Assembly (NCBI RefSeq): GCF_000699445.3 | Contig: NC_067199.1 | Location: 36,936,902 to 37,000,901, forward strand | Length of the DNA stretch: 64,000 bases | Reading direction: 5' to 3' | Source: Schistosoma haematobium | Taxonomy: Eukaryota > Platyhelminthes > Trematoda > Strigeidida > Schistosomatidae | In this document: positions 1 through 64,000 of the stretch, one piece after another | Position numbering within the stretch: position 1 is the first letter of the stretch | How the letters are laid out: each line of letters opens with the position of its first letter | Position numbers and translations under genes: made by a program | Notes under the pieces: model-generated | The model's input: only the letters and a program-made list of their open reading frames with translations | The model's database searches: none | What the model was told of the DNA's origin: nothing

Positions 1-362
1 TCTTGCCAGTTATTGCAACACCTTTTGGTATGCGTAAATACGTACTGTTGCATACACTTGGTAGTATTTTATTAATTGGGAGTTTTTCATTTCTTTGGGG
101 CCCATGGAATCACATTAGAAGCTTATTTAGCACTGAGCGCCTGTTTTTTACTTTAAGTTATTTAGTCAGCTTACTTGGTGGCTTATATGCTGTGGTTGTG
201 TGGCAGAGTGCCGTATTTTCAGCTTTGGCCTTGATCTCCCAAATTTGTTTAGTTGTATGGCAAATTATTACCACCATACCTGGAGGTAAAATTGGCTTGA
301 GCGCTTTCTTGCGTGGTAGTTTGTGGACAGTAAAAGGGATTTCTAAAGGTCTACCTGTTTAG
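1..362 (+). CDS. SFT2-family vesicle transport protein, 3' terminal exon (partial)
   Basis: The reading frame is open from the window edge to TAG at 360-362, giving about 119 codons. It shows the SFT2 pattern: a basic residue followed by a hydrophobic segment (TLGSILLIGSFSFLWGP), a loop with LFSTERLFFT, then three further hydrophobic segments and a PGG motif before a short polar tail. SFT2 proteins are four-pass Golgi/endosome membrane proteins linked to retrograde vesicle fusion. The family assignment comes from this pattern, not a search. The N-terminal cytosolic part and first membrane segment would lie in exons upstream of the window. The first ATG visible in frame (position 30) is internal, so no start is assigned. 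SFT2D3-like is possible because of the PGG, but the paralogue is not resolvable here. Confidence 0.75.
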   Translation, partial: LPVIATPFGMRKYVLLHTLGSILLIGSFSFLWGPWNHIRSLFSTERLFFTLSYLVSLLGGLYAVVVWQSAVFSALALISQICLVVWQIITTIPGGKIGLSAFLRGSLWTVKGISKGLPV

Positions 363-2424
363 TTATTTTTGCGTTACATGTTGCTCCCTGTAAAAAAGGA
401 CTGAGATATTTTTCTGACATTCTGTCGAGGTGAATTATGCTAGCCTCATCACTAGATTTTATTGATTTTCTAAAGACGGTTTGAATAATAATTTATTTAT
501 ATGCAATATCATACTCGCTTTGTTCAGATAAAACAGAAGGGTAAATTTGTAAGAAAGTAAACCGTTGGTTCGGATTTTTCTTGATGAATCTGTTACGGAT
601 AGGTAGTTGAATAATCTATATATCAACCGACTGTAATACTAATCGTTATCGTTTGTTGAGTAGTGTTAACTATCCAGAACCTTCGCTGGGAAATTTGTCC
701 AGTAACTGTTAAGACACGTGACAGCCAAAGACCTGACATCCTTTATACTGTATCTTATGGCGTGTAAGCATGATCTACTGGTAAGCGATGATCTCGTTTT
801 TCCCGACGAATCCCGAATACTGATGAACGGCGTCTGTCAGATTGAATGTATATATTTGTTCATAAGAGTTTTGTTTCACTTGTTGAAGTTCGTCGTAGGA
901 TATTTGGGATATTTAGATAGTCAAAGTGTAAATAGTTTGATTAAGATGGAGTGGTGTACACGTGATTCAATATTACAGTGTTTAACTGTCACAAATATGT
1001 GTACCTCTATCAGGGAAACTTGTAAACCTTCGGAATGCTGCAGAATTTAATAAAAGGGGAAAACATTAAAACAAATCGCTTTTAATAACATCATTGCCCT
1101 CGAGTCCAGCGTCGCTTATCTCACAGTACTTAATTTTACCGATCTGAGCGAGATTTCCACTTAATAGTTCACATATAGTTTTCAAAAACTGGCTACAGAA
1201 CAAACCAAAATGCAGTAAAATCTGGACAACCATTCAGTGGTGTTTTTCATCTAATAAATATCATATTTGAATAGCCAATAGTCGGTGAAACTCTGATCAA
1301 CATAAGTCTGGGTAAACAGTTTTTAAAGGTATCATGGGTAAATTTTAATATATGGAAAACAGATAATTAAGTTTGTTAACTGTACAACGCGTAGTATTCC
1401 TCTTTGTTGTTAACAAAGCAAAAACCTCAGTAGAGTCCTAATCTTAAATTACTTGGAAATTCCAAAGACTGACCCAATGGAAATGCCACTAAAATCAATT
1501 TTAGGAACTTTCAGTCCTTCATTACCATACAACTTTCAAATAGAGAAACTAAGAATTATAAAGCAGTTCAGATGGTGGACTTTCAAGTGCGGCATTCATA
1601 TTAAATGGTTTAAGATTATGACATTTAATGTTAGTTAATGCCGACTTTTTCATTGAACTTGTTCATAATATAATATATAGGTAGGATATCCACGACTTAG
1701 AGGCTTCGATGGGAATAATAGTGTACCATATATGGGTTTATATATTAAACACTTAGTCTCACGCTTGTGTATGGGGAATATTGGGTTTGTGATCAAAGAA
1801 CTTAACTCTTAGGAATCCATGAGCTCATCGCTTCATTGTTTGTAGCCGGGTAGTGTGGTGAGCTCTCATATCAAAAGCTTTGTTCAAAGCTGAGTACGTA
1901 AGGCTGTGATTAGAAAATTAGTTACTTTTGTTATCGTTCGCTTTTTGAGCACTTCATTGATGTAAAATTGTGAAATGTGTTGTTACGCTTCAACAATAAG
2001 CAAATGGATTAGCTTTACTCAGATGCGAATAGCCAGACCAAAAATTATGCAAAACAGCCTATTGACAGTTTATAAAAATGTGTCGAGATATGCTTTTTAG
2101 TTTCATTTCACTGACAAAAAAACTAGGTTAGGAAATTTGCTTAAAAAGTCCAGAAGGTATACCCTAGTGGTTTTCTTAAATATATCCCAGTGAATAATGC
2201 CTCTGATGAGGGGCTAAGTTGGCGAAACTCATCTGAAGATTATAGTTCCGTTTCATAGTATGTGTTACAGAGCTTATCATGAATAATCAATCATAAATAA
2301 AAATGAAAAGATTTTGAGCTATATAATTTTTAAAGGAAATGACATTAACGATATCATGGGCAAATGCTTAACACCAAGGTGTAGTAGTTAACTATGAATT
2401 GCTTGAGTTTTATTCATTCAGACA
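363..2424. other. No gene recognised; 3' flank of the SFT2 gene
   Basis: AT-rich sequence that probably includes the 3' UTR of the upstream gene. AATAAA-like hexamers occur near 1,050 and 1,250. The longest open frame (718-1,050) has no recognisable domain or typical coding pattern. A short hammerhead-like string at 2,193-2,220 is discussed under rejected items. Confidence 0.5.
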
Positions 2425-5400
2425 ACTTACGCATGTTCCCTCTCATGGAGGAGCATAGGTCTCGCACTAGCATTCAGCATCGGACTCTCAGTTGCTATTG
2501 GTCCTTGTGTCTGCTTCCGATTCCCGTCTCAATTTGTCCTTTGGCCTTCCTCTTTTCTGTTTACTTTCAAGATTCCAAGTTGGCGCTTGCTTCGTGATGC
2601 AGTTTAATGATTTCCATATTGTATATTCTATCTACTCCCAACATCTTCCTAATCTCTTCACCCGGAAGCTGATTTGTTCTCTACCACAGTAGGCTATTAC
2701 TGATGGTATCAGGTCAACGGACATTGAGTATTTTGTGTGGACAATTGTTTATAAACACTTGTACCTTTTTGATGATGGCTGTAGTAGTTCTCCAAGTTTT
2801 AGCTCCATACAGTAAGACTGTCTTGACGTTCGTATTGAAGACTGTTTCTTTGATGTTAGTTGACAGTTGTTTTGAGTTCCATATATTCAACTGTAAGAAT
2901 GCTGTTCTTGCTTTACCAATCTTCGTCTTTACGTCTGCATTAGATCCTCCTTGTTCATCGATGATGCTGTCCAGGCATGTGAAAGATTCAACATCTTCTA
3001 GAGCTTCTCTATCGAGTGTGGTTGGGTTGGTGTTCTCTGTGTTGTGTTTGAGGATATTGATTTTTCCCTTGTGTATGTTGAGTCCTACTGGTGTAAAGGT
3101 TTCTGCCACATTGACTGTCTTCACCTGCATTCGTTCGTGTGTGAAATAGAAAGGTCAGATCATCTGTGAAGTTCCATATATTCTAGTTGATTCCGAGCTG
3201 TCCATTGTATTCCTTGTTTCCCCTCCGATGTCGAGGTCTTCATAATCCAGTCAGTCACTAGAATAAAGAGAAATGGAGAGTAAACAGCCTTGTCTGACTG
3301 CGATCCCTACTTGGAATGTATTTGTCAGCTGCCCGCCATGCACGCCTTTGCACTGTAGTCCGTCGTATGAATTCCGTATAATATTGACGATTTCAGGTAC
3401 ACTATAGTATTGAGGTTTCCATAATATTCTGCTTTCCACACTGTCAAACTTTCTCACAGTCAAGGATGCTGATGTTTAGTGACGAGTCGTGCTCCATTGA
3501 TTTCTCAAAAACGATGCGTAATGGTGCAATTTGGTCTGTGTACGACCGATCTTTACGGAATTTAACCTGATTATCTGGAAGTTGGGCGTATATAGAGTTT
3601 TTCGTCCGGTTTACCAACGCTCTGTTGAAAACTTTTCCTAGTACCGATAATAGTGTGATTCCTCTCTAGTTGTTTCATTTACTCAGATATTTCTTTGGTA
3701 CCTTGATGAGGTGTCCCTCTTCCAATCTGTCGGCATTTGTTCCTCCTCCCAAATCTTCCTGGATAAAACGTGGAGCATGTTTTCATTTAATTCTATGTCT
3801 GACTTCAGTGCTTCAGCTGGTAAATTATCAGGTCCTGTTGCTTTTCCGCTCTTGATTTGTCTGATGGTCATCCTGACTTTTTCGACCGTTGATGTAGTGA
3901 CACCTAGAGGGAGGTCTGTAGGCGCTGCTTCGGTGTCCGGTGGATTCGATGGAGCTGGTCTATTCAAGATTTCCTCTGTCCTTGAATTTCAGTGATTGGC
4001 TTGCCTTTGTACTTGACCGGTCTCTCTGGTTTACTATATCTCCCCACCAGTTTCTTCCCCGTGTCATATAGTTGTCTCATATTTCCTCTTGCACCTTTTC
4101 ACACTGTCGTTGCTAGGTCTTCGACATATTTCTGCTTGTCAGATCTAATGCTCCTTTTCACTTGCTTTTTTGCTTCAGTGTATTCAGCTTGTACCTTGAC
4201 TTTCTCTGTTCTTATTCAACTGTTGTTAATAGTTGTCTTGTCCTTTCTTTCTTTAATCTTGTTCAGGATTTCAATGGAGATCCGTCCCTTATGATGGTGC
4301 TTTTTGCTGCCCAGAACCTCCTGAAACTTTGAAGTTAGTGATTCTTTGATCCCTTTCCAGTTGTCCTCCATAGTAGTTTCTTCTTCTTTGAGTAGGTTTT
4401 GTAAGGCCTGTAACCTGTTGTTGAGAGCTGTTCTGAATTCGTTGAATTTGTCAGTATCTCGAAGGAAGGCTCTATTGAACCTTTGTGATGGTATTTACCC
4501 AGTTGTCCAGTGCTTCTTTAGCTTCAGTTTCATCTTGGCAACCACCAGGTGGTGATCCGAAGCTATTTCAGCTCCTGTCCTGGTTCTCACGTCTTCCATT
4601 GCCCTTCCGAATGTTTTACTGACATAAATATGATCTATCTGGTTCTCCGTGGTTTGGTCCGGTGAGATCCATGTAGCTTTGTGTATGCGTTTGTGTGGGA
4701 ATATTGTGCTACCTATAACTATTTTGTTGAATGCACATAGATTTGCAAAACTCTCACCATTTTCGTTTCTTTCTCCAAGTCCATGCCATCCCATGATTTT
4801 TTCATATCCAGTGTCGTCCATCCCGACTTTGGTGTTTAGGTCCCCCATCAGGATGGTCAGTTTTTCCTGGGTACTTCGCTATGATTGATTGGGGTCCCTT
4901 ATAGAATTGATCTTTAATGTCGTCATTGTTATCATTGGTGAGTGCATAACATTGAATAACATTCATCGTGATTCCCATCTTTGTTTCGAAGGATGCTTTG
5001 ATGATCCTGGGTTCATGAGATTTCCACTCAATGAGTACATTTCATGCTTCTTTGGACAGCATCTGAATAACAGTATGTGCAGAGCATTTTCTTCGTAAAT
5101 AGAGTAAAGCAGGATCTCTCCTGAATCTACTTTTTTCTGTCCAGCTTTGGTTCAGTGGGTTCCGCTGATTTCGAGAACCGCCAATTTTTATCTCCTCATT
5201 TCCTTTGTTATTTGACTAGTTCTTCTGGTCTCCCACTTTGTCCGGAAATTCCATGTACCTATAATAATTGTTGCTCTGGTTGTTAGAAGGGGCGTTGGCC
5301 TCGTGACTTCCGAAGAATCTCGGCTTTCATCGCGTGACGTCATAATTCTTCCTTCAACTCGAAGGGCAGAGTTTAAATGGACTAATTTGTTTAATCTGGT

Positions 5401-5520
5401 TGGTCGTTTTTTAGCAAGGTCTTTTCTACGGGACCGGGTTGCCGACTTTATTCCCAACCCTCCTCATTTACCCGGGCTTAGGACCCGCAGTAACTATAGA
5501 AGAGCTACAGGTGGAAATTG
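2425..5520 (-). mobile_element. Near full-length but decayed RTE (SR2-like) LINE
   Basis: Minus-strand pieces occur in the order of an RTE polyprotein. The endonuclease start (ATIIIGTWNFRT, about 5,260) is followed by endonuclease core motifs GDLNTKVG, NQIDHIYV and SDHHLVV (4,848-4,495). Next come an N-terminal RT segment with SGKATGPDNLPAE (3,967-3,683), an RT segment with VRQGCLLS (3,463-3,251), and the C-terminal region (3,130-2,714). The RT box reads FTDD instead of FADD near 3,155, and there are many frameshifts and stops. The same C-terminal region is better preserved at 34,250-35,225. The 3' end lies near 2,425, where a degraded version of the family's 3' terminus is visible without a clean repeat tail. 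Confidence 0.85.
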
Positions 5521-5523
5521 TTT

Positions 5524-5782
5524 AGGCGATAATTTATGGATGGCTTTTGGGGTATAATAAAGCAGCCCTGAGAAACTTCGACCACTAACCAGGGTCACAA
5601 TAGGGCCATAAATTAGTTTTGGGAACTAGGGTCTTGAGTTATGTTTATGGTTTTCATCAGAAACTTGTATCTGTGATAATGTTAAAATGCTGTTTAGCCA
5701 TATGCGTTAGTGAATTTCATGCAAAAATCTAAGAGACATCCTCTTAAGTTTGATTGGTTCGCCTGTAAATCATAGTTCCGCC
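5524..5782. mobile_element. MITE-like TIR element, old copy
   Basis: The termini resemble the family TIR (GAGACTATAATTTATGGACG): the left end reads aggcgataatttatggatgg and the right end is its imperfect inverted complement (cctgtaaatcatagttccgc). The interior matches the other copies around the ttttcatca...aaaatctaagag stretch. It begins within a few bases of the 5' end of the RTE element. Confidence 0.55.
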
Positions 5783-6928
5783 TGGATAAACATAAAAGTC
5801 TACTGAGAGAAAAAATGGTGCTGAGATACTTCCCAAGGGCCGTTCTTTGAGATTGAATAATCAGTCTAAACTGATCACAATTTCCATTTATTCCTGATAG
5901 GAAATATAGTTGTGTTAATAGTCTTGAAGTGATTAACGAAAACTTATACTGTCAACTTTATCGTATTTATGAAGAACAAAATATTACACAGTTTTTCCCA
6001 TCGATAGATTTGAATCGAATAACAAGGACGAGAGTAGCACGATAATGTGGGTTTATTCATTTTATTTCAACAGTACGGTTTCCTATTATCTGCTCAGTGG
6101 TGGATATTGATTTTATAAAATCATTCAACACTATCAATAAGCAGACGACATAAGACATTGCGTTTTACTCAAAGCATCGCTACCAAAACATCTGAACTTA
6201 ATTTATGTACTCAAGAGTATACTATTTCTAGTCTTGTAATATTCTTGTGACCTCACTCTCTGGCAATTAGTTGCGCGACAGCTCATTTCGCATTTGGAAT
6301 CACAAGTTCATTTTTGTAGTCCCTTCTTATGTCTGAGATCTGCTAATTTTAATCTTAAAGCCAATCCTTTTTCTATAGTTGGCATTATATGGCACTTAAC
6401 ATTATTTTTTTCAGTAACATACTTTCATCCGCTTTTAAAACCTGATAATTTAATTCAATTTAAGATGGTTTGGATTATCCGGTTGTAGATTTTTTGACTG
6501 AAATCTCATCAATCTTGGGTGGCATATTAGGTTGAATTAATTCATCTGCTACGTCCATTCTGTTTGCTCTTAATTTTCATGTAAATTTACCTGCATCTTT
6601 ACTCGCACAAAAATAATGTGTTCTCATAGATTAGTGAGGCCATACGGTACTTTAAGAACTATGTTTTAGAGGTAACATTGCCTTATCGTTAAATTATTCA
6701 ACGCTGGACCAAAACAAGGAATTTATTATTGTGTATGTTTGATAAATGCGTTTAATTAGTTAGTCAATAATAACGTGGTCAGTTTGTGATAGATTAAGAT
6801 AGTTGGTAAACTTGTGTAATCTAGTCATACGTTTTGTCTTCAATGATCTATTGGATTGAAAGATACACTAGCTAAGTAAGCTATAATTGGTAGAACTCAT
6901 GCAGAATTTCATTGGTGCGTTTCTGTTC
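5783..6928. other. Intergenic, no feature recognised
   Basis: AT-rich sequence between the repeats and the micro-exon gene promoter. I see no open frame with protein-like composition (6,294-6,488 is open but unremarkable). Confidence 0.4.
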
Positions 6929-6936
6929 TATATAAG
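6929..6936 (+). promoter_or_regulatory. TATA box of the micro-exon gene
   Basis: TATATAAG lies 40 bp upstream of the ATG at 6,976. A start site about 25-30 bp downstream would give a very short 5' leader. No other TATA-like element is as well placed. Confidence 0.5.
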
Positions 6937-6975
6937 TAAATCAATTGTTGTCATCAACATAATCTCTAATACGAA

Positions 6976-9900
6976 ATGTTTTCCTGTAGGGTACTCATTA
7001 TAGCTTCGTTTGTGATCTTCCTCTTAGGAACAGGTAAGAAATAATGTTAGTATTTTTGAGTTTGGTCATATTTTTATTATTATGATTAGTGTACATAGTA
7101 TTAAATATATTGGTACTTTATAATATTACGCTTCTGAGTCAACATCATATACGGAGTCTTCTCTAACTTATTGGATCTTGTCTTTTCGGTATTCAAATGA
7201 TATTTCACGCTTACATTAAAGATGTAGCGCATAGGTTTTACAAATAAGTGGAATTTTCAAGATCAGGTTGATGACAGAAAATTTGTACAAGAAAATCAAG
7301 ATGATAGAACATTCATACACTGTTAAAATCAATGAGAACAGGTCGTTTTATGTGTTCCATGCAACACCGAGACGTTTTAAACCATAAACAACATATCTAA
7401 TTGATTGATTCAGAAAAACTGTCTGGCAACAAAACCTATTGACTTGATGAGAAAACACCAATATCAAAATGTCAATATAATCTCAATGATATCATCATCA
7501 TAATCACCATTCATTTTTGTACTCGATTTTTTCATTTGGGTTCAATGAAGATAACGTTTAAACAAGTTGAAACAATGATAATTCTATTGTAAACCAATCT
7601 CTGACGATAATTTAACCGTTAGATATCTTTTCGTATGTAAGAAAGAATTAACAATTTAACGTAGGGAAAAGATATTGAAAAAAATCTAAATTATCCCACA
7701 TAAAGTGGTATGCTTTAAGTTGGTTCGGTAATGTTATACATTGGCTTTTTTCACAGTCGCCATATCATAAACAAAAACAGTTCTTGAGTTTATAGGTGTC
7801 ATTACTAAAGTTTGATTTGGTAATTTCAAGTGAATTGAGCATTGGCTAGATTGTTATTAATAAGAAGATAATATATTTTGTAATATCATAATGAGTAGAA
7901 AAATTAAGTTTTTTGAATTTTCTGATGTTTCGTAACTCAGTGCAAGTCACTTCTTCAGTGAATAAATAAAAATAATAAAAAAGTGGCTTACATTGAGTTA
8001 TGAAACGTCAGAAATACAATTTTTTTACTCATTGGGATATAACAACAAAAATATATTGAAAGGGTTTTTGTGGGTATTATAGTAATTTCAATGGTTGAGA
8101 TCATAAGTCAATTGAAGCTAGACCACCATGGAAAACCTGAAAGCACTGGGCGACCGTTTCGTCCTGGTATGGGACTCCTCACCAGTGCGCATCCATGATC
8201 CCCCACACGCGAAATTCGAACCCAGGACCTATCGGTCTCGCGCGCGAGCGCTTAACCACCAGACCACTGAGCCGCCATCCAACGGTGTTAATGTCTAACT
8301 TCAACCAATCCACGAAATTGCACAACAAATCCATCAGTATATTCAGTGAGTTACTATCTCACAACAGACCCGGTTGAACTCCAGGTTTTTCATGATGGTC
8401 TAGCTTCAATTGATTCGTGATCTCAACCATTTAAAAAATATATTTATTATTAACTCTTTACCTAATGCTCAACTGATTTGAAACTACTATTGTAAATTAC
8501 TTGATTAACCCATCGGATTATTTTCATTTTTGATATAACTCGATGAAACAAGTCATTGATTTGTAAATAAAGAATTTTGAAATTCCAATGACATAATTCT
8601 TCGCTTTATGATAGTTAACTGTAGTATAATTGACCGTAAGTGCTTCATAAATATTTGTTTTTATTATATATGAGCTATGATTCTCACAAAATAATTAAAG
8701 AAAACATGAAATGGTAACTTCTTAGGTTTAAGTGAACGACAAAATTATTTATTTATTTGAACATATAAATATTAGTATAAGGGGGCAACAGATATATATG
8801 TACTATACAAAACAATGAGAATGGGAAGAGGAAAAGAATGTAAGGTGCGTATAAGGAAAAAAAGAACAATAACGACTACAGATTAGTGTATGGTAGTGTA
8901 GTATTATTAATAATAATAGCAATAATCATAAGTGAGGGAATCGGAAAGATACAAAGAGAATTCTTTCAGTTAAGGAAGTTACAACCACTTTTTATGAAGA
9001 AAGCAAAAGCAGGTTACAAAAGGGTCGCCACTGGCTTCTATTCTGAGCGATATCTGATAACGTCTCTAGCCACTGTGTTACACCATCTCTCGGACCCAAG
9101 CCAGGGAGTCGTGAAGGACCAACAGAAGCTAGCCGTTTGCAGCTTTCTTTCATACCACCAAACCATGTCATACTCTGACCACAACTCCACTTTTTCAAAC
9201 CAGTCGCAGCGTCGTCAAATAATGCACGACGTGGAATTCTCTGGGACGACATTAATAGAACATGTCCAAGCCACAGAAGTCTTATATAAACTAGTTTTGT
9301 TTTTGCAATAAAAATAAATATTTTGATGAAAATTTTTTTTGTTTTACAGAACTAAGTGAGTACTGTTTACTTAAATTTCTTTAAAAGTACTATGTAGTTT
9401 GTTTCCCTGTAGTTCGATCCCATATACAAAGTTTACATATGATTAGAAGGGGTTTTGTGGAGATTTTATTAATGTCACTAGTTGAAATCATGAGTCAATT
9501 AAAGCTAGACCACCATGATTTCAACTATTGAAATTACTAAAATCTCCACAAAACCCCTTCTGATAATAATCATCTGCTCACTAATGACTGACTTCAAGAT
9601 GCATTTCCTGGAGTTGTAGTGAGAAGCCGTTACCAGTGGAGTTCAACTAGGTCTGTTGTGAGATATCAGCTCACTGAAGACAATGGTGTACGGTGGCGCA
9701 ATTTCGTAGATCAGTTGAAGTTAGACATCAACACCGTTGGATGCCGAGTCAGTGGTTTAATGGTTAAGCGCTCGCGCGCGAGACTGATAGGTCCTGGGTT
9801 CGAATTTCGCGGGGGGAGCGGTATCGTGGATGCGCACTTCTGAGTAGTGCCATACTAGGACGAAATGGCCGTCCAGTGCTTCCAGGTATTCCATGTTGAT

Positions 9901-12900
9901 CTAGCCTCAATTGACTCATGTTTATACATGGATTTTTTTCTTTTATAAATTACCAACAGAAACTTGAAACCATTCATTTCCATTTTTGTTTAAAATCAAG
10001 GCATTAAAAGTTCTCTTTTCCGAAAAAGAGAGAGATTATAATGTAGTAAATTTTAATGGAATTATTATCATACAAAAATATGAAGGTTTAACTTATAAAA
10101 AAAAATAATTTCTTAGATTCATATTAGACAAGAAATAAACATCTTATAGTGTTTTCCATTAGAGAAAATATGTAAATACTGACCTTCGATTCCCCTTAGA
10201 GAATCCTATTACAGTTCCTTTTATTTCATGTTATAGTTCACTATTATGTAAACGAAATATGTTTTTTTTTATACCAATTTTACTATTGGTTCTTTTCAAA
10301 TTTCCAATTATAAACTTTTATGAAGACAATATTGAGGCAATTCGCACAGAATGCACATTTGCTAATATAAGACTGATCAATTTCAGTCCTAAATAACAAT
10401 GAGAAGATACATGTAAATTATATCAAGTTAAATTTTATGAAGATTATAACAATTAAGAATTCAATATCTGTAGTGAACTATACAATATCGTAAAATAGTT
10501 ATAATGGTTTTTACGACTGTTGAATAAATTAAGATTATGTTTTATCATTTTATTTCTATTCTTAATTGAACGAAAAATTGACATTTGTAACCGGTCATAT
10601 TTCAGAATTTCTTAATTATAATGGTTACAAAAATGAAGATTATATGATCGATTTAGACATAATGTAGACCTCAAGGATTGATAAATGGATAAATGACATT
10701 TTCCTCAAGTATCTATTTATAGTTGTTAGTATAGCTGTGTATGCTATTTCTGTTGACAGATATAAGTAGTATGTAACATCAGTCGGAAGTGGAATGCATG
10801 CCTGCAGAAGATTGAAAAGATTCAGTTGAAGGAAACAGAACGGGAAACAGGAGGAAGATGTAATAACGATGGAATGGAAAGAATCATGAAGTATGTAACG
10901 GAGAACTGATGAAAGATGTACAAATGATGTATTTAATGTATGATCTTGACATTTTATGAAAAAACTGTGTAGTTGGTTGTCCCCACCAATTCTTCGTTCA
11001 CTACAGTATTACTTTAGTTCGATACACGAAAGAATTTCACTATAGTTTATTTTATTCTATATCATATTATACCGTATTTTAAATTAATTCATACTTTGCA
11101 GTTGAGTGTGAGTTACTCAAATTTTGTCAAAATAATTTTTCTGGTTTTTTGCGGAAATTCTTATTTTTTTAAAAAAGTAATTTCATGTTGATAATAGTTG
11201 GCTGTTCATCACGGTTAAGTTTCTAAACCTTTTTTTTTAAAAAAACGTACATTTTATAGTTGAATCCATGAGTCAATGAAAGTTAGACCACCATGGAAAA
11301 CCTGGAAGCACCTGACGGCCGTTTCGTCGTAGTATGGGACTCCCCAACAGTACCCATTCACGAACCTGTTCGCGGGATTTGAACCCAGGACCTATCAGTC
11401 TCGCGCGCGAACGCTTAGCCTCTAGACCACTGAGCCGGCTGATATCCAACGGTCTTTATGTCTAACTGTAACCAGTCCACGAAATTGCGGTCAAGCGTTC
11501 GCTTGCGAGACCGATGGGTCCTGGGTTCGAATCCCGCGAGCGGGATCGTGGATGCGTACTGCTGAGGAGTCCCATGCCAGGACAAAACGGTTGTCCAGTG
11601 CTTCCAGATTTCTCATGGTGGTCTAGCCTTCATTGACTCATAAGTTCAACTATTAAATTAATAAAATCTCCACAAAATCCCCTTCTGAAAACTTACATTT
11701 TGTTTTTGAAATGATAAATTCCTCAGGCACTCGGCGTAAGCGATTTTCGAAGTTCTATTTTTCTTTGATCACTGATATTTTCGCTACTCTGCATATAAAT
11801 ATAATTGCATGAATAATTTCTATCATTATAATCATATTGGTGACATACGATCGCTAAACGATTGTATATGTCTGGTGGTGCAATGAAATATCTAAGATAT
11901 ATTATAAACAGATTACATTAAATAATGGAGTTATTGCTTTTGCTTACTTTACAGAATGGAGTAAGACTTTAGAATTAATCCATTTTTCTATTAGTTGTTT
12001 GAATTTTCCCATTGATGTTTAGAACTCAAATTGATAAGTCTCTTATTGGTATATGTTCATCTTGTGCGGATTACCTCGATATTGCCACAAGCTAGTGGCT
12101 ATTTAGACTCAGTAGCTAAGTGGATAATGCAATGCCGTTTGAAGCGAGCGGTACAGGTTTCGAGTCCCGTAGTGAACACCAACTCTGGGATGCGGGTACA
12201 TCCAGCTGACGAGTCCTGAAAAGGACGAGACGCGTGTCTTGGATTCTACTGCTACCCACCATCCATCTCTGCTTAGAAACTTCAGAAATGTTTGTACATC
12301 TTTCAAGTTGAGAACTTGTCTACCATGCATAAAGAATATCAAATACTCATATTCTAGTTTTCAGAGTTAATATGTTTTGTTCAACAAGAGACATAGCTAC
12401 TTTGAAATATTAAGTTCCTAATAACTAGTTAGATTTTCTTGATATGCTTCCTCACTTCAAAATTTACATATTTACGAGAGTTGAAATAATGCTAAACTTG
12501 ATATTCTTCATGTATGTATTCTACACTACTGAATTAGAAGATACATTTGATTCATATAAATGATTTTTTCGAATTTCTATTTGAATAACCGTTATTCATA
12601 GAAATCAAGGGATTTCATGTTTCAGAGGACTCAGTTATCATAACAACAATGACTTATAAAAATACTATCTCTTTATAGTACAAAAAGTTAGCTACAAGTT
12701 TGTGATTATATATGTCTCGGTGATGAAAAGTAAATTAAGGCGGTAAATACGGATTATCATCATTGTATATATAAAAAGTTTATTGATTGTGGTGAACTAT
12801 TCATTACACATGTAATAAAGTGTATCTTGTATGTGTTTGTAGCATTCATTTGTTATTAATTAAATAATAGAGGAGTGTATAGGGATTTGTGAAGATTGTT

Positions 12901-15900
12901 GAGTGTCTTAGTTTACATCAAGGACTGACCTTAGTTAAACAATCATTGGAAAGCAAAAAGCACTAGAAAAATATTCTGTACTTGTATTCGCAACCCCATT
13001 ATGGTCAGTCCATGCTGCAAACTATGAAATCCAACGTTCCTTACAAACTCCCTGTATTAATTATAATCATATGATCATTAGTGACTGATTCCGAGCATCG
13101 AATTACGGAATTCTGTTGAGAAAGCGTGACCAGTGGAGTTTTACTATGTCAAGCGTGAGGCAGTCAATCATCAATAGCAGTGCAAAATAGTTGAGTGATA
13201 TCCCGAATTAACTGAGGTTTTATATGCAAAATATTCGATGTCAGCTTAGTGATTTGAAGTTTAGGCACTCATCACGAGACTTAAAGACTTTTTTTCAATC
13301 CCAACTGTGTTTGTGTGCTACTGAGAAGTCTCATAGTGGGACAGAATATCTGTTCAACTCTTCCTGGCTTTCAGTGGTTTCTAACTAAGATCAGTCATCA
13401 ATGCAGACTACAAAACGAAAATAAGTAGTTGATCACATAAGATCCAGTAGATAAAGTATCCATCTTGTTAATGCAAAGTTGTAATTCCTTCTGTTAAATT
13501 ACTGAAACAAATAAGTCCAGTACAAAATTTGATAATGTAATCAACAGATTTATATTAATGTTTTAAAAAAATCGAAATGATAGACAAAATTAATACAACT
13601 ATAAGCTTATATAATGTAGAGCGAGACTATCAGTCACCTTTGTTTTAGTTTTTAATGCTGTTCATAGAATAAGAATACATTTTATCTGCAGATCCAAGTT
13701 TACTTTATTTATTTAAACCAAATTGAATGTAGAAGTATAAAACATACTTTTGTCTACTACAGTTATCACTAAAATCTTTGATTGGATTGGATGTAAGTTT
13801 AGTATTTCAAAGAAAAGTTATTTGATTATTCAATAAAGAAGTTTTATCATGATCATTTTGTAAAGTTGATTCAACAATCAGTTAGAATTTCTTTTTAACT
13901 TAGAAAATGTAATTTAACTAAGATATAAGAAATTTAGAGAAATATCACTAATGCTTCAATCATGAATACTGGAATCTATTCTTACTAGAAGTAAATCTTG
14001 ACGGAATGTTGAGTTGTATTAAAAAGAAAGAACAAGTCACCTATGCATATTTTAGTTATCTTACAGCGACAAAAACTGCTTAAGCATTCTAACGTTACCA
14101 TGGTTCATGAAAGAATTAAATATGACGCGTTGAACCATGGACCACATATTCTGGATTTACTTACTTACGCCTGTTACTCCCGAAGGAGCATAGGCCGCCG
14201 ACCAGCATTCTCCAACCCACTCTGTCCTGGGCCTTCATTTCTCGTTTCATCCAATTCTTGTTTATTTTTCTCATGTCTATCTCCATTTCCCGGCCTAATG
14301 TGTTCTTTAGTCTTCCCCTTCTCCTCCTTTGGCCTTGAGGATTCCATGTGAGGGCTTGTCTTGTGACGCAATTGGGTGCTTTCCTCAATCTGTGTCCTAT
14401 CCACTTCCAGCGCTTCTTTCTAATTTCTTCCTCCGCTGGGATCTGGTTATGTTCTGGATTTACTGAGAAGTTATCATCTGATAAATTTTTATCTTAATTG
14501 ACTCAAACATGAAAAGTAAAGGCATCTCATCTTAACGTTCCGTTATGTAATACGAAATAACTGTATGCTGTATACAGAGAATGAACGTTGATCAAGTTTA
14601 GGTAACTTAAAGTGGTTTCGCCGATTTTGGTTTAATTTGTAACTTGTATTCACAATATCGTAATCTCATTTGAGGCATCACTGGTAATCGAGGGGTAAAG
14701 GATATCTGTTTCGTCCTAGTGTGAAACTTTCACAGAAAATATGACTCCATCAGAGACTGGACCAGAATCTTCAGATATTGGGAAGAACGCTTAAGCATTA
14801 GAATCACTGGGTCGACATCCAGTATTACAAATTTAACTTCAATCAATCCGAGCTATAGCGAGACAACCATACATTCCCATCGATAACAACTGTTCCACTT
14901 CTGACATGTCTCCATCAATCACAATTTATCAACAGAACTTCAGAAACATTGAAATAAGTCACTAGTGAGCTAACTGTGGTAACTTGACATCGCATGCACT
15001 ATGCTGAGATGTGAGATTGTCGACAGGAATCCCCAGACCAAGTTTTGATGCACTTGGTACTTATTATAAATGTATACCTGTAATTTTGAGGGAGCTGATG
15101 CTCCCCAGTGGATTCGACCCTACATTACCCATCTTAGCAGTCCTAAGTAACACGTTAACAATGAACTATTTCGGAGCTGATGCCAAGTCTTTTAGACTAG
15201 TGGCCACGTAGCAACCTAGTCAATAGAATTCTATTAGGACTACACAAGCACGACTTTAGACATTAAATGGTCGAATGTAGAATTATGAAACAAACTTTCA
15301 TTTACTGCAGTTTTCAGTAGACTCTTTATTGGGAAAGAACGTAAGTTTAGTATTATTTGATCATTACATAAAGAAGTTTTATGATTATCATTACGTAAAG
15401 TCGATTCAACATTCAGTTAAAATTTCCTTTTAACTTAGAAAATGTAATTTAACTAAGATAAAGGAAGTTTGGTGAAATTTAAACACAATACATTTCCAAA
15501 ATGAAAAGAAATTTTAAAAAGAAGCGGATTATATCATTACTGTTACACATGTGACACACAATTATAGCTGATTGATTTACTCATCGAACAAAGAACTGGA
15601 TAATATCAGTAATGTTTCAAGCATGACTATATGAAGAAACCGCATGACTTTTTATGTCATTGATAGGAATCTATTCGTACTAGAAGTAAATCTTGATGGA
15701 ATGTTGAGTTGTATCTAAAAAAAGAAACACGTCACCTATGCATATTTTAGTTATATCAACAACAACTGCTTAAGCATTCTAACGTTACCATGGTTCATGA
15801 AAGAATTAAAATTCTACACTCTTCTTATACATATCAATCAATGCTATTTACATAAATGGTAATAAATGAAATTAATGCTTGAAACAAGATCTTTAGTTCT

Positions 15901-18900
15901 ATTTGAATGTAACAAGAGTGAAAATGAACTTTGCAATGAATCTATAAAAACATTACTGATTTCAATTGTGATAGACATACAGAGAAGAGGAAATGATAGT
16001 ATTATCGATTAGGTGAAACACTGGATTATAAGAAGTGAAACTTATTCTAATTAACTATTCCTCTCCACTTTAAGCAACCGAACATAAGACACTCATAATA
16101 CTAATGTTCTTTAGTCTCTGACAAAAATTACAAATGTTAGCACATTCATCTTTTATCTGATTTAGCTGAAAGAATACGTGGTCCCAAGGGTCCTGACGTT
16201 GATTTATCTGACTGTGAGTACTGAAGTATATATCTATTAATGATCTGGATTTTATTCTTATGTCTTATTTGAAATGATGATCATTCGGTAAAAGGCTCTG
16301 TTTATGTTAGTTCTCACAATCTTTTTTATTGATCGTAAATGATCACTTAAGATTTTGTTGATATTGTCCGAAAAGTTTGCTGTTGAGATTTTTTACTTTG
16401 AAATGAGTCAGACAAAAGTTTGGTAATAAAGCATTAAGAAATCAGTAGTAGCGTCATCACTTTATAATGTGATGCGGTAACTACTAAGCGTCATTCATGT
16501 ACACATGAACTGTTTTATTTATTTTAATCAGTCATGTTTCTATTAGTCTGAAACATATATCTATAGACTGGTTTTCTACGACTGGTTTAAATACTGTAGC
16601 CATGTAGTTAATGGCTTAGAGTCCGATGGGCTTTGTTTACATCTAAGTTGAGAAAATAAATCGATCTATCAAGTTATCTAAGAAATTAAGTTCAGTGCAC
16701 AATATGTTTTATAACCTTTAAATCAGCAAGAAAGCATTTCTGAAAACATAAGGATATTTGAGTCTGTTGACAAATACATGAATCGGAACTATTAATGTAG
16801 TCTATGCTGCTTTTGTTGACAGACATAAGTAGTACGTAACACCAATCGGAAGTAGAACGTTTGCCTGAAGAAGATTAGGAAGGTTTAATTGAAGAAAACA
16901 GAAAATGATTGTAATAACAACGGAATTGAAAGAATTATGAAGCATGTAAAGGAGAACTGAAGGAAGATGTGTAAATGATGTATTTGATGTATGATTTTGA
17001 CATTTTGTGAAAACATTCTGTAACTTGGCATTGAATAGTGAATTGGTTGTCCCTACCAATTCTTCGTTCATATCAAAGAAAGCTGTCAATCTTAGTTCGT
17101 GATGTAATCTTCAATGTCGTGAATTTAATCGAAACCTTCGTTTGTAGCAAATTCAAATATAATTGATTGTTTTAATCCATCTGGATTTGGTAAGCATAAA
17201 AGAAACTTTTATTGGCTTTAGTTCTCGGCTTGTTTTTTGGTGGGAACGAGAGTAAGTTTATTTGCTGGTTGAAATATTCTCAAGTATTGAGCTCAATTCA
17301 TGAATTTAGTCATTCTGCTAGTAATACTATCTTACATAATAATAATGCTAGGAATTTTTATGTCTTGAAACCATCTGACCAATATTATGTGCTAAGTCAC
17401 CAACCAGAATACTGATTACACTCAGGTTTGTTTCGCGCACATTATTTACTCTACAGCTTACTATCTGTGACTTGCCTAATAACACGTCCGACCATCATGA
17501 GTGACCTTGAGTCGACAGCTAAGTCTCCTTCTATGCTGAACCTTGAATCCAGAAGTAGCAGCCAGACTCTACTATATTTATATTCCAATCAGACGTGGTT
17601 TATATACCGGCACACCGGACCACAATACATGATAAATTGAAAAATAACAATTATACATAAACAAACCAAAGGTGACCGTGAATAGGCAAGACTATGACTA
17701 CTAGACTGCTTACAAATTAGGAACAGTAATTAAACATGACAGTAGTTAGTGTATCAATCAAGAGCTTATTATAATAGCGGGATGTATATACAATGTAGTC
17801 TAGTTACTCAGTAATTATACAACAAATTATAATTAGTAATTAATCGAAAGACCAATATCAACTACTATAATATTCGTTACTTTATAGTACTAATAAAGAG
17901 CGGATACTTGAGCAATTTATCTACTTCAAATTAGTTCGTATGACATGAAGTTAATCAACTTATTCTTCTTTTAAAAATGTACCATTGAGAAATGCAGTTC
18001 ATGCTCTTCAAGCCCCATTCCTTTCTACAGACTTTCTGAGTTTAGTGATAATCTGAAACTATCTAGTTTTCTTATCTCGTACATAATCACATTAAAATAT
18101 GCACATAACGTTCACTCAGTGTCAGCGATATTTTATTAACCGTTGTCGTCAAAAATAAACCTGAATAATGGGATTATTTTTTAAAATGAACACAATGGAG
18201 AGATCACATTTATTCCTTCTACTACTTTTGCTATAAGTCTTTAAAGTTATTACTTGAAACTAAGCAGTGATTACAGAGTAAACTCTACAAAGGACTAGAT
18301 ATATAAATACTTTCAGTATGACTTTCAGATGTTCCTTACAATATCACAATACTGAGCATTTCAGATAATCCATAAAGCAGTTAAAATGAACTAAAACAAA
18401 TGTATACTCACTGCAACGAATGTTCAGTAACGATTACTTCAAATATGTATGACTGTGTTTGATATTCCTTTATATTCTAAGAAAACTGTGCAAAGGGAAT
18501 ACTAAATGTATCGACAGTGTTTAATCTCTAACATATATAAGTGTATATAAAACAATAAATTATATCAATTTTGTATTTCACTTAATTTGGAAGGAAAACA
18601 TAATGGTAGAAGGAGCAGAGGCGGTGGTGGTGGCGGTGGTAATGGAGGCCGTAAGTTTAGACATTTAACAGAACTGATGAATCCATTTTTTTATATTCTA
18701 CATATAAAATAAAAGGTGTACTGTGGAAATTGTCACTTATCAAGTTTCATAATATTCTTTTAATTGTTAGTTAATAATTGTTCAGAAATTTATGAATACC
18801 GATAGTTTTTCTATCTCAAAAATTATTTCCCACTGTAAAAACAACCACCAGTCATAATATTACAAGATTACAGATATTAGCATCTACCTTAAGTGTTTGA

Positions 18901-19682
18901 AATAATGGGCCAAATTTGCAAACAAGTTGATTGTTTTTGAAGTTTAGATATATAGTTTTTAACGACTAACCTTTTATGTGGATAACATGATCAGAATCCA
19001 TTTCATTCCGAATTGAGATTTTCCATTACTTCACATTTGTTGATTTAGTTTGTACTTATAGCTGATAAATGAAATGGCACAAGTCCATGAAGTCACTGAA
19101 AAGTGGACTGAGCCATGTTGGTAGGTGTAGACTACCTATTTGAGGACCTCGAGATGATAACAAACGATGGTTAGAGACCCTGAATGTCATGGCTCAAAAT
19201 CGTTTGCAATGGCGCAAGTGTATCCACTGTTTGTGCTCTCCCAAATTCTAATCTTCTGAATTCTTCATATCCCTTATTTTTCTTCCAAATTTATTTCACT
19301 GTATTGTACTCCTTGAATAACATCTTCAAACCCTAATCTTTCCGATTACTGCTTATACTCTTACTACCTCTACCACTACGGAATTTGAGTCGACAACTGC
19401 ATCTCTGTGCTAATGTGGTATAGCAACTCGAACTGATGTACGTACGTACAAAGTTCTACGTTGTTACTGACTGACTGATAAATGAAATCAATTGAAACAT
19501 ACGAAGACAATCGTTTGAAAATAAGGTCATCAAAATGAATTGATTTAATAACTGTGGAATATTAAAAAATCCTAATTCTGGATGGAAGTAGGTGTTGATA
19601 ACGTTATTCATACTGGTGGAATCTCTAACCAATTAGATTATCTATTTCAGAGAATTCAAGAACACAGAAAGTTAAAGTATGA
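6976..19682 (+). CDS. Micro-exon gene (MEG-like): small secreted protein
   Basis: Proposed CDS: join(6976-7033, 9351-9356, 11955-11960, 13763-13792, 15311-15340, 16166-16213, 17148-17189, 17222-17251, 18594-18650, 19651-19682). Sizes are 58, 6, 6, 30, 30, 48, 42, 30, 57 and 32 nt; total 339 nt, 112 aa plus TGA at 19,680. Exon 1 encodes a typical signal peptide ([19 protein letters not shown]). Every internal exon is a multiple of 3, every junction is phase 1, and no in-frame stop appears. Donors are GTAAGA, GTGAGT, GTAAGA, GTAAGT, GTAAGT, GTGAGT, GTAAGC, GTAAGT and GTAAGT. The best acceptors are those at 9,350 and 11,954; the weakest is at 18,593 (TTTGGAAG). Exon 9 codes a Gly run after RRSR. 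Schistosome micro-exon genes have this architecture: a signal peptide, symmetric micro-exons, and secretion from gland or gut cells. I cannot name the family. Some internal exons may be missed or skipped, and the 42-bp exon (followed by a 32-bp intron) is the least certain. Confidence 0.72.
7872..8052. repeat. Inverted repeat with a hammerhead-like motif (Penelope end-like)
   Basis: Two arms of about 75 bp (7,872-7,955 and 7,978-8,052) are imperfect inverted copies separated by an A/T spacer. Each carries a motif read on one strand as CTGAAGAAGTG(A/G)CTT followed by GA(A/G)TTA(C/T)GAAAC, which resembles hammerhead core boxes with one extra A. Similar motifs occur at ends of Penelope-like elements. 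It lies in intron 1 of the micro-exon gene. The assignment is tentative. Confidence 0.4.
8060..8435 (-). mobile_element. Hammerhead SINE copy with inverted 3' tail
   Basis: A minus-strand monomer contains the tRNA-like part (antisense B box at about 8,208-8,222) and the ribozyme region. It is fused at 8,382 to a plus-strand copy of the element's 3' end (8,383-8,435). The join falls on CCAGG, present in both partners, which suggests microhomology template switching. The ribozyme core has C3 changed to G (GTGAGGA), so cleavage is expected to be lost. Confidence 0.8.
8744..9262 (-). mobile_element. CR1/Perere-like LINE, 5'-truncated 3' end
   Basis: The minus-strand frame 9,252-8,992 reads the C-terminal end of a schistosome LINE polyprotein ([11 protein letters not shown], then [15 protein letters not shown], then a short hydrophobic end and stop). 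The 3' UTR and A/T-rich tail follow down to 8,744. The tail resembles that of the repeats at 20,490 and 23,350. It is inserted antisense in intron 1 of the micro-exon gene. Confidence 0.75.
9447..9935 (+). mobile_element. Hammerhead SINE, full-length monomer with 5' foldback
   Basis: 9,447-9,567 is a near-perfect hairpin made of inverted copies of the element's 3' end. Then comes the complete plus-strand monomer: a 5' unique part, a tRNA-like segment with A box near 9,753 and B box GGGTTCGAATTTC near 9,797, a degraded ribozyme (CTTCTGAGTA in place of the first core box), and the 3' tail. The inverted join falls on a shared CATG. Confidence 0.82.
10737..11035. repeat. Interspersed repeat family A, copy 1
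   Basis: Homologous to 16,797-17,078 and more distantly to 24,350-24,620. The shared landmarks are GTTGACAGA(T/C)ATAAGTAGTA at the left and TTGGTTGTCCC...ACCAATTCTTCGTTCA at the right. It has no coding potential. I do not recognise its class. Confidence 0.6.
11256..11687. mobile_element. Hammerhead SINE, head-to-head inverted dimer
   Basis: A minus-strand copy (11,256 to about 11,490) is followed directly by a plus-strand copy (about 11,490-11,687). Both halves keep a tRNA-like B box and the ribozyme region. The plus-half ribozyme has GAAAC changed to AAAAC after stem II. The junction (cgaaattgcgg then tcaagcg) is the same as in the dimer at 40,366-40,790. Confidence 0.8.
12091..12310 (+). 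mobile_element. S-alpha (Sm-alpha) type repeat with hammerhead region
   Basis: A tRNA-like segment contains the B-box-like GGTTTCGAGTCCC (about 12,153). It is followed by a hammerhead at about 12,196-12,250: CTGACGA at 12,206-12,212, stem II GTCC/GGAC, and the stem I half ATCCAG pairing with TTGGAT. The second core box is GAGA rather than GAAA (12,227-12,230), so the ribozyme is probably inactive. The S-alpha family is known in Schistosoma to encode type I hammerheads. Confidence 0.8.
13070..13402 (+). mobile_element. Old, highly diverged hammerhead SINE copy
   Basis: The landmarks of the SINE are recognisable in order: AGTGACTGATT, GACCAGTGGAGTT, a decayed tRNA-like segment, then TACTGAGAAGTCTCATAGTGGGACA replacing the ribozyme and the 3' end. 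Much older than the other copies. Confidence 0.5.
13763..14130 (+). repeat. Duplicated micro-exon unit A (30-bp exon plus downstream intron)
   Basis: The 30-bp exon 13,763-13,792 and about 340 bp of following intron are repeated at 15,311-15,815. Shared intron blocks include TTAACTTAGAAAATGTAATT and AACGTTACCATGGTTCATGA. Unit B contains an extra stretch of about 130 bp. Confidence 0.8.
14149..14463 (-). mobile_element. RTE LINE 3' fragment with 12-bp target-site duplication
   Basis: 14,161-14,451 is the antisense 3' end of the RTE family, starting with its TTACTTAC tail and encoding the [16 protein letters not shown] region with one frameshift. It is flanked by perfect 12-bp repeats TTCTGGATTTAC at 14,149-14,160 and 14,452-14,463. 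This is the expected signature of target-primed reverse transcription with 5' truncation. Confidence 0.88.
14680..14975 (-). mobile_element. Old, diverged hammerhead SINE copy
   Basis: Antisense landmarks are decayed but ordered: TTTCGTCCTAGTGTGAAAC, CGCTTAAGCATTAGA, a TTAACTTCAATCAATCC stretch and GTCACTAGTGAGC. No ribozyme core remains. Confidence 0.45.
15010..15165 (-). repeat. tRNA-related repeat family B, copy 1
   Basis: Matches 41,225-41,362: a GTCGACAGGAA start, a CTTGGTACTT segment, and ...TGAGGGAGCTGATGCTCCC. On the minus strand it holds a good Pol III B box (GGGTCGAATCC, about 15,111-15,121), suggesting a tRNA-derived SINE. Confidence 0.55.
15311..15815 (+). repeat. Duplicated micro-exon unit B (30-bp exon plus downstream intron)
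   Basis: Exon 15,311-15,340 sits exactly between an acceptor (CATTTACTGCAG) and GTAAGTTTAG. The following intron is a direct repeat of unit A at 13,763-14,130. The exon itself is less conserved between the units than the flanking intron. Confidence 0.8.
16797..17078. repeat. Interspersed repeat family A, copy 2
   Basis: Collinear with 10,737-11,035. It carries the same left landmark and the TTGGTTGTCCCTACCAATTC right landmark. The minus-strand frame 17,089-16,802 crosses this repeat and is not considered coding. Confidence 0.6.
17430..17800 (-). repeat. LTR-like repeat family C, diverged copy
   Basis: Distantly similar to 22,595-22,918 and 35,410-35,760. It shares gag-tc-cag segments and a GGTTTATATA stretch. 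Class unresolved. Confidence 0.35.
19075..19475 (+). mobile_element. LINE 3' end (polyprotein C-terminus plus 3' UTR)
   Basis: Sense remnants encode a [19 protein letters not shown] C-terminus (one residue altered by a stop). A 3' UTR follows, ending in the family motif GTACGTACGTACAAAGTTC and an ACTGACTGACTG tail. It sits in the last intron of the micro-exon gene. Confidence 0.65.
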
Positions 19683-20489
19683 ATAGATTTTGAAGATATA
19701 TGACCTTGACTAGTTGAATTCTGAGTATTTAGTAGATTTCAATAGAGATGCATATAAGGAAATAATACAATTTCTCTTTTCTCATATAACATAAATGAAT
19801 GTTATCACAGAAAGGAAACAAAGGAATTAGGAAAAGAGTTCAGCATATTCATGAATATTACACTCTAGAACAAAAATATCCTTATTGCCATGATCAGTAA
19901 AAGCTAATTTGACATTTATCATAACTGATCTTATCATAACCACATTAAAGGAATAAGTGAAGTTTTATAATTGAAAGTTTCTTAGACTTAGTTTCCTTTA
20001 TGAATTTGAATAAGACATAAGTAACATTTGAAAGAGAATAAAATGAATTCATTTGAAAGTTTGCATTAGTTGCTCATGATCTAATTCATATTAAAAAAAA
20101 TGACACAAAAGCGTTTTAGTTTATACATGTATGTGTAAGGTCATTTGAGGATAAATCCAAAAAAAACCAAACAAGTAAAGCAGTAATTACCAAGGTTTCA
20201 AAAACTAATGAGATGGATTATTCAATAATTTTAAATATATTTGATAAGGTTGCATAAGCTCTATGTATTGGGTGAGTGGGAACTGTGCTTGGAAAGCTAT
20301 CTTTAGAATAGATGGAATACTAATTAACCGATGGAATATTGTATAATAATAATTGTGATAATAAATAAAGAGTATATGATTAAAATATCAATTTATCATG
20401 AGGATGACTGATCAAAAGCTGTCTCTTTCTAAATTTATAAGTTTAATTTGAGCAGCATAGTCAAATATTTCCTAACATTTATTGATTTA

Positions 20490-20945
20490 AACACATAAAC
20501 ATTGGTACAAGGAGGCACCAAATATACATGCGCCATACAAATGGCTCGACTTGTGTGAGGGCTGGAATACTGCCCGGGTGCCCATACCGAAGCAGGTAGT
20601 TTCCTTAGGAGGCCACACCCGGAGTCTTTGACCTAGAAGTCTGATCCACAAGGCAGTGGAGCAACGTTAGGAGATGCGGCACCATGGTAGCCGGTGACCA
20701 ACAGTTGGTTCATACGCCACTTGTTCCTTCAGGATTCTGGAGCCCATGTGCACCATTGGTTTGGAATCAGGGTTTTCTGACTCCCATAAGTGGATCCTCC
20801 GTGTCCACCAACTCGGTTAAAGCGCCGGACATTCGCTTTTTGTCCTCTTAATTTCGTAAACAACACTACGCCACGAGAAGGCGGTTAGTATAACTTCTTT
20901 GGTAGTGGCTGTATACGCGTGGTCATGTGGGAGTATTTGGGGGCA
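20490..20945 (-). mobile_element. LINE deletion derivative: 5' module fused to 3' tail
   Basis: On the minus strand the about 400-bp 5' module also seen at 61,880-62,290 and 22,922-23,330 is joined directly to a LINE-type 3' end (tttggtgcctccttgtacc, then an A/T tail at 20,490). It has no EN or RT coding. The layout matches a non-autonomous retroposon made by internal deletion. Confidence 0.6.
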
Positions 20946-22594
20946 AGCTTTTTAACTGTCTTATTTTCAATTTATTTCTTTTGAGTTTCCGAATTACACA
21001 TTCATTACATATCAACGAAGTATTTCCTTTTTGTTGTTTTAAATGTTTGTTTCAAGTTCTTAAGCTATTGTAAGTTCTAAGAACTGATAGATCACCTTCC
21101 AAAAAAAATATCAACTACCGTACTATAATTCTTGTTCAGATTTGACTTCTTTTAACCAAAAAGTAGATTATATTGTTTTTTAAAGGGAACGATGTGATAT
21201 TTCCAATTTCTATTTTCAATTGCCCTATTTTGACTGTATAACACAAACTCCGTTTTAAAAACAAATTTAACACATCTATTACTGGAATAAGTTAAGGGTG
21301 TACATTTTCTTGTTAATCACTAGCTTTTATTGAATTGAATATACTTGCGTTCTAGACAATGATTTTACAAGTATCAAACTTTGGAATTGTTTACAGTTGC
21401 TTTAAGTCATAATTCTATGATTTTATTCAGAATTTTACATAGATATCAATTACAAGTTAAGTGCAAATCGTTGGAATAAACTTCCAAAGAGGTTTAATGC
21501 TTATGGAAAATGATTTAACAATGCGTCAATAGAATGAAGCATTTACAAAGGGATTTTACCAGTGAAAATGAAGGTTTTTTCAGTGATAGTTTTTGTGAAC
21601 CTTTATAAAATCCTAGTTTACTTTTTATTTGATGATCACTATGAAAAAAAGGCTGAAGTTACCTCTCTTATTCATAGTATCCTAGTAATGTATAACATCC
21701 AATACTTTTAACCATTTTTTTCTGTTCATTCAGCTAATGAAAGCTGAAAATCAGAGTGTAATTTTTACTAAGGGGTTTCATTTCAACCTTTTGAATTGAT
21801 AAATAATTCAGTGTCGCTTATCGCAACATGTAGTATGAAAATACAAATATATGAAGAGTATGACTTCAATTGAGTACTCTAATAAAAATTACGCTCTAAT
21901 ATGCAGCGACTACCTATTAAATAAAAGAAAAATTTTTTTTCGAAAATACTAAACATAACACACTGCTCAAATACTGAAAACGTGTTGGATTAACGTCAAA
22001 GGTAGATAGAAGGTAACACAAACTTACTAAAATACAAAACTTTAATAAGTTTCGAAATAATTTAGGACAAAGACAATCATTCCCTACATGAATTCATCTA
22101 TAAATGACCGGAATAAATACAAAACACATTCACCATCCATTGTTATTCTATATTAGATTCCCTATTTTATTAATTATCATTTTCATATATTTGTATTCAA
22201 TGAATTGTGTTTATTCTCTTTGTGATATTATTACCCATAGATTTGCTCCTTAACACAAGATAATACAATCAGAATTCAGTAGTATCATTTTGAATTAAAG
22301 TAGATCAGTATTTATTCTGAACTGAGAAGAAAAAGTTCATTTTATTCAATCAATAATCTGATCAAAATTTAAATGTTAATACATTTGTTGTTTGAGTCAA
22401 TATGGCTTGTTTTGTTTTTAATGGGGGTTAACATAAATGGGGGCATAATTTCGCAGTGAACCAATCAGAATTAAGCGAAATTTAAAAAAAAGCAGGATCG
22501 TTATGATTTTACGTCCGGCTTTTATCATGTGATTTATCCATCAATCAAAATGCGACTTATAAAATCTTCGCACTATGACAAAACCAATGACGTT
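20946..22594. other. Intergenic, AT-rich, no feature recognised
   Basis: Long AT-rich stretch with no domain-bearing frame, no convincing splice-site pairs and no repeat family that I recognise. Confidence 0.4.
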
Positions 22595-22918
22595 CAACCG
22601 GTATGAGCAGTCTAGTGTCCTTATTGATCCTATGTCCACCTAGCCCGTCCACTTGAGTCCAGAACACAAGCACCAGCTTCTGCAATATGAATCATTTATT
22701 TCAAACATACTCGGTTTATATATCAACCAGACAGACCTCAACGCACCATAAAATAGAAAATAACATTTGTACACAATAAAGCCAAAAAGTGGCTGTGAAC
22801 GTGGGAGGCAGTAGTCAATAAACTGAACATAGCTTAAGAACCGTAAATTGTACAATAATAATATATAGGTTAAAATGAAGCTTATAATAGTAAGAATATA
22901 AATATACATAATCTAACT
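22595..22918 (-). repeat. LTR-like repeat family C, copy 2
   Basis: Collinear with 35,410-35,760. On the minus strand it contains AATAAA within TTTGAAATAAATGATTC, followed about 25 bp later by GCTGGTGCTTGTGTTCTGG. This is arranged like the R/U5 part of an LTR, but no paired LTR or internal region was found. Confidence 0.45.
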
Positions 22919-22921
22919 ATT

Positions 22922-23395
22922 GAATTCCCCCAACTGCCCTGGTACTGCCGAGAATGGGGAGAGTTCCACTCTCCCTCTCGAAATGCTCTCACATGGCCAC
23001 GCGTATATAGTCTCTGCCAGGGAAGTCCTACTCACTGCCTTCTCGTGGTGGGGGTGTTGTTTACGAAAATGAGAGGACGAAAAGCGAATGTCCGACACCT
23101 TAACCGGATTCCAAACCAATGGTGCACACGGGCTCAAGAATCCTGCGGGAACAAATGGCGTGTGAACCAATTGTTGGTCACCGGCTTCCATGGGACTGCA
23201 TCTCCTTACGATGCTCCACTGCCTTGTGGATCAGACCTTCAGGTCGAAGGCTCTGGGAGTGGCTCCCTAAGATAACCACCTGCTTCGGTTTGGGTACCCG
23301 GGCAGTATTTCAGCCCTCACACATATCGAATGGGATTTGTGTGGCTCATATGTATTTGGTGCCTCCTTGTACCAATATCTATGTGTTAAAATAAT
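22922..23395 (+). mobile_element. LINE deletion derivative: 5' module fused to 3' tail
   Basis: Sense copy of the 20,490-20,945 structure. The 5' module (GAGAGGACGAAAAGCGAATG, then CCAAACCAATGGTGCACA) runs to GGCAGTATTTCAGCCC. A LINE 3' end (TTGGTGCCTCCTTGTACC) follows, with an A-rich tail at 23,395. Confidence 0.6.
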
Positions 23396-23819
23396 TAAAA
23401 AATAAAATAAAATTATTGAATATTTATACCATAAGAATGTATAGATAATATTAGTCAATTAATATGTCTCAGGAGTTACTCGTGATTTAATCTTCGCTCG
23501 GATATAACGAGAACCTTTGTGTTTTATTGTATAAAATGCACAATAGAAATGTTCATGGGATGTTTAAAAGTATGAGGAAAATGTTTTGTTTATTTTCATA
23601 AAGTGAAAATAATGCTTTTAAACAGAGTCAAATGTGTCCCTCTTTCTATGTAAACTATACATGACATATAAACTAACGAGTTTTGTTTCGTTTGTTTATT
23701 TTTTCTTCTGAATAAATACAAACGAATCACATTGTTAATAGTCCACTGAATAATAGGCGAGCTACTAAAGTAGGAACAATAAAACAGATAACAATTTTTA
23801 CGTGTGAATTCTTCATATC

Positions 23820-24104
23820 TATATGTTGACGTCGTAGTACGAAGCTCCTCAATAGTGCGCATCCATGATCCCACACGTGAGACTTGAATCCAGGATCTTC
23901 GGTCTCGTGTGCGGACGCTAAACCTTTAGACCACTGAACCAGCATTCAACGGTGTTAATGTCTAACTCCCACCAGTTCACGATATTGAGCGACCGTCTAC
24001 TACTGTCTTCAATAAGTAACTGCCTCACATCAGACACGGTGGAACTCAACTGGTCATGACTCCTAGCTAGAAATCCCGGAAATCCATCTTGAAGCTAGTC
24101 ACAC
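23820..24104 (-). mobile_element. Hammerhead SINE, partial minus-strand copy
   Basis: Contains the antisense tRNA-like segment (B box near 23,885) and the 5' unique part down to TTGAAGCTAGTCAC. The ribozyme is truncated at its stem II region. Confidence 0.65.
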
Positions 24105-24349
24105 TGGTCATCCCATATTTTCATTTCCTTAATTCTACAGAGAATAAATAAATGAAGGTTTTATTGAAGAATTCAAGAAGAAACTGTTTAGATTGAATAT
24201 TAATGAATTCATGAGGGAATATTTCTGATATGACGGAAAGAAATGTCAAAATTCGATTGATTTACTCATTATGAGTTTTGTTCAACATTACTTCCGTTTT
24301 GATTCAATGTAACGATTACCTAGTGTAGTAGTGTAGTGTGTGCTACTTA

Positions 24350-24620
24350 TATTGACATAAGTAGTAGATGATGTTAGTCGTGAACAGAATGTCTGGCAGC
24401 AGAGAGACAAAAGGATCGAACAGTAAAGAATGGAAACAAAATGCAATTTGTATGAAAATGCAAGAACAATGAAGTCTGGGTCATTTTGAGAAAATTGATG
24501 GACATTTTGCAAATCAGGCATCTACTTTATGATTGTTAGATTTTATTAACAAGTCTTGTAATTTTGTGCCACGTACATTCGATTGTCCCCACTCGTGTCC
24601 TGTTCACTACAGTATTTGTT
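24350..24620. repeat. Interspersed repeat family A, diverged copy 3
   Basis: Shares TTGACATAAGTAGTAGATG at the left and ATTGTCCCCACTCGTGTCC...TTCACTACAGTATT at the right with copy 1 at 10,737. Confidence 0.45.
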
Positions 24621-25261
24621 TTGTTTCCCTCGTATGATATTTTATTCTGCGTAATATACGATATTCGTGTGTTAAGTTAACATGAACTATACTCAGCATA
24701 TGATTTGTTATAACTCTAAGTATTTTTCATATATGTGATTTCATCCTAGTTATTAATCAAAATGGGTGTACAATCAATATATAGATGAGTGTATTTTCGA
24801 CTAGGGTTTTCGTCGTCGTCGTCGTGTTTTCTGAGTCAATAAGTCTTCACTTATACCAGTCTTTGTGTTCTTACCTTCGTGTCGTGGGAATTGCAGAGGT
24901 CCGTCGTTCCGAGTATGAGTGATAAGAGTTTCTGACATAACAATCAGCGACCATTAGATATAGTAAGTAGCATTCAACTGAAAAGTTATAACAATTTCTA
25001 CAATACTAAAATCGAAAAATTGATAATAAGCCTTATTTGATTTCTCAAACATAACTAAAATTTAACAGGTTTTATCCCTGTTCCTATGAAATACTTTAAT
25101 TTGTACAGACTCTTTAATCACTGGCTTCAAAATTAGATGGTCATTAAAAAATAGTCTCTTCAACTCTTTTTCATATTGATAATATCACTTAAAATCCATC
25201 TTATTGCTTCATATTTATCATGAAATGAATATTAAAATGAATGAAATCAATATAAGACTAA

Positions 25262-25428
25262 AAGAGACTAATAAGTTATGGGTTCGAATCTCGGGGGAAG
25301 GGATCGTGGATCCACACTTCTGCGGAGTCCCATACTAGGATGAAACGGTCGTCTAGTGCTTTCAAGTATTCCATGGTGATCTAGCTTCAATTGACTCGTG
25401 AATTCAATTATTAAAAGACTATTTATTG
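25262..25428 (+). mobile_element. Hammerhead SINE 3' half
   Basis: Starts inside the tRNA-like part just before the B box (GGGTTCGAATCTC) and runs through a mutated ribozyme (TTCTGCGGA replaces the first core box) to the 3' end. Confidence 0.65.
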
Positions 25429-26117
25429 TGGTATAAAATCAAGTCGAAAACTAATCAATATGAAATTTCGTAAATACGGTTACTGAAACTTATACCATTT
25501 TATAATTCACTTAGTAAATTAATGATAATCACTAATAGATGAGTTGATATTGTTATTATGCTTGATAGTTTAATGAAACAAAATAATCTTGATTGACTGG
25601 TATTATAGTTTTCTAGTGTTTACAATTTTTTTTCACTGATCATTGTTGACGTAATCAGTTTCTGTTGAGATCAAGAATAGTAAAACAACTTCCTTACTTT
25701 TTTTTTTACTAATACTATTATATAATGACTATATATGGGAGAGAGTTTTTCTCCTTCCAAAGATTCTACTTCTAGAAAGCAATAGAGAAACGTATAAAAA
25801 TTCATGTAACAAAGAAGAAAGAGAGGAGTAGAGAAAGAGTAATTTCATACTAAAACTAGATTTAGATATTCTGATTTCCTTAACTAATACTCATCACTGA
25901 ATCATTGATAATCCCTTGTAGGGAATTAACTCGGAAATCTTATAAGATGAAAACTATTATAATCATTAGGTATAACTGAATTATTGTGTTTGATCCTACC
26001 TGGAGTGATTTCTTGAATTTATGACTCAATAATACAAAGTTTGCTTTAAAATTGGTTTAGATTCAGAGTTGTGTAGTAAGGACAGAAGGTCAACGACCTG
26101 TGTTATTCCTTTTCTAG

Positions 26118-26474
26118 TATACTTCTATGAGTGTCCAGTCTTCTCTTGAATGAGTCAATTAAAGGTACGGACACCACTGCTTCAGGTAACAGGTTCCAAG
26201 TATTAATGACTCAGAGTAAAAACCTGTATGCCAGGGGTATTTTGTTCGTTCTTGGTTTTACTACTCGCCTGCTACGTCCTCTGAGATGCCTCGATCTAGT
26301 GGGAAGAAAAAGAGAGAATATGTTAGGTCCAAAATCATTTCTTAGTATCCTATTCACCAAAATTAGATCTCCCCTTAGTCTGCGATAGGACAGAGTGAAG
26401 AGGTCTAACTTTTCAAGCCACTCTTTGTACGGTAAACCCCGGAGTTCTGGAATTGCACGGACAACTGCCCTCTA
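26118..26474 (-). mobile_element. LINE RT C-terminal fragment (Jockey/CR1-type)
   Basis: A minus-strand frame runs from about 26,474 to 26,118. It reads a C-terminal pattern common to CR1/Jockey-type polyproteins: LPYKEWLEKLDL, then YRRLRGDLIL, SRHLRGRSRRV, VINTWNLLPEAVV and a SFKRRLD end with a stop. One in-frame TGA interrupts it just before VINTW. It differs from the Perere-like C-terminus at 9 kb. Confidence 0.7.
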
Positions 26475-26612
26475 CTACAAAAATAAATTTCGCCTCAAAT
26501 TAATTTTACATTCTATTGAAAAATGAAGAATATTTGAACGAACAATTGCTTTCAATAACTTTATCATCAGGCACTATAGTTATAAGTCTATAATTATTGC
26601 GATATTTTGTAA

Positions 26613-27184
26613 AGTCATGAGTCGATTTAAGCTAGACCACCATGGGAAACCTGGAAGCACTGGACGGCCGTTTCGTCCCGGTATGGGACTCCTCAGCAGT
26701 GCGCATCTACGATCCCGCACCCCGAGAGATTTCAATCAGTGAAATTTCTAAAATCTCCACAAATACCCCTTCTGATAACAATCATCTGCTCACTAGTGAC
26801 TGATTTCAAGATGCATTTCCTGGAGTTCAAGTGAGAAACCGTTACCAGTGGAGTTCAACCAGATCTGTTGTGAGATATCAACTCACTGAATACAATGGTG
26901 TACGGTGGCGCAACTTCGTGGATTGGTTGAAGTTGGACACTAACATTGTTGGATACCAGCCGGCTCAGTGGTCTAATGGTTAAACATTCGCACGCGAAAC
27001 TGATAGGTCCTGGGATCGGATCTCGTGGGGGGCGCGGGATCGTGGATGCGCACTGGTGAGGAGTGCCATACTAGGACGAAATGGCCGTCCAGTGCTTCCA
27101 GATTTTCTATGGCGGTCTAGTTTCAATTGACTCATGATTTCAACTATTGAAATTACTAACATCTCCACAAAAACTCCTTCTGAT
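26613..27184. mobile_element. Hammerhead SINE, inverted partial plus full monomer
   Basis: A minus-strand 3' half (26,613 to about 26,735) carries an intact ribozyme. It is joined to an inverted 3'-end piece and then a complete plus-strand monomer to 27,184. In the plus monomer the ribozyme has the C3-to-G change (GTGAGGA). Confidence 0.8.
26657..26702 (-). ncRNA. Type I hammerhead ribozyme, core intact
   Basis: Read on the minus strand: stem I GCACUG, core CUGAGGA, stem II GUCC/GGAC with a 7-nt loop, core GAA, stem III ACGG/CCGU, cleavage after GUC, and stem I return strand CAGUGC. All conserved core positions fit CUGANGA...GAAA, and stem I pairs over 6 bp without mismatch. Confidence 0.75.
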
Positions 27185-27639
27185 ATTTTACAAAGGCCAA
27201 AATAAGGCATGTATTAATGAATTTGGCAATGTTATCTGTTACAAATAGTGAACGTTTGCACCTGTCACGATATATATCACTTCAAAATTGTGTTATTTGT
27301 AAAATTAGAAAGGTCATTTAATAAAGGTCAGAATGATTTGGAGTAAAGTGTCAAGTCACATTCAATATAATAATAAAATAACAAAATGAAAATGAGAAAA
27401 AAATCATGTGAATAAAATGGATAGTGGAAACATTTCATCTTGTTGAATGTTATTAAACGCACAGCGGTTTCATCAAGGTAATTACGATAAAAAAGGGTTC
27501 ATGTGAAGATGAAGATAAATGTAATGAAAAAAATGGGAATGGTATGAGAGATTTATAATATTCAGTATAGGTTATCCAGTCACAGACCAAGGTAAACATA
27601 GAGGCAAGATATACCTTTTCTGAATACATAAGTTCGGTT

Positions 27640-28200
27640 TTCTGGAGTTGATCTAGATGGCTTTGGTTATGTTGAGTAGCTGTAATATAAAACAGAGAAA
27701 GCTTCCTCTATTTTGATTTGATGTTCACTATCTACCAAGTGAGAAAGAATAGTGCTGTTGATCAATTTAATAACTCCTTTTCCCAACGATGCTAGTATAT
27801 GTTCACGAACACGCAGAGATAAAGCCCTCTGAGTAAGGCCTATGTAACTAGTTCCACTGGAGCAGTTGAACTGGTATACACACATAGAGGAGCCCATCAT
27901 TGTGTAAGTACTGGTTTAGTTGAGAAAATTTTATATATAGGTTAGCGGCGTGAAACATCCTTTCAACAGATCTTTTGACTCGATGTGTTAAAATATCACT
28001 CGCTATGTCCACTTTAAAGTCCAGTTTCAGATATAAGTTTTTTTCCCCTGACTGAATCACAATATTTTCTTCTACTAAAAATTTTCTGACAAAATTATCT
28101 GGATAGCCGTTATTTCATAATGTATTGTTTTTTGAAAATGGTGCTTATTAGTAACAGTGAAATTTCGACTTAACATCTAGTAGAGTTCAGATTCATCAGT
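27640..28200 (-). mobile_element. Penelope-like element fragment with GIY-YIG endonuclease
   Basis: Minus-strand frame 28,060-27,900 encodes the connector between RT and endonuclease. Frame 27,900-27,667 holds the GIY-YIG domain: VYQFNCSSGTSYIGLT, then RVREHI. The two frames are offset, so the copy is frameshifted. Penelope-like elements use this endonuclease for integration, and their termini can carry hammerhead ribozymes. The RT core is missing. Confidence 0.75.
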
Positions 28201-28465
28201 AAGGAAACACTTTTTTTTCTCACCGATAGTGTTATATCTTATATTGATTCAAGCTGAAATTGTACCATTAGACACTAATCTATATAGATTCGATCATTAA
28301 CGATGTCGAGGGTTTTTTTCACGAATGAGCAATTCCACACTAAAACAAAATCTTTATTCAATGTTTCTTGATTTTCGTTCATATTCAAAAATGGGATCAT
28401 TATATAATGAATACAATCTATAAAGATCAATAAATCATTTATTTAAGTAGTATAATAAATATCAT

Positions 28466-29055
28466 AAGTGGTTTTGTGGAGATTGTAGTAATTTCAGTAG
28501 TTGAGATCATGAGTCAATTGAATCTAGACCACTATGGAAAATCTGGAAGCACTGGACGGCCGTTTCGTCCTATTGTGGGACTCCCCAGCAGTGCGCATCC
28601 ACGACTCCGCCTCGCGGGATTCGATCCCAGGACCTATCAGTCTCGCGCCAGGCGCTTAACAGACTAAACCACTGAGCCAGTCAGCATCCAACGGTTTTAA
28701 TGTTTAACTTCAACTAATCTACAAATTTGCGACACCGTACATCATTGTCTTCAGTGAGCTAATATCTCACAACAGACCTAGTTGAACTCCACTGGTAACG
28801 GTTTCTCACTTGAACTCCAGGAAATGCATCTTGAAATCAGTCACTAGTGAGCAGATGATTATTATCAGAAAGGGGGTTTTGTGGAGAATTTTAGGCTGGT
28901 CTGGGTCCTGTGTTCGAATCTCCCGGGGGGGAGGTGTCGTGGATGCGCACTGCTGAGGAGTCCCATACCGGGACGAAACGGCCGTCCAGTGCTTCCAAAT
29001 TTTCCATAGTGGTCTAGATTCAATTGACTCATGATCTCAACTATTGAAATTAGTA
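28466..29055. mobile_element. Hammerhead SINE: full minus monomer joined to plus 3' half
   Basis: A complete minus-strand monomer (28,466 to about 28,890) contains a tRNA-like segment and a ribozyme with A6 changed to G (CTGGGGA). It is followed by a plus-strand 3' half (about 28,895-29,055) with an intact ribozyme. It repeats the inverted layout seen at several other loci. Confidence 0.8.
28947..28992 (+). ncRNA. Type I hammerhead ribozyme, core intact
   Basis: Stem I GCACUG at 28,947-28,952; CUGAGGA at 28,953-28,959; stem II GUCC/GGAC at 28,960-28,963 and 28,971-28,974; GAAA at 28,975-28,978; stem III ACGG/CCGU; predicted cleavage after C28986; return strand CAGUGC at 28,987-28,992. No core position deviates from the hammerhead consensus. 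Confidence 0.78.
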
Positions 29056-29437
29056 TAATAAATCTAAATTCATTGTAACCAATCCCGAAATTTTAATTCC
29101 ATTAACTTTATATCAATTTATTCTATTCATTTAGATGCTTTATGTATAGATTAAGATAAAACAACTGTTTACTAATTAAAGTATATAATTGAAAATATGT
29201 GCTAATGAAATCACTTATTAGAACACTTGTTGTTAAGACATATCCTCTTCATATTGAATCATACTTCAAGTTTAACATGGTTTATATTCTCTAGAAACAT
29301 ATGTAATTAACGCTTAATTGATAAATAGAATTCTAATTATAGAAAGCCTGAGAAATACCTATATAGATTATGTAATGTTTATAGTAATTTAATTTCAACT
29401 ATTGGTTTCTATCTAGTAAAGAAATATTTCATTCACA

Positions 29438-29672
29438 GTATGGAGATTTGTAGAGATTATAATATTTCTATAGTTGAATTCATGAATCAATCTCGAAGTT
29501 TAAAGGTAAACATTCTCGCAATGAGACTAAATGGTTCTGAGTTCAAGTCTCATATACAAGATCGTGGGTATCCACTGTTGAGGAGTCCCGTAGTAAGATG
29601 AAATGGTCATTCAATATTTTTAGGTTTTCAATGATGGTTTAGTTTATGTTGACGACTTGTGAATTCAATTGC
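29438..29672. mobile_element. Hammerhead SINE, degraded foldback copy
   Basis: A short inverted 3'-end piece (29,438-29,500) is followed by a plus-strand tRNA-like part (B box near 29,540). The ribozyme remnant reads GTTGAGGAGTCCCGTAGTAAG, so stem II is broken. Confidence 0.55.
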
Positions 29673-29870
29673 GAAAATATCTTGTTCCAATATGTAAAGC
29701 ATTAGAATAGAATGAAAATGTTATTTTGGACTATATGTTAATGTGAAATAGTAATTTATAAATAGGCTTTAAATGTAAGAAATTTTGCCAAGTATTAACA
29801 ATGAATTAAACATTGTGTATTTTTAAAGTATTTCTTAAACTTTAAATGTCTTATTAAAAGTTAAGTCTTT

Positions 29871-30194
29871 TTGGAAACTTTTGTAGTGACCTACTTTTAT
29901 CAAGAGAACGCGACTGGTTTAATGGAAACAATTATTATTATAACCAATTGTGCCAGTGATTGTTTTAATTGTTTATTTGACTGTACTAAAGACATTCTTC
30001 CTTCCGTTGATTGTGACCTTGCACGAATTCGGTTACTCTCAGTAACCACACTTGTACTCCTTTGGAACGGTCTCGGTATTTTTCCGATACCACGAGATCG
30101 CCAACAAATACATCTCAACTATAGCCATCAACTGCCTTCTGATATTTGGCTTCCGGGGATCTTATTGGCTAACTGGCAGGTAGTCTTCCAGTAG
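29871..30194 (+). other. Unrecognised open frame of 107 codons
   Basis: Open from the TTG at 29,871 to TAG at 30,194, less AT-rich than its surroundings, and directly followed by an RTE 3' fragment. The predicted product is hydrophobic and Cys-containing (CASDCFNCLFDCT) with no domain that I recognise. It may be part of a transposable element rather than a host gene. Confidence 0.2.
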
Positions 30195-30254
30195 TGGTGA
30201 TCATAGTCAACCGCGACTCGACACCACACTACACTTTGTTTGTTAAATATTTTG

Positions 30255-30545
30255 TTTACCAATTTCTGATAAACAAACCAAGTTCCAGTTGAGGAGGAAT
30301 CTAGAAGAAGATGTTGGAAACGGATAGGATACATATTGAGGAAATAATTAAACTGCATTATGAGGCAAGCGCTAACTTTGAAATCCTGAACGGGAACAAA
30401 AAAGACGAAGGCCAAAGAATACACTGTGTTAATGAATGAATAGTAAATGTAAAGAACTGGGAAAGATTGCACAGGACAGAGTTGGATGGAGGATGCTGAT
30501 AGGCGGCCTATGTTCCATTGAGAGTAACAAGTGTAAGTAAGTAAA
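30255..30545 (+). mobile_element. RTE LINE 3' fragment
   Basis: A sense remnant encodes the end of the RTE polyprotein (TNQVPVEEESRRRCWK with later stops, then [17 protein letters not shown]). It ends in the family's GTAAGTAAGTAA tail near 30,530. Confidence 0.75.
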
Positions 30546-31212
30546 TAAGTAAAATATATGAACTGATTGGGGAATCGTTTCTTTTCTTCAATATTAATCT
30601 ACTTTTAACTAACAAGGCGTATTTCGTTCATTTGACAGTCTTCTTCAGCTATATATTTATTCATTAGCCTGATGAATGTTTACAAATAGTGATAAAATAA
30701 TCTTAAACATGACTATTCATTTTAACTTATCACTAAAAAATCGAATGAGATTTTATTGACCAAAATGTTTCCGTTTAAGTGTAATATTGGTTATTATGTT
30801 AAGTCCACGTAGTTTATTCTAGCTTTCAGACAAAACCAGTTTATTCATTCTTCATGAATCACAATTTAACCTTGTTAATTATTCACTTAACAACCTTCAC
30901 TGTTTTTTTTGTTCTTTTATATGATCGTATTTGTGTTAGTTAACTTATCTTACTCATGATATGTCTGTAACTTATTTTTATGTGACTATACCTATCGATT
31001 CATTCTTGATTCAATTGAGTTGGTTCACTTATCTTCTCTATTGTGCATTATTTTGTTTTACTACGCTTTCCGATCAAAAATTTATTCTCACATTTAACTT
31101 ATTTTAATCCTATCATTCATTAACGTGATTTAACTCGATGATTATAAACGAGGATAGTCAGGATGTATATTTTTGATAACAATCATTCATACGATTCTAA
31201 TTGGATACTAGT

Positions 31213-31672
31213 ATAGGGGTTGTGGAGATTATTAAGTTTTCGATTGAGATCATGAACCGATTGATGTTAGACCACCTTTGGAAACCTGGAATAATCTAGA
31301 CAACCTCTATCCTAGTAATCAACATGTGCTCATTAGTGACTAGCTTCGTGAGGGAATTCTCGGAGTTCTAGTGAGAAGCCGTGATCAGTGGAGCTAATCC
31401 ATGTCGAGTGGAGACAGGTATCTACTTCAGTACAATGGAAGATGGTCACGCAATTTCATTGATGTTAGACACTAGCACCATTGGATGCCGGCTCAGTGGT
31501 CCAGTAGGTTAAGCGTTCGCGCGCGAGACTGAAGGCGCTGGGTTCGAATCCCGCGGGCGGGATCGTGGATGCACACTGCTGAGGAGTCCCACAATAGGAA
31601 GAAACGGCTGTCCAGTGCTTCCAGGTTTCCAAAGATGGTCTAACATCAATCAGATTCTAATTGGAGTCAGAT
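31213..31672. mobile_element. Hammerhead SINE, subfamily with TCAATCAGATT 3' end
   Basis: A short inverted piece (31,213-31,300) precedes a plus-strand monomer (31,315-31,672) with a clear B box (GGGTTCGAATCCC). The ribozyme keeps CTGAGGA and GAAAC. Stem II ends GGAA instead of GGAC, so its closing pair is lost. Confidence 0.7.
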
Positions 31673-32194
31673 ATTCCAGGATCAAATCAAGATAAAGTAT
31701 GAATAATAACTAGTAAATTTCAATTGACAATAAGAATCAAACAATATGATACTATTTTTTGTTTTCTATTTAGTGATTAGTTAGTGCTTATAATAGAGTA
31801 ATTTGAAGTTCTAACCGTTTTCTTGTAGACTTATCAAAATATAGGCGTATGAAAGTTATTGTAGTTTCATCTGATGTAACTTTAATCTATGTAAACATGA
31901 TTAGGGTTTTTCAAAATACCATAATAATTACGCTGTTTAAGTGTGACATTAAACATTAAATGATAGGTATAGCCTTATTTATAATATCTAAGTTAAGGCC
32001 GACTAATAAACTTCAATATTATCTTAGTATGAATATAATATGACTCACTTTAAGTTGCTATTCGGGTGTGGGTTAAATAACTTCTACTTTCACAGTTTGT
32101 AGGTGTGAATGGATAGACGACACTGATCTGGAAAAAATATTGTCCATATTTCTGAATTATGTCAGGTAAAGATGTGCACATTAAGGAATAGCTT

Positions 32195-32566
32195 TAAAAG
32201 GAATTTTTAGAAGTTTTAGTACAAGACTGTAGACAGTTGTATACATCCGTGTCGAGTGTAAGAAAGGTATCCGTCGAAGATAATGGAAGATTACCACTCA
32301 ATATTGTGGATTGATTAACATTAGACAGATGCATCATTAGATTTCGGTCCAGTGGTTTAGAGGTTAGATTTTCACGCATAAGACCTAAGGTCCTGGGTTT
32401 GATTCCTGTGAGGACCATAGATGTACACTTTTGAGGATTTCCATATTAGGACGAGACAGCTGTCAAGCACTTCCAAGTTTTCAGTGGTTACTTAACATAG
32501 ACTGATTTGTAATCTCAATAAAATTCAGAAATATTCACAACCACATTCTGGTGAAGATATAACAAT
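32195..32566 (+). mobile_element. Old hammerhead SINE copy, second subfamily
   Basis: The tRNA-like part (GGTCCTGGGTTTGATTCCTG, about 32,390) and ribozyme remnant (TTTTGAGGATTTCCATATTAG) are recognisable but mutated at core positions. Confidence 0.55.
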
Positions 32567-32659
32567 TTAAGTAACCGAACAACCCTCATATGATCTAGAT
32601 TTTTCTCTCATTTCAGAGAATTTTAAGTATGTTTCTCTGGACCTAGTTAGTATTCCAAG

Positions 32660-32890
32660 TATATGGTTGTAGAGATTGTTGAGTTTTTGATTGAGATCAT
32701 GAATCGACGAATGTTGGACCACCACTGAAAACCTGTTTTAGAGGTTAAGTGTTCGCGTGCGAGACCAAAGGTTCCGGGTTAGAATCCCATACTAGGAAGA
32801 AACGATCGTCCGGTGCTTCCAGGTTTTCAGTGGTGGTATAACATTCACTGACTCATGATCTCAATTAAAATCATGAAGTTCAACAACATC
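32660..32890. mobile_element. Hammerhead SINE fragment, foldback form
   Basis: An inverted 3'-end piece (about 32,670-32,735) is joined to the tRNA-like 5' half and then to the region downstream of the ribozyme. The first ribozyme core box is deleted. Confidence 0.5.
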
Positions 32891-32999
32891 TTATAAGTTT
32901 ACTTTACTATTAGTTAGTGTTAAAATTTATAAGCCTTACATTTTTTATAGAATAGATAGAAAACTCAGTGACATTTTAAGCGAACAGTATGGGTTATAG

Positions 33000-33110
33000 T
33001 CTCTGAGTGAACATCAACTGTGAGATGCAGGTACATTCAGCTGATCAGTAACAACAAAAAACGAAATGCATGTCTTGGCTATCAATGTTAACCATATTCC
33101 ATCTATTCTA
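33000..33110 (+). mobile_element. S-alpha repeat remnant
   Basis: GTGAACATCAACTGTGAGATG followed by CAGCTGATCAGTAAC and ACGAAATGCATGTCTTGG corresponds to the hammerhead part of S-alpha, with stem II destroyed. Confidence 0.5.
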
Positions 33111-33315
33111 TATCAACTAGTGCCATAATCGCTATATCTTGGAAATCCCATATCCTAACCAAAACTGATCAAATTTCACTCAAAATATTAACAACAATAT
33201 CGTTCTAGTCATTTCAAATTGAACTAACAATTTTTCTTATAGATTTTAACCACTTTACATAGAAATGAAAGTATCAGTAGTGATGTAAAATTGAGTTAGC
33301 AACAAATGTAGGGCT

Positions 33316-33710
33316 ATCAGAAGGGGTTTTGTGGAGATTTTAGAAATTTCACTGATTGAAATCATGAGTCAATTGAAGCCAGACCACCATGAAAAACCTG
33401 GAAAACTGGACAGCCGGTTCGTCCTAGTATGACACTCCTCACCAGTGCACATCCACGATCCCGCCCGCCTCCCGCGAAATTCGAACCCAGAACCTATCAG
33501 TTTCGCGTGCGAGCGCTTAACCATTATACCACTGAGCCAGTCGGCATCCAACGGTGTTAATGTCAAACTTCAACTAATCTACAAATTTGCGACACCGTAC
33601 ATCATTGTCTTCAGTGAGCTAATATCTCACAACAGACCTAGTTGAACTCCACTGGTAACGGCTTCTCACTAGAACTCCAGGAGCATCTCTTGAAGTCAGT
33701 TGTTGTAAAC
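33316..33710 (-). mobile_element. Hammerhead SINE, near full-length minus copy
   Basis: Complete from the 3' end (GAAGGGGTTTTGTGGAGATT antisense) to the 5' unique part. The B box is at about 33,478-33,490 antisense. The ribozyme carries the C3-to-G change also found at 8.1 and 27.0 kb. Confidence 0.75.
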
Positions 33711-34249
33711 TAACTGGAGGCTACAAATGCAATCACAAAAATACTAAACGATTATGATAATGAAAAACATGGACGGAAAATTGTTCGTTATTATACAACA
33801 TAACTCTAACCAATAATTAATTTGATAAATATATGCAGTATTGATACATTAAGTACCATTAAAACAAATGTAACACAATCATTTGGGTTTGTCATTGTAT
33901 ATAATATAATAATGATCTCAGTTTATTAAATTTATCGAAAAGAATTAAAAGTAGCCTGCTTGAATATCTAAGCTACCTGTTCCTACCATCTAGGTATTTA
34001 TACAAGTTATCTGTTTTTTTTGTTGTTAATTGCATAACCTATCCAGATGCGTTTATGAAAATCTTACAACTTTTCGTTGTAAAACTTACAAAAGAGCCCA
34101 ATCAGAAACATTGTGGTGACTGACAATATGCATATCGATTCCTGAACTGCTAACGTCTAACTGGTGATCACTCAATATTTATCGTCAGGATCGATCAAGA
34201 AATAAGAAAAGGAAACTTGTTGAAATACTTTATGTTGAGAATTTCATAC

Positions 34250-35289
<1,040 letters not shown>

Positions 35290-35409
35290 TCAAGGAAAGC
35301 TGGTATATTATTGTTATAACTTGTGGCATAATACCCTCTTAATATATAATGCAATGATACCGACAATTAGGGAACAATGATTTATCGACTGGACTAATGA
35401 TACATAAAT

Positions 35410-35760
35410 CGATACGAGCAGTTTAGAGTCCTTACCGGTCCTTCTTCATGCCTAGCCCTGTCTGTTGAGTCCAGAACACCAATCTCAACCTCTGCGATAT
35501 GAATCATCATGTATTTCAAACATACTAGATTTATATACAAACCAAACGGATTACATCACACTGTAAAATAGGAAATAACATTTGTACAAGATTAAGCCAA
35601 TATGTGGCTGTGATTGTGAGAATATGTAATCAATAAACTGAGCATAACTTAAGAATAGTAAATCGTATAATAATAGCCTGTAGGTCAAAATAAAGCTTAT
35701 AATAAGAGGAACATTATTATGCACAGTTACCAATCATTATTCTCGTCGGGATATATCAAT
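35410..35760 (-). repeat. LTR-like repeat family C, copy 3
   Basis: Collinear with 22,595-22,918 from GAGCAGT(C/T)TAG(A/T)GTCCTTA through CTTATAATA. It keeps the same polyadenylation-like arrangement on the minus strand. The open frame 35,733-35,551 is a by-product of the AT-rich repeat. Confidence 0.45.
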
Positions 35761-36440
35761 TATGAGTACTTTTTGTGTATCCATCTGCTTTTTTAGTTGT
35801 ACTTAAAGAGGACTTTAAGAAATCTTTCTTAAATATTATATCTGACCAATATCTATGACTAGCACCTCTTCCTACCAATCAAGAAGTCTATTGAAACTTC
35901 AATTAATCATCATTTTGAAATAACAAGATTATATTATCCTTTGACAATGTATTTGTAAAATGTCATATTAACTTGATTTGTACTAAGCATGATTGTCTAA
36001 ATCAAACTCTACCCAATATTATTGTATTTAAATACCAGCTACTTTTGACCTATAAAAATGAAATGAAACGAATCAAATTCCATTTAAAAAATGTTCATTA
36101 ATTTATTAGCAACTATCCTAGAATCAATTTCGATTATGGTTAGATTTTGGTTGAGCCCTTTTATTCGCTTATTTAACAGAAAATGGTTATCCGAACAGTA
36201 ACAATTCCTTTATTCCTTTGTACTATTATGTTCATTATCTTGTCTGCATAAACGTTTATTCTTGACCACATGACAAGTCTACGTACATCTCTCTAACTTA
36301 AATGTCAATATCTTAGATATCGCTCGATGTGTCAGTCTCATTCCCATGTTTATTTGTATACGAATACTATTATTAACCTTTGCATTGCCTTGCTATGCCC
36401 TTATTCGATTTGACTATAAATTTGCCTCTCTATTTGTCTA

Positions 36441-36463
36441 CTCTCTCTCTCTCACACACACAC
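36441..36463. repeat. (CT)n(CA)n microsatellite
   Basis: CT repeats pass into CA repeats. Confidence 0.9.
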
Positions 36464-36595
36464 ATTCTCCTCTCTGCTTCAAATGCACTCGATGTGCTTA
36501 GAACTTTGTTTTCCGTACTATGCGCCGCTTCTTATTCTCTTCTGACTTCAAACACTTTTGGGATTTATATCATAACGGTTACAAATGTGACTGAT

Positions 36596-36886
36596 GGCGA
36601 GACTATAATTTATGGACGAGCCAATCAGATTTACAACAACAGGTCTTAGATTTTGGCACGAAATCAATTCATTCACCCATTTGGCTAAATAGTCTTGGAA
36701 TTATAGCTGGTGTCAGTTCGTGATGAAAATCCAAAATCTAACTCCTAACCCTAACCATCAACTGTAAATCATAACCCTTATTCTTCAAACTGCTTTATAA
36801 ACTTCATTTAACCCTAGTAAGTAGGTAGACACTGTCAAGGTTACTTTAGCGTCGCTCAAAGGTCGTCCATAAATTATAGTCTCACC
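36596..36886. mobile_element. MITE-like element, best copy
   Basis: Terminal inverted repeats of about 24 bp: left GGCGAGACTATAATTTATGG, right its complement ending in TATAGTCTCACC. Length is 291 bp with no coding capacity. Four other copies are in the window. The target-site duplication is not clear. Confidence 0.75.
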
Positions 36887-37081
36887 ATTATATGTTTTAC
36901 ATCTTTCCATGGTTTACTAAAAATAGTTCTTTCTATGACATTTGGAAACACTTACCATGATAACTAACGAATACCTAACACTAAAACGAATAGAAGTCTT
37001 TAATAAATCCATGATTCTAATTATTACTTGTTCTGTATTAATACATATATCTTCTAAGGTAAGCGGATAATTTAAATCATT

Positions 37082-37216
37082 TAATGGTTGAATTTATAAG
37101 TTGATTTAAGCTAGACGACCCTTAGAAACCTGGTATGGGATTCCTCAGCAGTGCGCATCCACGATTGACTCATGAAATCAACTATTAAAGTTACTGCAAT
37201 TTCCACAAACCTTCAT
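37082..37216. mobile_element. Hammerhead SINE, short foldback copy
   Basis: A minus-strand 3' part lacking stem III of the ribozyme is joined to a plus-strand 3' end (TTGACTCATGAAATCAAC). Confidence 0.55.
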
Positions 37217-37359
37217 CCTGATTATAATTTAAATATTTTCATTATTAATTCAGTTTGGTGTGTTTATCTAGATTGGTTTATTTATTTGGTTTTAAAAAAA
37301 ATAATAAATACTTCTTTCAAATGATATCAGTTGGGTACAACTAAGTTAGATGTCTAAAG

Positions 37360-37770
37360 ATAGTCAACAGTAAAGCCTGAATCGAAGTTTCTTGTTACAA
37401 GTGTTTATTAACAGTTGTCTACGCAAAATACTTCGGATCCACTGACCAGATACTATCAGTAACAATCTACTGTGCGAGAGAACGAACCATATCCCAGCGG
37501 AGGAAGAAATCAGGAAGTAGCGCTGGAAGTGGATAGGACACATATTGAGGAAAGCACCCAACTGCGTCACAACGCAAAACCTCACTTAGAATCCCCAAAG
37601 TCAAAGGAAAAGAGGAATACCAAAGAACACATGACACCGAGAAATGAAGACAGATATGAGAAGAATGAACAACAATTGGGTAGAACTAGAAAAGAAGGCT
37701 CAAGGCATGATTGGGTTGAAGAATACTGGTCGGCATCCTATTCTTCATTAGGAGTAACAAGTGTAAGTAA
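37360..37770 (+). mobile_element. RTE LINE 3' fragment
   Basis: A sense fragment encodes the C-terminal region with frameshifts ([14 protein letters not shown] corresponds to the RRWKWIGH region in another frame). It ends AGGAGTAACAAGTGTAAGTA near 37,770, the family 3' terminus. Confidence 0.75.
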
Positions 37771-38154
37771 GTAAGTTCAAGATCATCTACTACTCTTTAA
37801 CACCTTCATGAATGTTCTACGTTTCAATCTGAATATGAAATTTTTCAGAATTAAAGTTTATCAGATAAACATTAACTTATTGATATTGAATTCAATAATA
37901 AGTGTAAAACTCTTTTTTAAATAGATTCATTATTATTTCTATATAATAATAATAATACATGAATGTTATATTATTGTATTTATTAATCTATACTGTTAAG
38001 AAATTAGGTGTGGTTCAATATGTACTTTATACATTTACACGTTCTTGTGTATACATTGTAATATGTCGATACAAAATTTAGATGGTACTTTTCATTATCG
38101 AATCAGAATGCTTTACATTTAGACAATAGATTATTAATTTTAGAATGATAAGAA

Positions 38155-38155
38155 C

Positions 38156-38205
<50 letters not shown>

Positions 38206-38206
38206 G
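38155..38206. repeat. (TAA)n microsatellite
   Basis: Uninterrupted ATA/TAA trinucleotides over about 50 bp. Confidence 0.95.
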
Positions 38207-38260
38207 AGACATATCTATTGTTGTTTATGTTTTATATCACTGAATAGCTCAAAAGAACCC

Positions 38261-38450
38261 ATCTAGTGGCTATCACTACTTAATAGCTAAGTAGATAACA
38301 TGTTGGCGTTTGAAGTTAACGGTAGTTAGTTCGAGTCCAGGAGTGAATATCAACTCTGGAATGAAGGTTTACCCATCTGATGAGTCCTAAATAGGACGAA
38401 ACATCCTTCTTAAATTCCGCTACTAGCCACCATATAACTTTGCATCCACC
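38261..38450 (+). mobile_element. S-alpha (Sm-alpha) type repeat with hammerhead region
   Basis: Same layout as 12,091: B-box-like TTCGAGTCC, then the ribozyme region with a perfect first core box CTGATGA (38,377-38,383), stem II GTCC/GGAC and GAAAC. Stem III (ACATCCTTC) and stem I no longer pair, so the ribozyme is probably dead despite its intact core. Confidence 0.78.
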
Positions 38451-38504
38451 ATAAGCTTTATAAACCATTACTTTTTATAAAAAAAGTCAGATTGGTTTAT
38501 TAGT

Positions 38505-38708
38505 GGTTTTTGGATCATTATTTTGTAATTTCAATGGCCGAGATCATGAGTTAATTAAAGATAGAACACCATGAAAAACCTGGAAGCACTGGACGGCCGT
38601 TTCGTCTTATTATGGGACCCTTCAGCAGTGCGCATCCATGGTCCAACCTCGCGAGATTCGTACCCAAAACCTATCGGTCTCGCGCGCGAACGCTTAACCA
38701 CTAGACCA
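38505..38708 (-). mobile_element. Hammerhead SINE 3' half, minus strand
   Basis: Contains the 3' end, a ribozyme with A9 changed to G, and the antisense tRNA-like segment up to CTAGACC, where it is truncated. Confidence 0.7.
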
Positions 38709-39125
38709 TTATAATTGTATAAAAGAAACAAGAATATTGAAAAATGATTTTGTTATCATACACATTAATTAGTAACATTACTTTCATAGAAATCGTTATA
38801 GACTCTTGCATCGATCTAATAGTATCGTTCTATAATAATTAGAAAACTATACTTCATTTCATGAACCTATTTTTCTTGATCATAGAATGGTTCCTACATT
38901 TTTAGTGGATTGTCACAATGATAGTTTAAGAATCATAGTTAGTGTTTCATAGACACATATTCAGTAATTTATGGAAATCATCAATATTAAAATAGAATAT
39001 TACTTCAATCTTTATAAAAAGTTCTACAGAATCTAACAATATTGATGATTGTTATAGAGTTTTGATAGAAATACAATGTTTCCGAATAATTTTATCCATA
39101 TATAATGTAAACAACATTGACAGGA

Positions 39126-39292
39126 TTCTCAAAGAATAATTAATGGGTTCAAATCCCGCCGGGTGCGATCATAGATGCGCACTGCTGACGAGTTACACAA
39201 TAGGACGAAACGGCCGTCCAGTGATTCCAGATTTTCAATAGTGATCTGGCTTCAATTGACTCATGATCTTACTATTGAATTAATTAATTTGT
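39126..39292 (+). mobile_element. Hammerhead SINE 3' half
   Basis: Begins at the B box (GGGTTCAAATCCC). The ribozyme keeps CTGACGA and GAAAC with stem I CACTG/CAGTG. Stem II (GTTA against GGAC) is weakened, so activity is possible but doubtful. Confidence 0.65.
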
Positions 39293-39444
39293 AGGGGATT
39301 CTAGCTTTATAGTAACCATTGTTTTACTCAAAATCTTGGTAAAAACAAGAACGAATAACACGATGAATTGAGTAAATGGATTCATGATGGTTGTCTTCAA
39401 CTATCTAGAATTAGATAGTTTTTATAAAAAAAAAGTACTTTTCC

Positions 39445-39867
39445 GGGCGAGACTATAATTTGTGAACGAACCAATCACGTATAAGATAACACGTCTTGGA
39501 TTTTGGCTCGAAATTCATTCATCCATTTGGATAAATAGAGTTTTGGGATTATAGCTAATATCAATTCGAGATGAAAACCCGAAATATAATTCCTAAGCTT
39601 AATCATCAACTGTAAATAATAATCCTAATTATATGTGAAAATTATATTTGAAATAATCTCAGCGAATGAAATTTAAATAATTCCAACGTTTCGGCGGCCA
39701 ATTTCTGTCAAACTATTCGTTCTAATCTTGACGAATATTCGTATAAATAATCCTAATTCTTTAAATTATTTTATAATCCTTATTCAGCTGTATTATGTAA
39801 GTGAACATTCTCAAGATCTCTTTATCGTCGCTCAAAGGTAGTCAGTCCATAAATTATAATCTTAACC
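39445..39867. mobile_element. MITE-like element interrupted by a nested insertion
   Basis: Left TIR GGGCGAGACTATAATTTGTG; right TIR mutated (CCATAAATTATAATCTTAAC). It is longer than its relatives because of a 115-bp insertion at 39,631-39,745. Confidence 0.7.
39631..39745. mobile_element. 115-bp insertion with 13-bp target-site duplication
   Basis: Flanked by perfect direct repeats AATAATCCTAATT at 39,618-39,630 and 39,746-39,758. On the minus strand the insert contains GGCCGCCGAAACGTTGG, similar to termini of Penelope-like elements. Confidence 0.7.
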
Positions 39868-40255
39868 TTTTCCCCCAGTAACAATAAATTCATCGATTTG
39901 ATTATCGAATTTTTCATATTTTATGCTGGTTACGGACATTTTTATTTTACCAAAATTCCAACTACATCAACAAACAATCCGATGAGTGATTGTTGTTTAG
40001 TCATATTCTTTAAGAATAAAGTTCAGTAGGTACCTAGGTAAAACATTTTGCTACAAGTTTAAATGATGCATTTATATTGAAATGAAAACAAACAAACAAA
40101 CATTGAAAACCAAGTAGCCAAGTTGAATATTTTCTTTTTGTTGTGTCTTTTCCCAACAACTAATAATATATGTCCATAATCTTTTGACATATTATTGGAT
40201 GGATATGTAACACTAAACGTACTAACCTAAGGTTCTATTTCACTTATTTTCATGG

Positions 40256-40345
40256 AGTCAGGTGCTTTCAGTTTTCCAATGGTGGTCTAGATTGAATCTA
40301 CTCATGAATTCAATTAATAAGCTTAATAAAATCTCCACAAATCTT
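40256..40345 (+). mobile_element. Hammerhead SINE 3' end fragment
   Basis: Runs from just downstream of the ribozyme (TTTTCCAATGGTGGTCTAG) to the end (AAAATCTCCACAAATC). Confidence 0.6.
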
Positions 40346-40365
40346 AATTCTAATAAATATTTTTT

Positions 40366-40790
40366 AATGGTTGACTTTATGAGCCAATTAAAGCTAAACC
40401 ACAATAAAAAACCTGAACGCACTGGATGGCCGTTTCGTTGTAGTACGGGACTCCTCAGTAGTGCGCATCCATGATCCCTGGCGCGAGGCTCGAACCTAGG
40501 ACCTATCGGTTTTGCACGCGAACGCTTAACTTCTAGACCACTGAGTCGGCATCCAACAGTGTTAATGTTTAACTTCAGTCAATCCACGAGATTTCGGTTA
40601 AGTGTTCGCGCGCAAGACCGATAGGTCCTGGGTCCGAATCCTGCGGGCGGGATCGTGGATGTGCACTGTTGAGGAAATCCATACTTGCACAAAATAACCG
40701 TCCAGTGCTTCCAGGTTTTCCATAGTGATCTAGCTTTCATTGACTCATGAATTTAACTATTAAATTACTAAATTCTCAATAAAACCTTCT
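40366..40790. mobile_element. Hammerhead SINE, head-to-head inverted dimer
   Basis: A minus copy (40,366 to about 40,596) and a plus copy (about 40,597-40,790) are joined at the same position as in 11,256-11,687 (cgagatttcgg then ttaagtg). Both B boxes are recognisable. The plus ribozyme is degraded. Confidence 0.8.
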
Positions 40791-41224
40791 GCTGAATATA
40801 TTTTTTAAAATAAACTTAGTCAGTATTATGCATATAGATTCTATGACAATTAATGTAACTAATCATAATAAGCAGGAACATAAAGAAATTAAAAACGAGG
40901 ATAGGATTGTTTATGATGAAGTATGATATAAAGTCCAAATTTGGAACCGTCAAATTCGACAGAACTATACACATATACACATCAAAAATTTTATTCGATT
41001 TAATGAATAATCACATATGGTTCAATTGTAAACATGATGCATAAAACAATTAGAATTACATTATGTTCTCATTAGCATATTAATCTATTACTTATTGTTA
41101 TTTCAGTTAAATGCATAAGAAATGGTTGCTTTAAGTCAATGTTTTACAAACTCAAGATTAAATAGTAATTAAAAAGATATGTTGAATAAAGGCTTTCTGA
41201 CTATTCTAAGGAGATATCACTTTA

Positions 41225-41362
41225 GATGGTGGTTGGAGGTAGTCGACAGGAAACCCTGGCCCCGGGTTTCGTGCTACTTGGCACTCGTCAGCAAGGTGTA
41301 CCTGTAATCTTGAGGGAATTGACGCTCCCTGGCGGACTCGATCTCGTGTCACCCAGCTTTAA
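41225..41362 (-). repeat. tRNA-related repeat family B, copy 2
   Basis: GTCGACAGGAAACCCTGG through TTGAGGGAATTGACGCTCCC. On the minus strand there is a B-box-like GAGATCGAGTCCG. Confidence 0.55.
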
Positions 41363-41544
41363 TACACTTCAATACAACTATGACATCACCCATCCCTAAT
41401 GTTTCTGTGTTTCTAATACTAAATAACCTCTGACCTGTTCTTGCACACATATATTATTGATAATCTTAGTCATTGTAATTCTTGACATTCACTTAAGTCA
41501 GTTATTGCGCACTATATCTTACCTCAATGTAAAATTCTAATAAC

Positions 41545-41900
41545 GTTGTTGCTACCTTGATGTGGTGGTCGGGCTTGCCTATCGTGATGAAGCAACCGAG
41601 CTACACTGGCTGGAAAAACTGTTCCTCGAGGTTCTACCATGTCAGACAGGTCGGTTGAAGAGCAGTAAGACTAAAAACAACAAACTCAAGATCCGAAGGC
41701 GAAGTCGTACTGCTGACTGTACAGAGGTTTGATGGCAGTAAGGTTTCCTTCAGACAACAGCGATGCTGCCTTCCCACAAAGAGGGGTGAGGTTAGAAAAG
41801 GTCGACCCTAAAAATGCACACCTCTCTTTATCCCACGGATATCCGTCTCCGGCGGTAAGGTCTCAACAAGTACGGAGCTAACACGAAAATTACTCATAAA
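41545..41900 (+). mobile_element. Probable LINE 5' region fragment
   Basis: A GC-richer block (CTTGATGTGGTGGTCGGGCT through TCTCCGGCGGTAAGG) that stands out from the AT-rich surroundings and looks like the 5' UTR of a non-LTR element. It ends where a SINE starts. The class is inferred from composition and style only. Confidence 0.35.
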
Positions 41901-41924
41901 AGGGTTGGGTTGGCTCCACTGGTT

Positions 41925-42250
41925 ACGGCTTCCCACCAGAACTCCGTGTCGGGTAGAAACAGGTGTCTACCTCAGCACAATGGAAGATCGTTGCGCAACT
42001 TCGTGGATTGGTTGGGGTTAGACTTTAACATCATTGGATGTCGGCTCAGTGGTCCAGCAGGTTAAGCGTTCGGGCGCGAGACTGAGGGCCCTGGCTTCGA
42101 GTTCCGCGGGCAGGATCGTGAATGCGCACTGCTGAGGAGTTTCACAATAGGACGAAACGGCCATTCAGTGCTTCCAGGTTTTCAATGGTGGTCTAACATC
42201 AGTCGGTTCATGATCTCAATCAAAACTTAACAATGTCCACAATCCCTTTA
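41925..42250 (+). mobile_element. Hammerhead SINE, second subfamily
   Basis: Near-complete plus monomer with a tRNA-like segment (GGCTTCGAGTTCC). The ribozyme keeps CTGAGGA and GAAAC but has a wobble-rich stem II (GTTT against GGAC) and a broken stem III. It ends CCACAATCCC. Confidence 0.72.
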
Positions 42251-42500
42251 CTGACATATTTGATTGTAACTAGCTGATGAGAAACCACGAAATATAATGA
42301 ATTCATATTATTCTGCATTCATGTTCGTTCTGGCTTTATTTAAATTCATAAAAAGTAACTAACTGTATGAAATGTGAAAGAGTCTACAAATTTATACAGA
42401 TTAATCGAGATGAACATTATTTATTAGACAGTGTTTTTAATATCAGTCATTTCTCCATTGAGTTATCCATAACATTTTCAATGTTTAATAAATGTAACAG

Positions 42501-42876
42501 ATGGGGTTTTTGTGGATATTATAGTAATTTCAATAGTTGAGATCATGAGTCAATTGAAGCTAGATCACCATGGAAAACCTGGAAGCACTGAACGGCCGAT
42601 TTTTTCATCTGAAGGACTCCTCATCAGTGCGCATCCAAGCTCAATTTCGTGGATTGGTTGAAGACAGGCATTATCACAATTGGATGCCGGCTCAGTGGTC
42701 TAGAGGTTAAGAGTTCGCGCGCGAGACCGATAAGTCCTGGGTTCGAATTTCGCGGGGCGGGACCATGGACGCGTACTGCTGAGAAGTTCTATAGTGGGAC
42801 CGAACGACTGTCCAGTGTTTCCAGGTTTTCTATGGTGTTCTAGCTTTAAATGACTCATGATCTCAACTATTTAAAG
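42501..42876. mobile_element. Hammerhead SINE, inverted dimer
   Basis: A minus 3' half (42,501 to about 42,640) joins a plus copy starting in the 5' unique part (TTCGTGGATTGGTTGAAG). The plus B box is GGGTTCGAATTTC. Both ribozymes are mutated. Confidence 0.72.
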
Positions 42877-43217
42877 TTTAATAAATGTGTTGTATTCAGC
42901 CTTTTCAAATTATTTTTCCGCTTATTTATTAGGTATCTATTGTACATTAAAGTAATAATTTCAGTAAACGTTTCATTTTAAACTGATAAAAGTTTCCTCT
43001 ACTATCTACTATGGATATGTCAGTGTATTACACCACTATATGTTGGATTTAAAACACAAATACAGTTAAAGTTGAGATTTGAAACGATATCTTTAACAGA
43101 AATCATACTCTAATAAGCAGCATTAGCCCGTTAAATAAATGGAGAAATGGTCAGAAGTGATGGATGAACATTCTGGATAACATCAGGCGGCTAAAATAAA
43201 TTATTTGAGAAAATCAG

Positions 43218-43243
43218 TATATATATATATATATATATATATA
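43218..43243. repeat. (AT)n microsatellite
   Basis: Alternating AT over 26 bp. Confidence 0.9.
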
Positions 43244-43329
43244 ACTTTTAATCCTCCATTTCTTTTTACTTTTCGAGTCCAAAATCAATTATTGTATATT
43301 ACATTGTCAATGATGTCTTACGTTAAAAC

Positions 43330-43850
43330 CATTACCTTTAGGAATAAAAATGAAGTAGTAGTGGATAGGTTGATTGAAAGTAGTAATCATGAGAAGAAAG
43401 AGAGGAAGAATTGCGAGTACAGTTAGTACGCGATGAAGTACTATCCTTATTATTAGTAGTAGTAGGAGAATGAGAAGAGAACACTGAGAGTAAAAAGATA
43501 ATAAAATAGGTTTAAAGGTAGAATTTTGAAATGGATATGGAGAAGGTGAAAATTAAGGTGAAGCAGATAAAGGGAAGAAAGCAGAACGTGCTGAGGTAAC
43601 AGTCGTTAGTGATAACAGTAGCAGTAGTACTACAGGCGCATGGAGATGAGTGAAAGAAAGGGGTGGATTATCAATGATAGTACCAACATATTAATAACAG
43701 TAAGAGGGAAAAATAAAGAACTTCTAAAGAAAGAGGATGTGAAGGAGTAGTAGATGTAGGACTACGAAAAGAAGAAGAAAAAGTGGTTAGATCAGAAGGG
43801 AGATGAGGAGGAAAGTTTACAGTATCAATAGTATTAGTGGTTGTGATTGT
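43330..43850 (+). repeat. Purine-rich strand-asymmetric tract
   Basis: About 500 bp in which the plus strand is strongly A/G-biased (many GAAGAA, GGAGAA and AGTAGT runs) with scattered stops in all frames. I see no gene in it. Confidence 0.5.
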
Positions 43851-44029
43851 AGCATGGCCAACATTATTTACTAAAATTAATGGGTAGTTGTTTTAGTCAG
43901 TCGAAGTTTCAAAAGTTTTATGATATCTTCATCTGTTCAATTCCAATTGAATAAGCCTTCAAGAATCGATAACTTGGAAAAGTTCTCATGACATTTACCA
44001 TAAGTAATTCATATTTTCTAAAGACTATA

Positions 44030-44287
44030 AGTGATGGACGAACCAATCATATTTAAGATAACAAGTTTTGAATTTTGGCGCGAAGTTCATTCAGTCATTC
44101 GGTTACATATCATTTTGGCATTATAGTTGATGTCATTCCATGATGAAAATATCAAATCTAATTCCTAACTCAAATATTCAACTGTAAATTCTAATCCTAA
44201 TTCCTTATTTAACTCTAGTAAGTAGATAAACATTCTAAGGTCATTTTATCATTGCTCAAAATTCGTTCATAAATTATAGTTTCACTA
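44030..44287. mobile_element. MITE-like element, diverged copy
   Basis: Left end GACTATAAGTGATGGACGAA, right end CATAAATTATAGTTTCAC. The interior is collinear with 36,596-36,886. Confidence 0.65.
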
Positions 44288-44404
44288 ATATTTTTTTCTA
44301 TTAAGTCATCATTAGGAGCAATTTACTGAAATTTTTGTTCTATGTAACAATCTTCCAATTAATCATTATGTTTTATATGATTTATGTTTTGTAGATTTGG
44401 AAAC

Positions 44405-44522
44405 TCCGCCTGGAGTCCCTTCGGGGCTACTACCGGTCCCACGCCCGGATAAAGGGGGAGGGTTGGACATGCGTTTACGACCCCATCCCGTAGAAAACTA
44501 ACTCGCTGAAAAAACACTAACA
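44405..44522. mobile_element. 118-bp retroposon-like insertion with 12-bp TSD
   Basis: A GC-rich insert (starts TCCGCCTGGAGTCCCTTC, contains CCACGCCCGGATAAAGGG, ends CACTAACA) is flanked by perfect repeats AGATTTGGAAAC at 44,393-44,404 and 44,523-44,534. It looks like the 5' end of an RTE-type element without its body. Confidence 0.75.
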
Positions 44523-45334
44523 AGATTTGGAAACATTGATTAGTGATAATTCACCACATGTAAAAATATTCCTCCCCCCTCCAAATACGAATCTTAAGTA
44601 ATGTTTGTGTCATTTCATTTTTGAAAAAAAATACAAACTATTTTAATCACAATTTCAACATTTGGTTTTTTTATCACCGTTTTATTTTGTTAAACGAATA
44701 CATCATGTCATAACATTTCATGTTGAAGGTATAGCTAATCATAGAAAACCCTAAACATTATTGAATGGTATCTTAATGAAGTATAAAACAATTGGGAAAC
44801 TTATTCATTATGAGGATATATCACAGATTTTGACTTGCCTTGCGACTGCTGTACTTATTGATTTCATTGCTTTTTCTTTAGACATAAAATCTATTGGAAA
44901 TTTGTGTTCGTCGTTGCTGAAGATTTATTGTCTATAAATCGTTTATCTTGTCTAGCGTAGGTCTGATCTCATATCAGACGTGTCTCAAGTTTTTTTCTTA
45001 CTTTAAACCTGATCAAGCTATACACATCATAGCATGTTCCTATCAGGTTTTATGTATTTTAAGTTTACTTCAGTTGTTCGAATGAATTTGTTGATCATTT
45101 AAACACTTATATTTATTGGTTTCGTTAGTTGATCAAGTACATATTATCGTAGTCATCTAAGTAAAATAACCCATTGGAGGATAAAGTACTGGTGTGCATT
45201 TCTATATAATTACAAGACAAGATAAGGAACTGTCATTTCAACTATATCGGATATAAAAGCGATAACCATCAATGGAATGATTGAACAATATTACAAATTC
45301 ATTAAAAATAGACAAGTAAACCATAAAATACCGA

Positions 45335-45504
45335 TTCAGTTGTTTAATGATTAATTGCTCTCCGTGAGACCTAAATTCCCTTGATTTGACTCCCGACAGA
45401 GTCTTGTATGTGTACACTAATGAAAATAGTCATATTAATATGAAGCAACACTACTGCTTGCAAATTTCTAATGGTTACCTAACTAAGGTGATCTTGTAAC
45501 ATAT
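45335..45504 (+). mobile_element. Old hammerhead SINE copy
   Basis: Decayed tRNA-like segment (TTGATTTGACTCCCGAC) followed by TGTGTACACTAATGAAAATAG and the 3' part. The ribozyme is unrecognisable. Confidence 0.45.
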
Positions 45505-45574
45505 GAGTAAATGGTAAGTCAGGAATTACAGGAAACCTAGATATTTAAAACTAATTAGTAGTTTAAAGATAATT

Positions 45575-45822
45575 GGTGAGACTATAATTTATGGACGACC
45601 TTTGAGTGATCTTGATAGTATCCACCTAATAACTACGACCGAATGAGGGTTATAAACCTGTGTGAGGAATTAAAATTATGGTTTACAGTTGATGGTTAAG
45701 GTTGGAAATTAGATTTAGGGTTTTCATCACGAACTGACATCAGCTATAATTCCAAGACTATTTAGCAAAATGAACGAGTGAATTTCGCGCCAAAATCTAA
45801 GACATGTTATCTTATACGTAGG
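45575..45822. mobile_element. MITE-like element, opposite orientation, truncated
   Basis: Left TIR GGTGAGACTATAATTTATGG continues into CTTTGAGTGATCTTG, which is the right end of the other copies. The far TIR is missing after CTAAGACATGTTATC. Confidence 0.7.
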
Positions 45823-46686
45823 GTGGATTTATCCGCAACGTTTCCATGTAAGCCTAATGTATCGCTCAGTGTGAGAACGGTCATGTCTACGTTCATGTTA
45901 TCATAGAATTTGTCATTTGATAATGTATTTTTTATTAAATAACTAGATTATGTTGTAAATTTTGCTCTGGTTTTAATTTTTATTCGCCACGTCCGACTGC
46001 GTTACACTGTACGTCCACTGCATGCTCTGATGATATCCCAAGTCATTGTAAGTTTAATCACATCGTTGATTGTTTCCAGATAGACCGGCAGTGTATAATG
46101 TTACTAAAGAAAGGTTTTTTTGTGCTGTAAACTATGTTTTTATAAACAACTGACTGTTGTCTTCAGTATCAAAGCAATATATATTTCCTTTGTCTTCTGC
46201 TAGGTAAGTTCGACTGGCCTATAGTTCGTGTTTTGGGTTTATCGGCTGAACTATGTCCATTTAACTACTTTGAGTAACATATCTGTTCAAATGAAACAAT
46301 AATTATGACAATTGCTTAGTTTATTATTCTTGGTTGTCGTGTAATTCAGTTTAGTCTATAGAATTATAGTATACTTAAGTATAGTGCTTGAAGCCTGTAA
46401 TGAAACAGATCAGTTTAGTAAGTAGAGCTGCCTGTTTTCAATGAGTATACTGATTCAAATCAGTCTGATTAAAAATAGGAAAAAAATGCCATTGGTACTG
46501 TTGTTGTTATACATTATAAGATAGCTTCAAGTATGTTTGGTGTTTATTTTTAAAATGTGCATCTAGCATAGTCCATATTTCAAGATCACCGTCATTAAGC
46601 AACTTCCCCAGCAATAACATCGGTATCAGGATAGCTAAGTGTCTGAGCTTTTAGTTGCCTGCAAAACAGCCGTATACAGTCATAGA
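45823..46686. other. No gene recognised; flank of the large palindrome
   Basis: Mixed-composition sequence with no supported open frame. The palindrome arm begins at about 46,687. Confidence 0.4.
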
Positions 46687-48478
46687 TGAGGAGTGTTCTG
46701 TCTTAATTTAATGCTGCTGTCTGTGGACAAATGTTAGAAATCTTTTTGACAACTGGGACTTTCAGTTTACCAGACACTATATCTACTTGTATATCTTCCT
46801 GTAAAACCAGACGCAGATGCATGGGGATACTTAGATGGGAGCAAAATAATAAAAGATGCGCGATACGGTAGTAAGACCATGGTATGCTTTGCACAAGTTG
46901 TAGTAACTGGCGTGATCAAATATACATGAACTCGAGGTAAATCACAGCTGTATAAATTATTTTCTTAGAAACATGTTATGTTTATTTACATTTTCAACAT
47001 TCTTGACTAAAGCCATTACTATCTTTTATTTGGAATGCAACAGGAGTGAGCCTTCACAGATCTTACAGTGTTTCGCCGTTAGAACTATGGCCCTATGAAA
47101 CTGTTTATGGGAGACCCGACTAACATCAGATTACTAAAAGCATTATGGACATCCACTTTAGTCTCAAAACCACTTCCAGTATTTTGGAGTTACTTCGTTT
47201 ACCCTTTCGTTCGAAAGAAAACAATGAATACTGGAGCTTAACACTACGAATGCGACTCCTAAAAGGGAACCTGGTGTAAATCTTTGTTTGATATTCCATT
47301 GTTAATTAAAGTTCCTGAATAAATTTGTAAATCTGATGCTATTTCGTTTCATCTAGTTAACCGTTGTAAGGAACTTGTGAAACACGAGCCTCTGAGCACC
47401 TAGTTAATATGTAGTAAATTTAAGTCACGACAGTTGATGGATGGACACGCGTTACACATCCTAACCGTCCCTGCCTCTAATTTTAGTTTCTTATTCAAAT
47501 ACCATATGATAAGCAAGCAATGGAAAACCCCTAGGCCTGTGCCTTCTTATAACCTGTTTCAGCCACCATGACGTGTTGCAACAGTACGTTGATGGGTACG
47601 CGTTTAAGCCATAGCTGCTTACTGGGATGTCCTATGGTCTGCAATCAATGCCTTAACTACACTTACGGGACACTAGTAACGTGAGGGTACGCGCTCGCCA
47701 AAATACAACTACAGGCTCATTCAATGTTTTCACCCACTTATATCAAACATAGCAAAAATGTCTGTGTTTACTGAATATAAGGCTTTTATTTAAGAAGCTA
47801 TTAACAAAAATTGACAACACAGAACATGCACATTACGCGACTTGTGTTCATTGACTATCTGACATAGAGAGTACGAGTATTAGCTTAACAGATGCATTTA
47901 GAAAGACGTAGATTACGAATTCCAAAGAACCAGTGAACTTAACATGTATGGAAACTCTAAGCAGACCCCTACTGCGTATAACTTCATTACCCACATCTAT
48001 GGCACAGTTTATTGTGTCCTCCGCAGTCGTCAATCCTAAGTGTGGTGACTGTGTGGATTTTGTTACGGAAAATCCGATACAGCCTGTTTCTTTTAGTATA
48101 GTCAGGAGACGGAATAGCTGGTATATCCTGATCTAAACCTCCACCGGCGGTCCAAGTTCATCTCCAACATAGCTTCAAAACTAAACCAACTATTTCATGA
48201 TACGAAGATGAATATAACATACCTGTAAACTCTGACATCTGTAGATGAGTAAATACAATGTAACTACATGGAATTCGACAAGTTTTGAATACACGGCAGG
48301 TGCAAGTGTCGTCGTTCATATTCACTATAGGACAGTGAGGGCCGTTCACGAAGAACACTAATGGCGACTGACTGTTTTCGATGTACGAGTCCTTTCTTTT
48401 TATAGTCTTTAAGGACTATAAACCTGGCGTATGTAGTTAGCTTGCTTAAAAGAAGCATTAAGCCATCTGGAGCAACAC
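46687..48478 (-). repeat. Palindrome, left outer arm (MULE 3' part)
   Basis: Near-identical inverted copy of 60,088-61,879 (positions pair as x with 108,566-x, no indels noticed). It contains the 3' coding part of MULE copy 1 on the minus strand, including the SWIM-like DDTCTCRVFKTC segment (about 48,330-48,290), and about 1.4 kb beyond. Just past 48,478 the left arm carries 53 extra bases bounded by CAAAGGCAG repeats. Confidence 0.88.
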
Positions 48479-48835
48479 ACCTGCCTTTGTGACTACAATG
48501 CGAGCTCGACTGAACTGACCTGAGTTTGCTTGACTGCCTTTGCCATATATGAGTCTTCCACATACATTTACTAAGAGTGTAGATCACCAACGTAGATGAT
48601 CTGTGTCGAAATGATTGGAGACTTACTTGAGTTAGACGTGAATGGTGTGACATACTAGCTAACGTCGAAGTCACACCACGTGGCCAGCAGCTTACGTGGA
48701 CTACCCCATTGACGTATCAAGGTACCACAGATGCTTTGAAGACTGTACAACACAGAGGACGTTATTATCGAAATATATTAGCTAAAGTAGATACAAGAGA
48801 AAGTAAGACCACTGCCGCATGGGCCAGTCCATGGC

Positions 48836-49140
48836 TGTAGCATGTACTATTAGCGTTTACTCGCAATCAGGAGCGACCTGAAACACAACATAACAGTCAG
48901 GACCGGCAGATGCCACTCAAATAAGAACACGGCGTACGAGCACAACAGAGATATATTTTAAAAATTGAATTACGCGGTTTTAGTACAAAAAGGGAAGTCT
49001 ATTTACTCATTGTCCAGTAGGTTTAGCTTGCGCAAGGCTTGGTCTTCTTCTTCTAGTACGTTCACTTTCTGTCGCCTTGCGATAAGGAAAACAAACTTGC
49101 ATTAGTAAAGTCACACGTGATGATTTTTGATACCGTTACA
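48836..49140 (-). repeat. 3' LTR of the gypsy element
   Basis: 305 bp, near-identical to 53,249-53,550. It abuts the polypurine tract on its inner side. Confidence 0.92.
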
Positions 49141-50489
49141 CTACCCCCTCTCTCCATGAGGCACTGTCGTCAGTGCCTGGTGCTGGACATGGGTATGCCA
49201 CGCCCCCTTTGGTGGCACTTCATAATGGCTGACGGCAGTCGGGGGGTTGACAAACGGGGTATCTAAACGGCCCGTTGTCCTGTCTGGGTTTAATTGATCG
49301 TAGCGTGCTGTCATAACATCGTCTTGGGGTCGTTGGAGGTTACGTAAGACGAATGTTGTAGGGGACCGCGTAAACACAACTTCGAAAGGTCCTTGCCAAG
49401 GGTGATGGAACTTGCTGCATCTCCCCGATGGGGCCAAAGGGCGGTGCAGCTACACACGATCTTCGGGTTTATACACAGGTCCGTTCGCCTTGCAATCGTA
49501 CACGTTCTTTTGGTGCTTGCTGGCGTTTTGTAGGTTGATCTTCACTAAGCGATAGGCGTCGGCTAGGCGGCTGCGAAGGTTACGGATGTATACTACATGA
49601 TCTTGGGCTTCGCGTGGTAACAACGGTGTTTGCAGCTCAACGGGTAGGCGCAATTCATGTTCAAAAAGTAGGGTCGCAGGTGAAAATCCCATAGATCCGT
49701 GCACTGATGCGCGGTAAGCTAACAGACATTGGGATATCACGTCATCCAAATTCCGTCGACGACTTATTGATAAACGATTGTAGGAGAGTTTTGGTAGTCC
49801 TGTTGATTATTTCCACCAAGCCGTTACCTTCAGGATGGTATGCGGTAGTGTGTTTTCCGGATTTCCAATAATCGACATACCTGGGCGGCGAGATGACTTT
49901 CAAAAGCTGAACCTTGGTCAGAATGGAGTGAGAGGGGAGCGCCGCACCGGGATACCCAATGATCAATGAAAGCTCGAGTGGCTGTGAGGGCATCTTGTTG
50001 TGGCATAGGCACAGCTTCACACCATTTGCTGAAATAGTCTACCATAACCAGTAAATAACGGTTTCTGTTCTTTGACGTTGTGAGTGGCCCCATAATATCG
50101 ATGCCAACTCGCTGACGTGGACCTTCTGTCGTCATTGGAACTAAGAGTGCACGGGGTATTTGTCGGGGTGACTTAATAGCACAGCACGTGCTACAAATTT
50201 TGCGGAATTCTGCAGCGTCTTTATGGATGGATGGTCACCAAAACCTCTGGCAGATAGCGTGTTCGATCTTCCGTTTTCCTGAGTGCCCCAGTTCTCGGTG
50301 TAGTGGCTCCATAATATTGTGAACTTGTACACATGGTACTATCAATAGTGGCTGTTTTGATTCACTGAATATAAATAACGTGTCTTCGTACAATCTCAGG
50401 CCGCTCCACTTGGCACAAAGACAGCGCGTCGCCAAGGAATGATCCTTCAACTCTGTCATAGATGGTTTATTATTGCCATGTAGTTGCAT
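49141..50489 (-). pseudogene. Gypsy integrase region (frameshifted)
   Basis: Minus-strand pieces: an N-terminal HHCC-type zinc-binding part (LHRELGHSG, 50,489-50,235), a core with IDIMGPL and HSDQGSAFES (50,135-49,830), the remaining core with YHPEGNGLVEIINRT (50,020-49,742), and a C-terminal part (49,749-49,141). The D, D and E of the DDE triad are all visible but fall in different frames, so at least two frameshifts separate them. Confidence 0.82.
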
Positions 50490-50577
50490 CTGATAAATAA
50501 ATCGCAGATCAGGGTCTTCTGCTTGAAGAGACGGCCAGTCGATCTCAGGGGCTGTGCTAAGGACGGCACTTATGGTA

Positions 50578-51760
50578 TCAGAGGGATAAGGTATAAGAGA
50601 TAGAGAATGGGCGTTTGTGTGTCGGCCTCCGGGTCGGTATTCGCAAGTAAAATCGAACTCCTACAACCTCTCCTGCCAGCGCGCTACCTAACCTTCTTGT
50701 TCGCTGAACGAACGAAGCCACTGTAGTGCACGGTGATCTGTGCGTACACGAAAGGGTCGTCCTAGGAGATAGTAATGAAAGTGTTGCAGAACTTTTACTA
50801 AAGCTAGCATCTCTCGGCGCGTCGTAGGATACCGTGTCTCTTTTATCTAACCGCCGACTAGCGTACGCTATGACCCGTTCCTTTCCGTCTTGTGCCATTT
50901 GGGATAAGACTGCTCCAACAGCTGATGAGCTAGCGTCTGTATCAAGTATAAACTCACCCGCCTTAGCCGAAGTGTCCGGAAATGCCAGTTTGGGTGGAGC
51001 AGCAAGACATGACTTCAAAGTGTTAAATGCGTATTGGCATTCTATGGTCCACAAAAATTTTCGTCCTTTATGAGTCAGGCGATGTAAAGGTGCTTCCAGG
51101 GATGCGAAATCGCGTACGAAACGTCTGTAATCAGAAGCGAGCCCCAGGGGGCTGCGAACATCCTCGGCAGATTTCGGTCCTGGCCAATTAATAATGGCGC
51201 TCGTTTTTTCCTTATCTGTTGCTACTCCATCTTCCGTAATGCGATGCCCCAAAAAGAGCACTTCTTTCTGTAAGAGTCGACATTTAGATGGTTTTACTTT
51301 TAAATTGTGCTGCTTAATACGTTGTAGGACTGCCCCTAAATTGGCATTATGCTGTTCTGGCGTGCAGTCATACACAATAATACCATCAAGGTAAATTAAA
51401 CACCTGTGTCGCATTGGGCCATATAGAACTGTCTGCATTATTCGTTGGAAGGTGGCTGGGTCATTAGTTAGCCCGGGGGGCATCAGTTGAAATTCATATA
51501 GACCGTTGGGTACTATGAATGCGGTTTTTTCCTATCTTGAGGTCGAACCTCCACTTGCTTATACGCTGATGCCAAGTGTAGAGTCGAGAACCAGCGAGCG
51601 CCTTTCATAGCATCTAATGTAGTGTCAGTCCGTGGAAGTGGAAAAGAATCGCGTTTAGTTATAGCATTAAGGCGTCGGTAGTCTATGCACAGTCGTAGGG
51701 AGGAGTCTTTCTTTTTCACTAAAACAATAAGCGATGCTCAGGGTGATGAAGATGGTACAA
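50578..51760 (-). pseudogene. Gypsy reverse transcriptase and RNase H, catalytic residues lost
   Basis: The fingers segment (LCIDYRRLNAIT) and motif A region (51,719-51,513) and the palm/RNase H region (51,483-50,578) are in separate frames. Motif A reads FSTLHLASAY, where the family has Asp in place of His. Motif C reads YLDG where YLDD is required. RNase H begins with FILDTDASSSAVGAVLSQ. Loss of two metal-binding aspartates means this copy cannot make active RT. Confidence 0.85.
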
Positions 51761-52299
51761 TAATCTTTTTTTCTAGCATATCTTTTATCATCGATTCCAA
51801 CTGAAGCTGATAATGTACTGGTACTCTGCGAGGTGGTTGGCGTAATGGCATATGGTCACCTGTGAGAATGGAATGTTGTACAGTGGTCGTACGACTTTAC
51901 AGAAATATTCTCCGAAAAGACAGAACTAAATTGTTGGAGTACGTCAATGGTTGCTCGACGGTCTTTTTCGCTTATTAATTGATTATCGTGTATCTGACGT
52001 ACAATTTCTGAAATTCCCACCTGGGCTACGGGTTCAGTTGACATTTCGTGGTGTTGTAGGTGCACGACAACCCCACCAACTTTCGCTTCTGATTTATCCA
52101 TGTGTATGGAGACCTGACATTTTAACATGAAGTCAACCTCGAGTATCATGTTCCAAGTCAATGAGGGGCAAACCAAGAATTCATGTTGAAAATAATTCTT
52201 GTCTATCGTTTACTCCAACCATATCTTAGAACACGCTTTCAGAGGGTTTCCGCTTGCCGTGATTAATGCAGAGGAGCATTGTTTCCGCTGCGTCTTGTA

Positions 52300-53230
52300 G
52301 TTGAGTTACTGTAAGAAGTCTTCCTTAATCAGGGATACTGAAGCTTCCGTATCTAATAGTATATCGATCTCGGTATTTTGAACTTTACCTCTAATAGTAA
52401 CTGGACATACATGTTTAACATAGCAAGAAGGAATATGATAACGACACGTCTTACCTCTGTTCTGTACACGATTATGACCGCATTTTCCGGGCTCTTCGAC
52501 CGAAACGTTGGCAGTAAAAACATTCGGTTTTTCGATTCTGTTGATTAATTCGCGTTAGTTGACTCGAGGGACGATAATTGACCGCGGAAAGTGTTTGTGC
52601 AGGATCAAACTGGCGCGCTACCCCCGACTCTTGGATAGCCATCGTCGTCGAATAGATCGAAGTCGTAGTGCTCGATAAATTTTTAGCAGCCGTTTATCGA
52701 AGGATTGTGGTTTTTAAGTCCTGTATACTTTTAGGTGGCATGCATAAGAGGTTCTGTCGCAGTGCACCAGGCGAAAGCCCTTCTACAAAACGTGAGCGTA
52801 CAAGTTCTTCTCGGACCGAGCATTCTAGGTTGGAAAAGCTCGGATGGCTGCTTGCTGTGGGGAAAGGAGGTAGTCGATTGGTTCCTCACTCGCCGCCTGG
52901 CGTCGACACAAGAACTGAATAGTCGTCAGCTGACTATCCACCGTCAGAGAAAAACATTCGTCTAAAATTCTCCAATTCTGGGAAGGTGAATTGGATGCAG
53001 CAAAACCGTTAGATGTGGCTCCTTTTGCCGCCTCATCATCTAAATACGACAAGAGGCATTCAAAATGTTCCATTGTTGGAATTCGACATAAACACGTCAT
53101 TACTCTAACTTTCCAAATAGCGTAGTCTGACGAGACTCACAATAGTGGTGGCTGGCGGGGAGTTGTGCTGGCTGCTACCTTCCTTGGGATGAATGGTGGC
53201 TCATCCTAATTTTCGTCGCGTTTTGCCATA
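52300..53230 (-). pseudogene. Gypsy gag, zinc knuckle and protease (broken)
   Basis: A gag-like frame (53,100-52,825) starts after stops near the 5' LTR. A zinc-knuckle-like CFYCQR...KCGHN stretch lies near 52,480-52,520. The protease active-site motif reads LLDTEAS near 52,360, where DTG is expected. Confidence 0.7.
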
Positions 53231-53248
53231 GGAACCTCCATCATCATT

Positions 53249-53550
53249 TGTAGCACGTACTATTAGCGTTTACTCGCAATCAGGAGCGACCTGAAACACA
53301 ACATAACAGTCAGGACCGGCAGATGCCACTCAAATAAGAACACGGCGTACGAGCACAACAGAGATATATTTTAAAAATTGAATTACGCGGTTTTAGTACA
53401 AAAAGGGAAGTCTATTTACTCATTGTCCAGTAGGTTTAGCTTGCGCAAGGCTTGGTCTTCTTCTTCTAGTACGTTCACTTTCTGTCGCCTTGCGATAAGG
53501 AAAACAAACTTGCATTAGTAAAGTCACACGTGATTTTTGATGCCGTTACA
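53249..53550 (-). repeat. 5' LTR of the gypsy element
   Basis: 302 bp, TG...CA ends on either strand. Just inside, on the minus strand, TGGAGGTTCC may be the primer-binding site, but it is several bases from the LTR end and uncertain. Confidence 0.92.
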
Positions 53551-53635
53551 TGGCATATTAACTGATGCACGTTGGTTGTCCCTGACCTTGACAAAGCTCG
53601 GTGATTTGCTCGATATTCAATGACCCAACTACCGG

Positions 53636-54007
53636 ATGATTTGGCTAGGGCTTAGTGACATTTTGCTGGCCCTACAAAAGCATCTCGGTTATCCAACTTT
53701 CCCTAAAATTGTCTTTGTGTGCTTCAACGTGGTTGTTTGCATTTTTAGCCATGTAACGGTAATAAAAATCATTGTATATGACGTTGAAGATGGCACAGGT
53801 ATTCAGTGTTTGACAACTCTTTTACCAGTAACACCTAATATAACTCGTACCCACCAAGAGAAACCGAAAGACAGAATCGAGGGGATCGGAAGAGTGTGTT
53901 TGGCGATAACCAATATGTCGGAATTATCTGATCTAATCTGGATTGCGATTGCGGTAGATGTTGTCATAAAAATTGTATTGTCGTCAAGGCTACCAAAACT
54001 GCGTTAA
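53636..54007 (+). CDS. ORF with OB-fold-like DGTG motif, function unknown
   Basis: The frame runs to TAA at 54,007, with an ATG at 53,636 and one TGA just upstream in the same frame. Residues of about 30-65 (VVVCIFSHVTVIKIIVYDVEDGTGIQC) look like the beta strands of an OB-fold with the DGTG turn typical of STN1 and RPA32-type proteins. A following RIEGIGRVCLAI could be a later strand. It sits between the gypsy element and MULE 2, so it may be a captured host fragment or part of a transposon. The similarity is by motif only. Confidence 0.33.
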   Translation: MIWLGLSDILLALQKHLGYPTFPKIVFVCFNVVVCIFSHVTVIKIIVYDVEDGTGIQCLTTLLPVTPNITRTHQEKPKDRIEGIGRVCLAITNMSELSDLIWIAIAVDVVIKIVLSSRLPKLR

Positions 54008-55331
54008 AAGTAACGATACAATGATAAAATTTATCGCTTCTCCCTTCTTTATCACAATTTCGGCTGATTTTCACTGTTTTGTTCGACTTTCATAGCGGAA
54101 ATAGGTTGATAGTGAAAACATTAGGTGTCCTGAGTGTTGTAAATATTTTGTATATGCCATAGATGATGATAACACATACCAAGATGTTGGTAACACTTTC
54201 TACAGTTAGATATATTAGCCACCGAATTATTATATTGCAGGAAATAAATCATTATCATGCGGAAGAGGTGTAATTATGTGGAGATTTTACCAGAGATCAA
54301 GCCAAGATAGCTTTACTATCTCTTGTGCAGAGTTACAATGTTTTGGCTGCCGGTATTCTTGCAAAAATACCTAATAGCAGAAATAAGTACTAATATAAAG
54401 CAGTTACGAAAAAGAATTGACAAGTACGATTCGATAATCAAGATATCCCGATTTAAGGTGACTAGATTGTGCTAGATCGTATGTGATGATCTTCGAAAGT
54501 CAACCAAGGCCTGTCTACCTTACGTGCTGATGCCGTGAACGACAATTACTCATAAATTACGTCGGACTAAAATAAAATAGGCATCAGTAATTGCAGGTTA
54601 CACAGGACGATTCAAAGTAAGTTCACACAGTAGTCTTTATACAAGTTTCCGAAGTGCAACCTGTCCAAAGAACTAAATAATGCAGTCCATGTATGTTGCG
54701 ACCCAGACTTTCCTAAGCAACGCAAGAGATAAAGGAAATAAGCGTGATTGACTATCCAAAGAAAGGGTGTGCTAAATGCCTTTTCGATCTGTAATTGAAT
54801 ACTGGTGTCCGTTTTATACTAGTTTCTGGTAAACATTTACACTGCAATAACTATTTCCTGTCTATCTTATTTCCAACTGGCTTCGCAAGTGTTCACAGAC
54901 CTAATGGAAGCAATTCCTAAGAAATAGATGTCATTTATTAATGGATCATTTGTGCTAGATCTAAACTGTAATAAACGTTTTCATTTATAACGCATCAGTC
55001 TTTTAATTACGGAAATGCTTATCGAAACTCGAACTACTGGTATGGTACACCATGTTCAAGGTAGCAGTATTTGGCAAACGGTATGTATGACTAATCGCGT
55101 GTGCGCCAAACTGGCAATTATTACACAAGGACGTGAAACAACATCCCTGTCTCACAGCCACATAAGACTGCACAGTTCACTCTCCCTGCCGTTACGCTGT
55201 AAGAATAAGTTAATGGCCATATAAATGAATTTATGTAAAACTAAAAAGATTACAATATTAGAACTTCTTGTTATCAAGAAGCATAGCTATGATCAGTGTT
55301 AACAATGGATTCTGACGATGTAGCTTCATCA
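54008..55331. other. No gene recognised; downstream flank of MULE 2
   Basis: Expected to contain the 3' non-coding part and terminal repeat of MULE 2 if they survive. I could not find an inverted partner of the 5' side. Confidence 0.35.
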
Positions 55332-57541
55332 TTAGCACCGATTGAACTCACCACTTGTGCACATGTCTTGCGATGCTTCGAGGCATGAACGGATGAGTTT
55401 ACTTGCCAAAGGTTCACTAAGAGCATGGATTGAGTGGTGGTTGTTAGTGAACTTCCCTAGCAGATCACCACTCCCTGAAGAGATTGACATGTCCAGCGCA
55501 CGAAGAACCAAGTCCCCTATGTATTTCCTTGTCCACCGGCTGCTATGTCGAAATAAGTATACAAAGCTCATAGAGACAAAGGGACACACACCTCCACGAA
55601 TTAGATCTTTAGAATGTGCATACAGAATATGACCACAGGGCAGCATGTAGTCATTGAGACGCTCACAAGCGCATCGTGCACGTGAAGAATCAACAACATA
55701 CATTATACCCTTGTCGTAGCACCGGATGTTTTCTCCTTCTTTAAATTCGTGTCTCATTGTCCGAGCACGTCTATAATTTACAGCCACAATTTTAGCTGCA
55801 AAATATGTGAACTCATTTAAAAGAGTTCGAAATGACATTGGAACCTGGAATCAATAATACATTCAACTGTCATTCTTACTTGAAGAATTGGAAAACGTTG
55901 AAGATCCTTCACAGCGTCATATGGACGTAAACGTAGGTCAGTGTCTGTTTTACTCCAAATTTTCCAGGACGTCAATAGCAGAGAATCACCTCTTCTGAGA
56001 CGTTCTTTTAGGTGTTTATGAGCACTTTCGACACGGTTGTTTGTGTAGTTGCCCAGGCGTAATACATGTCGCCAGTAACAGCGAGCCCACACTGACTTCC
56101 CGGAAATCCAATAATCTTTTATATAATCATACGCCCGTGGGAAACGCGTCCTTAGATGTTCGTACTCCCGAGCAAATCTGAATATAATGCGTTTTGAAAA
56201 GGGAAGCTCAAATATCAGACCGTTTAGTCTTCACAAGCTGTTCCAAGCATTAACGTACATCTAGATTTCGGAACTACAGAAAATAATCTGTACAGCTAAC
56301 ACATACCTTCCTGAAAAATTCTCTTAAGACATGAAATGAACAAAGTATTATGTTGGAATGACTGTACGTAGACTGCACAGCTGAAATTTCGGTCGCTGCC
56401 GAATCCATAATGAAAGTGCGTGCATCATAAGTACCGCACATTATCTCTTTAAAGCATTCCAATAGTTTTCCGACATCTTCGCGTCGTTCTTGACTGCAAA
56501 GAGCATGCATAACAGTGTGCCTTTGCCCAAGACTATCAGCCACCACTAGCTGGAACAGTGGGAAACTTTCAGATAAATTTATTACTAATCGTTACTTACC
56601 CAAGTTTGTTGGTCTGATAAGTCGAATCAATACATATTACCTCCCGGAACGCGTGGTAAACAGCTAATTGCTCTCTGCGGCTGAAGCAAATCATAGATAT
56701 ATTCCCATTTTCATCGAACACTTTTACTTCAGTGTTCGCTTGAATACGCTGTAAGATGTCATTGATATTTTTAGTGTCTAAACTCAATTAATTACAATGT
56801 GAGTTCAACAACCTGGGTATAAGTGTGAACGCATTTTGGCGATATCGTCCTTGGTAAGCTGTTTATGGAACTTCCAAGAAACCATATGCCATAAGCTACG
56901 AGTTGGTGTATTACTCAGTAGAAACGTTCTTAAATACAAGCGTTCACTTGACGTCAACTGTCGTCTCGATGGATCGACAGAAATATATCCTTCTGTGCAA
57001 GGATGATTGTGCACGGTTTTAATAGAGGTGAGTTTTAACTCACCATTTACTGCCCGGACCCAAAATCTTGATTGACAATGGCAATATTTCGACCTGAAGG
57101 ATAAATTCATTTGAAGTAAGGCATACATAGATGACCGACGTCGTCTCCTTTGTCTAGGTTGTGTTGGCGAGTTAGAAGTTGTATGCTCTTCAGAAGAATG
57201 ATGATTACTATCATCATCTATATCCTGAACGCAAGTATCTGACTCTGACGAACTGCGTTTACGTCCATATGTACAGACATATCTCACGAAAAAGTACTTT
57301 AGAGTTGGATCATCATTGTTCTTTTTGCATAGTGACATAGCGTACTTAGTATGCGTATACTAAAAAATAATTATTAACCACAGAAGTCATATACCTTATG
57401 TACTTCTTTCAAACAGGTCTCAAAATTGTCCCAACTTGTAAATCTTCGAGATAACATAATATCATTGAAAATTCGTCCTATATCATGCATCATCACGATG
57501 GCATCGTCTTTGTTACTTGACGAATGAACGTTACCAGACAT
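55332..57541 (-). CDS. MULE transposase 2, six exons with micro-introns, one TGA
   Basis: Model: complement(join(55332-55844, 55880-56260, 56307-56565, 56600-56777, 56813-57359, 57395-57541)). The introns are 35, 46, 34, 35 and 35 bp, all GT...AG. Total 2,025 nt, about 674 codons. N-terminus: FAR1/FLYWCH-like zinc-binding region ending in HNH (TVHNHPCTEG). Transposase core: CIDSTYQTNK (first Asp), FIMDSAATE (second Asp), CSFHVLR, then YTNNRVESAHKHLK (Glu). C-terminus: SWIM zinc finger CAC...CGHILYAHS. The only lesion is TGA at 56,233-56,231 in exon 5. Each splice restores the family motif exactly, for example NKLG|FPLFQL. MULE-superfamily DDE transposases bind terminal repeats and give 9-bp duplications. 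TIRs were not found. Confidence 0.8.
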
Positions 57542-57689
57542 GGTGTGGCTGAACTCAATTCAAATCTAAGAATGTCTTGATTTGACCGCTTCTGAAAATT
57601 TTCACGAATTGTCGATGTGATGCACCAATCATCTTGCGACAGTTTGACCCTCAAGTGCTCGCAACCTCCATTAGTGATCGATACTCCTG

Positions 57690-57814
57690 AAGCGATGCCT
57701 TTGTTGTGCCAGTACACCGTGTTTTCACTTCAGAGGCAGTTACCATTTCTGACTGTTGTGTTGTTGTTTCAGATAGTTCCTGCTTTCGAATAAACACTAA
57801 TACAATGTGCTACA
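57690..57814 (-). repeat. Diverged gypsy LTR fragment at the palindrome break
   Basis: Read on the minus strand from 57,814, TGTAGCACATTGTATTAG...TTATTCG... aligns with the first about 125 bp of the LTRs at 48,836 and 53,249 (TGTAGCACGTACTATTAG), with roughly a quarter of positions changed. It marks the point where the left arm stops matching the right arm. Confidence 0.6.
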
Positions 57815-57829
57815 CACAAGGTAACAACA

Positions 57830-58881
57830 CTGTTGAAAGATGCGGCCCATTTTCGTTTTTGACCCATCCAGTATGTGTTCAAATACGTTGAGATGCGTCT
57901 GCTGCGAACACTGATTGTTCACGCACAAGTTGACATAAGTACTGCTTGATTATCGGATTGCGGGTCTTCTTACACACAGCTCTACACACGTGGAATGAGC
58001 ATAAAGCTATGTGGGCAGTACGGTAGGTTAATTCGACACCAGATATAGTGGGTCTTGAAAAATCCATCACAAACGTTTCCGTCTGAATGGTGCTATTCAT
58101 GATATTTTTGAAATGGTCAATTATCCATACTACATCTACCTTCTTCTCTTCCTTCGTCCAAGCAAACATTACTGGGACTCCATGCCCGCAGTTATCTGTA
58201 CAAACCAGCTGGAAGAGTTTATAACTGAAGACAATTGATAAGCAGGACATTTTTAATTTCCCCTGTTCGTGTTGTATGTTGAATCCAAACACACAACTTC
58301 AGGGAATCGTTTGTACGTTTCAATTTGCTCGTGAGTACTAAATGCTATCTTTGTGACCTGGTTAGCCACACACCCATAAGAAACGAACACTTTTCCATAA
58401 GGTTGCAATTACGTCGTTTAAACTTCCACAACCTAAAAAACCGTAGATATATGGGGTAAGCTTACGTTCGACAAATTTATATTTTAAATTATTGACATAA
58501 TGCACTGTTATTGTCTTTTCGAAATTTCCTTCTGCATACTTAACAATAGATTCAGCACTACTTCCAGTCTTAACCATCGGTAGAATAACCTTCAACTGAT
58601 CTTCACTTAGTCTTCTGAACCAAGGATCATTTTTCAAGCACTTTTCATCACAAGATGGTTATGTATCATCCTCGACGACGATATTACGAACCGGTTCACA
58701 GCACACCGTAAACGAAACATGGCCTTGCAACCACTAAACTTTGATCTATGAGAATTGAAAATGATAATAATAATCATTTCCCCTTTTACTCTCTGACCAT
58801 GGCCCTCCGGCTTCTTTTTATGGCCAAAAGAACATACATACACTACATACTCATAGCGAATTTCCCGCTTTTCTTTGTTCA
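57830..58881 (-). repeat. Palindrome, left inner arm
   Basis: Inverted copy of 58,905-59,956; positions pair as x with 117,786-x without indels and with very few substitutions. Confidence 0.92.
57879..58881 (-). pseudogene. MULE transposase 1, left copy, 5' part
   Basis: Same content as the right copy in mirror image: EYVVYVCSFGHKKK and HNH-type zinc region, NDPWFRRLSEDQLKVILPM, a VCLDSTYNTN first-Asp motif, ETFVMDFSRP second-Asp motif and CSFHVCR. It is frameshifted and lacks a start, because the palindrome centre cuts it. Its 3' part is displaced to 46.7-48.5 kb by the 9.3-kb insertion. Confidence 0.8.
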
Positions 58882-58904
58882 TTATGTAGTACATGAAAGC
58901 AGGC
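58882..58904. other. Palindrome centre, 23-bp spacer
   Basis: TTATGTAGTACATGAAAGCAGGC-type spacer (coordinates given) between tgttca and tgaaca. It contains a small internal palindrome ATGTAGTACAT-like core. Confidence 0.9.
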
Positions 58905-59956
58905 TGAACAAAGAAAAGCCGGAAATTCGCTATGAGTATGTAGTGTATGTATGTTCTTTTGGCCATAAAAAGAAGCCGGAGGGCCATGGTCAGAGAGTAA
59001 AAGGGGAAATGATTATTATTATCATTTTCAATTCTCATAGATCAAAGTTTAGTGGTTGCAAGGCCATGTTTCGTTTACGGTATGCTGTGAACCGGTTCGT
59101 AATATCGTCGTCGAGGATGATACATAACCATCTTGTGATGAAAAGTGCTTGAAAAATGATCCTTGGTTCAGAAGACTAAGTGAAGATCAGTTGAAGGTTA
59201 TTCTACCGATGGTTAAGACTGGAAGTAGTGCTGAATCTATTGTTAAGTATGCAGAAGGAAATTTCGAAAAGACAATAACAGTGCATTATGTCAATAATTT
59301 AAAATATAAATTTGTCGAACGTAAGCTTACCCCATATATCTACGGTTTTTTAGGTTGTGGAAGTTTAAACGACGTAATTGCAACCTTATGGAAAAGTGTT
59401 CGTTTCTTATGGGTGTGTGGCTAACCAGGTCACAAAGATAGCATTTAGTACTCACGAGCAAATTGAAACGTACAAACGATTCCCTGAAGTTGTGTGTTTG
59501 GATTCAACATACAACACGAACAGGGGAAATTAAAAATGTCCTGCTTATCAATTGTCTTCAGTTATAAACTCTTCCAGCTGGTTTGTACAGATAACTGCGG
59601 GCATGGAGTCCCAGTAATGTTTGCTTGGACGAAGGAAGAGAAGAAGGTAGATGTAGTATGGATAATTGACCATTTCAAAAATATCATGAATAGCACCATT
59701 CAGACGGAAACGTTTGTGATGGATTTTTCAAGACCCACTATATCTGGTGTCGAATTAACCTACCGTACTGCCCACATAGCTTTATGCTCATTCCACGTGT
59801 GTAGAGCTGTGTGTAAGAAGACCCGCAATCCGATAATCAAGCAGTACTTATGTCAACTTGTGCGTGAACAATCAGTGTTCGCAGCAGACGCATCTCAACG
59901 TATTTGAACACATACTGGATGGGTCAAAAACGAAAATGGGCCGCATCTTTCAACAG
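58905..59956 (+). repeat. Palindrome, right inner arm
   Basis: Mirror of 57,830-58,881. For example, the only difference seen in the 58,690 region is C/T within CAGCA(C/T)ACC. Confidence 0.92.
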
Positions 59957-60590
59957 TAATGTCGTTACCTTGGGTAACAATGCAAATAAACGCGTTGAAA
60001 ACACACATAGACAATTGAAGAGAAAGTTGGATAACCAAGTTCCTCTCCGTAAAGTATATGAAAGACTCATATATGGCAAAGTCAGGTTTGTTGCTCTAGA
60101 TGGCTTAATGCTTCTTTTAAGCAAGCTAACTACATACGCCAGGTTTATAGTCCTTAAAGACTATAAAAAGAAAGGACTCGTACATCGAAAACAGTCAGTC
60201 GCCATTAGTGTTCTTCGTGAACGGCCCTCACTGTCCTATAGTGAATATGAACGACGACACTTGCACCTGCCGTGTATTCAAAACTTGTCGAATTCCATGT
60301 AGTTACATTGTATTTACTCATCTACAGATGTCAGAGTTTACAGGTATGTTATATTCATCTTCGTATCATGAAATAGTTGGTTTAGTTTTGAAGCTATGTT
60401 GGAGATGAACTTGGACCGCCGGTGGAGGTTTAGATCAGGATATACCAGCTATTCCGTCTCCTGACTATACTAAAAGAAACAGGCTGTATCGGATTTTCCG
60501 TAACAAAATCCACACAGTCACCACACTTAGGATTGACGACTGCGGAGGACACAATAAACTGTGCCATAGATGTGGGTAATGAAGTTATAC
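58905..60590 (+). pseudogene. MULE transposase 1, right copy, continuous
   Basis: After the truncated N-terminal zinc region the order is NDPWFRRLSEDQLK, DSTYNTN, TKEEKKVDVVWIIDHF, ETFVMDFSRP, CSFHVCR, LGNNANKRVENTHRQLK (catalytic Glu region, present only in this copy), and a SWIM-like CTCRVFKTCRIPCSY (Tyr where the His ligand is expected). A possible 36-bp GT...AG intron leads to DQDIPAIPSPDYTKRN and a CGGHNKLCHRCG zinc knuckle near 60,560. Frameshifts near 59,140 and 59,900 show it is inactive. Confidence 0.78.
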
Positions 60591-61879
60591 GCAGTAGGGG
60601 TCTGCTTAGAGTTTCCATACATGTTAAGTTCACTGGTTCTTTGGAATTCGTAATCTACGTCTTTCTAAATGCATCTGTTAAGCTAATACTCGTACTCTCT
60701 ATGTCAGATAGTCAATGAACACAAGTCGCGTAATGTGCATGTTCTGTGTTGTCAATTTTTGTTAATAGCTTCTTAAATAAAAGCCTTATATTCAGTAAAC
60801 ACAGACATTTTTGCTATGTTTGATATAAGTGGGTGAAAACATTGAATGAGCCTGTAGTTGTATTTTGGCGAGCGCGTACCCTCACGTTACTAGTGTCCCG
60901 TAAGTGTAGTTAAGGCATTGATTGCAGACCATAGGACATCCCAGTAAGCAGCTATGGCTTAAACGCGTACCCATCAACGTACTGTTGCAACACGTCATGG
61001 TGGCTGAAACAGGTTATAAGAAGGCACAGGCCTAGGGGTTTTCCATTGCTTGCTTATCATATGGTATTTGAATAAGAAACTAAAATTAGAGGCAGGGACG
61101 GTTAGGATGTGTAACGCGTGTCCATCCATCAACTGTCGTGACTTAAATTTACTACATATTAACTAGGTGCTCAGAGGCTCGTGTTTCACAAGTTCCTTAC
61201 AACGGTTAACTAGATGAAACGAAATAGCATCAGATTTACAAATTTATTCAGGAACTTTAATTAACAATGGAATATCAAACAAAGATTTACACCAGGTTCC
61301 CTTTTAGGAGTCGCATTCGTAGTGTTAAGCTCCAGTATTCATTGTTTTCTTTCGAACGAAAGGGTAAACGAAGTAACTCCAAAATACTGGAAGTGGTTTT
61401 GAGACTAAAGTGGATGTCCATAATGCTTTTAGTAATCTGATGTTAGTCGGGTCTCCCATAAACAGTTTCATAGGGCCATAGTTCTAACGGCGAAACACTG
61501 TAAGATCTGTGAAGGCTCACTCCTGTTGCATTCCAAATAAAAGATAGTAATGGCTTTAGTCAAGAATGTTGAAAATGTAAATAAACATAACATGTTTCTA
61601 AGAAAATAATTTATACAGCTGTGATTTACCTCGAGTTCATGTATATTTGATCACGCCAGTTACTACAACTTGTGCAAAGCATACCATGGTCTTACTACCG
61701 TATCGCGCATCTTTTATTATTTTGCTCCCATCTAAGTATCCCCATGCATCTGCGTCTGGTTTTACAGGAAGATATACAAGTAGATATAGTGTCTGGTAAA
61801 CTGAAAGTCCCAGTTGTCAAAAAGATTTCTAACATTTGTCCACAGACAGCAGCATTAAATTAAGACAGATCACTCCTCC
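60088..61879 (+). repeat. Palindrome, right outer arm
   Basis: Mirror of 46,687-48,478. It ends exactly where the LINE 5' module at 61,880 begins. Confidence 0.88.
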
Positions 61880-62290
61880 CTGGCGGTAGTGAGGCTCCCA
61901 AATGCCCTGATATGGCCAAGAGCGGCGTGGGTTCGCCCTCCGTCGAGATACTTTCACACGGCCACCCGTATGCAGCCTTCGCCAGTGAAGTCCTACTCTT
62001 TGCCTTCTTGTGGCGGGGGTGTTGTCCACGAAAATGAGAGGACGAAAAGCGAATGTCCGTCGCTTTAACCGGATTCCAAACCAATGGTGCACATGGGCTC
62101 CAGTATCCTGCAGGAACAAATGGCGTATCAACCAATTTTCCGTCACCGGCTACCATGGGGCTGGACCTCCTCACGATGCTCCACTGCCTTGTGGGTTAGA
62201 CCATTAAGTCAAAGGCTCGGGGTGTAGCCCTCCAAGAAAACCACCTGCTTCGGTTTGGGCACCCGGGCAGTATCTCAGCCCACACACAAT
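61880..62290 (+). mobile_element. LINE 5' module
   Basis: Same about 410-bp module as at 22,922-23,330 and (inverted) 20,530-20,945: GAGAGGACGAAAAGCGAATG, CCAAACCAATGGTGCACA, GGCACCCGGGCAGTATCTC. It is followed by an ATT microsatellite and then LINE coding sequence, so it is probably the 5' UTR. Confidence 0.6.
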
Positions 62291-62358
62291 TAATGAACTG
62301 AACTGTCTCTGATCATGGAAACTGATTCTCTCGCTTCGACGAACATTTGAATGATTCA

Positions 62359-62372
62359 ATTATTATTATTGC

Positions 62373-62411
<39 letters not shown>
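62359..62411. repeat. (ATT)n microsatellite
   Basis: TTA/ATT trinucleotides with one interruption (GCT). Confidence 0.95.
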
Positions 62412-62413
<2 letters not shown>

Positions 62414-62522
62414 TTACTACGTCATTATTCACCCTCTTTTATTCCTACTCTGTCTATACTTATTTTTTTCGACTTATACAGCAGCTCGTCTATGGTAGAA
62501 ATTCGACTCTATCTAAACGTTC

Positions 62523-63515
62523 TTGAGTCACTGTCCGGTTGAAAATTATATGTTACCACCGAATACGAGGACTGAAGCAGTTTTTCTGAAACCACGTGCA
62601 CCACTCAAACTGGCTGCCTTCAACGTTCGTATATTTATGCAGGTCGGACAACAGATAGGGCTGGCTATATCTTTGGAAAGTCTTAATATTGATGTTTGCT
62701 GTCTGTCCGAGACCCGTATTCAAGACTGGTGAAGTACTACAAATTCGCTCTCCATCTGTCGCTTCAAAAAGCTTGTTTTACGTGCGCTTATCCGGGGACC
62801 CTGAGGCATCTTCGTCTGGCCTTGCTGGCGTTGGTGTCGCACTAAGTGCTAGAGCTGAGGCAGCATTAATCGATCAGATCCCCATTAACAGTCGGTTATG
62901 TGCTGTTAGATTAGAGAGTTCCATCAAAGTGAGAAGAAATCGGCGTGAGAAACGATGTCTTTTCGTCATCTCTGCCTATGCTCCGACAGATTGCAGCCCG
63001 GATGCAATCAAGGATGAGTTTTACCACCAGTTATCTGTTCTTCTCCAGAAAGTGCGTTCGACAGGTATTGTAGTACTAGCCGGGTACTTAAATGCTCAGG
63101 TTGGGGGTTTAGGAACAGAAGAGAGTCGTTTAGGTGGCCGATGGGGAATTGTTGGTCGCAGGACAGATAACGGGGACAGTCTACTGCAACTGTGCACAGA
63201 CCACAACCTGTTTCTGGCTAGCACTAACTTCCGGCACAGTCATCGCCGATGTGCCACCTGGCGTCCCTCCTCTGCATCTCAAGCCTGGACTCAGATTGAT
63301 CACATTACGATCAGCTACCGCTGGCGTGGTTGTGTACAAGACTGCCGCTCCTTTGGAGTACCTATCTGGACTCTGATCATGCATTGGTCTGCGTTAATCT
63401 TACCTTACTTTTCAGTGGACAACGAAGTGACTGCCACCAACGGATTGATGTTAGCAAGCTGGTTTCAACTTCTGTTGCAAGTAAGTATTGAACCGAGCTA
63501 GCTGCTAGGCTAGCT
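62523..63515 (+). pseudogene. CR1/Perere-like LINE endonuclease domain
   Basis: A first frame (62,523-62,732) has KLAAFNVRIF, where the metal-binding Asn motif lies. After a frame change, 62,689-63,501 has FVISAYAPTD, an AGYLNAQVG motif (the family has Asp where this has Tyr), ATWRPSSASQAWTQIDHI, and a degraded SDHALV motif in another frame. The apurinic-type endonuclease nicks the target DNA. Lesions show that this copy is inactive. Confidence 0.8.
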
Positions 63516-63574
63516 ACCATTCCACCGAAAAGTATGGATGAGCATTAGTTGCAATTGTATGACGCCATGAAAGA

Positions 63575-64000
63575 TTGACTCGCGAGGAGCAGGCTGGATT
63601 TCGTTCTGGTCGAGGATGTATTGATCATATCTTCACCCTCCGCCAAACGTTAAAACACCGTCATATTTATCAAAGGCCAACAATCGTAGTGTTTCTTGAC
63701 ATCAGGGCTGCCTTCGATTCGTTGTATAGGACTGTTCTCCGGGATTGTCTATTGAAGAAGGGTGTGCCTGAGAAGCTTATTAACATCCTAAAAGCCCTAT
63801 ATACAAACACCTCAGGCAAAATGAGGGCATACAACTACCTTTCTCGATTGTTCTATTCAAGTAGTGGGGTTAGGCAGGGTTGCTCAATCTCACCATTCCT
63901 CTTCAACTTTGCCATCGACGACATTCTGGAAACAGCTCTAATGGATGTAAGTAATGGTGGTGTGGATCTGTTGCCTGGAGAAAGACTTCTCGACCTTGAG
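63575..64000 (+). pseudogene. CR1/Perere-like LINE reverse transcriptase, runs off the window
   Basis: The frame is open from 63,575 to the window end (142 codons): LTREEQAGFRSGRGCIDHIF, motif A FLDIRAAFDSL, motif B SGVRQGCSISPFLFNFAIDD. The YADD box would lie beyond the window. The spacing from the endonuclease is short, suggesting an internal deletion near 63,540-63,575. Confidence 0.8.

Follow-up and report, generated by a model that had tools for sequence, protein, structure and literature searches.

Micro-exons shorter than 36 bp dominate the central coding part of schistosome micro-exon genes (MEGs), according to PMC4671649, which also describes signal peptides that the first micro-exon helps to encode in MEG-26 and MEG-30 and predicts MEG-9, -12, -26, -27 and -28 to be amphipathic. 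For MEG-24 and MEG-27, liposome binding and red-cell agglutination, possibly via amphipathic helices, are reported in PMC10526429; the consensus motifs given there describe the S. mansoni MEG set and do not define the MEG class. Table 1 of PMC4350168 gives MEG-16 a single copy each in S. mansoni and S. haematobium and no copy in S. japonicum, a pattern shared by MEG-7, -15, -23 and -24.

We examined a locus in a 64,000-nucleotide stretch of S. haematobium DNA (contig NC_067199.1; hereafter the window), in which a micro-exon gene had been predicted from the raw sequence alone. The gene proved to be real, but its 3' end had been placed wrongly. Our coding model runs on the plus strand from 6976 to 22253 and consists of eleven exons, mostly tiny, spread over 15 kb. 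The coding length is 312 bases including the stop codon, corresponding to 103 residues, or to 99 residues without both 6-bp exons, and the splice sites follow GTRAG at ten of ten donors and AG at ten of ten acceptors. Judged by its layout in the sequence, the gene is a MEG, an already known kind of schistosome gene, with a 5' exon encoding most of the signal peptide and central micro-exons that are mostly symmetric. Seven of the nine internal exons are micro-exons below 36 bp, contributing 136 of the 241 internal coding bases. The prediction that every internal exon is a multiple of three held for eight of the nine, which run from phase 1 to phase 1 throughout, and failed at exon 10 with its 13 bp.

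A possible TATA box, TATATAAG, is located at 6929-6936 on the plus strand, about 40 nt 5' of the start codon. Exon 1 (6976-7033, 58 bp), present as originally described, encodes MFSCRVLIIASFVIFLLGT, which contains the start codon and the hydrophobic core of the predicted signal peptide; its stretch RVLIIASFVIFLLGT is identical in P0001, the annotated S. haematobium homologue (homologues are numbered P0001 to P0008). Exon 2 (8615-8635, 21 bp) encodes VNCSIID, residues also found in P0001 and in P0003 from S. mattheei, and likely includes the signal peptidase site. Judged by reading, the signal peptide comprises MFSCRVLIIASFVIFLLGT followed by VNC/S from exon 2, and cleavage would fall after VNC. 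Exons 3 (9350-9355, QL) and 4 (11955-11960, KW) have 6 bp each and are represented in P0003 and absent from P0001. They are followed by the 30-bp exon 5 (13763-13792), encoding IITKIFDWIG (ITKIFDWIG in P0001, IITKIFDWIG in P0002 and P0003), and by its tandem duplicate, the 30-bp exon 6 (15311-15340, FFSRLFIGKE). Exon 7 (16166-16213, 48 bp) encodes PERIRGPKGPDVDLSD, exon 8 (17222-17251, 30 bp) the related cassette FLGLFFGGNE, and exon 9 (18594-18650, 57 bp) a basic glycine-rich stretch. Exon 10 (21057-21069, phase 1 in and phase 2 out) encodes LLKLL, and the 13-bp coding part of exon 11 (22241-22253) adds FAP and the stop codon, which together give the LLKLLFAP tail of P0001, P0002 and P0003. 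Neither of these two exons was in the original prediction. Seven of the eight phase-1 internal exons originally announced were recovered, from 9350-9355 to 18594-18650, although the first of these starts at 9350 and not at 9,351. The eighth had been left unnamed; exon 2 obeys all the rules laid down for it and has homologue support. The GTAAG or GTGAG donors claimed for the first and internal exons were found in the sequence. Two more phase-1 micro-exon candidates with acceptable splice signals lie outside the model, at 11102-11107 and 17148-17189.

The gene model was settled by unnamed homologues in the databases; by itself, the sequence is suggestive and not conclusive. A protein database search with the originally predicted protein matched two unnamed proteins. 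Alignment searches, in which the best 7992 and 7988 candidates were scored, gave, among the matches listed, at least eight homologues in seven species, namely S. haematobium, S. mattheei, S. margrebowiei, S. spindalis, S. rodhaini, S. turkestanicum and S. mansoni (two proteins), and no S. japonicum relative among the eight matches. In line with the original claim, these proteins support a schistosome micro-exon gene whose small product has a signal peptide. P0001 contains a run of 95 residues identical to window exons 1 (from residue 5), 2 and 5 to 11, in which exon 2 joins exon 5 directly; the identity points to S. haematobium or a very close relative as the source of the window. P0003 reads VNCSIIDQLKWIITKIFDWIG, and its extra QLKW is exactly the coding of both 6-bp exons: the codons C/AA CTA A/AA TGG A/TT, composed of exon 2, the two 6-bp exons and exon 5, match P0003, in which 26 consecutive residues, beginning in exon 1 and reaching exon 6, agree with the model. 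The presence of QLKW in P0003 led us to reject our first corrected model, without the 6-bp exons, as the sole form. Two 6-bp exons are unlikely to have been placed by an automatic annotator in the absence of supporting reads, so that their annotation hints at existing S. mattheei RNA reads. PMC8846543 reports RNA-Seq support for the isoforms of its gene set, to which P0001 may or may not belong. The raw sequence was thus sufficient for spotting 6-bp exons that are also present in the annotation of a related species.

Since the annotation of related genomes had caught most of the gene, it is better called unnamed than "hidden", as originally described. The protein family carries no name in any of the eight records found. 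The window-protein forms tried, P0001 and P0002 matched no Pfam family at E up to 1, nor did P0003 at E up to 0.01 or P0005 to P0008 at E up to 0.1; P0004 has a weak Got1 match that falls short of the curated threshold. The exact consensus patterns of PMC10526429 (N-terminal FL..F-X6-W or the red-clade form) are absent from the window protein and its eight homologues. A search of solved structures with the originally predicted 98-residue chain as the sole query gave a best E of 0.23. In the literature searched, peptide strings from the window protein had no match, those from the S. mansoni protein matched one unrelated oyster paper, and neither S. mansoni UniProt accession was found. The outcome is a corrected, testable gene model for an unnamed schistosome protein family.

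Phase-1 exons with lengths in multiples of three can drop out without shifting the frame, and one gene would therefore be expected to produce several peptide variants by their omission. Exon skipping, part of the original prediction, is supported in S. mansoni and fits the difference between S. haematobium and S. mattheei, although it is seen only in these relatives. The sole difference between S. mansoni P0005 and P0008 is VLSLLFGGNGN in P0005 against D in P0008, which fits the loss of one 30-bp phase-1 exon (V = G/TN, N = A/AY, D = G/AY). Phases 0 and 2 are ruled out, since a phase-0 exon would drop out without creating a residue and the loss of a phase-2 exon would retain the V. Likewise, the difference between P0001 and P0003 fits skipping of both 6-bp exons. 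Within the window model, single omission of any of exons 2 to 7 or of exon 9 keeps the frame, omission of exon 8 alone creates a stop at the junction, and omission of exon 10 shifts the frame; 216 of the 256 combinations of the eight symmetric exons stay open.

Exons 5 and 6 lie within two copies of a segmental duplication on the plus strand, at 13725-14120 and 15273-15810, the second copy having extra intron sequence. The two exons are mismatched at 11 of 30 sites, compared with 35 of 348 in their aligned flanks (Fisher p 0.00026, for one pair chosen post hoc). Nine of the ten codons differ, all nine nonsynonymously, the first by way of the last base of the preceding exon; over the first 17 bases only, the excess is not significant (4/17, p 0.13). 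Exon 8 with its flanks also resembles exons 5 and 6, with 51 and 53 matches in 90 positions, and only 1 of 20000 random placements in the window was as good in each test. The duplicated 30-bp exons would have supplied ten-residue cassettes that later diverged. Although it concerns one post hoc pair, the divergence between exons 5 and 6 has the look expected of positive selection after exon duplication, and the pair offers a simple way to test for faster divergence of micro-exons than of their introns.

The segment SIIDQLKWIITKIFDWIGFFSRLF, which follows the predicted signal peptide and is spread over five exons (2 to 6), is amphipathic over 24 or 20 residues. Its mean hydrophobic moment is 0.577 when both 6-bp exons are included and 0.610 when both are left out (permutation p 0.0033 and 0.0038). 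When one 6-bp exon is omitted, the moment falls to 0.367 or 0.376 (p 0.12 and 0.10), with the best 18-residue stretch still at 0.52 or 0.54. Because AlphaFold gave poor models of both P0001 and P0005 (mean pLDDT 46 and 49), unfit for a fold search, the helix rests on the periodicity of the sequence; the P0001 model has a helix over the segment (residues 72-90) at low confidence. In S. mansoni, the helix segment is not preserved in this form, and the best 18-mer of P0005 is placed elsewhere, with a moment of 0.50. In the mechanism that we propose, exons 2 to 6 would form the helix SIIDQLKWIITKIFDWIGFFSRLF, hydrophobic on one face and polar on the other, followed by a flexible basic glycine-rich stretch and a short hydrophobic tail, and the secreted peptide would bind host-cell membranes through the amphipathic helix. 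We favour a secreted membrane-active peptide because the amphipathic segment comes after the predicted signal peptide, and membrane binding because published MEGs of similar make-up have been reported or predicted to act on membranes. On balance, we consider it probable, with modest confidence, that the locus is a working micro-exon gene for a peptide of this kind. If the helix reading is right, it would add one more likely membrane-active secreted peptide to a group that may help to process the blood meal or confront host immunity.

The strongest competing explanation accepts the micro-exon gene as real and sees its secreted product mainly as a variable antigen decoy or a binder of host proteins, with the hydrophobic cassettes being incidental. 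The divergence between exons 5 and 6 and the skipping variants of S. mansoni would suit such a role, and dN/dS of MEGs is high between species according to PMC4350168. However, both the hydrophobic tail and the periodicity of the hydrophobic face (permutation p 0.003 to 0.004) point to membranes, and literature searches with peptide strings and accessions returned no report of a host partner for the protein. We regard this explanation as unlikely, although it deserves to be taken seriously. The membrane-binding reading could also be extended into a combinatorial scheme, in which 30-bp exons, each supplying a 10-residue helix cassette, duplicate in tandem and diverge faster than their own introns under positive selection and the pair of 6-bp exons serves as a switch tuning membrane activity. 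The pair would add four residues, about one helical turn; having both exons in or both out would keep a single hydrophobic face, while one alone would break it. However, random four-residue inserts at the position of QLKW gave a moment of at least 0.577 in 1980 of 5000 trials, so that preservation of the moment by QLKW is not by itself surprising and the idea of a paired switch is weak. We hold the combinatorial scheme to be doubtful.

The 3' end separates our model from the chain originally predicted. Seven of the eight homologues end with LLKLLFAP, LLRLFFAP or LIRLFFAR, the type of tail encoded at 21057 and 22241, and S. turkestanicum P0006 is without it. LLKLLFAP is absent as a single exon from all six frames of the window, and the tail is split over 21057-21069, with the donor GTAAG, and 22241-22253; given the donor patterns tried, this is the sole split after exon 9 for which both halves were found. 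The end of the gene is thus at 22253, and the last internal exon is not a multiple of three. The last exon of the original prediction (19651-19682, plus strand) is open and in phase but without homologue support: its peptide resembles none of the eight homologues, the best having 3 of 10 residues in common, and it was rejected as the terminal exon. It follows an AG acceptor in phase 1 and runs into an in-frame stop, as would be expected if the predicted chain were a true alternative transcript ending there, which the homologue tails make very improbable.

The 5' ends of the homologues are less uniform. A start like exon 1 is found in four of the eight, S. mansoni P0005 and P0008, S. turkestanicum P0006 and S. 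rodhaini P0007; the remaining four models (P0001 to P0004) have different, doubtful 5' ends. Six pieces of the N-terminal extension of P0001 were sought as unbroken strings in the window, and none was found. The start of P0002 is doubtful because its MLVF falls within intron 1 of the window (7044-7055). P0003 (S. mattheei) and P0004 (S. spindalis) are fusions with the upstream neighbour, a gene of the Got1/SFT2 family whose last exon lies at 3-362 on the plus strand of the window. These annotated fusion models suggest that the gene order is the same in both species, and the Got1/SFT2 neighbour is likely conserved. A possible alternative acceptor lies within exon 1, at 7028-7033, leaving a 6-bp exon, GAACAG. 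Such an exon-internal acceptor, suggested by the sequence, would possibly account for the entry of the S. mattheei fusion into the gene, where P0003 reads ATPFG/TVNC.

The gene might also be a decayed one, its exons remaining although S. haematobium has ceased to splice them into a functional mRNA. Several MEG families in table 1 of PMC4350168 are listed for the S. haematobium genome but have transcripts in S. mansoni alone. Against this, the reading frame and all splice dinucleotides are intact and the annotation of S. haematobium contains the identical run of 95 residues, leaving decay a very slight chance. The original argument that the signals were hard to obtain by chance fared unevenly. 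We counted phase-1 micro-exon candidates in 6901-22300 on the plus strand against 60 dinucleotide shuffles and the minus strand under five acceptor filters. The plus strand gave 20 candidates under filter 1 (shuffles mean 9.9, maximum 15; minus strand 9), 13 under filter 2 (7.95, 16; 5), 12 under filter 3 (5.1, 12; 4), 11 under filter 4 (2.65, 6; 1), which is circular as it was set by the weakest of the eight exons, and 7 under filter 5 (1.5, 6; 0). The plus strand thus exceeded all 60 shuffles at three filters, but its count was reached by shuffles at the other two, as it might be if splice-like signals had aligned by chance where there is no gene; this explanation is refuted by the annotated proteins of related species, which reproduce the exon order residue by residue, and its probability is negligible. 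Overall, the observation behind the original prediction is partly confirmed and its interpretation partly supported.

The surroundings of the gene contain several repeated elements. On the minus strand, 2714-3154 and 34258-35289 both encode DUF6451, the second also a reverse transcriptase, and they are likely pieces of non-LTR retrotransposons, one of which sits between the SFT2 gene and the micro-exon gene. The region 48836-53534, in which two identical 286-nt direct repeats surround an RT/RNase H reading frame (50578-51531, minus strand), is likely a young LTR retrotransposon. Two perfect inverted repeats, one of 1802 nt (46688-48489 and 60077-61878) and one of 1058 nt (57824-58881 and 58905-59962, arms 23 nt apart), are either recent opposed copies of elements or an assembly artefact.

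The S. mansoni proteins A0A3Q0KQX7 and A0A5K4EU45 align with 99% of the window protein, at 39 and 43% identity. They have a similar start (MF.CRVLII.SF.IFLLGT.NC.IID), a basic glycine-rich stretch and the tail, whereas the number of cassettes differs, a second copy of the FLSLFFG plus basic unit seems to be present, and the helix of the window protein is missing. By the order of UniProt accessions, A0A3Q0KQX7 falls between Smp_152590 and Smp_159830, and interpolation places it close to Smp_158844, the leave-one-out errors ranging from about 300 to 14,000. MEG-16 is presumably Smp_158890, an identifier without a match in the literature searched. From the accession order, the window gene is possibly the counterpart of S. 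mansoni MEG-16, whose copy pattern fits the absence of an S. japonicum match among the best candidates scored. MEG-26 of S. mansoni, S. japonicum and T. regenti, as described in PMC5825161, is similar in its signal peptide, short amphipathic helix and internal duplication with repeated exon lengths, and the membrane action reported for MEG-24 and MEG-27 in PMC10526429 offers a possible parallel to the window product. With MEGs in general, the gene has in common the signal-peptide exon, mostly symmetric micro-exons and long introns, and exon skipping is seen in a relative; within the class, it may be set apart by having a number of related cassettes of 30 bp and a succession of two 6-bp exons in one predicted helix.
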